From: Mortierella sp. BCC40632
Taxonomy: Eukaryota > Mortierellomycota > Mortierellomycetes > Mortierellales > Mortierellaceae
Reading direction: 5' to 3'
NCBI GenBank assembly: GCA_011634665.1
Contig: WAEK01000016.1
Span: 62,001-126,000 of the forward strand
Length of the DNA: 64,000 nt
The notes below the pieces were generated by a model. That model had not been told where the DNA came from, searched no databases, and worked only from the letters and a program-made list of their open reading frames with translations. The position numbers and the translations under genes were made by a program. Below are positions 1 to 64,000 of this stretch, in pieces (position 1 is the first letter of the stretch; each line of letters starts with the position of its first letter).

Positions 1-1177
1 CAAAAGGCAGAGCGATGATGCCAACTGGAATGGACAGGCGAGGCCGCCCATTTGGCCGAAAGGGGTCAAACGGAACTATGACTGGAAAAATGCGCCTGTC
101 CGGCCACGCGCCCGTCTGGTCAACCCAAGTCCAGGCGTGGCCGCTGCACACACACACAGACACACGAACCACTTCTGTCCGCATGCCTGCTCTTGCACCT
201 TTGCCACACTCACTCTGTCCGAGTAACACTGGCTCGCAACTGTCTCCTCACTGCACTTGCACCACTGCTCTTGCGATGTTCTTCTAGATGGACGTGCCTT
301 TTTTTTTTTTATCTATCTCTGTCTGTCTGCTGCGACAGAGGCTGCGTCGAGGGAGAAAGCGGAGGAGAACGTGAGCAGGTGAACTAAGCCGTGAGAGTAT
401 GAATAGGATATAGGACAGTATGCCATGCGTGCCTATCTCGCTCCATCGTCTTTCGGATGAAGCACTGTGAGCCTGTGTGCCCTTTTGCTCCGTCGCATAC
501 TTATGCATTCTGTATATTGGGCGGCTGCAGCGATGCATTGGGGGCAGAAGGAACCATGGCCTTTATTTTTTTTGCCTGCGCTTGAGCGGCATATTAATAG
601 CCGTTCTCTGCCTTGGTGCGGATAAGAACTTTGTGCTCGTTGATAGTCGACTGGATGGACCGCATAGACGGCCCTTCCCCACACAGATCCGCTCACGGAC
701 TCTTGGAAAAGATAGTGACAATACTGTCCTTCTCGGACCTGGTATGACTCGACGTCTCTCGGGCGTAGCAAGCAGGGTGCTTTCTGTAGTCAGGTAGAAT
801 GCAAAGGCGGGAGTCAATAGGGTTCTTGATACGAGCCCACAGCACACACGCGGCGTGTGCGTGGCGCGTGGGCATGGGCAACAGAACGAGATCCCTCACC
901 TCCCCCCCACCCCGTCCCATACTCGCACCATTCCAACGAACAATGCAGAGTGCGAGGGCAGGCCACGGCTAGCGAGACTGCAGACAAAAGCAAAAGGGAC
1001 CGAGGACAGACTGCGCGGTCCACCTCCGCCCTCGTCCTCTTCCTCGGCCGCGCGTAGTGCGTTGTTAGTGATGATAATATGCAGTTTGCATGAAATGAAC
1101 ACACTTGGCTTCTGGCCCTGGGCTCGATCTCTCGTAACCGGATCATGGTGGGCATGGACGTGGACACGGGCAGAGAG

Positions 1178-1208
<31 letters not shown>

Positions 1209-3142
1209 GGAGGGAAGATAGACCATGGAATCGTCGCCTCTCCCTTTGTCTGCTGGGTCATCCTATCTGCCTGTTTGTCCGTCCGTCCATCCTTCTGCTC
1301 TTTTCAGGAGAAATAGGAGTGTCTCCCACTGTACATTCTCACACACTCGAGCTCTCACACGCAGCCAACAGTCCAAAGAATCGAGCACACTAGAGAGACC
1401 CTCCATGGGCATGGCCACAGGGAAAGGAAGGGGGAAGGAGAGAAAGGGGATGGGCCTTCGACGACTGGAGTGGACCGTCCATCGTTCTTCTGATGACCAT
1501 GCCTGGGATCGTTGGGAGGACGCACGCCTAAACCACAGCTGGGGTCGCCTTCCCGTTGAAACGGTCCAACTGCCTGCAACGAAACAAACGCCGTCAACAG
1601 GAGTAAACCGCCACACCTGCCCCCCATCTCCCTGTTCCCCTTGGTGCATATCTCTACTGTCCTATGCCCGTGTAACCTCTAGTGGAATCCGTACTAGCCG
1701 CCACTGTCCGGTTGCCCATTGGTGACCAGGGTGCTACTCCCCACTGGTCTGTCCGCGCAAGAGAATGAACTCGGGCGCGATTCTTGTCTCGGTCTATTAC
1801 AGCGAGGAATCCTGCTTGTGGGCATGTTAGCTTCTCACTGCTGAAGTAATAGCCAAGCATAATAGCCAAGCATATCGTCCGCTTCTCAATTGGTGGGGGG
1901 AAAGGTGCGGTGTAGGGAGGGCCACATCTCTGTCCTATTTCAGAGCAGACTTGATCCAAGTATGTCCGTTCGTGGCCACACCCGAGGAGGACCCGATGCT
2001 GACTAGCCATGTGTGCCCATGTGCATGCAACTGCCATGAGCCTGTTCTAAAATATTTCCGACTCTGGATGGATGACGAGATTCTGGACCTCCTTGCTCCA
2101 TGGACGCATCCATAGCACATACCAAGGTCCATCTGGCAATAGACCGGAAATGCATGCGTGCAGCGCGCCAATCGTCGACGACAAGCCTATCGTTAATTAA
2201 ACAAGGCAATGAGCTGTGGGAAATGCCGCAGGGATGGGTGTTGTGTAAGAACGAGAGCAAGGGCGAGATGGGTCGTGCTTTTTTGGATTCATGTCTGCTT
2301 ACTGTCTCCAACATGGATATTACAGAACAATACTCCCTTGCGTACTCATTCCCTCCCCTCTTTTGATCGCCACTCATATTGCTGACTCACTCCCCACAGC
2401 GATGCACATCCTTCGACAGATACGTGGCATAGGTTCCCCCCCACCCACCCCCTAATATGTTCTATTCTTTACCTTCCGCCCCCACCTGCGGCTATATTAT
2501 GTCTGTAGTCCTTCTACGTCGAACATAGTCTATGATAAAAAGGCACGGAGAGAGGAGGGAAAGATGGCCGGGCCTCGTGCTGTTGTAATGCATGCATGCA
2601 TGACAATATGGCTATATTTTAACCGCAATATTAGCGGCTACACCGGAACGACCCTTGCTCTTTTCAATGCCCATCTGTGTCCTCATTGCTACCGCAGCAG
2701 TACACAGCTCACATCTTGAAAGGAATGTGGCAGGGAAAATGGCTGGGGTTTGACACTCATCTCGACTCGATGCTGATTTTTTCGCCGACTTCTTTGTCCA
2801 TTTACTCTCCTTCCCCCTTTTCCCTTTTCTTAGCCTCAACTGACTCGACAACTAGCGACAGCCTCGATCGGAGAGTCTAATGGGCTTCATTCAATAAAGA
2901 CGTGATCTCTTGGTTTTCGACATCCCTGTCCATGCCCAAGTCAAATGCTCATGGTCAGAGGGCCGTGGTCCTCAACGCTGCATCTCAACACTGCAGAGTG
3001 CAGCTTGCTTTTCCTATCTGAAAAGGCTAATCTTGTCAATGAATGATGGTCCTCCTTCCCTGTTCCTTTTCCCTTCCTGCTCAAACCCCATGGACCTCCT
3101 TACTTTTTCCCTTCCTCATCTTCCATGACTGTGCATTCTCTT

Positions 3143-3183
<41 letters not shown>

Positions 3184-4947
3184 CGGCCATTCTGTTTCTC
3201 TACCTTTTTGGTCTTTTTCCTTCCCTTCCCCAATTTTTTTTTGTCCTCCTCCACGCCGCCCCCTGACCCAGCAGGTTCCGCGCTGTTCAGTTCATCGCAA
3301 CAGCTCTAGTTGTTGTCTGAGAGTCAAATTTAAAGGGAGACCAAAGGAATGTCTCCTCCTCTCTATCTTTGGATCTTTTTTTTTTTTTTGGTCGTCTCTT
3401 TGACTACAGAGAGCGCTCCCGATTAAAGCAGAGACAGCCGTGCATGATTCTTCTCTTTTTGCTAAGCAGGTGCGCACACGCTCTCTCCATACAGACATGG
3501 GCGTATCAACAATACACCAACTGCTCAGGACAGGATAGATCACACAGAACAGAATGGAATGGGGAGAGAGAAAGGGAGGAAGAGAGAGCGGGGTCCGGTG
3601 AGCATTGGGGGAAGTCATCCGTTGTAACGAATGCTTCAAGAGAGACTTGGCTTAAGCCCCGTCCTTCGGGAAACGACACTCCCGCGCTCTTTTTCGTCGT
3701 TGTTTGGGTAATGATGATGCGATAAACCCATAAGCAACATCTAACTGCTGAGTGGTCTGGTAGAGCGTATTCAGGTGTGGTTTGCCAGAATGTCCGTGTG
3801 AACAATAATTATAGGTCGTTGGGCCTAGAAAGACAGGCCTGTGGGCAAAAAAGAGGAGAGGAGAGAGGAGAGGAAAGGCTCGTGGCCTTCTAACTTTCCT
3901 ATCGAACATGATGCTCTTATCTGGAGCGTGTTCTTTCACATTGAGAATCGCGAGTTCGCTCTTTTGAGGCACAATCCTTAATCCAGAATAGATACTTCAG
4001 GTGCCTAGAATCCCTGTCTCGAGCCTTTTTGCACTAGGCTCGCCTTCAAGGCCTATTGGCATCTTGCATTGCTCGTATTCTGGTCCTTGAATCTGTCCGT
4101 TTCAAGTCCGTTTCGGCGCTTTTTTTTTTTTTTTTTTTTTTTTTTCACACTGGATCTCTCCATCTCTTCTTCCTCCTCCTACTGAACATCCCAGCCTTGT
4201 GTCAACAGAGAGGTACTTGTTCTCTGGTGGAACAGCATCCTTTTGTGTCTGTGCGATGGAATGTGATCCCTTTTCATGCTTCATGCTGGGCGGGCTGACC
4301 CTTTTTTTTTCCCTTCCTCTATCTCCTTCCAGCCCATTCGTCCCGCTACACTAGGCGAGTGAAAAAGTTCAGTAGTTCGTGTTTGAGGTGAGCATTTCAA
4401 ATATTGGGTGTTTATTGTTTGTGCAACTGATTCTCCTTCCTCTCTCCTCACTGCACCCTCTGCTTGGATAGGTTGCCCCATCCTAACTCGCCTCCTTCTC
4501 TTCCAGCTCCTCCTTCTTTCACGAACTATCCTCTCTCATCCTCTCCTCAACGCAACAAGCACCTAGCAAATCGTTCGACAAAAAACAAAAGAAAATGAGA
4601 AAGAAAAGGAAGCGTCGCGAAGGGGAGGGGGAGGAAGGGAGACACCAAGGGATCCCAGATCTAAAGAACCCCGCATGAATGTGGTTTTCAGCTCGGTACA
4701 TGTCTCCTTCCCACCTCTTCCTCACCCTTTACCCGCGCAGTCTTTATCATATTTTCTTGGTTGAACCTACGCATTTTGAGCATGCAGTAAAAAGAAAGAA
4801 CGCGGTTAGAATGAACAGGGAAAACCCTTGACATGTGGCATCACCATAACCACAATGTGCGAAGGATCATTGACATGGGTTCACTCGGTCCAGAGCGAGA
4901 GGGAGAGGGTGCTGATGTCTATTTCCTCCTGAGTATTGGAACGAAGG

Positions 4948-4979
<32 letters not shown>

Positions 4980-6225
4980 CGAGAATACCACATGAATTCA
5001 CATTGGAGAACCAAGGACAATTAGACCCAGTTCGTCCTGGCACTATGTCATGCTGTTCTTGTGTAGAATGTGGGGTAGGGGCTTCAATGAAGATGGCCTT
5101 TTTTTTTTTTTTTTTTTGCATGAAATTGGATGAGACCAATTGTTGTCACTGCTAAATTTTTTTTTTTTTTTTTTTTCACACCCCAATAGTCTCAGCACTC
5201 CTTGAGCATCCATCAAGCCAATGGTCGCGTCAGTGACGGATGGCTCGGACGAATAGAGAATTGAGAAGCAGTGACATAGACCGCCTCTCGTAATCCCTCT
5301 TTCGTTTCCATTTCTATGACGTTCAATACATTCCTTTTCCTGCCTCCACTTTCCTTTTCTACACCATGATTACCAAAGGTCTCCAACCAACCCCTCGCCA
5401 GGGCAGAATCGTACGATCACCGTTTTTCGGGAATAGACATCGCGTTCTCTAGCTGGTAATCTGATAGTCATGGATAGCGACTCATTAAATCATACAAGCG
5501 TTGGTTGGAAACTAGAACGACAATTCTCAACCTGTACAATGACGTCTTCCTGGCAAATCAACCCTCAAGTCGCTCGAGTTGACTCAATGATATATAGTCC
5601 ATGTCTCATTTCGCCCGTTGGCCGAACTTGTGTAGTAAATCCACGCAGGAGACTCTTGATTGATTGTAGGCCAAGTGGTGAATTTACCCTCGTGTCTCTC
5701 GTATTGCCAATGATTTATGACTATTCATATTGGTGTTACTTTCTTGTGAAGACCCGAACTATCGAGTTTTGGTCATGTACATGGGCTAGCGTAAAGACTG
5801 CGAGTGCTAGAGTATCATAACTAGAGGGTGAGTGGAAGGCCAATAGTCTCTCAGAAGTACGCGCATCCGCACAAATGTGACTTGCAAATTAGTTCTGTCT
5901 ATGAAGCGCGGTCCTTTTCTTTTCTCTGGTTGATTGAGACTTTAGCCCGACTCAAGGACCATCGGCATCAGCAAATCCCTTTCATTGTGTCTAGCATACT
6001 TCTTCTCTCTTGGCTCTGCCTCGGGTGTTAGACTCGATCTCATCCATTCCATTCTTTTGCCAAAGACTTTTTTTTTTTTCCTTGGCGCAATCCACCCTAG
6101 TCCGACAGACCCTGTGGCAACATTCTTCAGGGAGAGAGAAAAAAAAAAAAAGAGACCCAATCTTGGAGCCATGCAGCAGTGAACAAAGAGATTTGAAGCA
6201 AGAATAATCAGATAAAACAGGGATC
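1..6225. other. Left flank with no recognisable gene
   Basis: I see no protein family, splice-consistent exon chain or tRNA-like fold in these 6.2 kb on either strand. Open frames here are short and of biased composition. The stretch contains repeated long homopolymers, including A runs near 1181-1208 and 4949-4976 and T runs near 3145-3183, 4121-4145, 5101-5117 and 5157-5176, and pyrimidine-rich patches. A 13-bp direct repeat (aatagccaagcat) occurs near 1849-1874. The last few hundred bases should hold the ASPM promoter and leader. A lineage-specific or non-coding gene cannot be excluded. Confidence 0.6.
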
Positions 6226-7354
6226 ATGAGCACCGCTCGACCGTCCAGCAGCTCATCTCGACTGCCACAGCAATCAACCTCTCAGAAACAACACTCACAG
6301 ACACAGTCTACAGATCATCGTTTGAACAAGATACCCGGATCCTTTAGTTCAAGAAGCCAAAGCACCCTTTCCATGGCTCGCCCTCCCCTAAACGATGAAA
6401 ACAGACTACATTCTTCACCAGCATCTCTGCTCAAGGTCCCAGCCTCAGCCTCAGGATCTCAGTCTATCAAACGAAAACTCTCTCGGACAGAAAGCACGAT
6501 AGCCTCCAACAAAGTCCACCTTCGGCGCCATTCAAACCACACAAATGAAGATGCAATCGTCGACGGTATTGACCAGGGCATAACCACTCTAGGCATTAGT
6601 AATGGAGAACGACTTCATCATGGAGTGGGCCAAGACCATTCCTACACGAGCAACAGCAGCAACAATGCAGTCGGTCCACGGCCACTCAAGGAACGAACCA
6701 CTTCGTCACAGGGACGATCCTTCAACATTTCTTCAGGAGAAGCTCCTGCAACAGTCGCAGGTCCTGCAACAACGGTTTTAACGGAGACATCGGCTGCAGA
6801 GACTCTTAGAACAGAAGAATCCAGCATACCATTACTTGTGATGATCCCATTCCAGTCACCACCTTGGGTTGAATTTGGAAGAGTTGTTGTTGGCACCAAG
6901 AAATTGGCAAGCCTACTCATTCAAAACCCAACAGATATTGCAGAAAGCCTTTTCCTGGATTCGGGCTCCAAAATGGAAGAAATGGGCTTTTACATCCGGG
7001 AGCTGGACCCTATCCAAACCAATAATACCAGGAACTCGAATGGAGAGAGTAACGATCTCAGCGGCAACATCAACAACCCAATAGAGCCGTTAACCATCCC
7101 ACCCAGGAGCAGTATCGAGGTGACCGTATACTGGACTCCACTGACGGCAGGGAGTGTCAGGGCAACAGCAGTATTGAAGACAAAGAGTGCTCGATATATG
7201 GTTTACATGCGGGGTCGAGGCGAGCTTTCTGTAAGTCTCAAAGGGTGGTTAAAAGGAAATTGTGCGAGAGCTTGGAATGGAATGCTCACTTCATATTTTT
7301 CTCGCAGCTACGAATACCAGAAATGCTCACAGCCTTTTTTCCTCTTTTATGACC

Positions 7355-7386
<32 letters not shown>

Positions 7387-8090
7387 TTGAATAGGTACCT
7401 GAGCATCAGGGACCAAGGAGCTCTTCAAGGAAACCAACCAGCACGCGCTCAGTTGTTGACAGTGGCGCCACTATCTCTTCCGGGACTAGGACAACGGGGG
7501 TCTCCAGAGTCTCATCCACTAGCCATCAAAGGAGTGTCACCGCCAACAACAGGGGTACCCTGAAGAAATCTATGATTCGCAACAGTGTCAGTAAAGTGGG
7601 CGTGTCCAGTATGCCTCCTGCCCCAGGCGGATACAGTACCTTGCCCTATGTCACTAGTAATGACATGTATGACGAAAAATGGATTGACAAGCAGGAGCGA
7701 GCCTTCACGCAATGGTTGAACTACGAGTTCAACGTTACTGTTGACACCTTCTCGGCTCGGGATCCATCCTCGTGGAGCTATTATTCTCACAAGCTCGAAT
7801 TTGAACACACACGAGCGGCGGCTTTCAAAATCTACCAGTCGGATACTTTCAGGATCGTGTTGAGAAAAGTTGAAGAGTCGATCGGCAAGGATCGATTACA
7901 GCTTCGACCCGACTCGAATCTAGTCGGAGATGTAGGCACTCGAAGAGAAATCATGGACCTACTATTTTCTTTTGAGATCCGGTGGTTGGTCCTTGGCCTT
8001 GAAACGATTACAGGCCAGGCTGCAGCGATTAGTCCCAGTTTTGATAGGGCAACGATTTCCGGATTTATTAACAAGGTAGCGCACTGACCC

Positions 8091-8155
<65 letters not shown>

Positions 8156-9182
8156 GGATCTATATTGGCTTGTAAGCTCGCATGCTAAGTTTATGGCTCT
8201 TTTTCTTTTTTTCTTATAGGCTATCTTTCATGACAGGAAACTCGAAGCAGAGTTTGAGCCGGATAGGATTTTGTCCAACCGGCCCAAGTTTTATCAGGCG
8301 ATGAATAGATTGGTCCTCAAGAGACTGTTCATGTTGATCATGTTCCTTGACAAGGCCAAACAGGCCAAGCTGATTCAAACGGACCCATGCTTGTTCAACA
8401 AGGTAAAATATGTTTTAAAGCTCATCTCAATTGTTTTGATGGCATGAGTGTCACTCACAGCCTAACCACGTGTTTTTTCAATCACGTTTTTTTTTTTTTT
8501 TTTTTATTATTATGATGTTTTTAGGAATCAGAAGTCAAGTCCTGTAGAACATTGCTTGTGACGATATCCAAAAACTATCTTCTTGGCGAGGGAGACATTA
8601 TCCGACATTTGCTCTTTATGGGGTACTCGGTCGTGCATACCCAGACGGCCCTTGATGAGTTGGATTTTACTGTCAAAAACCTGGCTGTTGATTTGCGAGA
8701 TGGTGTTCGTCTCTGCCGTCTTGTGGATCTGCATTGTCCAGAGCTAAACTTGTGTCTGGTATGATTGTGCGTATGAATTGTGTTTACTTTTCTTTCTATT
8801 ATGCTCAATATCTAGGAAGAGGTGGTCCGAACCATCAACTAAATCGTGATACTTGCGTATGTATAAACTTCAAATAGAAAATGAAATTTCCCGCGCTATC
8901 CAAGGTCCAGATGCAACAAAATGTAGCACTGGCGACTAATGCACTAGTGAGGCAGGGCATTGCTATGGAAGGCACTCGAGGAGGTGTCGTCAATCCACGA
9001 GACATCGTCGAGGGACATCGTGAAAAGACTTTTGGTCTCCTCTGGAAATTGATCCTCAACTGGAAGGTTTCTGTTCTGTTGGATCTTCAAGTCCTGGAGG
9101 CCGAGATCGAGGCCTTGAAACAAGAGTACAGACGGATTCATGGTATCGATCAACCGGAACGTGTGGTAGGTGCAATATCTCT

Positions 9183-9213
<31 letters not shown>

Positions 9214-12200
9214 CCTTTGCAGGACATAGTTGCTATCCTAGAATGCGACTAGGGTTTGACGACTGACACTTACTTCATTTCCCTTTGCGCTATATTTATT
9301 ACGTATCACAGGACACGGTTTACTTCACATCGAATCAACTCTCTGCCTTGCTAAGATGGTGCCAAGCGATCGGTGCCTTCTACGGTATCGAAATTGACAA
9401 CTTTACAAAGTCATTTTCGGATGGAAGAGGATTTGGTGCGCTCCTAAGCTATTATCATCCAACATTACTGGATATGAGTGAAATGAAGGACTCGGGCAAG
9501 TTTTTGGAAGAATACAAAATGGTAAGATGATAGGACATGTTGATCTACGAGTTTTGTTCCTCTTGAAAAATAAGCCATTCAGGAACTGGCGTACAATCGA
9601 CGACTGATGGATTTTATACTATCTCTTCCTTTTATGTATATTCACAGGGCCTTCACCACAATGAGCCCGAGATTCCAGAGGCTAATGACGGCAAAGGTTG
9701 GTTTATTGATACCCGTGATCTCAAGGACCCTGTTACAGAGGCAAAGGAGATGGATCGATTTAATTACCGCCTATTGCATCACAAGATCCAAGCACTTGGG
9801 GGTGTGCCCATTACTTGTAAGTCTATTGTTTCCCTAACATCTAATCTTTGGTTTAGAGTTTTCTTGTTGCAAGTTCTTTGTTTTAATTCGCCTTATTGTT
9901 TTTTTCTTATCTTTGGTGAACACAGTGCGACATGCAGACTTGTCTCATATCGGTATTCCTGATGAGAAAGCGGTCATTTTGTTTGTGACCTATCTTTGTG
10001 CGCGCCTGATGCATTTGAACAAAGACATTAGAGTAAGTTAAACTCAAGGCAGGGTGCAATTCCGATAGATGCTCTTTTTGAGCACAACCCAATTGAATAG
10101 GCATCGCTACACTATGATGGCCTAAATCCCCGTACTTATTGGACTTATTCTTCTTGTTTCCCGTTTATCTTAGGCTGCTAAAACAATTCAACGGATCTGG
10201 CGCCAGAAGCATTATGGACGTCGCGAAGAGACACGACTCCAGGCGGCTATCATTCTCCAAAAATATATTCGGGGCTACCTTGCCCGAAAGTATCGAAGGA
10301 CTCTAGAGCAACAAAAGCACAATGCTGCAGTATTAATTCAAACCGGCTGTCGCATGTATTTGGCTCAGCTAAAGACAATCCAAAGGATGGAGTTTATCAT
10401 AGCTCTGCAGACTCAATGTCGAGGCTTCTTGGCAAGGAAACCCATTGTTGAGCTTCTCTGGGCCGTCTTGATCGCTCAAAGCCATTATCGAGGCCAACGC
10501 GTCCGTCGACAATATCAAGAGGCTGTCAGTCAACATCGATTTATTCTAGCTTTACAAGCCCAGGCTCGTCAATTCTTGATGAGGGAACGTCTAAAGATGC
10601 TTCGACTCGCAACAGATGTTGTCCACTCGAGACGGTTTGCATTGTTGGAGATGCAACGTATTCGGACACTCTACCTCCGTATCGTTAATGCTGCGATTCT
10701 GATACAAAGACGATGGAGAGCCACGATTTCTGGTCGGATAGCAAGGAACGAATATGTTGAGAAACGACAATGGGCAATCCATCTCCAAACACAAATCCGA
10801 GGAGCCCTTGTTCGACATTCATGTCAATACACCGTTTGGGCAGCCGTCACCATTCAACGTCGATTCAGAGGACTTCAACAGACCAGGAAAGCCAGACAAT
10901 ATTTCCAAGAGATTCAGTGGGCTACATATGTTATCCAGACTCGTTGGCGTGCATTGGTGGTTCAGAAAAGACAGCAGTACGAATTCCAAATGATCCGGTG
11001 GTGTGCGGTTTCGGTGCAACAACACGTTCGAGGTATGCTCATTCGACAATGGTATGATGAACTTCGGATGGCTGCGATCGTGGTACAAAGACAACGACGT
11101 GCTCTTGTAGACTGTCGACTACAGTCTGAACACTTTCAGCAACTACGTGTGGCGGCATTCGTGATTCAGGATCGATGGAGGGCCGTTTTGGCTGGACGTG
11201 CCGTACGTCAGCAGTATCTTGAACGCCGTTCGACCATGATCCAGATGCAAGCCAGTATCCGTGGATTCCTCTTGCGTCGGAGATTAATCCGGGTCGTGAG
11301 AGAGAATCAGGCATGTATGATAATCCAGGCAGCTTGGCGGGGCTATATACAACGTCGTGTCTATTTGCAATGGGTGGATGCAGCAACTCGGATTCAACGG
11401 ATATGGAGGGCTGTCCTATTGCGACGAGAAATTCGCTTCCAATTTGAAGAAGCCCGTTGGGCTTCTATGGTGATCCAGCGATGGTGGAGGGCTCAGCAGG
11501 AGGGTCAGAGAGTGCGGAGTGAATACCATAGCCTTCTAAAGATGGTCATTGCTGTGCAGTCTATTTATCGTGGGCAAAGGGCAAGACACAATGCCCTGGC
11601 ACTACGGACGGTCATCCAAGTCCAGGCGATTGTTCGGGCCCGGTTCGCCCAATGGCACTATGAGAGACTGAGAATTGCAGCAAAGGTAATTCAACGTCAT
11701 TGGCGAGCGCGTCAGTCTGCGAAGTTTCAGCGGAGAGAGTATGAGAGGATGATTGCAGCCTCAATTATCATCCAAAGAACATGGAGAGCTGTTCAGGAGA
11801 GGCGAAGGATTCAATATGACTACCAAATGTTGCGTCATGCAGTCATTGCAACACAGGCCCAAGTCCGGGGTGCCATGGTTCGTCTCCTCGTTAATCAGCT
11901 TCGTTGGGCAGCCATAGTAGTCCAGCAAAAATGGCGTGCCAAGATCGAGGCACAAGTTCAGCGACAGGCATATCTCGAGCTCTGGCATTCAGCCCGAGTC
12001 ATTCAAGCCACTTGGCGATCAGCTCAATTGACTCGATTGCATCGTGACGCCTTCCTAGAGCTCCGATGGGCTGCCTTTATTATCCAAAGGCGGCGTCGTG
12101 AAGTGCTTGAGAACCGAGCTTTGCGTGAAAGGATATTTGAGGAACAAACGACAGCGGCGCTGATGATCCAAACTGTCGCTCGAGGCTATCTTGTCCGTGT

Positions 12201-13399
12201 CCAGGTTCAAGGATACCTCGAAGACCGTGAACGGGCCTTGCAGCGTTGGGCAGAGGTGACGGTGTACTCCTTGGCTGCGATCCGTATTCAACGAAGCTGG
12301 CGACGATACCAGGATGCCAAGTGGGCCGAACTGCGTGAAAATGCAGCGATCTGGATCCAGCGTTGGTGGCGTCATCGGTTGGAGCTCATCGAAGCTGATC
12401 AATTACAGCAATTGGCAAGATTGATGCAAACTCAAATCAGGGGTGTACTAGCAAGACAACAGGCCATGCGCCGACTGGAGGCCATTGTGACAGTCCAAGC
12501 CTGGTGGCGAGGTAATCAAGTTCGACAAGAGTGTTCTGCCAAGGTGAAGGCAGCTCGTAAGAGAATCGAACATGCGAATGCGACCGCGGAAGAGCATATG
12601 AAGCTTGGAAATCGGACCACCATGGCATTGGATATCTTGTTGAGTAGTGGCCAGCTCTCAGCGGTTCTGAAAGCTTGTTATCATCTCGGTATGTATTATG
12701 TGTGTGTGTGTGGTTTGGGAATCACTACCAGCTTTTAGTCGGGAGAAAAATATGGGCACTAGCTCTTTGCGGATCAAAATATTTCATGATGACTGAATAC
12801 GGCTAACTTTCCCAACTTGTTTTTTTTTTTTTCTTAAAAAAAATGTGATAGACGTTGTTACAAGACTGTCCAAAAACAGTTGTCTTCGTCTTGTGGAGCA
12901 TAATGTGGTCAACATTATCTTTCAGTTGATCAAATCCTGTAATCGAAGCCAACCTCACATGGAAGTGTTGAAGCATGGACTCAATATTGTCGAGAACCTT
13001 TCTCGAGACCCAGACACCATTGGCTCCGTTTTTTGGGCACCTGAGGGAATGGAGATCCTCGTTGACTGTGCACAGGCTTATCGCGAGAACGAGCTGGTCT
13101 TTGAATCCGTAGTGACGATTCTGTTGCTTCATTTGGTAGAAGACCAAGATGAGAACCGTCGACGGGTCATGAGGTCAATGACACCAGAGGTCAAGAAACT
13201 CCGTGGTGTGTTGACTGTGATGGAGCGGAAGCTGGAACGAGAGGAGCGAAGTGGAGCTAGTCATCGTTCGACGGGGTCTGTCTCGAGCATTGGATCTACT
13301 AGGTCTGTGGTTATTGGTGGAAGCGCTGGCAACCGACCTGTTCGACTCTTGGTCTTGTCAGTCAACAAGCTTCGTCAGATTGTTGAACTTTTGAAGTAG
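6226..13399 (+). CDS. ASPM: ASPM (abnormal spindle) homologue
   Basis: Spindle-pole and microtubule minus-end protein of the ASPM/Asp family, which binds calmodulin through IQ motifs and acts in spindle focusing. I read ten exons: 6226-7230, 7395-8075, 8220-8402, 8525-8758, 8878-9165, 9312-9521, 9648-9816, 9926-10032, 10174-12688 and 12852-13399. All junctions are GT-AG and keep frame, giving 1,979 residues. Order of domains: Ser/Thr-rich N-terminus; ASH (ASPM-SPD-2-Hydin) domain at about 203-335; a linker region; two calponin-homology domains at about 630-725 and 798-955; about 30 IQ-like repeats at about 960-1790, of the type AAxxIQrxWRa; and a C-terminal ARM-like helical domain at about 1798-1979. 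This is the complete animal-type order. The intron 8759-8877 rejoins NLCL to KMKFPALSK, matching the CH1 core of animal ASPM. Intron 1 holds a run of about 35 A and intron 2 a CT microsatellite. The gene converges on COG1, with 219 bp between the stop codons. Confidence 0.95.
8096..8153 (+). repeat. (CT)n microsatellite in ASPM intron 2
   Basis: About 29 uninterrupted CT dinucleotides lie between the splice donor at 8076 and the acceptor ending at 8219. The tract is pyrimidine-rich on the coding strand and is likely length-variable. Confidence 0.95.
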
Positions 13400-13618
13400 G
13401 ACAAAGATCACGCTTTCTCCTAATTCTAGATGTAATATGTTTCGAGTCTCCTCCTCCTCCCCCCCTTTCCTCTCATTCTTTCTTCTTCTCCATACTTTCC
13501 CCTTTCCAGATATGTAAATTAGAGAACGCTTGTATTCACATAAATCTAAAAAAGAAAGAGAGAGAGAGGGATTATCCTTCTAAGCAAAGAAAGGCTGTTT
13601 TTTTATTTTTCGCGAGTT

Positions 13619-16600
13619 CTAGACCCTTCCAATCATCTTTTGTCCGATGGGCAAAAGTGTAAACCTGGCGGTCAATGGAGCCATTGCAAAGACATGTGGA
13701 GACTTTTCGACCATATTGGCTTTACGTTTGTTACTATTCAATTCAATTAAAAAAAAGAGAACGAATTAGTGAGAGGACCATGGACAAAAAATGGCATTTC
13801 GTTGTTAAATTTCTGGTTGGAAATAGAAATGGGGGGGGACGTACCTCTCCGTTGGATTCAGCTGAGTCAAGAGACCGAGGAGGACACTGACACGAGCATA
13901 TTGGCGTTCCGCATTCACTTCCAGAGGTCGGTCAAACGCTGCCAAATCGATTGGGTCAATCTAGGACAGCATGAATTACAAATCGATCGATTAGATATCA
14001 ACAATGACTGCAAGAAGGGAGAAGGAACTTTTTTTTTTTTTTTTACCTTTGCTTTTGTCTTATCCACGACCGCCTTGGTCAACTTGCCGAGCTCCACATC
14101 CTTGTCAAAGCAGGTTTGGAAAACATGTCGCAAAAACTTGATATCCAATAACAGCTGCAGGGCACCCTTTTCTGTCAATACTGTGGTGGCATCATCTCCT
14201 GTCACGGACGAGCTTGAGTCCACAGTTTGATCCAAGAAATTGTTCAGAGTATCAAACAAGTCTGATGCTAATTGGATGGACAATTGCTGAACAAGATCTA
14301 ATCTCAACAGTCCGGTGCCGGCACGGTGTATCTCTTGCACAATTTGATGTAGTGCTGTCATCAGTCGTGTAGAGACATGGAACGGCAAAAGCTCCTTTGG
14401 TTCTTCTGTGCCAACCGTGGATATAACTGAACCCCTTGAGCTGGGTGCACTGCCAGTTGCGCTTGGCCCAGTTGTGCTGGGGATAGGTTCCCATGCCAGC
14501 GTGACCAGATCTGTCCATGACGACTCGGTGAGATAATGATGCAATTTTTTCCTCAATAGCCATCCTAAATGCTCTGTCCAAGGTTTGTGCGATTCAAGAT
14601 AGACCTGGTGCAAACCAGACACCAATTCTTGAGTCAATTGGTCAACCGTTGCTTTGGCGGCTCGCATCTGTGCAAAGTTGGTACCAAACGCTCCAAAAGT
14701 TCCTTCGCGCTCTCGTGATCGAGGTGGTATCAGGACTCGTTCAAAGAGGTGTCCACTGCCTCCCATGGAAGCGATCCCGGAGGCGACACGACCGACTGTC
14801 ATGGCCCTGTTCATGGCCGGGATCGTATTCCTGGCTCGTTTGGGTTTTTGGACAGCCTCTTGAACAAGCGCTGCGAGCGAGTGTGTGTATGCCCTGATGC
14901 ATTCTGTGCAATGACGCTGATAGTACTCCGTAAAGGCCTTCATATCGGCCTTGGCACCAAATAAATCCAGGGATTCCTTCTGACCCACACTTCCTTCCTC
15001 TTCTTCCACCTCGTCCTGTGAACGCGAAGAACCAAAGACCGAGTTTCGTTCGAATACAAGGGCTCGTTCTTGGTCGGCTCGGATCGCATTCAACTTTTGT
15101 TCAAAAGAATGGGTCGCCTGAGCCACGAGATCGGTCTTGCCACCGACGTATTCATGCATTTTTCGAATCAAAGGTTCTGTTGCCGTCGGAAGAACAGTCA
15201 CCGTGGTGAGATTTCCTTTGACTCCAGTTAAAGCCGATCCAATAGTCATATCGTTCCAGATAAATCGTCCAATGTCATGGTTTGGATCATCCTTTTGATC
15301 AAGCTCAGCAAGTCGTGGTCGCAGCTGTCGTTCTGGTTCATGAGAGAGTTCCTCAAGTGAAAAGACGACAATGTCCTGGAATGCCCTGGTGAACCCCGCT
15401 CGTAAGATCTTGTCCCAGACACTGAGTGTTTCTCCCAGTAGCCTTTCACAAGTCTTTGTATTTCATTTGGATAAGTCGGACCAAATCCGTTGGTTAATAA
15501 AACAGTTGTGAACTGCAAGTACCTTGTGCCTCTCATATTCAATGACTCACTCCCCCCACCCCCTCTAACCCTCTAGCAGTGACTCCTTTTACCTTTTTCC
15601 ACTGGCTTGGCTTCGACTTGACAATAAGTGAATATTCATCCGCCCTTAATGCATCCCAAACGCTCGATCGAATAGCAGCCAATGTCAAATTGGACTTGAC
15701 CTGTTGAAGCAAGTTCTCAAATCCAGTACTCAACATAGATTTGACATCCTCCATCCATAGCTGGACTCCTTGGAGAATCTCCTGCTTTCGGAACGTGGCT
15801 TGGTCGCCCTCCAACTGAAGCGATGGTGTCATATTCTGGATCGACTCTGGGAGATACCTGGCCAAGAGATGGATATTGGGCGTACTGGGGTATAGTTTAG
15901 TAAGGACAGGGACGTTTAGGGTCGAAAGCGCATGAGGAGAAGGCGGAATGTTGGAAGTTGAAATGGCAGTCGACATGGCAGGGGCAAGTGAGGCCTGATA
16001 ACTATTCCGGTTGCCTTTTACATGGAGTGTCGAGGAATGCTGTTCATGCGATAGAGGCTCCATAGTTGCAGAGAGTGGGCTCGTGAAAGTCTGTTGTAAA
16101 CTCTTGAGGTACCGATCAAGAGCCGAGATCTGACCACCCTCAGGTGCCAAAAACACAGCATCGATATGGTGGAGGGTTGCCTTGAGAATGTCAATTGCTT
16201 GAATGATTTGTGCGCCAATACTTTCGACGCCTTTGGGCTGCAGTGTTTCGCGCAGCGAGGTCTGGCGTTGGGTCAAGAGTAGACGAAACATATCCTTGAC
16301 CGTGACATTATCAAGAAGCATGATCGCACAAAGGGTTTCAATCACCGACTGGAATAGGAAGGTAGGAAACGAGACAAAGATCGGCGTTAGGATGGTGCAT
16401 CGTCAAGGCTTTAAATCCACAATATATAGAGCAAATAGGAATATTACCAAGTCAGTTTCCTTTTGAGATTTGAGATGAATGGTGCTCTTTTGCAAGATCT
16501 GAGCTTTGAAATGACTGACAGCATCCCATTGTCGACCCACAACTGGGAATGTTTCCTAGACCAACCAGACGAAAAGAGGGGGGGAGGGGGCAAAGCCAGA

Positions 16601-17058
16601 ATGTCAGACACACTGTTCACTTCTGTTTTGATGGGAGCGGAGCAAATTGTTCTGTTCAAAAGGGGTAGTCTACCATCACTTTGACTGAGTTGTCTCCTCC
16701 ATCCTCGACACTTGATTTCAAGTTCTGGTAGATTGCTTTACTGATCAAAAACAATCGGCCCGCCGTCAGGTAGTTGTTACTCTCGATATTGCGCCAGATC
16801 TAATAGAGATACAATAAGGATAGCGAAAGAACATTCAAGTATTACTATCAAATTCCAAATCATGTTACTCACCAAGAGTCGGTAGCTCTTCCTACTTCAG
16901 TATCCTCAAATCACTCGCGACTATTGAGAATCAGTGAGACCAGCCTTACCTGCTCGGGCACGTCAGCAAGAAGCTTGATCTGAGCTGCAGAGGTATACAG
17001 CGACTTTTTCATCTCATCTATCTCCATCCAAATGAATAAATCCATTGGTATTAGTACT

Positions 17059-17091
<33 letters not shown>

Positions 17092-17822
17092 GCTTAATAT
17101 TGATGCTGAGAAGGACGGCATGCCCTACCCATGGAGCCACTCTGAGCCTTTTTCTTGGTCTTTGCAGCAACATTGCGTTTAAGAGTATGGATGTCGCACG
17201 AGTTCCGCATCTTGGCAATGTTGTCCTGAACCGAAAACGCGGTCTCTTTCATCCGCACAATCGAGTCCGCTGCACCGATCAGATCCCGGTACCGTTCACT
17301 ATCCGAGGTAAAATAAAATAAATAAAAAAATCAAACAAGAAGGAACGGTTTTGGGATCACCCATCGCGCCAAGAACAAGGAGTTGGGGTTAGTGTGAAAG
17401 CACATGATTAAAGGTTTGGTGAAGTATATCTGGGGCCTTTCTTCCTCATGATCAAACACGTCTCACATCGGTGAGCGTCTCCCTTCTCTCCTAAGTCGAT
17501 AATAATATTAACAAAAATGGGGTTGACAATTGCCCTTACCCAACCATAGTCCTAAGTTCCTGCTTCTTGTTCTCAATATCAGCTCTATCAAAAGATGATG
17601 CCAATAAAAGATGATGGCGATGATTGATGCCTCAATGTCAGCAAAATGAGTTGCTCCTACAGCATGTGTCGTTGTTGCGAGCGGAGGATTCGCAAAGATG
17701 GCGGCCCAGTACCTCGTCCTGCGTTCATAGACATTTAGCTCAGGTACGCTGAGCCGCATGAACAAGTCATCGGCATCCACCTGTCCTGCTTGTCGCGTGT
17801 CGTTTGCCTGTTTAGTGGTCAT
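13619..17822 (-). CDS. COG1: Conserved oligomeric Golgi complex subunit 1
   Basis: Subunit of the COG tethering complex, which directs retrograde vesicles to the Golgi; it links the two COG lobes. Ten exons on the minus strand: 17822-17713, 17584-17540, 17298-17129, 17017-16950, 16799-16674, 16555-16448, 16348-15593, 15453-14047, 13960-13845 and 13733-13619, all GT-AG and in phase, for 1,006 residues. The N-terminus carries the family signature: an acidic LFxRLSVPEL segment, then IENKKQELRTMVGERYRDLI and a helical region around a VRMKETA motif (Vps51/COG1-type coiled coil). The middle contains LWxxIF-like segments, and the C-terminus ends in an RFTLLPIG motif typical of COG1. The small 45-nt exon 2 and the acceptor at 15455-15454 are the least certain junctions; the latter has a weak pyrimidine tract but is the only one that restores the WDKIL frame. 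The gene is followed by INSIG on the same strand about 190 bp upstream of its ATG; separate transcription is likely. Confidence 0.9.
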
Positions 17823-18013
17823 GATGGTGGCATTCAGACGGATGAGATGACCCCTCCTACTTCCCTTGTCGTACCTTTAAAGAAAAATCGCCTAGAAAAA
17901 GTGGCCAGTCACAGACTTTTTTTTTTTTTATTCGGTTTCGGATGGGGTATCTACTATGTTACAAATCTTGGGAAAAAAAAAAAAAAAAGGGACTGGAGCT
18001 GTCAATTCAGATG

Positions 18014-19441
18014 CTACTCAGATTTCGGGCGGAGGTGGGCTGAGGGTACCACAGTGCTGGTAGTCATGTACCATGCTTCAGGCACCACATCCAGTTGCCG
18101 TCCAATGCTCCCGAAACACACTGAAGACGAATAGAGGATGCAAGGTATCCATGATCCAACGCCAAAAAAATCAGCCTTCGTGAAGCTATAATAGTAGAGG
18201 AAAACACAATTGTGAGCATTCTCTTCTTTTTTTTTTTTTCACCATCTATTTGATGGACAACAGAGGGGCAACGGAGAAGAGATGAGAGCGCAGTATTCTC
18301 TTACCTGTACCATCCATTGAGGACCAAGCAGTAGGCAATGATAGTTCCTGCCAATGCCACCGTGAACGAGATCATGAATCCATGGAAGGTGCGATCAAAC
18401 CAGAACCAGAGTCCAATAGAGATTAGGGCAAGTGTGCAAGAGACCTGAAGACTGGAGGTCCAGGGCAGTTTAGATGCAGCATAGTTGACGCCAATAAAGC
18501 CTCCGACACATCTATTATGGGATATGTAACAATAAATATTTTACAGGAAAATGGTGAGATCATGTGGGAAAGAAAGGGAGGGGGGGAGGGAGAGACTCAA
18601 ATATTCTGAGAAGGAGCCTTCCGAGGGGGTTTTCAAGGCACCGAACGAAACACAAGACGTCTTTCTGTCTTTCAAATGGGTTTAAGTTTTACCTCATCAC
18701 GCCGGACCAGTCTCGGTTGCCTCGGACAAGCACAATGCGTCGACCGTGCCCTCCCCACCAAAGATAGTCTCCGAGAGGGTAGATGGTCCCAATCAGAACA
18801 GCAGACAGACCGCAGGTTGGTGGGAGCCATGAAGCCGTCTCCCAGAGCTGTGATATATTGTTCGGGTACTCGACCAGATGGTGGCTCGTTTGGAGATGAT
18901 CGACAATCAGCGAGAAAACAAAGCCAAGCATAAACAGGATCAACGCTCGGATGGGATAGTAAAGTGAGATGGGTACGTCAAAGACATAGAGATAGGGTCC
19001 TTCGGAGACAAGCCGGAAGCCTTGTAAGATGGTCAAGAGTCCGATATACTGATCATCATCTTCCTCGGACTCGCTTTGGGTCTCGCACCAGTGTTGTTGG
19101 TTGGAGAATGGTAAGGATTCAGCAGAAGCGGTTGTGGGCGATGCGGGGGGTGTTGTAACAGTAGTTGTAGTAGTAGTAGTGGTGGTGGTTACGGTGGTGG
19201 TAGTGGTGGTAGTGGTGGATTGGGCTGCACCGGAAGGAGTTGGACGGTACAGGGCAGCGGTTGACTGAGGCGGAAGAGCATATTGCGAAAGGGATGTAGA
19301 AGAGGCGGATCGAGACAACGAGGAGAAGAGCAAGTCGTCGTGAGGCATGGTCAGGTCAAGGTCCATGGTGAAATTAGAGTCTTGAGAGAATGGAGCGGTG
19401 AATGCAGCGGTGGGTGGGGCAGACTCAGTCGATGTGGACAT
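18014..19441 (-). CDS. INSIG: INSIG-domain ER membrane protein
   Basis: Insulin-induced-gene family protein of the ER membrane. In animals INSIG holds SCAP-SREBP in the ER and promotes sterol-dependent HMG-CoA reductase turnover; in fission yeast Ins1 regulates HMG-CoA reductase. Three exons (19441-18693, 18511-18305, 18185-18014) give 375 residues. Residues 1-125 are a low-complexity cytosolic leader with a threonine tract at about 75-98. From about 160 onward there are about six hydrophobic helices. Recognisable blocks are the WLPPTCG segment, the NRDWSGVMRC segment, SIGLWFWFDRT, and a C-terminal SWIPCI...GSIGRQL block. The Asp in FWFDR (about residue 289) corresponds, by counting from the C-terminus, to the juxtamembrane Asp205 of human Insig-1 that SCAP binding needs. 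The reading frame crosses seven T in a row at the DFFG site without disruption. The pathway partner is inferred, not seen. Confidence 0.9.
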
Positions 19442-21457
19442 GTGTTGCCAGAGTAGGCGGGTGGAGATGGGAAGGGGACGACGGAGAGAAAAGAGGAGAG
19501 AAATAAAAAGGCGGGGAGAGGAGAGGAATGCGAACAGGCGATGGGAGAGAGTGGGGAAGAGAAAGAAGGAGAGAGAGGGAGAGAGGGAGTATATGTATGT
19601 TGGACTAATGGGGACGGGAGAGTGAGAGAGAAGTGATGGCGCAGCGGGAACCAGGGAACATCCATCCCCTGTCTGTGTTCTGGGCCGCTTCTCTCACTCT
19701 CCTCTCCCTCTCCACACACTTTCGCTCGCAGTCATATGATACCAACTTGGACACAAAATAAGGTTGTCCTATTTTGTGCCCGCGCGCTCAGCTTCATTTT
19801 GTTTGCTGGCTTTGCCCTGTGCCTGCATGAATTGCTTACCTTTGTCGCCCCTCCTGACCCTTCTAGGGGTTGGTGGCCAGCCCTAGTGCGGTCAGCCGCC
19901 CCCTGGAGCTGTCGCATCATTCCCATGGTTTCTCTCGCTTTTTTTTTTTTTTTTTTTTTTTTGGGCATTCGAAAGATGGAGAAACCACCATCTGCATCCC
20001 ATCTTGAGAGCCATTTGTCCATCCGGCTGTGGCAGGCGACTGCTCATGAACATCGTGACAATGGCCAAAAATGAATACCGACTTTTCTTAGAATCTAGAG
20101 TAAAGAGCCATCTCTTCGGCCAATCTACATTCTCCAACCTTCTCTAGAAAAGGCTTTTTTTTTTTTTTTTTTTTTTTTGCCAGGTCCAGACATGGGTCTT
20201 CCTAGAACCCCTCTTTCGGACGCTGCCTTTGACACCCGGGTTTAGTATGGTCTACAAGGAGTTGATTTCGGTGAGTTGGTGCACTATTTGATCGGGACGT
20301 ACAAATAGGGTATCAGAAACGACCTTGCCGGTTCCATCTTTGTCAAGTTGAAATCGTATTCATGCAAATGACTCCATTGAGCGTGCCTATACCCTTGTCA
20401 ATCTGGGTTGTATTGGGGAATGTTTGAGAGTTATGTGGTTGATGAGCTCGGCGAACTTCTGTCCATTCAATTAGGTTATCTGTGTCCTGAGGACATGTGC
20501 AATAGTCATTTACTGCTGATCGCAAGGTATGAAGTTGTGGGATAGGGAAAGGGCTGCTTGCGCCACTATCCTCTCGCGACTTTGTAGCCAGCTGAAAGGT
20601 CGCTATTTCGACTTGGAGGGATTTCTAGGGAACAGGAAGGCAGAACTTGATAAGTGATCATAAGTTATTCACTCTCAACACAGTCCGCGAGGACACAACT
20701 CCAACTGCAGAACTAAGAGTTTTTGTGCCCCCTCCACCTGGACACACTGGGACTTTTTTTTTTTTTTTTTTGCATTAACAGCTAAGAAAGTAGACCAATG
20801 ACAATCAAGCTGCACAACCCTTCACGAAGAAAGGTTCAATAGGCTGGATGAGTGGATCTCGGGATGAAACTGGAGCGCCTCAGCAAAAAAAAGAAGAAAA
20901 AAAAAAGGACCAGGGAGGATACTACACTCCTATGCGCAGTAATGCACTTTCACGCCTACAACTTATCGAATTTTTTTTAACCTCAAGGGAACACAATTGG
21001 AGTCCTGGACCATAAATCAGGACATGCCCAGTTCAACTTTGACGAACCATGGTGGTTGAGCATGGAAGGCGTAGAACTGGAAATCTCCCTCCCCCCTCTT
21101 CTCGGGCTCGCTTTTTTGTGCCCTTCTCCCACCCCTTCCCCTTTTTCAAACAAAAAAAAAAGGCGAAGCCCAAATCGTTATTGTACATTGTTAAAGGTCG
21201 AAAGGATCGTTGTGCTAAATTGGTCATGCATTGAAAGTCTTTCTTGCCTGGTATACAGACCACAAAAAATTGAAGAAACAAATGATAAAAAACAACAAGG
21301 AAAGGAAAGGAAAAGAAAGAAAGAAAAAAAAATACAAACACAAAAGGTATACTAGAATTCACTGAACACAAGTGACAGATTGCTACAAACAAAACAAAAA
21401 TAAATAAAAAAAATACTACTACTACTACTACTACAAGATAGATACCACACGGATTCA
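19442..21457. other. Intergenic spacer between INSIG and the histidine kinase gene
   Basis: About 2 kb upstream of INSIG and downstream of the histidine kinase stop. The first 200 bp above the INSIG ATG are GA-rich on the plus strand, so CT-rich on the coding strand, as in other leaders here. T runs lie near 19940-19962, 20157-20178 and 20756-20771. I see no convincing coding exon or RNA gene. Short open frames at 21033-21461 are antisense to a low-complexity A-rich 3-prime region. Confidence 0.6.
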
Positions 21458-24400
21458 TCAATACTTTTCTGGGAGGAAACCCATGGGTTCTTGGCCTGGA
21501 CTAAAGCTAGCCCGGAGGTGTGAAAAATCCAGATAAGGATCGTTCTGTACAATGTCTGGACAGTTCTTGGGTGGGAACTTGTTGATTGTCGCAATCAGTT
21601 CGTTTGTCCGAAGAGGCTTCGTGATGTACTCGTCCTAGCAAAAAAAAAAAAAAAATAGTCAGACTTGAGTTAAAATTGCTCCGCAACCCCATTTTTTGAC
21701 TCTGTCCACTTTTTTTTCTCTCTTACCATTCCTGCAGCAAGACACTTCTCACGGTCTCCAATCATTGCGTGCGCTGTGAGCGCAATAATTGGCAGACGGT
21801 TGGCTCGGCTATTTGTTGCCTCGATCTTGCGAATCTCTTGAGTCGCCTCGAATCCTCCCATAATAGGCATTTGGACGTCCATCAGGATAAGGTCAAAGTG
21901 TCTACTATCAAAGTACTCGACGGCCATTTTTCCATTGGCAACAATCGTGACCTTGTGCCCAAACTTCTCAAGGATCCTCACAGCCAATTTTTGGTTCACC
22001 ACATTGTCCTCGGCAAGCAAGATATGGAGAGGGATCGAATGCTCAGCATCCGAAAACTGTGTCGAAGTTGATTCGAACGCCGGCAGGAGTGCATTCATCA
22101 GATCTGGTAGTTGCACTGGCGGGTTAAAGTAACTGACAATGCCAAGGTCCTGACAATCCCACATTCGGATATAGGGTGTGGTCATAGAGAGGAGCACGAT
22201 AGGGAGGAACCGAAGCGTGGAAACATCCTTAACGATCTTAATGTCCTTCACGCGCTCCACTATTACCACATCAAAGATAGACTTTTCTTGTCCTGACGAG
22301 TTGTTCGACGACGTGATCAAAGCAGCCACTTGATCCAACGAGGCCACAAGTGTTGCCTTGAATCCAAGCTCTTCCAGTGTCCTCATTACCGTGGTGGATG
22401 TGTTCTTGTCTCGCATCGTGCCCAAGTACAAAATATGGCGTCCAAGGTAAGGCTTGATCTTTAAGTTGATCTGATCGGGAGACATGGTGCCTGTGTTAAA
22501 CCGTACTGTAAAGAAGAACTGAGAGCCCTTTCCGAACATACTGTTCACCCACAGATCGCCTCCCATCAATGTGACCAGCCGCTTGGAGATGGACAAGCCC
22601 AAACCGGTACCTCCGTACTTGCGTGTGGTCGATCCATCAGCCTGGCAGAAGGTATCAAATACCACCTCGATCTTATCACTTGGAATACCAATTCCTGTAT
22701 CCGAAACACAGAACTGGAGCTCGACTCCATTGTCCGTCTTGTGTTTACAGAAGCAGTCCAGAACCACACTGCCCTCCGTCGTGAACTTGATAGCATTGCC
22801 AATCAGATTCGTAATGACCTGACGGAGTCGCAGAGGATCGCCTACAAGCTGATCAGGGAAGTCGTTGTCAACATTGTAGATCAGATTGAGCTTTTTCTGG
22901 TTTGCTTTGACGGCCAATGTCTTTAGCACTCCAAACGCCTGTGTTCGAAGTGAGAAGGGTGCCTGTTCAATCGTCATCTTTCCAGCCTCGACTATAGATT
23001 AAAAAAGAAAAAGAAAAGAAAAAAGGAATCGGTAAAGATATAAGCATTGTAAACACGAAATGCAGGCAATGCATAGGTACTGCAGGACAGTACACCGCGT
23101 CCACATACTCTTAGAAATGTCGAGAATATCGTCGATAATTGTCAACAAAGAGTGAGCCAAATGACTGACAATCACAAGGTTGTCGCGCTGCTGTCGAGAC
23201 AACTCCGTCTCTAATGTAAGACTTGTCATTCCGATGATACCATTCATTGGGGTACTATTACAGATAGAGGGTCAAAGAAGAGTGTTAGAGAGTTAAAAGT
23301 CAACTAGTCCACCAATTCAATCAAATCAACTGAAGTTGCCCATACCGAATCTCGTGGGACATATTCGCAAGGAACTCAGACTTGGACCGATTAGCTAGCT
23401 CGGCCGCCTCACGAGCTGCTGTATTCTTCTGAATACTCTCTCTCAAATTGTAGACCATCTGGTTAATCTTTGTCTTGAGTGAATCCATCTCCCCCGATGC
23501 CTCCACTGTGATAAACTGCGTAAAGTCACCGTCAGTGGCTGCACTCGAGATCGAAGCAAAGGCTCGCACTTGGGCAGTCAGGTTGGCGGCCATCGTGTTC
23601 ACGTTGGAGGTGATTTCCTTCCAAGTACCTCTGACATCTTCAACCTGAGCCTGGACACCAAGACGACCTTCCGTTCCGACCTCACGAGCAACACGCGTCA
23701 CCTCATTGGCAAACATTGATAACTGGTCCACCATAGAGTTGATAGTATTTTTGAGATCCAACATTTCACCCTTGACATTGACTGTGATCTTCTTGGTCAA
23801 GTCTCCCATCGCGACAGCCTTACTGACATTAGCAATGTCTCGAACCTGTGTTGTCAGATTGGCTGCCATCGTATTGACATTGTCCGTCAACTCTTTCCAT
23901 GTTCCATCAACACCTGCAACTTCGGCTTGTCCTCCGAGCTGACCTTCAGTTCCGACCTCGCGAGCGAGTACTGTGACCTCGTTGGCAAACATTGACAATT
24001 GGTCCACCATTGAGTTGATCGTGTTCTTGAGATCTAGAATCTCGCCCTTGACATTCACAGTGATCTTCTTGGTCAGGTCTCCCATCGCCACTGCCTTGCT
24101 GACATTCGCAATATCTCGAACCTGGGTCGTCAAATTGGCCGCCATCGTGTTGACATTGTCTGTCAGCTCCTTCCACGTGCCTCCAACATCCTCGACCTCA
24201 GCCTGACCTCCAAGCTTGCCTTCTGTACCGACCTCGCGAGAGACTCGAGTGACCTCGGCTGCAAAAGTTCGGAGCTGCTCGACCATGGAATTGACCGTAG
24301 TCTTGAGTTCTGAGATCTCGCCTTGTGCTTGGACATCAATGGTCTTGCTCAGATCTCCCTTGGCGACAGCTGTAGTGACCTCGGCAATAGATCGCACTTG

Positions 24401-27400
24401 GGTCGTCAGGTTGGAGGCCATGGTGTTCACATTGTCCGTCAGTTCTTCCCACGTTCCACTGACACCCTTGACCTGAGCCTGTCCACCGAGTTTACCCTCT
24501 GTTCCGACTTCACGAGCGACACGAGTGACTTCGGCAGCAAAAGTACGGAGCTGTTCGACCATGGAGTTGACAGTCTTCTTGAGCTCAAAAATCTCACCCT
24601 GGGCTTCAACATCAATCTTCTTGCTCAGGTCTCCAGCTGCGACAGCGGTTGTGACCTCGGCAATGGATCGCACTTGGGTTGTCAAGTTCGAGGCCATGGT
24701 GTTCACGTTGTCCGTCAGTTCCTTCCATGTTCCGCTGACATCCTTGACTTGAGCTTGTCCTCCCAGTTGTCCCTTGGTTCCGACTTCAAGTGAGACACGA
24801 CTGACCTCAGTGGCAAACTCCTGGAGCTGATCGACCATAGAGTTGATGGTATTCTTGAGATCCAGCATCTCACCCTTGACGTTGACTGTGATCTTCTTAC
24901 TCAAGTCTCCCTTTGCGACAGCCTTACTCACATCGGCAATATCTCGAACCTGAGTGGTGAGGTTGGAGGCCATTGTGTTGACATTATCCGTCAACTCCTT
25001 CCAGGTACCGTCGACTCCCTTCACGTGTGCCTGGCCACCTAGTCGTCCTTCCGTACCAACTTCACGAGCGACACGAGTGACTTCGGCAGCAAAAGTACGG
25101 AGCTGCTCGACCATGGAATTGACAGTTTTCTTGAGCTCAAAAATCTCACCCTGGGCTTGGACATCAATCTTCTTGCTCAGATCACCGCATGCGACAGCAG
25201 TCGTGACCTCGGCAATGGATCGCACTTGGGTTGTTAAGTTAGAGGCCATGGTGTTCACGTTGTCCGTCAGCTCTTTCCAGGTACCACTCACATCCTTGAC
25301 CTGGGCTTGACCTCCAAGTTTGCCTTCGGTTCCGACCTCGAGTGAGACACGAGTGACTTCAGTAGCAAATTCTTGGAGCTGGTCTACCATGATATTGATC
25401 GTGTTCTTGAGGTCCATCATCTCACCATTGACGTTGACAGTAATCTTTTTGCTCAAGTCTCCTTTGGCGACAGCCTTGCTGACATTCGCGATATCTCGGA
25501 CCTGAGCTGTCAAGTTGGCTGCCATGGTGTTGACATTATCGGTAAGCTCTTTCCATGTGCCATCAACACCCTTGACTTGTGCTTGTCCGCCAAGTCTACC
25601 CTCTGTTCCTACTTCGCGAGAGACACGAGTGACTTCGGCAGCAAACATTCGAAGTTGTTCGACCATGGAGTTGACAGTCTTCTTGAGTTCAAAGATCTCA
25701 CCCTGGGCTTCAACATCAATCTTCTTGCTCAGGTCTCCAGCTGCGACAGCGGTTGTGACCTCAGCAATGGATCGCACCTGAGTTGTCAAGTTCGAGGCCA
25801 TGGTGTTCACGTTGTCCGTCAGTTCCTTCCATGTTCCGCTGACATCCTTGACTTGAGCTTGTCCTCCCAGTTGTCCCTTGGTTCCGACTTCAAGTGAGAC
25901 ACGACTGACCTCAGTGGCAAATTCTTGAAGTTGGTCCACCATAATATTGATCGTGTTCTTGAGATCGAGCATCTCTCCATTCACATTGACTGTGATCTTC
26001 TTACTGAGATCTCCTTTAGCGACGGCATAACTGACACTGGCAATATCTCGGACTTGAGCCGTCAAATTAGCAGCCATGGTGTTGACGTTATCAGTCAGCT
26101 CCTTCCATGTTCCGTCCACTCCCTTGACTTGTGCTTGACCTCCAAGGCGTCCCTCTGTACCGACCTCACGAGCGACACGTGTGACCTCTGCTGCGAACAT
26201 TCGAAGTTGTTCGACCATGGAGTTGACGGTTTTCTTGAGTTCAAAGATTTCTCCTTGTGCTTCGACATCAATCTTCTTACTTAGGTCACCAGCCGCGACG
26301 GCAGTCGTGACCTCGGCAATCGACCGTACCTGAGTGGTCAGATTTGAAGCCATAGTATTTACATTGTCAGTCAATTCTTTCCAGGTGCCGCTGACGTCCT
26401 TGACTTGGGCTTGGCCTCCCAATTGTCCTTTGGTTCCGACCTCGAGTGAGACACGACTGACCTCCGTAGCAAATTCTTGGAGCTGGTCTACCATGATATT
26501 GATCGTGTTCTTGAGATCCAACATCTCACCCTTGACATTGACAGTAATTTTCTTGGTCAGGTCTCCCATCGCTACAGCCTTACTGACATTCGCGATATCT
26601 CGGACCTGGGCTGTCAAGTTGGCTGCCATGGTGTTGACATTATCGGTAAGCTCTTTCCATGTGCCATCAACACCCTTGACTTGTGCTTGTCCCCCAAGTC
26701 TACCCTCTGTTCCTACTTCGCGAGACACACGAGTGACTTCGGCAGCAAACATTCGAAGTTGTTCGACCATGGAGTTGACAGTCTTCTTGAGTTCAAAGAT
26801 CTCACCCTGGGCTTCAACATCAATCTTCTTACTTAGGTCACCAGCCGCGACAGCAGTCGTGACCTCGGCAATAGATCGCACTTGGGTTGTCAGATTTGAG
26901 GCCATGGTATTGACATTGTCTGTCAACTCTTTCCAGGTACCACTTACATCCTCGACTTGGGCTTGGCCTCCCAACTGTCCCTTGGTTCCGACCTCAAGTG
27001 AGACACGACTAACCTCGGTCGCGAACTCCTGGAGCTGATCGACCATGGAGTTGATGGTGTTCTTGAGATCGAGCATTTCTCCATTCACATTAACTGTAAT
27101 CTTTTTACTCAGATCTCCCTTAGCGACGGCCTTACTAACGCTTGCGATATCTCTCACCTGCGCTGTCAGATTGGCTGCCATGGTGTTGACATTGTCTGTT
27201 AGTTCTTTCCATGTGCCTCCGACATCTTCGACCTCAGCTTGACCTCCAAGACGTCCCTCGGTTCCGACTTCACGAGCAACTCGAGTGACTTCCTCAGAGA
27301 AGGTAGACAATTGATCAACCTAAGCATATACAGGATATTTTTGGTATATAATGTGTAAAATGATAAAATAAAGCGCATTGATTAGCCTGCGACAATAAGA

Positions 27401-30400
27401 GAGAGAATGGCAGCACACAAGAAGAGAGAAGAGATATGCTTACCATGATGTTGATGGTATTCTTCAAGTCCAGAATCTCACCCATGGCATCGACCGTGAT
27501 TTTTTGGGTCAGATCACCCTTTGCCACTGCTTTACTGACATTGGCAATATCGCGCACTTGTTTAGTCAAGTTGGCTGCCATTGTGTTGACATTGTCGGTG
27601 AGTTCTTTCCAAGTTCCGTCGACACCAGCGACCTCAGCTTGTCCTCCAAGTCGTCCCTCTGTTCCGACCTCTCGAGCTAGTACCGTGACTTCATTGGCGA
27701 ACATCGACAGCTGGTCCACCATGGAATTGATGGTATTCTTGAGATCCAACATCTCACCTTTGACATTGACGGTAATCTTCTTACTGAGATCTCCTTTGGC
27801 GACAGCATAACTGACACTGGCAATATCTCGGACCTGGGCAGTAAGATTAGCAGCCATAGTGTTTACGTTGTCGGTCAATTCTTTCCATGTGCCTCCGACA
27901 TCTTCCACTTCTGCTTGACCACCAAGTCGTCCTTCTGTGCCGACTTCACGAGCGACACGAGTGACCTCCTCAGAGAAGGTAAACAATTGATCCACCTAGT
28001 AGAAAACGGAATTTTCAGAAAATCAATGAAATGAGCTACAAAGCACTTGCGAATTAAATTATAATGAAAATAATAGCTCTCTATGAGAGTAAAAAGTCCT
28101 TACCATGATATTGATGGTATTCTTCAAGTCCAGAATCTCACCCATGGCATCGACCGTGATTTTTTGGGTCAGATCACCCTTTGCCACTGCTTTACTGACA
28201 TTGGCAATATCACGAACTTGTTTTGTCAAGTTGGCTGCCATTGTGTTGACATTGTCGGTGAGTTCTTTCCAAGTTCCGTCGACACCAGCGACCTCAGCTT
28301 GTCCTCCAAGTCGTCCCTCTGTTCCGACCTCTCGAGCTAGTACCGTGACTTCATTGGCGAACATCGATAGCTGGTCCACCATGGAATTGATGGTATTCTT
28401 GAGATCCAACATCTCACCTTTGACATTGACGGTAATCTTTTTACTGAGATCTCCTTTGGCGACAGCATAACTGACACTGGCAATATCTCTCACCTGCGCT
28501 GTCAGATTGGCTGCCATGGTGTTGACATTGTCTGTTAGTTCTTTCCACGTGCCTCCAACGTCTTCGACCTCGGCTTGACCACCAAGTCGTCCTTCTGTGC
28601 CGACCTCACGAGCAACACGAGTGACCTCCTCAGAGAAGGTAGATAATTGATCCACCTAATTTCAGAATGCACAAGATGATGTTAGAATGCGACATAAAAG
28701 CATAAGAGAGGATTGATTAGCCAGCATCGAAAAAGGAAGTTTTCCAGAAGGATAGAGAGCGCTTACCATGATGTTGATGGTATTCTTCAAGTCTAGAATC
28801 TCGCCCTTGGCATCGACTGTAATCTTCTGGGTCAAATCCCCCTTGGCGACAGCCTTACTGACATTAGCAATGTCTCGAACCTGTGTTGTCAGATTGGCTG
28901 CCATCGTATTGACATTGTCCGTCAACTCTTTCCATGTTCCATCAACACCTGCAACTTCGGCTTGTCCTCCGAGCTGACCTTCAGTTCCGACCTCGCGAGC
29001 GAGTACTGTGACCTCGTTGGCAAACATTGACAATTGGTCCACCATTGAGTTGATCGTGTTCTTGAGATCTAGAATCTCGCCCTTGACATTCACAGTGATC
29101 TTCTTGGTCAGGTCTCCCATCGCCACTGCCTTGCTGACATTCGCAATATCTCGAACCTGGGTCGTCAAATTGGCCGCCATCGTGTTGACATTGTCTGTCA
29201 GCTCCTTCCACGTGCCTCCAACATCCTCGACCTCAGCCTGACCTCCAAGCTTGCCTTCTGTACCGACCTCGCGAGAGACTCGAGTGACCTCGGCTGCAAA
29301 AGTTCGGAGCTGCTCGACCATGGAATTGACCGTAGTCTTGAGTTCTGAGATCTCGCCTTGTGCTTGGACATCAATGGTCTTGCTCAGATCTCCCTTGGCG
29401 ACAGCTGTAGTGACCTCGGCAATAGATCGCACTTGGGTCGTCAGGTTGGAGGCCATGGTGTTCACATTGTCCGTCAGTTCTTCCCACGTTCCACTGACAC
29501 CCTTGACCTGAGCCTGTCCACCGAGTTTACCCTCTGTTCCGACTTCACGAGCGACACGAGTGACTTCGGCAGCAAAAGTACGGAGCTGTTCGACCATGGA
29601 GTTGACAGTCTTCTTGAGCTCAAAAATCTCACCCTGGGCTTCAACATCAATCTTCTTGCTCAGGTCTCCAGCTGCGACAGCGGTTGTGACCTCGGCAATG
29701 GATCGCACTTGGGTTGTCAAGTTCGAGGCCATGGTGTTCACGTTGTCCGTCAGTTCCTTCCATGTTCCGCTGACATCCTTGACTTGAGCTTGTCCTCCCA
29801 GTTGTCCCTTGGTTCCGACTTCAAGTGAGACACGACTGACCTCAGTGGCAAACTCCTGGAGCTGATCGACCATAGAGTTGATGGTATTCTTGAGATCCAG
29901 CATCTCACCCTTGACGTTGACTGTGATCTTCTTACTCAAGTCTCCCTTTGCGACAGCCTTACTCACATCGGCAATATCTCGAACCTGAGTGGTGAGGTTG
30001 GCGGCCATTGTGTTGACATTGTCAGTAAGCTCCTTCCATGTACCGTCCACACCAACGACTTTGGCTTGACCTCCAAGGCGTCCTTCCGTTCCGACTTCAC
30101 GAGCGACACGAGTGACTTCGGCGGCAAACATCCGAAGTTGTTCGACCATGGAATTGACCGTTGTCTTGACCTCAGAAATCTCACCCTGGGCTTGGACATC
30201 AACCGTTTTACTTAGATCTCCCTTGGCGACAGCTGTAGTTACTTCAGCAATGGATCGCACCTGAGTGGTCAGGTTCGCTGCCATGGTATTGACATTGTCC
30301 GTCAGCTCTTTCCACGTGCCGCTCACATCCTTGACCTGAGCTTGACCTCCAAGCTTTCCCTCTGTACCGACTTCACGTGCGACACGAGTGACTTCTGCTG

Positions 30401-31689
30401 CGAACGTTCTTAGTTGTTCCACCATTGAATTGACGGTCTTTTTGACTTCTGAAATTTCGCCCTGGGCTTCGACGTCAATCGTCCGACTCAAATCTCCTGC
30501 GGCGACAGAGGTGGTGACCGCAGCAATTGACCGCACTTGTGTTGTAAGATTTGAGGCCATGGTGTTGACATTGTCTGTAAGCTCTTTCCAAGTACCACTG
30601 ACATCCTTAACGTGCGCCTGACCGCCGAGTTTGCCTTCAGTTCCTACTTCGAGACTTACACGACTGACCTCGGTAGCAAACTGCTGTAACTGGTCGACCT
30701 AATAAGACGAATACTGCAGGTCAATTCAAGGAATTCTGTAATCTTCTATGGACGCCTTTCGGCATAAAAAGCCAGAGTAATGCTTACCATGATATTGATT
30801 GTGTTCTTGAGGTCCATCATTTCGCCATTAACATTGACAGTGATCTTCTTGGTCAAGTCACCCATAGCAACAGCCTTACTGACATTGGCGATGTCTCGCA
30901 CTTGAGCAGTCAAATTGGCAGCCATCGTATTAACATTGTCCGTCAGTTCCTTCCAGGTACCATCGACACCCTCGACCTCAGCCTGTCCTCCAAGTTTGCC
31001 TTCTGTACCGACCTCGCGAGAAACTCGGGTGACCTCAGCAGCAAAAGTTCTCAGTTGGTCTACCATTGTGTTCATTGTTTCCTTCAAATCCAAGATTTCG
31101 CCCTGAACCGGTACCCGGACTTTCTTGGTCAAATCGCCGGCAGCAACGGCCTTGCAGACCGTTGCAATGTCACGGACCTGGCCCGTCAGATTCGAGGCCA
31201 TCAAGTTCACATTGTCGGTAAGTTCCTTCCAGGTACCGCTGACATCCTTGACGCGGGCCTGCCCGCCCAGTTTACCCTCGGTACCGACTTCAAGACTGAC
31301 ACGACTAACCTCGGTTGCAAACTCCTGGAGCTGATCCACCATGATATTGATCGTGTTTTTCAGGTCAAGCATCTCTCCTTCTACATCGACTGTGATCTTT
31401 TTGCTGAGATCGCCTTTGGCAACTGCCTTGCTGACACTGGCGATATCTCGAACCTGAGCCGTCAAATTAGAGGCCATGAGGTTGACGTTGTCAGTCAGCT
31501 CCTTCCAGGTGCCATCGACACCCTTGACATGGGCTTGACCACCAAGTTTACCTTCGGTACCGACCTCGTGCGCTACTCGAGTCACCTCGGATGAGAACGA
31601 TCGCAGCTGATCAACTATCAGTGAGGATAAGAAACAATCGTGTAAAATGAAACGTCTGGTTAGTCAAGGTTTGCTCTGTAGAGAATATC

Positions 31690-31721
<32 letters not shown>

Positions 31722-32720
31722 GTATGCATGTGCATACATCACACATTGATGCACAAAATCCCTTGTACACAAACACACGCACAAACACACACACACACAC
31801 ATACGCCCGTTCAGAACTCAGAAACATGCAAAAAGGCCCAGAGAACTAAACGCCCTCACTTTTTTCCACCCTTTCACCCTTGTCTCCTCTTTTCTTGAGA
31901 AAAGAGGCAAGAAATCCTGGCATCCTTGACTCTCCCCTGGCATGAGCCGGTAAGAAGCAAATGATTACTGCATTCCCGAAGATATGCCATGCAGTTTCTC
32001 TCGCACTTCTTTTCTGTGATGGCCTGGCGCATATCGGGCGCGGTTGCCCGACAAGTCAAGGGGCGAGGAGGGGGGGCAAAGAGAGAATGAGAGAGAAGGG
32101 GCAGATGGGGTGGGTGGTCGCGCACAAACTCATGCATGGCCGAGATATCTCCCTCTCTTATTTTTTTTTTCCTTTCCAGCCATGTCCTTGACATACAATG
32201 CATGTTATTTCGCCAACATTGGGACACAAGGGTTGGATGAAAACATAAAAGGGGATTTCACGAAAGATGCAAAAAAAAAAAAAAAAAAAAAAAAAAGAGA
32301 CGGACGGACGGACGGTCCGGTTGTTCCAGCTCGATTATGCTCGCTTTCTTCCTCCTCCCCCTTCTCGAGAGAGAGATATCGTAGGAACACAGTACATGAG
32401 CAATATGCATCCATGGTCGTTCAGGACCTTGGGGTTGACAACGATTGCCGATAGACGATTGCCGCTATGTGTCTGTCGCTCAAACTGTCACGCTTTTTTC
32501 CTGCACCGCTACTGTCACCAAATTGATGCCGTTACTGTCACTGTAGACCGACGACATTGTACATGGGCCTCTTTTCCAGACACCTGTTGTTCGTTCACTG
32601 TTTTTTCTCATACGTTCGTGTACCCAAATCCCTTCTTCTTTTCACGCTCTTTTTTTCTCTCACTCTCTCTAACTCTCGCTTGTTCTTTTGGCACTATTCC
32701 GAACCACAAAAAAAAAAAAA

Positions 32721-32777
<57 letters not shown>

Positions 32778-34478
32778 GAGAGAGGAGAGAAGGAGAGAGA
32801 GAACTGTCACAGCCACCACACCAAACAACCTACCCATGGTGTTGATCGTATTCTTGAGAACCAAAGTCTCGCCCTTGACAGAGACCGTAATCTTCTGGCT
32901 CAAATCTCCATGTGCGACAGCCGTACAGACACTGGCGATATCCCGGACTTGCTCCGAATACCCTTCGGTCATCGTGTTCAAATGACTGACAAACTCTTTC
33001 CAGATCCCGCGTTCGTCCTTAAGTCGGGCCTGGACCCATTTGCCCTCGACGCCCTGTGCTGCCACACCAATCACCTCCTCTGTAAATGTTGACACCTTGG
33101 CCACCATCGCATTGATGGACATTGTCAGTGCTGAGGTGTTGCATAAATCGTTCACACATTCGATACGGTTGCTCAAGTCGCCTGCTGCCACTGCCGCCGC
33201 GACGGACGCACATCGACGGACACATTCAGCGCACGGCGCTTGTTCGTTGCCCTGGTCCCGCCTCGAGACTGTGGTGGGGCCCTGCGACAGGGCTGTGGTC
33301 GACCGATGGTTCGGATCTAATAATACTCGTGTCGACGCTGTCGTCGTAGTTGTCTTTGTGGTCGTTGCCGCTGTTGCTGTTGTTGTTGTTGTTGCTGCGG
33401 CGGCGGCTACTACGACTGAGGCACTGTTCTGTGCTGCTGCTGCCGCTGCTGCTGCAGCTGCGCTATCAGTGGACTCCATGGAGGAGAAAGGGAAAGAGGT
33501 AATGGAGGGGGTCCGCTGAGACTCCCCTTCGTAGACAAAGTCCGGGACTTGAGTAGGTAATGTAAGCGACGATGAGCTAAAAGAGTTGGGATTCGTGTCC
33601 AGCAAGTCTGAACAAGCAGAAATGAACGAATCGGGTGATGAAGGCCCAGAAGCAATATCGCCAGAAGCAGTGATGGAAAGAGTGGTAGGATGGAGAAGAT
33701 GAGTGTGATGTATGATGGGACTAGACGAGGAAGAAGCACTCTGGCCCAGGATAGGAATGGTCAAAGGTGCTGGAGCTGCAGAGGTTCTGAATCGGGAAAT
33801 GCTGGTTGTCGAGCTCTGTTGTGCATGACCAATGGCAAAAGAAGAAGGAAGACAGGAAGAAGAAGAAGAAAAAGAAGAAGGAGAAGAAGGAGAAAAGGAA
33901 GAAAAGGAAGAAGTTGTGCTCTGTTCAGCTGCGAAGGGAGATAAGGAAAGGATTGCAGGGGGTGTATGGGGAGCAATGCCTGTGTTTGTGCTGCCTCTGA
34001 TTCTCCTATTGCAACTGTTGTCGCTGTTGTCCGACGCTGTTTGCGGTCTCAAGACGTACAGAGTTGCATTGGCCGCCTGGTCCGAGAACCCCCAGGCAGG
34101 GGGTCCGACTGGTGCTGGCGCAGGAGTGGCAGTCGTTGTAGCGGCAAGTGAGGCGGTGAGCGAGGGGATCGGGGGAGGAGAGTGCGAGTCGACCGGTGGA
34201 GTGAGGATTGGTGGAGCAAGAGCAATATCCAGGGAAGGATGGCTCACACCACAGCCTCGGTTCTGTAGAGCAGTAACCTTGCGGAACTGGGCCAGTTCCT
34301 GCTCCATGGCAAATATCCGACAGGCAACTTGGTGCAAGGTGCGATCAAGCTGAATGGTCAGCTCAGATGGCGACTCTGCAAAGTCGGGCAGGGAGCAAGG
34401 GTCGATTGGCCGATCCTGGGCAAGGATCTCGAGAATGCTTCCGACATGGCCGATGTAGGCCTCAGTGACGGAGGCCAT
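21458..34478 (-). CDS. NIK1: Giant poly-HAMP group III hybrid histidine kinase (Nik1/Os-1 type)
   Basis: Cytosolic sensor kinase of the fungal group III class, which feeds the Ypd1 phosphorelay in osmotic and fungicide response. Nine exons: 34478-32834, 31614-30788, 30698-28767, 28655-28104, 27995-27444, 27319-23346, 23254-23109, 22991-21727 and 21634-21458; every junction is GT-AG and in phase, giving 3,689 residues. Residues 1 to about 420 are Ser/Ala/Thr-rich. A tandem array of 30 HAMP units of 92 residues follows (about 423-3125). Next come a HisKA domain with [15 protein letters not shown] (phosphohistidine about 3158), a HATPase domain with N-box NLIGNAIKF and G-boxes DTGIGIP and GGTGLGLSI, a degenerate linker, and a receiver domain with LLAEDN, phosphoacceptor LMDVQMP (Asp about 3581) and a TKPL lysine. 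The catalytic set is intact. Relatives usually have about 5-9 HAMP units and 1,000-1,300 residues. Five introns fall at the same HAMP boundary. Intron 1 is 1,219 bp, ten times its siblings, so the first-exon join is the least certain. Confidence 0.95.
23811..24966 (-). repeat. Copy 1 of a 1,156-bp perfect internal duplication
   Basis: Read line by line against 28846-30001 at a constant offset of 5,035 bp, I find no mismatch across the copy. Identity stops sharply at both ends (first differences just below 23811 and at 24967). It lies in the distal part of exon 6 and covers about 4.2 HAMP units, so it is not a whole number of units. Confidence 0.85.
27444..28655 (-). repeat. Twin two-HAMP exons (exons 4 and 5)
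   Basis: Exons 28655-28104 and 27995-27444 are both 552 nt, both encode two HAMP units, and differ at only scattered bases (for example VDQLSTF versus VDQLFTF). The 108-bp intron between them and the 124-bp intron after exon 5 do not look alike beyond the splice sites, so the exons are conserved while the introns have diverged. Confidence 0.85.
28846..30001 (-). repeat. Copy 2 of a 1,156-bp perfect internal duplication
   Basis: Located in exon 3. It matches 23811-24966 base for base by eye, while flanking HAMP units of the same gene differ at many synonymous positions. This points to recent copying (unequal exchange or gene conversion) or to a collapse or misjoin in assembly. Confidence 0.85.
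32708..32773. repeat. Poly-A plus (GA)n tract in kinase intron 1
   Basis: About 22 A followed by about 22 GA units on the plus strand. On the kinase coding strand this is a CT tract followed by poly-T, shortly after the intron 1 donor at 32833. Confidence 0.95.
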
Positions 34479-34824
34479 TGCCGAAGTGGGCGTCGTGAGG
34501 AATGGCGGGGAGGGGGGAGGTGAGAGCTGCCCAAGGAACCAGTCAGCAAGAGAGAATGATCAGGCAGAGGAAAGAGAGGAGAGATAGAGATAGAAGAGTG
34601 AGAGAAGAGAAGAGAGAAAAGAAAGAGAGCACTTGGTGGCGAAGTGTAGACCGTAGACTAGAGCCGAGCTGGTGTGTGGGAGTTTTTTTTTTTCTTTTTT
34701 TTTTTTTTCTTTTTTTCTTTTTTTTCTCTTGGCTGCTTTTATTTCTGGTGAGTGCAGGAACGATGACGAGGCTAGTGGGAGGAAGAAGGGGAAAGAGAGA
34801 GAGGCGTGTGCGTGCGCGCGAAAT

Positions 34825-34830
<6 letters not shown>

Positions 34831-34894
<64 letters not shown>
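34831..34894. repeat. (GA)n microsatellite upstream of the kinase gene
   Basis: About 32 GA units on the plus strand, about 350 bp upstream of the kinase ATG, CT on the coding strand. Confidence 0.95.
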
Positions 34895-34897
<3 letters not shown>

Positions 34898-37268
34898 CGT
34901 GGACAATGGAGAAGGGGGTGAGGCAGGGAAGGAATGACGAGGGGTGTACGGCGAGGAGAAAACAAGAATGTGCGATGCAATACAGGATTGACAATCAAGA
35001 AAAGGAGGAGGAGAGGGAGAGGAGAGAGAGAGAGAGAGAGAATGAGAGAATGAGAGAATGAGAGAATGAGAAAATGAGAATGAATGAACAAGCTCAACAG
35101 TCCCACTGAACCTCGATGAACGTCTCGATGAAAGAAAGGAAAGAGAAAGATAATGAACACCAGAAATGTGCACTGGTCGTCATGGTGTCTGCCTGCCTGC
35201 AGGCTCACTGTCTCGTCCTGCGTTCACTCCGCCTGTCCCCTAGACAGCCAGTCAGCTATCAGACGCATGGAAGAGTGGCGGAGGGGGGGGTGAGGGAGCT
35301 CCTCCAGGCAAAGGAAGGGAAGAGTGACAGAGACAAACACATAGAAGAGACATTTGGCTGGTCCCTGATCACTTGGCTGAGACATTGGCCCCGGACGATT
35401 GGCTGCCGCTGCGGCCTGCCTGGGGCACCCCAAGAAAAAGGCTCGTGCTAGACCAGGGCTAAATGAAAGAGACATCATCGCAATCAGCTTTCTCAAGCCC
35501 TCGGCCCATGGGGACCTTTGTGAGCTCTACACTAAGGCACTGCGTAAAAGAGCTGTGCGCTTCAACTCCTCTTTGCCTAAAGATACATATACAGCCTCCC
35601 CCCCCCCCAGTGGAGGGTTGGGATTGACTCTCATTACTCTGGTCCCAGCTGAAGAGAGATGTATGATTCGAATAGTATGTATCGAAGGCTTCGTGTGCAG
35701 CCCCTCTCTCTTTGGCCATGGCAGCCCCTCCCTTCACCAAACGTGCACGTACATCGTCGGCGCTGTAGTCATACACAACCAGACACTCGCAGAGCAGAAT
35801 ATGGATCAAGCAACATACCTTCACTCGCTCTCTCTCTATCTTTCTATCTTTCTCTCTTTCACTCTCTCTCTCGCTCTCGCTCTCTCGCTCTCTCTCTCTC
35901 TCTCTCTTACATATCACTGAATGTCATTTTGAGGAGGCTGGGAATAGGAAACAAATGCCAGAGTCTGCATTTGCGGCGCATTTCTTGAGAGGATCGTCAG
36001 CCTGCAGAACAGTGCTTGTTGTTGGTGGAGGCCGTTGACTCGGATAACTGGCTCTCACGACTGGTTATGATCAAAAGCACTGGCCAGAGCTTCCTTTTGG
36101 ACCACGGATGTTGATTGACTGGCTCTTGCCTACTAATGCAGGCTCAAGGCGCACAGGTTACTGGGCGCTGGAGACTGGGTACTGGGCACTGGGCACTGGG
36201 CACTGGTGACTGGCTCTGGCAAACTGGCTCTGAATGATTGACTCTGGCCAATGCAGACGCTACTTGACAGCGAATCACATTAGACACACGCGACACTTCA
36301 TCCTCTCGCATACGCTCAAGCATTGGTAAGTATCTCTTTGCTGATACAGTACTGCTTGGAATGGAACCTTGAGTTTGATCGAAAAGGCGGCAAGCAGCAG
36401 GCAAGCAACAATCAAATAACAGACAACAAGCAGCCTATCTGCAAAAAAAAAAAAAAAAAAAAGGCGGGAGACGTAATGGCCCCGGGGCATTGAAGCAAAA
36501 ATGGTAATATAGACTAGGAGTCAGTGCAGAAATCCCGCACATGGGAGGGCCAAGAGTAGCAAGGGTACACATTTTGCACGCTTCTTTGTATTCACATAGG
36601 ATATGGGAGAGACAGAGCAGGGGTAAGGGAACTTGAACGATGCAACAGAGCAACAGTTCTTTTACCCCATGGACCAATCGACGAGGAAAAAGGACCATGG
36701 GTCTCGAGCGAGCAATGGCGGGGTCCTTACCGCTGGGTAATAATTGTCCGACGAGCGGCAAAGAGCGATGGCGTGTCCCTTGACTTTGTCTTGCAGGCCG
36801 CTAGGCCGAGAAGGGAAGGAAGGCAAAAAGAGGCCCAAGGTCACGGGCACTGGCGCCATAGACACACACTTACACACCCACGCCTGCACTTTTGGGAAGA
36901 GATGCACCTTTTTATTTCATCTCGCAAGATGTGTTGGTTAGTGTGGAGGAAGAAGGTGCAATACCCTACATGAAATAAACATCTGAGCCGTGGAAAAAAA
37001 AAAAAAAAAAAGCGATTGCGGAGATGGTTCATGGCGCAGTTTCTTCAGGAAATGAACGATGATGGCTCTTGGGTACGTCCTAAATAGGTGGGCCTGCATG
37101 TGCATACTTGTTTGCACTCTTCTGCCTCACACGGCGTTCGCAAGATACCAAGCCCACGGGTACTCTAACTCTCTCATGCCAGGGCCGGAAAGGTTAATGA
37201 CTAGGAAACAGCCTATCGGTCCTGTCGTCCCTTCTAGTAAGAAGAGAGGAAAGAAAAGGAGGCGAGGA

Positions 37269-37340
37269 AGGGAAAGGGAAAGGGAAAGGGAAAGGGAAAG
37301 GGAAAGGGAAAGGGAAAGGGAAATGGAAAGGGAAAGGGAA

Positions 37341-37373
<33 letters not shown>
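37269..37373. repeat. (GGGAAA)n hexanucleotide array followed by (GA)n
   Basis: About twelve to thirteen GGGAAA units with one A-to-T variant, running directly into a GA dinucleotide tract. The block is purine-only on the plus strand for over 100 bp, a composition able to form triplex-type structures. Confidence 0.9.
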
Positions 37374-37378
<5 letters not shown>

Positions 37379-37880
37379 CAGGAACGTCTGCATCTACTCA
37401 TGAAATGGTTCCCAAACCAACGATTAGGCCTTGAACTCAATCCAGGGGTTGGAGTCATCGCTAGGGCCGCCAGTCGATCTCAGCGTGGCAGGCAAGCTTG
37501 ATTAGGAGGTGGAAGGCGCCCGACTGATCCTCACCGTGGCTTGGCGGGAAGAGAGGGAGACCAAAACGAACCAGAAACACCGCGTCCGTGGGCCGATCAG
37601 TGTGGAAGGGTCCTAATGAGAGAGGTAGGGCTTGGTTGGACACATGGACGGACGGTGTATGTGTCCTCCTCGACCTTTTTTTTTTTTTTTTTTTCCAAGG
37701 GAGGAAGGAGTTGTTCAAAGACGAGCAGCTGATTGTGGTTGTACGAGGACAGGCCTGGTGCGCTCTGGACATGGAGCTTTTGGGATGGCAAGGCCCCCGG
37801 TCCTCTCCAAGTCTGTCTGCTCCCAAAAGATTGGATGAGGGGGACAAGCCAAAAAGTAAGAGAGAGAGCAAGAGAGAGCA

Positions 37881-37918
<38 letters not shown>

Positions 37919-38088
37919 AGAGTGTGAGAACAGGGTTGTTGTTTGTGTGCAGCAACATGTATTTGCTCTTGACCAGTCTGCAGCATGGCTCCTTTTGACT
38001 CCTTCTCCATGCATTTGGTGTTTGGAGCGAACAACATCGTGTTTAGAGAGAGAGAGGCCATGTCTACTGCTGTCCTGTCCTCTGTCTC

Positions 38089-38147
<59 letters not shown>

Positions 38148-39420
38148 TGATTGGCCAGCGCCCCGGTCTTTCTCTCTCTCTTTCCTTTCTCTCTTCTCTT
38201 GAGAATCAGCTTGGCTAATCTCTCTCTCAAGGAAGGCATTCAGGAAGGTTTCCATATATATAATAATATAATATATATATATACGCCGACTCTTCCGCCT
38301 TTTTTTATCGCCCTCCTTATCGCCATCATCATCATGCACCTCCTGTCTGTCACCATCGCCTCAACTCATCCCCCTCAGCTACCCCCCATGTTTCCCTATG
38401 TTCGTCCGGGATTGTTGGCAACCCCGCCATCTTGTCCTCTCTTCTCTATTGCATTTTCGCCACTCATCAAATTTAGCACAGCCGTCTCTCATCCTACGCC
38501 CAAGTGCACTCTTTTGCCCAGGTACTACCTGTCGTTCCTTTAGTCTTCGTCGGCAGTGTAAGGCTGGACTGCTGGGAACGACCCATACAATCGCACAGAA
38601 CCCATTTGGTTACCTTTCAACTTCCTCTCACTCGCCTCCACGACAAAGTGTCCGTCTCTTTCCCCGCCTCCGTCCACTTACGGGAAGCGCCCATTCTACT
38701 TCGCCGCCGCACGGTGATCCTCTGGACCTCGGCCAGTCGTTGACCTGAACGCTTGGCTGCAGTCTGCCGAGCTCGCCGAGTTTTCCTGGGCGACCACAGA
38801 GCCGTCCTGACACCAACTCTGACACTGGCACCACTCACCCTCACGGGCGGTTCCCCTCGACAAGCGCCCCCGTCTTTTCTTACCTTCTTTCTTTCATTCT
38901 CTCTTTCTCTTTCTTTCCCTTTTCCTTTCCCTTTCTCTCTCTATCTCTCTCTCTTCATCCAGCCAACTGGTTTGCCTCACCATTTCTTCTCTGCGCCGGA
39001 CTGTCTGTCCGACCGCCCCTCGCTCCTCCCAACCACACGCCTGGGAAGCTGCACCCTGTCTCTTCTACCTCTTTGAACTAATATAATTAACTTACTCTTT
39101 TCCTTTCGCTCTTCATTCGCCCACCTACCCTCTGCCCGCTACAACTGACCGCGTTTGTTTGTGTATACATGCAGACATTCATCATCACCAGTATTGCCAG
39201 CCAGCTACTACCACCGCTGTCTCCATTCTGTTCATCCAACTCTGTAGTTCACTTACCGTCTCAAAGCTCACGCTTGGCCGAGTGAACAGACGATCTGCCC
39301 ATCTTGTCGACTCAACGAAACAGGACCAAGCGCCGTCCTTCGGCCACAGCTGCCAGACAGGCTAGCTCCGCCCACGACCCGTCCCCACCTGCTCTTCCTA
39401 CGCCTTTACCAACCATCACT

Positions 39421-40003
39421 ATGACAGCAATCGCTCCCCCACTACAACCTCTGCCCCAGTCGCAGTCACAGTCCCAGCCATACGCGGTCACATCGAACGG
39501 TGCTGTTGCTGCCGTTACTGACGAACCCATGCTCGAGCCAGGATCCTCAACTGGTTCGGGCAGCGGCGTCCCTGACTTTGTCAAAAAGCTCTACAGGTAA
39601 CTTTTCTCTCTCTCTCTCTCTCTCTTTTAATCAAGTGTCCCTTTTGTGTGTAACGGAAAAGAGAGAGAGAGAGAGAGAGAGGAAAAAAAAAAAAAAAAAA
39701 AAAAAAAACGGTCGCTGCGAAAGGAGAAGGACTGAAAAGAAGGGACCGAAGGAGGAGAGCAGACGCTAGTTTGAGCATGGCACATGGCCAGCCTTGATTC
39801 CTTTATTAGCTACATGTGTTAGGAAAGGGGGGAGTCCAACAGCCTTCCGACAGTGCAGCAATCTTCTCTGTCTACTTGACATTTCCTTTCCCTCTCCCCC
39901 TTCCCTCCTCGGTGTGTGTGTCGCAGAATGTACAGGGTTTTTCCTCTAGTGGTGTAGGATGCATCTGCAGCCACAGAGAAACAGAGAGAAGCTCTATCCC
40001 CTT

Positions 40004-40040
<37 letters not shown>

Positions 40041-42978
40041 TCCCCTAGTCCAAATACTTTATCATTTTAGAATGGCCTGGGTCCCCTGCCATACCCACAC
40101 ATCCCACATATCATTACTGCACCTCCCCCACAGACATTCTTGCCCCAACTTCACACGTGCCCTTCTATCCCTTCAATCTTGACCACACTGTATTTTTTTG
40201 TTCTGTTTTGTTTTTTTTATTAGAAAAGAAAGGGAGGAAAGGGGGCAATTACGTTTGTGCAGAATTCGTTCTGTTGGCTAATACATACGTTGTCGTTTGC
40301 ACCTGCGCGACCTGCAGAATGTTAGAAGAAAAGGAGCACGACTTGATAGTCTCATGGGGAAAGACAGGCGAGACTTTTGTGGTCAAGGAACCGAACGAGT
40401 TTGCCAAGTTGATCCTTCCAAAGCACTTTAAACACAATAACTTTGCGAGCTTTGTCCGCCAGCTCAACAAATATGACTTTCACAAGATCAAGACCACAGA
40501 AGACTCAGTCAAGCCGTATGGTGATCAAGTATGCGACGCAATACACACATACACACACACACACACACCGTCCGCTTACACATCCACACATACACGTGTC
40601 CATACGCAACACTTTTTCCGAGTCTATAGCATCTCACACTCTTCTTGATCTCTTCATTTCTTCATCTTAGGCTTGGGAGTTTCAACACCCGAAATTTCAA
40701 GTGGACAAACGAGATCTCCTCGAGGACATCAAGGTAAATTCCACTTGCCATTCTCACCCCATCTTTATAGATTGATACATCCATCGCCTCTAGAGAGCTG
40801 TCTTCATTGTCTGACAGCTTACTATTTTCTGCAATAGCGCAAGACTCCAAGCAACAAAAAGTCTCAATCTGTTGCGTCAGCCAACGCAATGGCGGATTGT
40901 CAGGCGTCGCTACCAGAGGAATACCAGGCCCAATTGGCACAAATGCAGTTGACCCAAACTCAAATGCAAGCAGAACTTGAACAATGTGAAGCAAGGATCA
41001 CTGCTCAGGAGCGGTTAATTCGACAACTCCTCACACTTGTTGGCGTTTCTTGTACAGGTAAAAAAAAAAAAAAAGACCACCAAGTCATCATTGGCGATAA
41101 TATACTTACTCTCCCCTTTGCAATGAAATTAGCGGATGGAACTCTTGTACGAACCGATTCAACTGATTCAAAGGATATTATCATGAGAACCGCATTTTCA
41201 CCATCGTCCAGTCCGTCGTCAAGCCCTCATCCACCACAGATGCAGCAGATGCAGCATGGCATGAATGGACTCCAAGTCGCCAACGGGGTACCCTTGACCC
41301 CTTCCTCGTCGCCCTCAGAAATGCATTCAGTCCTCTCGATACAGTCTCAGCAATGCTCCCCAGATGCAAAGACCATGGCTACTTCGGCTACTCAGGCCAT
41401 GTCCTCGTCCGGTCTCCATTTCACGCCGACTCAGCCCCAGCCTCATATCCAGTCAGGTGCACCTACAACAACCGTAGCCTATAGTCGAGAGTTGTACCAT
41501 CTTCCCATGATGTGTCAGGATCCAGGTCTAGGTCTCCCTACCATCTCTTTGAGCCATCTCACAGCAAAGAGACAAGCTGAGAACGCGAAGGGAACAAGAT
41601 CCAAGGCTGCTGCGGCTCGAGCACGGATTGCGGCCCAGAAGCAGGAAGAAAAACGACAAAAGACCTTGCAACAAGAACAAGAGCAACAGCAGCAACAAAA
41701 GCAAGAACAGCAAAAACAGGACCAACAGGTTCAATACCTGACAGAGGTGATGAATCACGATAATAGCAACATGATTGTCCATCGAACTTCAAGCTCGAAC
41801 TCGACAACTCCTACTTGGACTATGCCTCCCAAGGTGCTCTTGGTCGAGGATGATGACACCTGTCGACGATTGAGTGCAAGGCTCTTGCAAATCTTTGGAT
41901 GTCCTTTTGATGTAGCAGAAGATGGCGTGGCAGCTGTTGGCAAGATGAGCCATCAAAAATACGATATTGTTCTGATGGTAAGTTCAAATATCGTGGTTGT
42001 TGTTGTTGTTGTTGTTTAGCCCTACTTGATTTATTTTACGGAATGACATTTTCTGACAACAGAACCCTTCTCTCCCTCCCTCCCTCCCTCTCAAATCATC
42101 AGGATATCATGATGCCCAAATTGGATGGAATTTCTGCGACAAGTCAGATCCGACAGTTTGACATGATGACACCCATCATCAGTATGACCTCCAACACCAC
42201 TACAAACGATATTTTGACTTATTTTGCGACAGGCATGAACGATATTCTGGCCAAACCCTTCTCAAAGGCTGGATTGCTCAACATGCTTGAAAAGCATTGT
42301 CAACATCTCCGGTACATCAAATTGAGCCCTCAGCTATTGGCTAACTCTACCCTGGGATCCTCATCGGGCTCTTCGTCGTCTCCATTGAGCTTACTTGGCT
42401 CTGGAGCAGTTGATATGTCAGGAGGTGCGCTGGCCATTGGAACAAATATCAACCGTCTGCATGTCATGTATCGAACCATTGATAGCGACTTTAGCAATAG
42501 TAGAAATGATGGTGGGTCCGATGGACAGGATACGAACAACACGAACGGAATCATTGAGTTGCCAATGGACGGCTATAACGGACAGAATCAGGAGACGCTT
42601 CAGCTTGTCAATGGTGAAAAGCAATGCCCTAGTGATAGGACAACCTCATCTATTTCAACTAATCCATCACAACAGCGACAACAACAGCCGAGGACCGCTA
42701 TGGAATCCATGGGTCTTGGACTGAATATTGGAATGGGGGTTATGATGTCTATGCTTGATAACTCTAATGGTAATAACATGGGTTCTGGCGGAGAGAACAC
42801 TATGTTTGGATCTTCAGTCAACGGATCACAGCCACAGCAACAGTCGCTCCAGAATGGGCTAAAGAATGGAATGGATGCTGGAGATGTAAGTGAAAATGCC
42901 CAGAACACGCACTCACAACATCTCCAGAATCATCACCACCCACACATGCCTCATTCCCAGCAACAGCAACAGCAACAA

Positions 42979-43067
<89 letters not shown>

Positions 43068-43122
43068 ACAACAACAACAACAGCAACAACAACAACAACA
43101 GCAACAACAACAACAGCAACAA

Positions 43123-43157
<35 letters not shown>

Positions 43158-43926
43158 TCATCAACAGATGCAACGCCAGGCACAAATGATGGGAATGCAC
43201 CATCGGAATACTCTTTCATCGACTCTGCCCGCAGGAGCAACGATGAACCCAATGTCCACGATACCTGATACTACCACCCAGGTCTCTTCAGGGATGATCT
43301 CACCACCGCTTTCAATGAGCGGTAGTAGTGCTGGCGGATCCGCTGCCTCATCTGCTTCATCTTCGTTGTCCACTGCCCCATTGATGTCGTATCCGTTTGG
43401 ACTGCCTTCTCAACAACAGAAGCCTCAACAGCCGCCTCAACCACAGCAACAGCAACAGCAACAACATCAGACGTTGCCTTTTCATCATGGAGCGAGTCAA
43501 GGTCCCACGACACTGACACTCATGCCATCAATCAAACCCGAGACGATGCAACTAAACCAGGCCCCAGGGTTTGCGGGTTCTCATCCACATCATACCCACA
43601 CGACACCACAACAGCAAGCGTGCTTCCAGTCACCGTCCCAAGCACCTCTTTCGCAGGGTCATTTGTCGATGCCACCTCGCCCTCCACCTCCACATGCAAA
43701 TGGACATGCTCATGCTCATCCTCCTCATGGCCAACCGTTGAACTTGGGGATGGGGATGAGTATGGGTATGTCTATGGGTCTTGGGGGTGGACTAGATCCC
43801 ACGACAGGAGGAGCGGCAGGACCAGGGATGGATCCGATGAGTCTTGGGCAAGCCATGGGTCCGGCCTCGGCCGGAAATAGCAACGGAGGTCGACGGAAAC
43901 GACCAAAGTTGGAGTCCTTGGAATGA
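39421..43926 (+). CDS. SKN7: Skn7/Prr1-type response regulator transcription factor
   Basis: Nuclear response regulator that combines an HSF-type DNA-binding domain with a receiver domain; in fungi it takes phosphate from Ypd1 and drives oxidative-stress and cell-wall genes. Exons: 39421-39596, 40318-40528, 40671-40733, 40838-41057, 41133-41977 and 42103-43926, giving 1,112 residues. The HSF domain covers about 46-150 (FVKKLYRMLEE, then [15 protein letters not shown]). A coiled coil rich in Gln follows at about 165-210. The receiver domain is at about 460-580: VLLVEDDD, phosphoacceptor LMDIMMP (Asp 506, first residue of the last exon) and KPFSK. A tract of 66 uninterrupted glutamines and a Gln/Pro/Gly/Met-rich tail to a basic GGRRKRPK end follow. 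The start is the first ATG in frame with the HSF domain. The candidate intron 41058-41132 has no stop and is a multiple of three, so a 1,137-residue unspliced form is possible. Confidence 0.94.
42958..43155 (+). repeat. CAG/CAA tract encoding 66 glutamines
   Basis: 198 bp of mixed CAG and CAA codons, without interruption, within the last SKN7 exon after the receiver domain. Antisense frames read as poly-Leu and poly-Val and are not genes. Confidence 0.97.
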
Positions 43927-44379
<453 letters not shown>

Positions 44380-47300
44380 TTATCGTGACCGATGGTGATA
44401 CTGCAATTGCAGATCCTTGAACATGGCCTTGGCAGCGAGCTTGGCAGGAACACCCCGTAACTTGTGGACATACCCCGCTGCAGTCCCTGTTGATGTTGTA
44501 GCTGTCGCTGCGGTCGTGGGGACTGATACGGGCCCTGTCCGAGCAATTGAAGAAGTAGAAGAATTTCCAACGACCAAAGAAGGCAAAGTCGGTAGAGACT
44601 TGTTCTCATATCCATGACTAAAATCTCCATTGGATGACTTTTTTTCTTGCTTGATCTTTACAGGATTCTTTTCTTCTTTGACCTTGGTAAACTTTAACGT
44701 TCCCTTTTCATCCAGTTCAATAGGATCACCATTGACCATCGAGCCTTTAGCTCCTCCTGTAACTACCCCCTCATCCTCGTCAACATCCATATCTGCTTGG
44801 TCATCGTACCCAATATCCAACATGATGGTCATCATGGACTCATTCAATTGCGAATAATCCCGCTTGATGACCTCAATCACCTCTTCCAATCGGATAAAAT
44901 ACACCTCGCTCATCAAAAACTTTTGTTTTTCATGCTCCTTCAACCGACTCATCGCCGTCGTGGCCGTCGTCCAAGAAGAGAATTGGCATTCGGCGGGCAG
45001 GACTTCAAAGTTCAACTTGACGGCGGCCGCACATCGATCGGAAATCATGGACGACAATGGGGACCAAAGTCGCGCCTTTTCACGTTTGGTGATTAATCGT
45101 CGGTACAAATGGGGGTATCGGGCAAACAACGTGCCAGGCCCGAGTCCCAATAACAACTGGACTTGACGATCCACCACACAGAAATGTTGTTGCTGTTGTT
45201 GCTGTTGTGCTCCTGTCATCTTTTCCTCGACCTTGGATGCTACAGCATGATGGTGATCCTCCTCAGTACTGTCCCCATTAAGCTGAACCGTGTACAGAGG
45301 AAGATACCGCTGAGCGTCTTGGACGCATCGCATCGACGGTGGCTTCTCAATCACTTCTTCCTTTTTAACAGTAAGCAAAGTCGTTGACGTCGTTGACGTC
45401 GTTGTCGTTGTTGTCGTTGTTGTCGCTGTCGCTGTCGCCGTCCCGGATACTGCTACTGTCGTTCCTGCTGTCGTTGCAGGAGCCATGCTCGTGCTTGCAG
45501 GTGAGGAAGCTGGACGAACGGGAGCCCGCTCCCGTGCCCCAGATTTGGTGGGGGGTCTCGTGACCGATTCTGATGACACTACCGTAGATCCACTCTGAGA
45601 CAACTCGGAATTCTTACTACTGCCATGACGTTCTTCATTCATCGTCGTTGGTGTCGTCGGCAGAGTAGATGCCGTGGTCGTGGTCGTGGTTGTGGCCGCA
45701 GGAGTCAAGGAGGCTCCCAGCTTCCCACTCGTCATTGTTGTCACCGCCATCGTTGTTCCTGCTACTGACGTTGGCTCAGAAATAGAGTCGGTTGTGCTGC
45801 TTGTCTTTGCCTTTTTCCGAGACGCCGTTGTATCCGCTTCAGAGCCCGTGCTAACTAGCTCCGTACTTGACTTGGACGTGGAAGAAGCAGTCGGTAACGA
45901 GCCCGTGCTCTTTTGACGGTAATGTCGATGCGGCGCAGTCGGCGACGGCATCGAGTTCACTAGCTTGAGCTCTTCCACAAATTTCTGGTAACCGCTTGCC
46001 GATGTGAAGCTCTGACTGCTACGTTTCCGGCTCTTGAGTGAACCAATAGTCTCGCTATCCAGGGACCCAGAGGCTACCTGGGCAGGTAAGGATTTAGGAG
46101 GCCCCAAACTTGCTCCCGCTCCTGTTCCTGAGGTCACTGGGACAGACGATAAGGAAGCTCCTGGGGATGAGGGGGATGTTGACGAAGATGACTCAGTCAA
46201 TGGAGGCGAGATGGATGCTACTGTTGATCCTGGAATCTGGCCATGAACCGACACTGGCCGAGAAGATGAAATACTGGTCCTTGTTCCCAAAGACTGTGTT
46301 TGCGATCGATCCTTGGACAGGGCTGGTGTCGAGGCCACACGACGGAGCTCTTCCGTCCTACTAGATAGGCTGCCGCTGCCACCCAAAGGTCGGAAGGATG
46401 ATGGCCCGTCATCCTCCCGTTCTTTCTTAATCTTAACTTTTCCACCATATGAATCCGAGGATCGTTCCGTCTCTCGACGTTTCTTACTCGCGCCCGAGAA
46501 TGGTTTCGAATCTGATTCGTCTTGTTGAGAGGTAGGCTGGGCAGAGATGGAGCTAGAGGTCGAGATGGATCTCGAGTGGAGCTTTTGTTTCTTAAGCGGG
46601 GCCATGATCACCTCGCCGTTCACATCCGAGTTGCTGCGTGGTCTCGCCACAGATACTGGAGGCGCCGGCGCCGCCGCTGTTGATGAAGCTGTTGATACTG
46701 CTGCTGTGGATGATGTCGTTGTGGTTGGAGGGTTGGACAATGACGAACTTGGCCAAGTACCCTTCTTGTCCTCTAATTCTCTACGCTCGAAGTCTTTCCG
46801 TTTTGCTTTAGCCGATATCCTGTCAGAATCTTCGTCATCACTAGCACGGCTCGTCTTTCTTTCCTTGTGCCTTGGCGAATCCGATGCTATTTAGAAAAAA
46901 GTGGATAAAGAAAGTGGATTAGACAAAATAATAATAATAATAATAAGTTTTCGAGTGCATTAAACCCAACCTAGAAGGGAAAAGGCAAATAGGGTAAAGC
47001 CATACTTTCCAACGACTGCGATAGCCGCTTTTTACTCTTTTCTTTCATATTCTTCTCAGCCTGCTCCTGAGAGAAGGAAGAGGGAGAGGCTCTCAGGAGT
47101 GTCTGGATCTCTGTATCCTTTAATGACACCAGATCCAAACACGTCCGCTTCTTCGAGTCCCGTAGATTCGTCAAGGCATTGTTTTGCAACAGTAACCGGA
47201 CAGCATCCGTATGGTGTTGTCGGACAGCATCGTGAAGCGCTGTACACTTGGCATGGTCCTGTGCATTCACATCACTTCCATATGCCAATAGAAGAACCAT

Positions 47301-50009
47301 CACTTCTGTGTTCCCGGCCTTAGCTGCCAAATGAAGAGGTGTCCGTCCATCATGATCCACTGGGCTCGACTCGACACCTCCTTCGAGCATCGTCCCTACC
47401 ATCTCAATGTCACCATTCTCGGCCCAATGATGCAGTTGAGTCCGCCCTTCTGAATCTCTTGATCGAGGATCTATCCGGAATCGGTCACTGAGAGATCGTT
47501 GAACTGTTCGTCGAGCCGTTTGACTAGGTCGATCCATATCGGAGTCTGAGCCACTCCTGTCTTCAGATCGTGTGCTTCGATGTCGTGTACTTGATCCTTT
47601 ACTGCTCCGGATACTCGACTTGACCGTCGTGGAAACGCCCGATGTCTCGGATGTGGGTCGCTTAGCATGTCCATGATGCATATCATTTGTGGACCTCGTG
47701 GGTCTTGAGTCAGGGTCATTCTCCTCTTCCTTGGCAAACGCCTGCTTAGACCGTTTCTTGGCCCGCCGTTTTTCTTCCATCTGCTCCTGCATTCGGATGG
47801 TTGAAAGAAGCTGTTGCATCTTGCGTTCATCGCGCGATAGATGCGCATGCGCTGGCTTGTCCTCGCCTGCACTCCGGCCCTCATCACTCATGTTGGCGTC
47901 GACACTATCCTCCTTGTATGACTTTCTATTATATCTCTTGGAATTCGTAACTCCAGCGCCCTTCCCTGATATTGATCCTCGCTGAGTTGAAGGAGTTGAC
48001 TTGGAGTTGTAGGCGACCACACAGACCGTCGTGTTGGGAACGGGCTTTTTCGTCCCCCTGGCACCATTCTCCAATAGATACAGAATGCCCTCATGCTCAG
48101 AGACATCGCATGGTTTCTCGCCTTTGGAATTCTTTAGGTCTGGGTTAGCGCCATACTCAAGAAGAAGTTGAACAACATCTTCGTGTTCATTCTCGGCAGC
48201 ATCGTGTAGTGCCGTGTCATTTTCATGACCGAATGCATTAGGATTCGCGCCCTTGGAGAGTAAGAGTTCCACAATCTCCGTATGTCCCGCAAGGGCCGCC
48301 TCATGAAGTGGTGTCCATTGAGCATGATCGCGAGCATTGATGTCGGCGCCCTGGCTGACAAGATCCGTGGCATTGTCAAGTGATCCGGACGAACACGCTC
48401 GATGAAGTAATGTTTGACCGGCCTGGTTTCTTCCTGTTAACATAGTAATCAGCGCTTGTCGTCGCTGCAAGAGACTAATAACTTCATCGTCCTCAGCAAC
48501 ATCGATCGGAATAATGCCTTTTGCGTTTTTAGCCAGTACATTGGCACCATGTGCAATCAACAACTTGACCACCTCAACATGACCATTCTGAGCGGCATCG
48601 TGCAGGGGGGTATCCAAATGTCCTCCAGGCGCATTTACGTCCGCGTGGTGCTGAATCAATAGCTCCGCCACCTTTTCATGTCCTGTTACGCATGCTTCAT
48701 GTAAGGGTGTCCAGTCTGCATTGTCCCGGTCGCTCACTTGTGCCCCTGCTTCGATCAACTTTTTGCAAATATCATACTCGCCAATCGCCGTATACTTGAA
48801 GAGTTGTGTTCGGCCGGATCGATCCCGTTTTCCGATATTTACAAAGTCGGGCTGCTTGACCTTTTTCTTCAATGGTGGTGCGTCACAGTTGGCGGGTGAC
48901 TGGACCTCATCAATATCCATTCGTGTAGAGTCATCATGGGTCGAGATTTTAGGACTCGACCCGTTAAATCTGGGAGAGGTCGGTGATGTTGGAGAGGTTG
49001 ACATAAGTGACTTCTTAGGCTCTTTTTTCAATTTGGGAGGACGACCAGGTCGACGCTTGACAGTGGTAACATCGCGCTCCTGAGGTCGTCCTTGTTCCTT
49101 GACCTTTTCCGGTTCACGGTCTAGTTTCTTTTCCTTATCCTGTCCCTGGTCCTGATCGCCCTCGCTGTCAGAGGTGTCTGACTGTATCCGACGACGATTA
49201 TTCTTAGGCCTTGATTTGCCTTTACGAATCGGTTTCCTAGGCTTCTTGATCCTGGCCTGGATTCGATCATCATCCGTGCTTGAAGAATCATGATGGTGAC
49301 GACGATGTTGACTATCCTCTGAATCAGCGTTCTCATCGTAATCCGTACCTTCGCCTAGACTAGGCTTTTCGTCCCCATCATCCTTGTCCATGTCATGATC
49401 GCTATCACTAACGCTGGAGACACTACTGAGATCCGATAATTCTGACCCTCCAAAATCGCTAAGTGCTCCGTCCATGGAATCCGAGGACGCCCTAGTAGCG
49501 AGACCTGACCCTTTGGGGCCGCTAATTGGTCCAGAGCCTGATGTTGTTTTCGATTCTTTGGTCAAAGTCGGGTCAGACGACGAGGTTGCTGCAGTCACCT
49601 GTTTAATAGAAGGTGTTCCTTGACGAGCTTCTGTTGACGACCCTGACAAAGGGGAAGATCCATTGGCAGCGAGCAGCTGGTCGGGCTTTTCAGTGGCGAC
49701 AGAAGACTCCTTCTTAATATGAACTGGCGTCCCATGTGATGAAGAGGAGACAGGTGGCGACGATGCCTTTGGTGGGATAGACTCTGTCTTGGTGGACGAC
49801 GACGATGATGATGATGATGATGATGACGATGTTTGGGTGACAGGGGCGGGGTCCTTTGACGTGAGCGTAGTTCCAGCATCAGTGCCCAGATAAGAGAACA
49901 CAGGATTAGAGATGGTCTTCCCGTTTGTCATCATGATTGGCAGGTAGTGGTGAGAGTTCTGAGCGATGCCTGCGGAGGAGCCTAGTCGAGAGACAGCCCC
50001 ATTTTCCAT
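44380..50009 (-). CDS. Ankyrin-repeat nuclear protein, Hos4/ANKRD11-like
   Basis: Large, probably nuclear, scaffold of 1,836 residues in two exons (50009-47006 and 46886-44380; donor GTATGG, phase 1). Residues 1 to about 380 are Ser-rich and then acidic and basic, with an AT-hook-like RRPGRPPK at about 318-326. Ankyrin block 1 spans about 390-660 with repeated TPLHEA and TALHDAA cores. A charged linker follows, then ankyrin block 2 at about 850-985. The second exon is Ser/Thr-rich, then ends in a conserved-looking domain around the segment QVQLLLGLGPGTLF. The first ankyrin block most resembles those of yeast Hos4 (Set3 histone deacetylase complex) and animal ANKRD11/12; the chromatin role is inferred from that and the AT-hook. 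The two halves are one gene: exon 2 has no ATG near its open-frame start and the splice keeps frame. An AG lies just before the chosen ATG, so an upstream exon is possible. Confidence 0.78.
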
Positions 50010-50167
50010 CCTGAGTCGAGAACCTAGTGTGTGGATGAAACAGGGCAGGGCATCTTAATTATCGCTGGCTCTGTAACACTTCTTTTTCTTTTCTTATGTT
50101 CGTCTGAGCTGAGTATTAGAGTGTACTGGGGAAGCAAGTGAAAACTTCCTCATTTCCACCCTTCGCT

Positions 50168-50201
<34 letters not shown>

Positions 50202-50998
50202 TCCGCAATGGACATACGTTCGCTCGGCGCACTTGGCTGGGTGGTAGTACACGGGTCCCGAGTATGGACAAAAGTCTGTCCTGAGTGATCGTCAGTCTCC
50301 GTGCAGGCCGGTGGGTGCTGGCGGACGCACGAGTCCTTGCTGTTACTTGTCCTCTGTTCAGTCAATGCCGATGATGGTGATGATGATAAAAAGTCCTAGC
50401 CTTTTCTCCTGTTTTTTCCTGTGGCAGTAAAGTGCTGTCTGAAAATCCGATGGGTCAAGTTCCCTTTCCTGATTATCTTGCTCTGGGAATAAAACTCCCG
50501 GCCACGAAAGCGGTGATGGTACGAAACACTAAAGTCTGGGAGAACGAACGAGGATAAGCATCGGTGTTAGTGCATCTGGGTCTTCCTTGAATTTTTTTTT
50601 TTTTTTTTTTTTTTTTGTTTTTCCTGTTTTTCCTTCTTTGTTATAGTGAGAAGACGGTGAAAAGAAAGGCTGCGTGTGTCATGTCTCTAAGCTCCATGCT
50701 TTTCCCACAGAGCGATTGAAGTCTGCGTCGAGGCCACCGTCTCGCGAGTACAGGGAAAAAAAGTATCCAAACTCTGTCTGAGGCCTGACGGTGTGCACTG
50801 GGCGATAAGAATAGAATGGAGCGAGAGAGAGAGAGAGAGAAAAGGACCGTCATGGAGGTCCAGTCCGGCTCGGGCTGGCTGCAAGAGAGAAAGAAAGAGA
50901 CAGAGAGACAAAGAGAGAGAGGGGGAGAAAGAGAGACAGAGAGAGGGAACAAGTTGCCCCGCCCGCAGCTGCGAGCAATATGGGAGCAGAGCGAGCAA

Positions 50999-51029
<31 letters not shown>

Positions 51030-51273
51030 CCTGTTGTATGAGTCAAGGGATGAAGACTCCGGACGGATTGATGATGAACAAGTTAGGGTGAACGGGAAAG
51101 ATGGATGGCGGGGACAGGCCAAGGGTTAAAAGAGAGAAACGCGGGGGGGAAGGGGAAAAAGAACGATTCAACCAGCAAGCCAGCGAAAAAGAGAAGAGAC
51201 AGAGATCAAGATCCCAACAGAGGAGAGTGCCGAAAGCGTGCGTGGAGAGAGAAAGGGGAGAGAGAATATATAT

Positions 51274-51312
<39 letters not shown>

Positions 51313-52046
51313 TAGAGGAGGCGACGGGGTTCCGGCAACAGAAGCCCATGGCGCACACCCTTTGTCCGTCGCGTCCCATGCGTGCCAACCCAAAAAAAAA
51401 GAGGGGGCATGCGATGCGGAACCAGCCAGCGCCGGCGGTCCACGGGAGAGCGCGCACGAGATCAGAGACGCCGAGGAAGCAGGAAGCCAGAGAGAGAAAA
51501 AACACAACAACAGCAAGGCGAGCATGGCCTTTGGTCTATTCCACTGCGGGGGTGGTGCGGGCGCATTTTTTCCTGCAGAAGTGCGTGTGGTAAGGAGGGA
51601 CATGGTGGAAAGGAGAGGGTGTGTGTGCCGTGTGCTGCGTGTGTTGCGGGAAAGGGGGGGGAAGGTGGCCAGCATACCTGGGGGGGGGTGGGGGGGTAGG
51701 TTGCAAATTAAGCGAGCAAGCAAGAGTGTTGTTGAACGTCGCTTGACGATGAACGCCAGTCCGATGTTGGTTTAATGTACAGGGCCCAGAGGTATGGGAC
51801 TAAGACTGACTGAGAGTGGCGAGTATGTACAGGACGATAAAGCGATAAGCAAGGATGAGTCAATGTCAATGGCGAAGAATGTTGGCAGTGAGGACGATGG
51901 ATGGAAGACGATGTGCAGAGCCAATGAGTAGTGGCGAAAGATGTGATGTAGATGATGCCCAGGCAATGAATGATGCTCAAGAAAGAGGAAAAAAAAAAAA
52001 ATCCTTGGGAGCCTGCTGTCGGTGCGGAATGTGCCCCCCACGGGCG
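50010..52046. other. Divergent spacer upstream of the ankyrin gene and PIG-B
   Basis: Two kilobases holding an A run at 50168-50199, a T run near 50591-50616, an AAAG tetranucleotide tract near 50999-51027, a (TA)n tract at about 51267-51310 and a G-rich stretch near 51650-51700. Long open frames occur on both strands at 51040-51775, but their translations are low-complexity and mutually antisense. No gene is supported. Confidence 0.6.
51267..51310. repeat. (TA)n microsatellite
   Basis: About 22 TA units, with a single G interruption near 51275, in an otherwise purine-rich region. Confidence 0.95.
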
Positions 52047-54485
52047 ATGTTTCAAGCCACAATGACTGCTCTTCCCCAAGAACTGGAGTGTCCAAACCAT
52101 GTCCTCGCTGGTTCACATCCCCTGCAGAAACCCCCCATTGAGGTCACCCATTCCAGCCACCTCATGCCCCCACCCACGCGAGAGCATCCGCGCTCCCACC
52201 CCCACAAGCTCGCAGACTCGACTATCCTCTTGAGCCTTATTCTATTTCGTGCCATCAATGCATGTCTAGTGTCTACCTACTTTAGCCCAGACGAGTACTG
52301 GCAGGCATTGGAGGTTGCCCACAAAGTCACATTTGGTCAGGGCCATCTGACCTGGGAATGGGATGTTGGTCTCCGATCCGTGCTTCACCCACTTGTCTTT
52401 GCATCCCTCTACAAGCTTCTTGCAATATTCTCACTCGACAATGGCAACCTCTTTGTAATGTCAAGGCCTTGTGCTCTCCACTCTTCACTGTGTCGCGTTA
52501 TCGTTCCCTTTCTCTGAACATGATACTTTCAGACGACTAACATTTGCCTTTCCCCGATTTGTGCAACCCACTCAGATCTATGCTCCAAGGCTCTTGCAGT
52601 CTGTGTTTGCTGCGATCGCAGATTTTTACACGTATCGGTTTGCTTTCCGCCTCTTCCAGGACCAGACGATCGCCAATTGCACAGTATGTATCGAGGATGC
52701 CACAGGATATCGAAAACTTGGCGTGTGATTTTTTTTTCTCTAACAGACGTTCTCTCTTTGCTTGATTGCTTCATAGCTTTTACTTTCAGTGTTTAGCTGG
52801 TGGAATTTTTTCTGCTCTACCAGGACCCTTGCCAACTCTTTGGAAGCTACTCTAACGATTGTCGCACTATACTACTGGCCATTCGATCTTTCCACAGACT
52901 CGTCTCAGGGACATCAAGACGACACTTTGTTGGATGTAGAACCCATGTCTAAGAATGATGAACACACGCCTCGTCTCTCTCACAAGGAACACTCTTCATC
53001 CTCATCATTGACGACTTCACTCGCTCTGGCTTCCCTCACATGCATTTTCCGACCGACAGCCGCCATTCTTTGGATATTTCTTGGATTCACATTGATACTG
53101 GGATATGTTCGCGAGGGTAAAATCGCCGCTATAATTTCGACCGCACTTCAAGCTGCAGGCATTGGGTAAGATAGTATACTAAATCGATCGTGGAAACAAA
53201 TGACTATGTCCCCTACCCTCTCCCACTCCTACCAATTGGAGAACTCTATCTTTTTTGTCTTTTGGCAGCGATAGGTCTTGACCTCACCATGGGTTTTGTT
53301 TTCCTTATTTTTGGCCCTCAGTGGCATCGCAATTCTAGGCTCCGCTATTCTGGATTCAAGATTCATGTATCACGAATGGGTTCTCACGCCCATCAATTTT
53401 TTGCGCGTCAATGTTCTTGAAGGAATCTCTCTCTTTTACGGATCTTCTCCTTGGCACTGGTATCTTTCTCAGGGCATACCGATTCTCTTTACCGTCTACC
53501 TTCCCCCTCTCTTCTACGGAGTCTTTCAATCCTGGAATGCTGTAACTGGGTTCAATGCGAGGATTAAACGCCAAGTCCTAGCCTTGAGTCTCTGGGCAGT
53601 GGTCGTCTACAGTCTTTTGACTCACAAGGAATGGCGTTTCCTTTACCCGATATTTTACCCGCTCCTTCCTTTTGCCGCCCAAGGGTTTCATCGGTTCCTT
53701 ATATTTTCCTCCCCTCATTGGACACGCTCCAAGTTAAAGATGATCCTTGTGGCTCTAACAGTGGGCGTGAATATGATCATGGCATGGTACACGACGGTGG
53801 TTCATCAACGAGGTGTGGTTGATGTGATGGCCTGGGTTCGGGATCAAGTTCGTTTGGGCCAGGTTCAGTCTTTAGGAGTGATCATGCCATGTCATTCAAC
53901 CCCTTGGTACAGCAATCTGCACGTGCGTGACGCTGTACTCCCACCAATGTGGTTTGTGACCTGCGAACCTCCATTAGGGTATGATAGGACCACATTCTTT
54001 ATTCTATTTTTGAAAGGGAGAATGCTTGCTTCTTGTTGTGAATCTGATGTTTCTCTCTTTTTTTTTTTTTTTTTTTTAGAGGTGTGGATCCCACAACATA
54101 CATGGATGAATCAGATGTTTTTTCTATGCCGACCCTGCTCTTTTCATGACCACACAATACCCAAAGCCAGGTCAAGAAATGGATAGTCATCTGCTTTTGT
54201 TTGAGGATCTGCTTCGTCGTGAAAATATACCAACCTGGTTTGAAAAGAATGGATATCAGGGAGGTAATATGATGAGGATGAAAAAAAAAAGAAAAAAAAA
54301 GATTGATGCTGCTGTTTTGATGAACTATCACACTACTGACTTTTTTTTTTTTTTTTTTTCTACTTTTTTGCTTTTAAAAAGTGTGCAAGATTTTTAATGG
54401 ACACTTTAACGATGATTCTCGGAGACGTGGTGATGTTCTCGTGTATTGTACAGCCGGGAATACTAACCTCTCTAAAGAACAGTGA
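52047..54485 (+). CDS. GPI10: GPI mannosyltransferase III (PIG-B/Gpi10), with apparent frameshift
   Basis: ER multipass glycosyltransferase of family GT22 that adds the third mannose to the GPI anchor core from dolichol-phosphate mannose. Exons: 52047-52454, 52576-52683, 52777-53165, 53322-53978, 54080-54263 and 54382-54485. Family marks: lumenal SPDEYWQALEVAH followed by GHLTWEW, NFFCSTRTLANSLE, YHEWVLTPINFLRVN, a PWHWYLSQGIP block, the GT22 motif HKEWRF at about residue 432, and a C-terminal RRRGDVLV. In exon 5 the frame reads DESDVF and then, after six T (54118-54123), shifts away from the clearly homologous ADPALFMTTQYPK. As sequenced, translation stops at 54147-54149 (543 residues) and loses about 73 C-terminal residues. 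The downstream exon phase fits only if one base is missing upstream. The gene is either damaged or carries a homopolymer sequencing error. The start is uncertain: the frame is open upstream to 51855, and 52062 is also possible. Confidence 0.9.
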
Positions 54486-54771
54486 TACATTTCAAAAACT
54501 TAAATTTTTTCAAAAAAAAAAATAGACCATAGCAAAATGGCTTTTGTCTGAATTATCTCTTCTTCTTTTTTTTTTTAATTTTTTTATTTTTATTTTCCCT
54601 TTTTGGAATCGAAACTGTAAAAGGTAGCAGCCATGTCAACTCCTCTATTCAAGAAAACAAATTGGGGGAGGGGAGGGTATAGTTAAGAAAGGAACTCAGC
54701 AAAGAGAGAATAAAGAAAGAAATGGCGAGCTACACTACAAAAAAGGGATGACAGGGAAAAGAAGAAGAGAT

Positions 54772-57700
54772 CTAACGTCTAGCTGCCTGAAGAATAGGTT
54801 GATGTACAGGCGCCATCATGTACTGTTGTGCGTCGTTCGGATGCATACTGTATCCGAAGTGATGATGAGCGGTGGCAGCTGTGGTGGCAGCAGCAGCGGT
54901 CATGGCCGGATAATACCCCGGAACACCCCCCGCTGATACCGCCATTTGCTTCTCTAAATGCGCATGCGCCATAGGAGGACTCATCAAAATCCCTTGAGGA
55001 TGATGCATCGTAGCTTGTTGGGATTGCTGGGATACCATCTGCTCAGCATAGCCTCGAGCATATGATCCTTCCATCGCTCCGTAGCCGCCTGGGCTCGTTA
55101 CTCCTCCAAGGCCTGAGGGCACAGCTTGGTATCCACCATTGGGTGATCGTGCCAAATCCAATGAGCTTCGGGCACCAACACCTGCGCTGCTCCGGATCGC
55201 CATCACCTGCTGATGCGAAATTGACTGTGGACCACCCATACCTACTCCAGCCATTTGTCTTGAAGGCGAACCAGTCCTTGCAAAGGAAGCGGCGCCAGGT
55301 CGCATCCGGACCGATTGGGAGCGCCGTGGCATAGGGTGGAGAATAGCCGTCGCGGGGATGGAGAACTGACCCTGTTGGATGGGTGACCCAGGAAGACTCA
55401 TCATCCCTTGGCCAGCCAAGAGCTGGTGATGGTGATGTGGACCGGTCGACATACCACCAACAGGCGAAAGCATCCCTTGTCGCATATCCTTGGATCCGTA
55501 TCCAGGTCGAGCGTGGCGAGCCACGTGGCCCATTGGACTACCTTGAGCAACCATTCCTGCAGGGATACGATCAAATGAATACGAGTGTTGGTGACCCATG
55601 GTCACATGAGCCGGCGCGGCCGCCATCTGGTGGTATCCCATCGGGAGTGTGCCCATTGCCGCCATAGTTTGATGATGATGCATGGCTGGTTGCTGTACAT
55701 AGGTGGCCATGGGCTGCATCTGTTGCGGGATACCCGCTGCGGCTTGGATAGACTGATGATGCTGGTACTGATGATAGGCAGTGGCCTGTGTCGCTTGAGG
55801 GATATAAGCCATTGAACCAGCTGGTTGAGGAATATCCAACGTCTCATCCTCTTCTTCGTCACAGTCGTCTAGCAAGTTGGGTGCAAAGGTGACACTATTG
55901 ATGACCTTGGTGGCCCCTGAGTTGGCGCTTCCGCCTCGATTGCTGCTACCTCGTCGGCTAAGAATGATTGGCTGGTCATCATCAGAGGATTCATCCCCAC
56001 TACTCGCCCTACCCGAGGGAGAAGACGAGGTCGAGCTAGACTGAGAAGCGGATTCCTTTTGACCTGTCAAGGAGGCTGACTCGATAATAGTGCTTCCTTT
56101 GAGTGATTCAGGATCCTCAAACAGCTCTTCGCCCTGATTCTCTGATAAGGACTCTTCCACGAGACTCTTTGTCTCGGACGCTGCATCTTCGGTCTCTTCT
56201 GCATGGACCTCGGCAGTAACAGTAGCAGTGGCAGCCTCATGATTGGCCCGAGCAATGGACAGGACCTCGATCGCCTTGGTCACGTCGTCCATATCCACCT
56301 TGGTATCGCCATATCCATTCTCATCCCCATCGGCCTGAAGAGTCTCCTCCGAAGGAGAAGAGTCGAATCGGACACTACTACTTCCATCGCTGGCAGTACC
56401 ACCATCGGTCATACCACTGTACCCACTATCGCTCAACAATGACTTTTGCGTGATCGCGCTCGTCAGGGGATACAGGTCTGGCCAGGAATCATCCGAAACG
56501 CGTGTAACCGAGATACTGGAGCTCCTCTGCCGCTGACGAGACGCACGTCGAGTAAGGTCTGTTGCCTCGACATGACTGTTTATCGTCCGAGGAGAGGAGA
56601 TATCTGAGGCATTGGATCCCATGGGCGCCAGATCCTGAGGGTTGACGTGTGCTTGTGCTTGTGCTTGTGCTTGTGCGTGTGCTTGAGCCTGAGCAAACAA
56701 GGATGCTCCAACCAGATTTCCTCCGGTCGTTCCCATTGCTGTGGGATTGAACAGAGTCATGGGTGCGGGAGGTGGAGGACTGTAAGCGTAACTGGGAAGC
56801 ATGGCTCCATTGACTTGAGCATACTGTATCGAAGGAATGGTACCAGCCATAGACTGAGCAGCCAGAGCCTGTGTATACAAGAGTTGCTGCTGCTGCTGTT
56901 GCTGTTGCAACTGGATTTGAAGTTGCTGTTGCTGTTGGTGCTGCTGCTGTTGTTGTTGCTGCTGCTGCAAGAGATAATCGTCCATCGTATACATCATGGG
57001 CGATTCGAGTGCATAAGGCACATTGTAACCCATTGGGAGTTGCTGAGGAGGCATCGAATGACCCCTATTGTACTCATCCATAAACTCTTCCAGGTATTCT
57101 TCCCTAGCAGCCGCTGCAGAGGCTGCTGCGGCTGCGTTCCCAACGATAACGGCCCGATGTCGGTCTTTCATCCGGTCAATGACCGTCTCATAACTTGGAC
57201 GACTTGGCTTTCTCTCCACATTCTGACGGGGCGAGGTGACCCTAGAGCAGGCCCCACTTTGGTCTTCTGAAAGAGATTGATCTTGACTTGGTTGGCCTTG
57301 AGACCGGCTAGCGCTCTGGCTATTACTGCCACTACTACTCAACGACTGCTGCTTTTGACGATGCCTCTTGTGGGGGGTAAGCTCTTCATCCGAGTCCTCG
57401 GCTTCAGAGATACCACTGCTCTCGTCATCACTTGGAAGTTGTGCATTCGCCCTCTTGGCATTCTCTTTGGACTTGCTATCCATTTCGGATCGATCGTCTG
57501 ACATCCAGGACGTTTGTCCTTGACTCCTTGAAAAGGACGCGGCGATCGTGTTGAGATTCGTGGTTGCCGTGCTAGTAGTGCTCACGTTCGAGGTTGTGCT
57601 AGAGCGTAGAGTAGGCGTGGTTGTGGCATTGGGACGGAGCTGCTGTTGCGACCGCAAGAAAGCATTGTCTTTGAAGGCGCTGTTCTGTTCCAGTCGACCG

Positions 57701-58582
57701 ACTTTGGAGGTACCCATGCTAATACTGCTAGTGGTAGCACTCGTGCTGGCGCTGCTGGTTGTGGCACTGTCTCCACTATTGGAGAAGGAGGTGGCAGTCG
57801 AAGTGGCACCCCGTTCAAGTTGACGAGAGAGTTCGTAGGCTAGGTTCAAATCTGGAGGAAGGAAAGGGGGTTTTTTTTTGGTTGAATAAGATGACGATGA
57901 TGATTGGGTGAGGCGTGGAAGTGAGAAGGTAGTTGAGGACGTTCGGGAATGGCCGCAAGAAGATGGAAAAAGAGAGACAGAATGTGGAAGAGAAGCGAGA
58001 GTGGAGAGTGAGATATTTAAATGGAAAAAGAGGAAGAGAGAGAAAGGGAGAGGAAGAGAGGAAGGAAGGAAGAGAGAGAATAGAGATAACCTGGTTAGCT
58101 TTATCTGGATTTGAGAGAGGAGGGAGAGTGATTCAAAAGCATCAGGCCGGAGGCTGTGCTTGACTGAGCCTACTGATGGTGGTGGTGGCGGTGTTGGTGG
58201 CGGAATCAGTGGACAAAAGGAGCTTGTTCGCGTTAAGCTTCTTCTCCGCCCTCACCCCCTCCCTCCACCCCTCTCGGGGCTGATTTCAAATCCACTTCAG
58301 GGTCCTACCTCCATATTCATTGTTTCTCGATCGTGGCGGCTGAGGTGTGTCTGGTGTAGCACCTGAGAGCTCGTCCATTATATCGTCCATCAAGGACAAG
58401 GATGCAAGGTGGTCTGGCGTGGTTGACTCGGTCGCAGAGATGAGCGAGAGAGGCAACGTGTCAATCGTTGACACCCCAGAGACACAAGAACTAGCCTTGC
58501 TCTGCTGTACAGTCGATGCTTGTACCGAGGCATCGTCACCCTTAGACTTCTTCTTCTTTAGCAGCAGCTTGAGTTTGCCCAT
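54772..58582 (-). CDS. Unrecognised low-complexity protein with poly-Q
   Basis: I do not recognise a family. Two exons (58582-58309 and 57851-54772, phase 1) give 1,117 residues. The N-terminus is strongly basic (KLKLLLKKKKSK), then Ser/Thr-rich. Exon 2 opens with a short conserved-looking DLNLAYELSRQL segment, then a Ser/Thr region, acidic patches, an alanine run beside an EEYLEEFMDEYNRG segment, interrupted poly-Gln, Ala/Gln repeats from GTGCTT-type codons near 56647-56690, more acidic Ser-rich sequence, and a Met/Gln/His/Gly-rich tail. There are no membrane segments or catalytic motifs. The composition fits a disordered nuclear or RNA-associated protein, but that is a guess. The ATG at 58582 is preceded by a 92-bp CT tract on the coding strand. 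It converges on GPI10 with 286 bp between ends. The gene itself is supported by long open frame plus a phase-consistent splice; its function is unknown. Confidence 0.72.
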
Positions 58583-58637
58583 GGTCAGTTACTGCTTTTT
58601 ATCCGTTGTTTTTTTTTTTGGGAGGAGAAGAGAGGAC

Positions 58638-58739
<102 letters not shown>

Positions 58740-59731
58740 GGCGTCGATGCTGATGTCGATGTTTGCAGTTACTGTGTCGAAGGGATTGATGGGGGTACAA
58801 ACTGTGGAGAAAAGGACAAGGGAGGACAGAGGTGCGGAGAAGAACGGATAGAGGGGTGGACCGAAGAGACCGTGAGAGGTAGTAAAGGATATGGATAGAA
58901 CTAGTGGGGCAGGATATGACTGTGGATAGGTCGAGCTTGTTGGTGTGATGAGAATGTGTGTTTCAGCGACCGAGCAAACGTAACAAGGTAAGGTGTCTAA
59001 GAAGGAGGGTGTAGGGGTGGGAAAGAGGACGAGGTGGAGACGGGAAAGCGATCCACTTCCAGGCGGTGAGCTGGGAGAGAGAGATAGAAGGAGATAGAAG
59101 GGGATAGAAGGGGAGAAGAGAGAAAGAGAGAGAGAGTTGGAGAGTGGGAGAATGGGAGAGAGAGGGAGAGAGAGAGAGAGAGAGAAAAGAAAGGCAGAGA
59201 AAACGTGTGTAGGAAGAGAAGGGTTGCCACGTCTGGAGGATGCCTTCGCTGGAGATGGAGCTTGGGTGGATACGAGATTAAAAATTTGGAGAACTATGAA
59301 AAGGAGATGGAGCGGAGGCTTGACTGGCGGTGATTACATAGAGAGTGAGCGTGCTGACGACTGCTAGTAAGAGAAGACGAGGAGAGACCGGGAAGAAGAG
59401 CGGGCGAGGAGAAGCATGAGTATGACAGAAGAAGAGAGGGAGAGGGGGTGGTGGTGATGATGATGTTGGAGGAGGAGGACATTCGGGTTAGTACCATAGG
59501 AGGACACGCTGTCGCTGGAAATCGACAGGAGAGAGCGGATGCAAAGAAGACGGCGGGACAAATTCTGTGATACGAATAAGAGAAAGAGAGAGAACGAACG
59601 AGAGAGTTTGAGAGAGAGAGAAGAGAGAGGGAGGGAAGGAGGGAGAAGATGGGGACACGGACAGCCAGTGTGGATAGACCTAGGGAGAGGTTGGGGGACA
59701 GACGGACGGAGAAGAGAGAAAAGAGAGAGAG

Positions 59732-59740
<9 letters not shown>

Positions 59741-59802
<62 letters not shown>
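59741..59802. repeat. (GA)n microsatellite with adjoining (TA)n
   Basis: About 30 GA units directly after a short TATA repeat near 59732-59743. Confidence 0.95.
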
Positions 59803-59809
<7 letters not shown>

Positions 59810-62800
59810 GAGATGGCAATGGGGCCAAGTAGAAGAGAGAACAAGGGAGCGCCGAGTCCAGGCAGCAGCTCAGAGTGGTTTTTTTTTGCCCTTTGGACTC
59901 TCATGCTCGTCGCCCGTGTGGTGACAGTAGCGAGGAAAAGGGAGAGAGCGTACACGCGTGTACCATGAGCCGGGAACGATAGCAGAGCCAGGAAAGTGCA
60001 AGCACGACCAAAAGAGCAGACCGATGTAAGGAGGCGCACAATCAAAGGCGAGTGAGCTCATGGTCTAGCGCAAGTGCGGTACGAGCTGGACCCAGAGGAA
60101 CCCCCGCGTCTCTGCCCGACCCACATGCGTGCGTGCGTGCGTGCGTTCGCGCACACCCGCCAAACGCACCAAGGTGAATGACTCTGTCAACATCATGATG
60201 CTGTGTCGCTGTTGTCTGCTATGCTAACCACCACAGGAGCCAGCCTGGATGCGTGGATGGAGCCGCCTTGCTGACGATAGTGTGCGTGTTTGTATACACT
60301 AGATGAGGTCATTCGGAGGCGGAACCCCACAAAAGGTCCAAGGAGAGAGTCGAGACTGGCCAGTATGGCCGCAAGGTCAAGCATGGACATCGACATTGAG
60401 GAGGAACAAGAGACGGGCGAGGAGGCCCGGCAGGGGGAGGGAAGTAGCAAAAGGAGCGCAAAACGATGCCAAAAAAAAAAAAGCGGACGGAGAGAAGAGC
60501 GATCCATCCTGGCCGACAGCGATGTGCTCGAGCAATTGAACGAGACAAGAAGGAGAGAGGGAAGGGGTTGTACTGGCAATATTGAGCTCAGATCGATATT
60601 CCCGGACCTGCTCTATGGGCCCAATGGTACCCGAGAACAAAGGAACATGGGAGCGAGTACCAAAAGGGTCGGGTTGGGCCGAGAGGGGAGAAAAACGTGA
60701 ATTCGAGCAAAGAGAAAAGGGCAAGTGCAAAAGACACTGAAGACAAGTCTTTTTTTTTTTCCTGCGCAAGCGACCAAATTGCAATTTGGTTGTTCGCTCG
60801 CGTTGTTGCATTAAAAAAGATGGCCGCACTCTCCCTCATACAAACACTAAACATGAGTTGACATATGCACCCCAAGTATCTCGCCGAGCGGTATTGGTAC
60901 TAGCAAGATTGTCAACTGCACGCGACCAATATGATTGATTTGGACGTGGCCACAGAACGCGTTGTCGGTTGTCCAATGCATCAGTTGCAGTCTGGCGGCA
61001 ATTCAGCGTTGCTGCGGTCGATAAGCGCCGATGGGAGTGGGAGACTCGAGGTTGTTTTGAAATGCAGACTGGGGGGGGGGGAGAAAAGGCCTTTTGAAGG
61101 CCCAAGGCCTAGCTGAAGACTAGGCGAGGAGAAGGACGGAAAGGGGTTTGGCAGGATGAAGGATGCATGGGTTATGGGACGAGGCAGATGGACTCTCCGC
61201 CTCGTATGCACTCTCGCCTTTTGTCCCCTCTCCTTCCTCCTCCTCTTACCCTGCCCTGCACTCACCGACCCGCCTCGCTTATCCACGCGTTGGTTGACAC
61301 CCCCCCTCGGCTGGGTAGCTTGTCCAAGTCGGGGGGGATGGGATAGGACACAAGTCGCGACCTTGGCCAGGGACACGACAAAAAGTCCTGTGCCAGAATG
61401 CGGTTGAGTTGCACGAGACAAAGGGAATGGTTGGACAAGGCGCGGGTGGAGCGCATTGCGGTCCCAAGGCTTCCCCTTGGTCTTCAAACCCCTGCCTAGT
61501 CAGGTCAACCTCCAATCCTAAGGCACAAAGACAGCACACTCTCTTCTCGGCCGATGTTGACTCGGTTTAGCCAATAGGCCACTCGTACTCTTGTCATGCT
61601 CCACAATTGCTTCCTTTGCAATAACGAGCCAGATAAGGGACAATGTTGCGGAGGTGCTGAGAAAGGTGGTTGGATGCGATAAGGCGCCTCTGCCTTGGCC
61701 CCTCTTCCTGTCCTCGGCTGTCCGTCTCCTCCAGTCCCATCAGTAATTGACTTTTGGGACACGCGGGTCGCCTGGACAGAATGGTCACACATCCAGACAC
61801 ACAGAAACATCAAGTTACAAAAAAAGAAATCCACGCCCAGGAGCATGCACGCCTGGCTCTTCACACCACAGACCAGCTTTCGAGCGCTCCCGGATGTCCT
61901 CGGGGGAGAAGGGGGGAAGGGACGGAGTGGGGCGGGGCAGGTCGATGGAGAAAGGGGAACAGGAGGGGGCACCATGCATTGCATCTCGAGCGCCAGACAT
62001 CTCCATACACAAAAGGAAAAAGACCATGCATGGCTCCTGGCCCTGCTCTCTCCTTCCATTGAATGCAGCCATTGACAGCCCGCCGACTGTAAATAAACCG
62101 ATCCTTGACCTTTATTTGGGTCAGGAGCATCAGCCGAAGGAGCACAACTCATGGAAGAACACGAATTTCTGCGGCGACGTCAAGACTGTCCAAGAGGATA
62201 TAGAGAGGCTCCATGTATGGTTGAAGATGGATAAGGAGCCAGTAGGGAAGAGATGCGATGTGTCGGTGTGTCGGATGGATGGACGGCGGTTGTGGAAGAG
62301 CAATTGAATGAAGTCAAGAGTATTAAAAAAAGAAAGATAGAAATAGAAGGAGAAAGAGAAAGAGAAGAAAAGATGCAAAAGAAAAGAAAGAGAGACAGCT
62401 CTGAAGATAACCAAGTGTAAAGTGGAATGCAGTCCATAGCCCAAAAGTGTTTCGACTGTCGCAACTGCCATTGGTATGAACGAGAGCTTGAGCATTCTGC
62501 TCAGATGGCGATGGTTCCTAGGTCTGTTCTCTATTGTTCACTTCAGTTACCTTTGAATTATTTTTTTTCTCGTTTTTTGCAGTTGATAGTCGCTGCTGTT
62601 TGTACAAGTTGAGGCAAAGAGGATGCGGGTGGGGGGCGTTCTGGTTGCCGATTAAAGAGTTAATAGTGAGGAAATTGTATCGTGAGGAATCCGTGGAGAT
62701 TAGGAAGAAAGAGAAGAAAAGGAAGGATACGAAGAAAAATAAAAATAAAAAAGGTATCTTGCAAGAAGTGTGGCAGTAATACTGTGAAAGTGAGAAGCTG

Positions 62801-63814
62801 ACAGAAGAAGCATGAACAAAAAGAGGCGGAGGCTGTGGGGAAGGTGAGAAGGTAAAAGCAGGGAAACCCTTGGGAGAGGTTATATTACGAAGGGACAGAG
62901 ATCAAAACAAAGGGGAGAACTGGGATCGCAAAACAAAGGGGAAGACAGGGACAAAAGAAGAAACCGCGGCAAAAAAAGGAAAGGAGGGCTGAAATTCGTC
63001 CTCAAAAGGGAAATGAGACAATGATTTGAGTCGCTGGTTTGAAAGAGAGACGAGAATCGAATGGGAGAGAGGTAAAAAGAAATATTACAAGAGATAGAGA
63101 GAAAGGAAAATAAGGAAAGTGGAGAGAAAAAAAGAAAGAAAGAAAGAAAGAAAAAATGAAAGGAAAAGCGGGGGGGAAAAAGAAGAACGAAAGAAAGAAA
63201 GTGAAGAAAGAAAGAGAAGGAAAGAAAAAGAAAGAGTGCGCATAATCCTTTAGCAAAAAGTTAGTCAAAGTCAATCGCGCGTCATCCAGGAACGATTAAA
63301 TGGCGCAATGGGACAAAAAAAACGGACTGTATGGTATCAAGGGAGGCACAGTTAGGACACAAAGGACAAGAGCGGTAGCAGGCAGCTATGGGACGGGTAG
63401 GGCAAGCACACAAGTGTGAATAGCTACATTAAAACGGGAGCAAAAGAATGGCCCATCTTGAAAAAGACAGGAGTCTGCTATCGCCGTTGTTGGTATGCTG
63501 TCTCTGATATCCATGCCGCCATCTCTGTTGCTTCAGTCGCTACTATCGCTGCCGACATCGCTACCTTTCTTCGGTCCTGTAAATGAAAGTAACTTTGCAT
63601 GCCTTTTGATTCTTCTCCCCATTCCACCCATTTTACTCTCTTCCCCGCGCAACTAGGCTCATTTCTTTGCGTAGGCAGTTCATATTGCCATCCAGGTGAT
63701 TGGGTCATCCTCTTGGGATCTCATCTGGTAAATGAGAGCAGAAGGGTCTTGCAGTGCACATTTACTGCGGGTAGTCAATCGGGTTCGCAGATAGGCATCA
63801 GGGTTCCTACTTAC

Positions 63815-64000
63815 AGCAACGGAAAGGTAGGAGGGGCGCGTCTTGCGAATTTGAGGGTCTGGATAGCAGCACGGTTCGCGGTATAGCCCATAATATACAG
63901 AGACCCCGATATTCATGGGCTCTTCATGGACGATACAATGCACGGGATGAATGCTCTTTGGAAGCACAACCTCACTTCTTCCTGCAGTCGAACACCTTCT
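63815..64000 (-). CDS. Possible partial exon at right edge
   Basis: On the minus strand an open frame runs in from the window edge for 62 codons, with mixed, non-repetitive composition (for example the segment YYGLYREPCCYPDPQIRKTR). It meets a consensus splice donor GTAAGT at 63814-63809. I do not recognise a family, and a competing open frame covers the same DNA on the plus strand. If real, the exon continues outside the window and the next exon would lie below 63,750. Weak evidence only. Confidence 0.2.

Follow-up and report, generated by a model that had tools for sequence, protein, structure and literature searches.

Group III hybrid histidine kinases are known from ascomycetes, where they carry a handful of HAMP domains. 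As far as PMC3418262 describes them, class III kinases contain five to six HAMP repeats, and it is on five or six HAMPs that the signalling models given there rest. The gene considered here, k16, was found in a 64,000-nucleotide stretch of Mortierella sp. BCC40632 (the window), from a Mortierella-like fungus. Its product is likely a hybrid kinase of group III, the Nik1/Os-1 type, with a giant poly-HAMP rod in the N-terminal part. k16 is a new member of a known kinase family, in a size class for which no description was found in the literature search, which likewise yielded nothing on giant HAMP arrays of early-branching fungi; older poly-HAMP papers may hold high counts.

Regarding the gene model, the reading frame comprises 11,070 nt, from the ATG at 34478 to the stop at 21458 of the minus strand, with zero internal stops (Table 1). 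All eight introns have GT-AG borders; introns 2-5, which sit between array units, and intron 8 are in phase 0, and introns 1, 6, and 7 are in phases 1, 2, and 1, so that the original prediction of nine in-phase exons was right in the number of exons and only partly in their phase (five of the eight introns).

Table 1. Features of the giant kinase locus and of its neighbour, in window positions
Feature	Position	Strand	Remarks
Giant hybrid histidine kinase gene, probable group III (k16)	21458..34478	-	9 exons, 3,689 aa
k16 exons 1-5	34478-32834, 31614-30788, 30698-28767, 28655-28104, 27995-27444	-	gene model
k16 exons 6-9	27319-23346, 23254-23109, 22991-21727, 21634-21458	-	gene model
k16 intron 1	31615..32833	-	1,219 bp, simple repeats; corresponding paralog intron ~284 bp
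k16 exon 4	28104..28655	-	552 nt encoding units 12-13, both ends in phase 0
k16 exon 5	27444..27995	-	units 14-15, duplicate of exon 4, protein 99% identical
N-terminal head, aa 1-418	33225..34478	-	Ser/Thr/Ala/Pro-rich
Degenerate leading canonical HAMP, 30th counted	33105..33224	-	repeat spacing and HAMP profile
Array of 29 repeats of 92 aa (aa 457-3124)	23456..33110	-	interrupted by introns 1-5
HisKA region, aa about 3143-3210	22990..23401	-	contains introns 6 and 7
HATPase_c domain	22498..22842	-	Pfam
Receiver domain	21580..22023 (end approximate)	-	crosses intron 8
Exact 1,156-bp DNA repeat, copy 1	28846..30001	-	inside the array
Exact 1,156-bp DNA repeat, copy 2	23811..24966	-	inside the array
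Skn7-type response regulator gene	39421..43926	+	6-exon model encoding 1,112 aa, in head-to-head orientation to k16

As for the domains, the start of the head resembles that of some other Mortierellomycota models, and the array that follows has 29 W-anchored repeats, with all 28 spacings exactly 92 residues. The HAMP profile built for this analysis counted 30 canonical HAMPs, namely the 29 repeats and the degenerate leader, which confirms the 30 HAMPs proposed for a single predicted hybrid kinase gene; an exon-by-exon Pfam scan at E 0.01 fell short of this number, with 27 PF00672 and 29 PF18947 stretches, a shortfall that probably reflects the splitting of HAMPs at exon borders and the degeneracy of some of them. 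Many further Pfam hits along the repeats, among them spectrin, syntaxin, IL10, and ATG17, were taken as coiled-coil noise. The median pairwise amino-acid identity of units 2-28 is 77%, with a dN/dS of about 0.08; the array is not due to chance, and its units are under purifying selection. HisKA, HATPase_c, and Response_reg exceed their Pfam cut-offs, and the kinase and receiver motifs expected of such a protein occur in one copy each, in agreement with the intact catalytic and receiver set claimed for it.

Three domain features of group III are present in k16: HAMP repeats arranged in tandem within the N-terminal half, HisKA with its H-box together with HATPase_c, and a C-terminal receiver carrying the D-D-K signature (LLAEDN, LMDVQMP, YITKP) in the form given in PMC4965123. 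In a kinase-domain tree of 65 chosen rows (an earlier 63-row tree minus 7 long-branch rows, plus 9 that had earlier failed the H-box pattern), k16 groups with fungal kinases annotated as Nik1 or osmosensor, e.g. CnNIK1, in a sampling without experimentally characterised ascomycete Nik1. Group III kinases are also characterised by a cytosolic location without a transmembrane helix and by a role in the HOG pathway and the fludioxonil response; in k16, a simple hydropathy scan found a single 19-residue window of at least 1.6, located inside HisKA. Domains, motifs, and tree grouping support the assignment to the Nik1/Os-1 type, and k16 is a probable stress-sensing kinase.

The view of the array as an extended signal rod is supported by a model of two units, a monomer of moderate confidence, which in structure searches is matched best by the Aer2 poly-HAMP crystal structures 3lnr, 4i3m, and 4i44, and whose helix-connector-helix modules stack as in 3lnr; a first AlphaFold2 model (12 window rows, pLDDT 46.9) was set aside. 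The model suggests that each 92-residue unit consists of two HAMPs, which would give about 59 in k16 overall. The canonical half of the unit is recognised as HAMP by Pfam; the divergent half was recognised in none of six Pfam cases, its profile-profile comparison with HAMP (hhalign) gave an E of 0.11 and was beaten by one of five shuffles, and it aligned with an Aer2 chain only when joined to the canonical half. The structures 9trk and 9trj match by sequence, and are absent among the listed structure-search matches.

If each unit combines a divergent and a canonical HAMP, a parallel k16 dimer would stack about 59 four-helix bundles into a rod of roughly 130 nm, as calculated from the helix lengths of the model. 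A signal received by the head or anywhere in the rod may switch one bundle after another as far as the DHp helix, where it would set the balance between kinase and phosphatase activity; the phosphate would then move by way of the receiver to an HPt protein and from there to response regulators, of which the Skn7-type protein encoded next to k16 may be one. The register and the end units are tightly kept, and the middle appears to grow and shrink by the copying of two-unit exons and of multi-unit blocks.

The rarity of the array was assessed in a survey of 242 proteins, made of 240 database relatives, k16, and the second giant kinase of the same genome; a group table covers 139 of them, with groups assigned from record names, and its HAMP counts may differ by one from those of the survey because E-values scale with the size of the set, which is fixed in the latter. 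More than 30 canonical HAMPs occur in nine of the 242 proteins, eight from Kickxellales (32-41, the maximum) and one from Mortierella alpina (31), and at least 20 in 68. The idea of k16 as the longest array known was thus ruled out, and the claim that it ranks with the longest HAMP arrays of all kinases holds loosely as to length and fails as to rarity: counts run from 5 to 41 in the group table, and arrays of at least 20 are common, not exceptional, in Mortierellomycota, Mucorales, Kickxellomycotina, and Dacrymycetes. Nearly all the surveyed arrays of 20-40 HAMPs are on the 92-residue pitch. The second giant kinase of the Mortierella genome has 28 units and lies on another contig; the same genome holds two truncated kinase copies besides the two giants.

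The strongest competing explanation, which comes close to an even chance, sees the array length as a neutral by-product of unequal exchange, in which any length beyond a handful works and the number 30 is functionally meaningless. It concerns length alone, and it is compatible with the poly-HAMP rod. The spread of 5-41 canonical HAMPs among the 139 group-assigned proteins speaks for it, as does the 65-row tree, on which the long/short label needs 8 changes, at least 4 of them forced by well-supported branches. In the relatives compared, the arrays hold to a pitch of 92 residues, their last unit is conserved, and the middle units turn over, which argues that the exact length is loosely constrained; in Mortierellomycota, the positional identity of the middle units is lost from about unit 6 (a first test of N-end positions was confounded by the counting of the degenerate first HAMP, and the later comparison fits the offset). 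Within k16 itself, the exactness of the 1,156-bp repeat points to recent copying. However, all 14 Mortierellomycota proteins taken as long forms carry 21-31 canonical HAMPs, and the 23 listed short records of this group all start within the array, the pattern expected of truncated gene models; the units are also under purifying selection and the pitch is kept, with which drift in length is still compatible.

A role of array length in tuning osmosensing or in buffering fungicide action is unlikely; by analogy, it could draw on the HAMP mutations of Botrytis Bos1, which change osmotic and fungicide responses according to PMC3418262, but the middle of the array is only loosely conserved, and this argues against a length that is precisely tuned. 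Slightly more doubtful again is that the assembly inflated the repeat count: the two copies of the 1,156-bp repeat have no substitution between them in an array where the silent sites of most unit pairs are saturated, but this exact block covers only about four of the 29 units, the next-longest exact repeat in the array is 143 bp, two other contigs of the assembly measure 2.8 and 1.0 Mb, and the M. alpina relative has 31 HAMPs. On the assembled letters, inflation looks limited: a separate 28-unit array stands on another contig, and almost every unit has diverged widely. Finally, it is very improbable that the locus comprises more than one gene, exon 1 or the kinase part having a transcript of its own: intron 1 is far longer than the remaining introns (1,219 versus 89-124 bp) and the 23 short Mortierellomycota records span just 688-1,633 aa, but every splice site is canonical, the exon 1-exon 2 junction is identical in the 28-unit paralog and has matching protein sequence in the gene models of six of 11 relatives (five being without a pattern match), and the short records look like cut models.

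With the single-gene poly-HAMP kinase retained, its neighbour deserves attention: the Skn7-type gene lies 4.9 kb away, the duplicated locus shows the same kinase/Skn7 orientation, and Skn7 is a possible partner of k16. Among the 28 organism entries listed with both genes, kinase and Skn7 are on contigs of equal length in four, and on different contigs in Entrophospora sp. SA101, whose inclusion as the 28th entry shifts the expectation by less than 0.001. Contigs that appear to bear kinase and Skn7 together come from Linnemannia elongata AG-77, Mortierella hygrophila, Gryganskiella cystojenkinii, and Basidiobolus meristosporus. It is proposed tentatively, as an idea with the weight somewhat against it, that the genes of the giant kinase and of Skn7 are an old, linked, divergently transcribed two-component pair, bacterial-style in a eukaryote, and that the kinase transmits through a register-locked rod of ~130 nm, fixed at both ends and free in its middle to vary in length between species. 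If the linkage holds, Skn7 would be a likely output of the kinase, and the two genes would be unusual among eukaryotes as a sensor and a regulator that have stayed side by side.

According to the survey, several early-branching fungal lineages and Dacrymycetes have arrays of 20-40 HAMPs, and HAMP stacking would thereby offer a naturally varied length series for testing models of signal relay. Database gene models of this group often appear truncated within the array (all 23 short Mortierellomycota records), and HAMP counts derived from annotation would therefore be too low.

In comparison with other systems, the M. alpina protein EC968_005523 (P0003, 3,638 aa), named only "hypothetical protein", has the same architecture as k16 with 31 canonical HAMPs and 78% identity over 99% of the query, but most of its middle units are mismatched by position (its unit extraction being incomplete). 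The Kickxellales "histidine kinase osmosensor" and its relatives (P0001, P0002, P0012, P0014, P0017) are giant poly-HAMP hybrid kinases as well, with 32-41 canonical HAMPs and 58-64% identity to k16 in the best local alignment; in those examined, the stretch from kinase box to receiver is longer than in k16. The poly-HAMP hybrid kinases of Bradyrhizobium (P0106) and Acidobacteriota (P0107) share the 92-residue unit, with 15 and 18 canonical HAMPs, but have extra PF13185/PF01590 (GAF) domains and a kinase domain distant from that of k16 in the tree. The Aer2 poly-HAMP domains match the two-unit model best in structure, but they belong to a bacterial chemoreceptor, number three HAMPs, and have 10-14% identity in the structural alignments. 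Nik1, Os-1, Bos1, and TcsC share with k16 the tandem HAMPs, HisKA, HATPase, and one receiver, and they differ in the length of the array: five to six HAMP repeats, as PMC3418262 presents them for class III kinases, versus 30 in k16.

The original prediction of a giant kinase in the window is real and was correctly read: k16, a group III (Nik1/Os-1-type) hybrid histidine kinase gene, consists of nine exons and eight GT-AG introns and encodes 3,689 residues without an internal stop, which agrees with the coordinates, length and exon number first proposed; the exons had also been called in-phase, a description that holds for five of the eight introns and fails for the other three. The head of the protein (residues 1-418) has a high content of Ser, Thr, Ala and Pro, and it is directly followed by a degenerate canonical HAMP and then by 29 repeats; the tryptophans that anchor these repeats keep a spacing of exactly 92 residues in 28 of 28 intervals. 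With a HAMP profile made from the k16 units, and counts at fixed database size, 30 canonical and 29 divergent modules (the two halves of the repeat unit) were found; hence the 30 HAMPs claimed are there as canonical ones, while the complete 92-residue units are 29 and not 30. C-terminal of the array, HisKA, HATPase_c and Response_reg all score above the Pfam cut-off, and the kinase boxes (H, N, F, G1, G2) are all present, as are the receiver residues.

Coordinates of the features in the window (C16:62001-126000) and on contigs C7 and C19 of the same assembly
Feature	Location	Strand	Remarks
Giant kinase k16	window 34478-21458	-	9 exons
Exact 1,156-bp repeat in k16	window 30001-28846 and 24966-23811	-	identical copies
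Skn7-type gene	window 39421-43926	+	HSF DNA-binding domain and receiver; modelled with 6 exons, 1,112 residues
Last exon of Skn7-type gene	window 42103-43926	+	long poly-glutamine run
ASPM-like gene	window 6208-12735	+	adjacent frames with an ASH domain and IQ motifs; resembles an ASPM-type spindle protein gene
INSIG-like protein	window 18692-19693	-	past the 3' end of k16
Ankyrin repeats	window 46974-50054	-	1,027-aa frame
Closed start of k7	C7, L010 7869-8000		
Truncated kinase copy (L009)	C7:2188.6-2190.9 kb		~14 kb upstream of k7
Skn7-type gene	about C7:2173.3-2176.1 kb	-	HSF and receiver pieces; one stop within the receiver match
HSF remnant	C7:2191.9-2192.3 kb	-	without a receiver piece
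Truncated kinase copy (L013)	C19:164-167 kb		

Regarding the unity of the gene, exon 1 stops within a HAMP, the remainder of which is in exon 2 beyond a 1,219-bp intron; k7, the second giant kinase of this genome, splices at the matching site with an intron of ~284 bp, and the joined exon 1-exon 2 sequence is present in six of the 11 relatives inspected, the other five having no match to the pattern. As for the repeat count, units 2-28 have a median pairwise DNA identity of 72% and a dN/dS of 0.078, and their silent sites are saturated (of 351 pairs, 271 gave a finite dS, with a median of 1.6); an assembly echo therefore does not account for the array as a whole. The one questionable part is the exact 1,156-bp repeat, on which at most about four units rest; the second-longest exact repeat measures 143 bp. 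The proteins encoded by exons 4 and 5 share 99% identity, and each of the two exons holds exactly two units with phase 0 at both ends, which suggests whole-exon copying as one route of array growth.

The HAMP-family search of the assembly (49.9 Mb, 62 contigs) returned at least 59 matches, all within four loci: k16; k7, on C7, with 28 units and at least 3,405 residues; and two truncated kinase copies, on C7 and C19. None of these matches belongs to a short Nik1-like kinase, and none of the genome's 16 HisKA matches lies near the truncated copies. The C7 copy has four clear and one weak HAMP matches, and its frame stops at the H-box position; it looks recent, because parts of its intron 1 have the same sequence as in k7. 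The C19 copy has eight matches. The kinase domains of k16 and k7 are 84% identical; the first codons of k7 are closed in this assembly, through either decay or sequencing error, and the gene was read from beyond there.

Array size was scored in 242 proteins, namely k16, k7, and the best 120 of 7,999 and best 120 of 7,997 from the protein searches. Nine of them had more than 30 canonical HAMPs: Linderina (41; the record is partial, and 23 of its 40 spacings equal 92), five Coemansia proteins (32-39), Martensiomyces (35), Kickxella (34) and Mortierella alpina (31); 68 had at least 20. For the 139 proteins assigned to groups by record names, the medians, which are not unbiased averages given lists favouring high scorers and fixed length ranges, were 34.5 in Kickxellomycotina (n=10), 26 in Dacrymycetes (n=3), 24 in Mortierellomycota (n=14), 21 in Mucorales and Umbelopsis (n=43), 17 in Agaricomycetes (n=16), 10 in Glomeromycotina (n=9), 8 in chytrids (n=6), and 7 in Ustilaginomycotina and Tremellomycetes (n=20). 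A uniform long form is spoken against by 23 Mortierellomycota records of only 688-1,633 residues (within P0121-P0236, second list); since all 23 start within the repeat array, they look like giants cut in annotation and not short kinases. Two listed amoeba records (P0157 and P0229, under Balamuthia and Polysphondylium) are also poly-HAMP hybrid kinases of the 92-residue type, with 10 and 8 canonical HAMPs.

The pitch is nearly constant, with 3,023 of 3,256 neighbouring canonical HAMP spacings being exactly 92. By kinase domain, the nearest relatives of k16 in the kinase tree and among the matches listed are Mortierellomycota. Long (at least 15) versus short arrays need eight changes on the 65-row tree, at least four of them forced by well-supported branches; therefore, array length changed several times. 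Unit positions were compared in ordered, non-independent pairs among selected sets of 11, 16 and 6 proteins, and for the last unit the single best match lay at the corresponding position in 110/110, 238/240 and 30/30 comparisons. For the N-terminal units, with the N-terminal offset fitted, position was kept by units 1-5 in 31-56% of comparisons in Mortierellomycota (units 6-10, only 1-7%), in 79-98% in Mucorales, dropping to 15-16% at units 9-10, and in 17-63% in Kickxellales (later units, 0-30%). Such matches, kept at the ends and lost in the middle, show that the ends of the array are retained, above all the kinase-adjacent unit, and that the middle turns over. This pattern of fixed pitch, fixed ends and free middle is one of two points that would add interest to k16; the other, if true, is an ancient pairing with Skn7.

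The window's Skn7-type gene may be relevant to the giant kinase: the two are head-to-head, with start codons 4.9 kb apart, and the longest frame between them has 226 codons of low complexity. At the duplicated locus on C7, the Skn7-type gene and the truncated kinase copy are divergent, as at the window locus, at 10-13 kb, and the HSF remnant is divergent to k7, also at 10-13 kb. Linkage elsewhere was approximated by the size of the contig listed per protein (for clusters, the longest), a proxy that registers identical size only, not distance or orientation, for the 28 organism entries that list the two genes together (L. elongata AG-77 being kept separate from other strains). Kinase and Skn7 were on contigs of identical size in four entries, against about 0.5 expected under random placement in 50-Mb genomes: Linnemannia elongata AG-77 (1,195,173), Mortierella hygrophila (38,885), Gryganskiella cystojenkinii (73,994) and Basidiobolus meristosporus (130,707, for one of three kinases and one of three Skn7 listed). 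The other 24 of the 28 lacked such identity, many of their contigs being short; long-contig true negatives, for the copies listed, were Linnemannia hyalina, Cokeromyces, Lichtheimia, Powellomyces and Mycena kentingensis. An ancient gene pairing is possible.

If it behaves like the group III kinases and poly-HAMP receptors described in PMC3418262, PMC3570549, PMC11253588 and PMC12077210, k16 would most likely work through alternating bundle conformations that travel down its rod and, on reaching the DHp helix, set the balance between kinase and phosphatase; phosphate would then be relayed from the His, via the Asp of the receiver, to an HPt protein. The genome has two HPt matches, one in a frame reading FLKGSSAALG. 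In the literature searched, no description of the size class of giant HAMP-array kinases was found; k16 adds a member to the group III kinases, and its size class is common in early-branching fungi.
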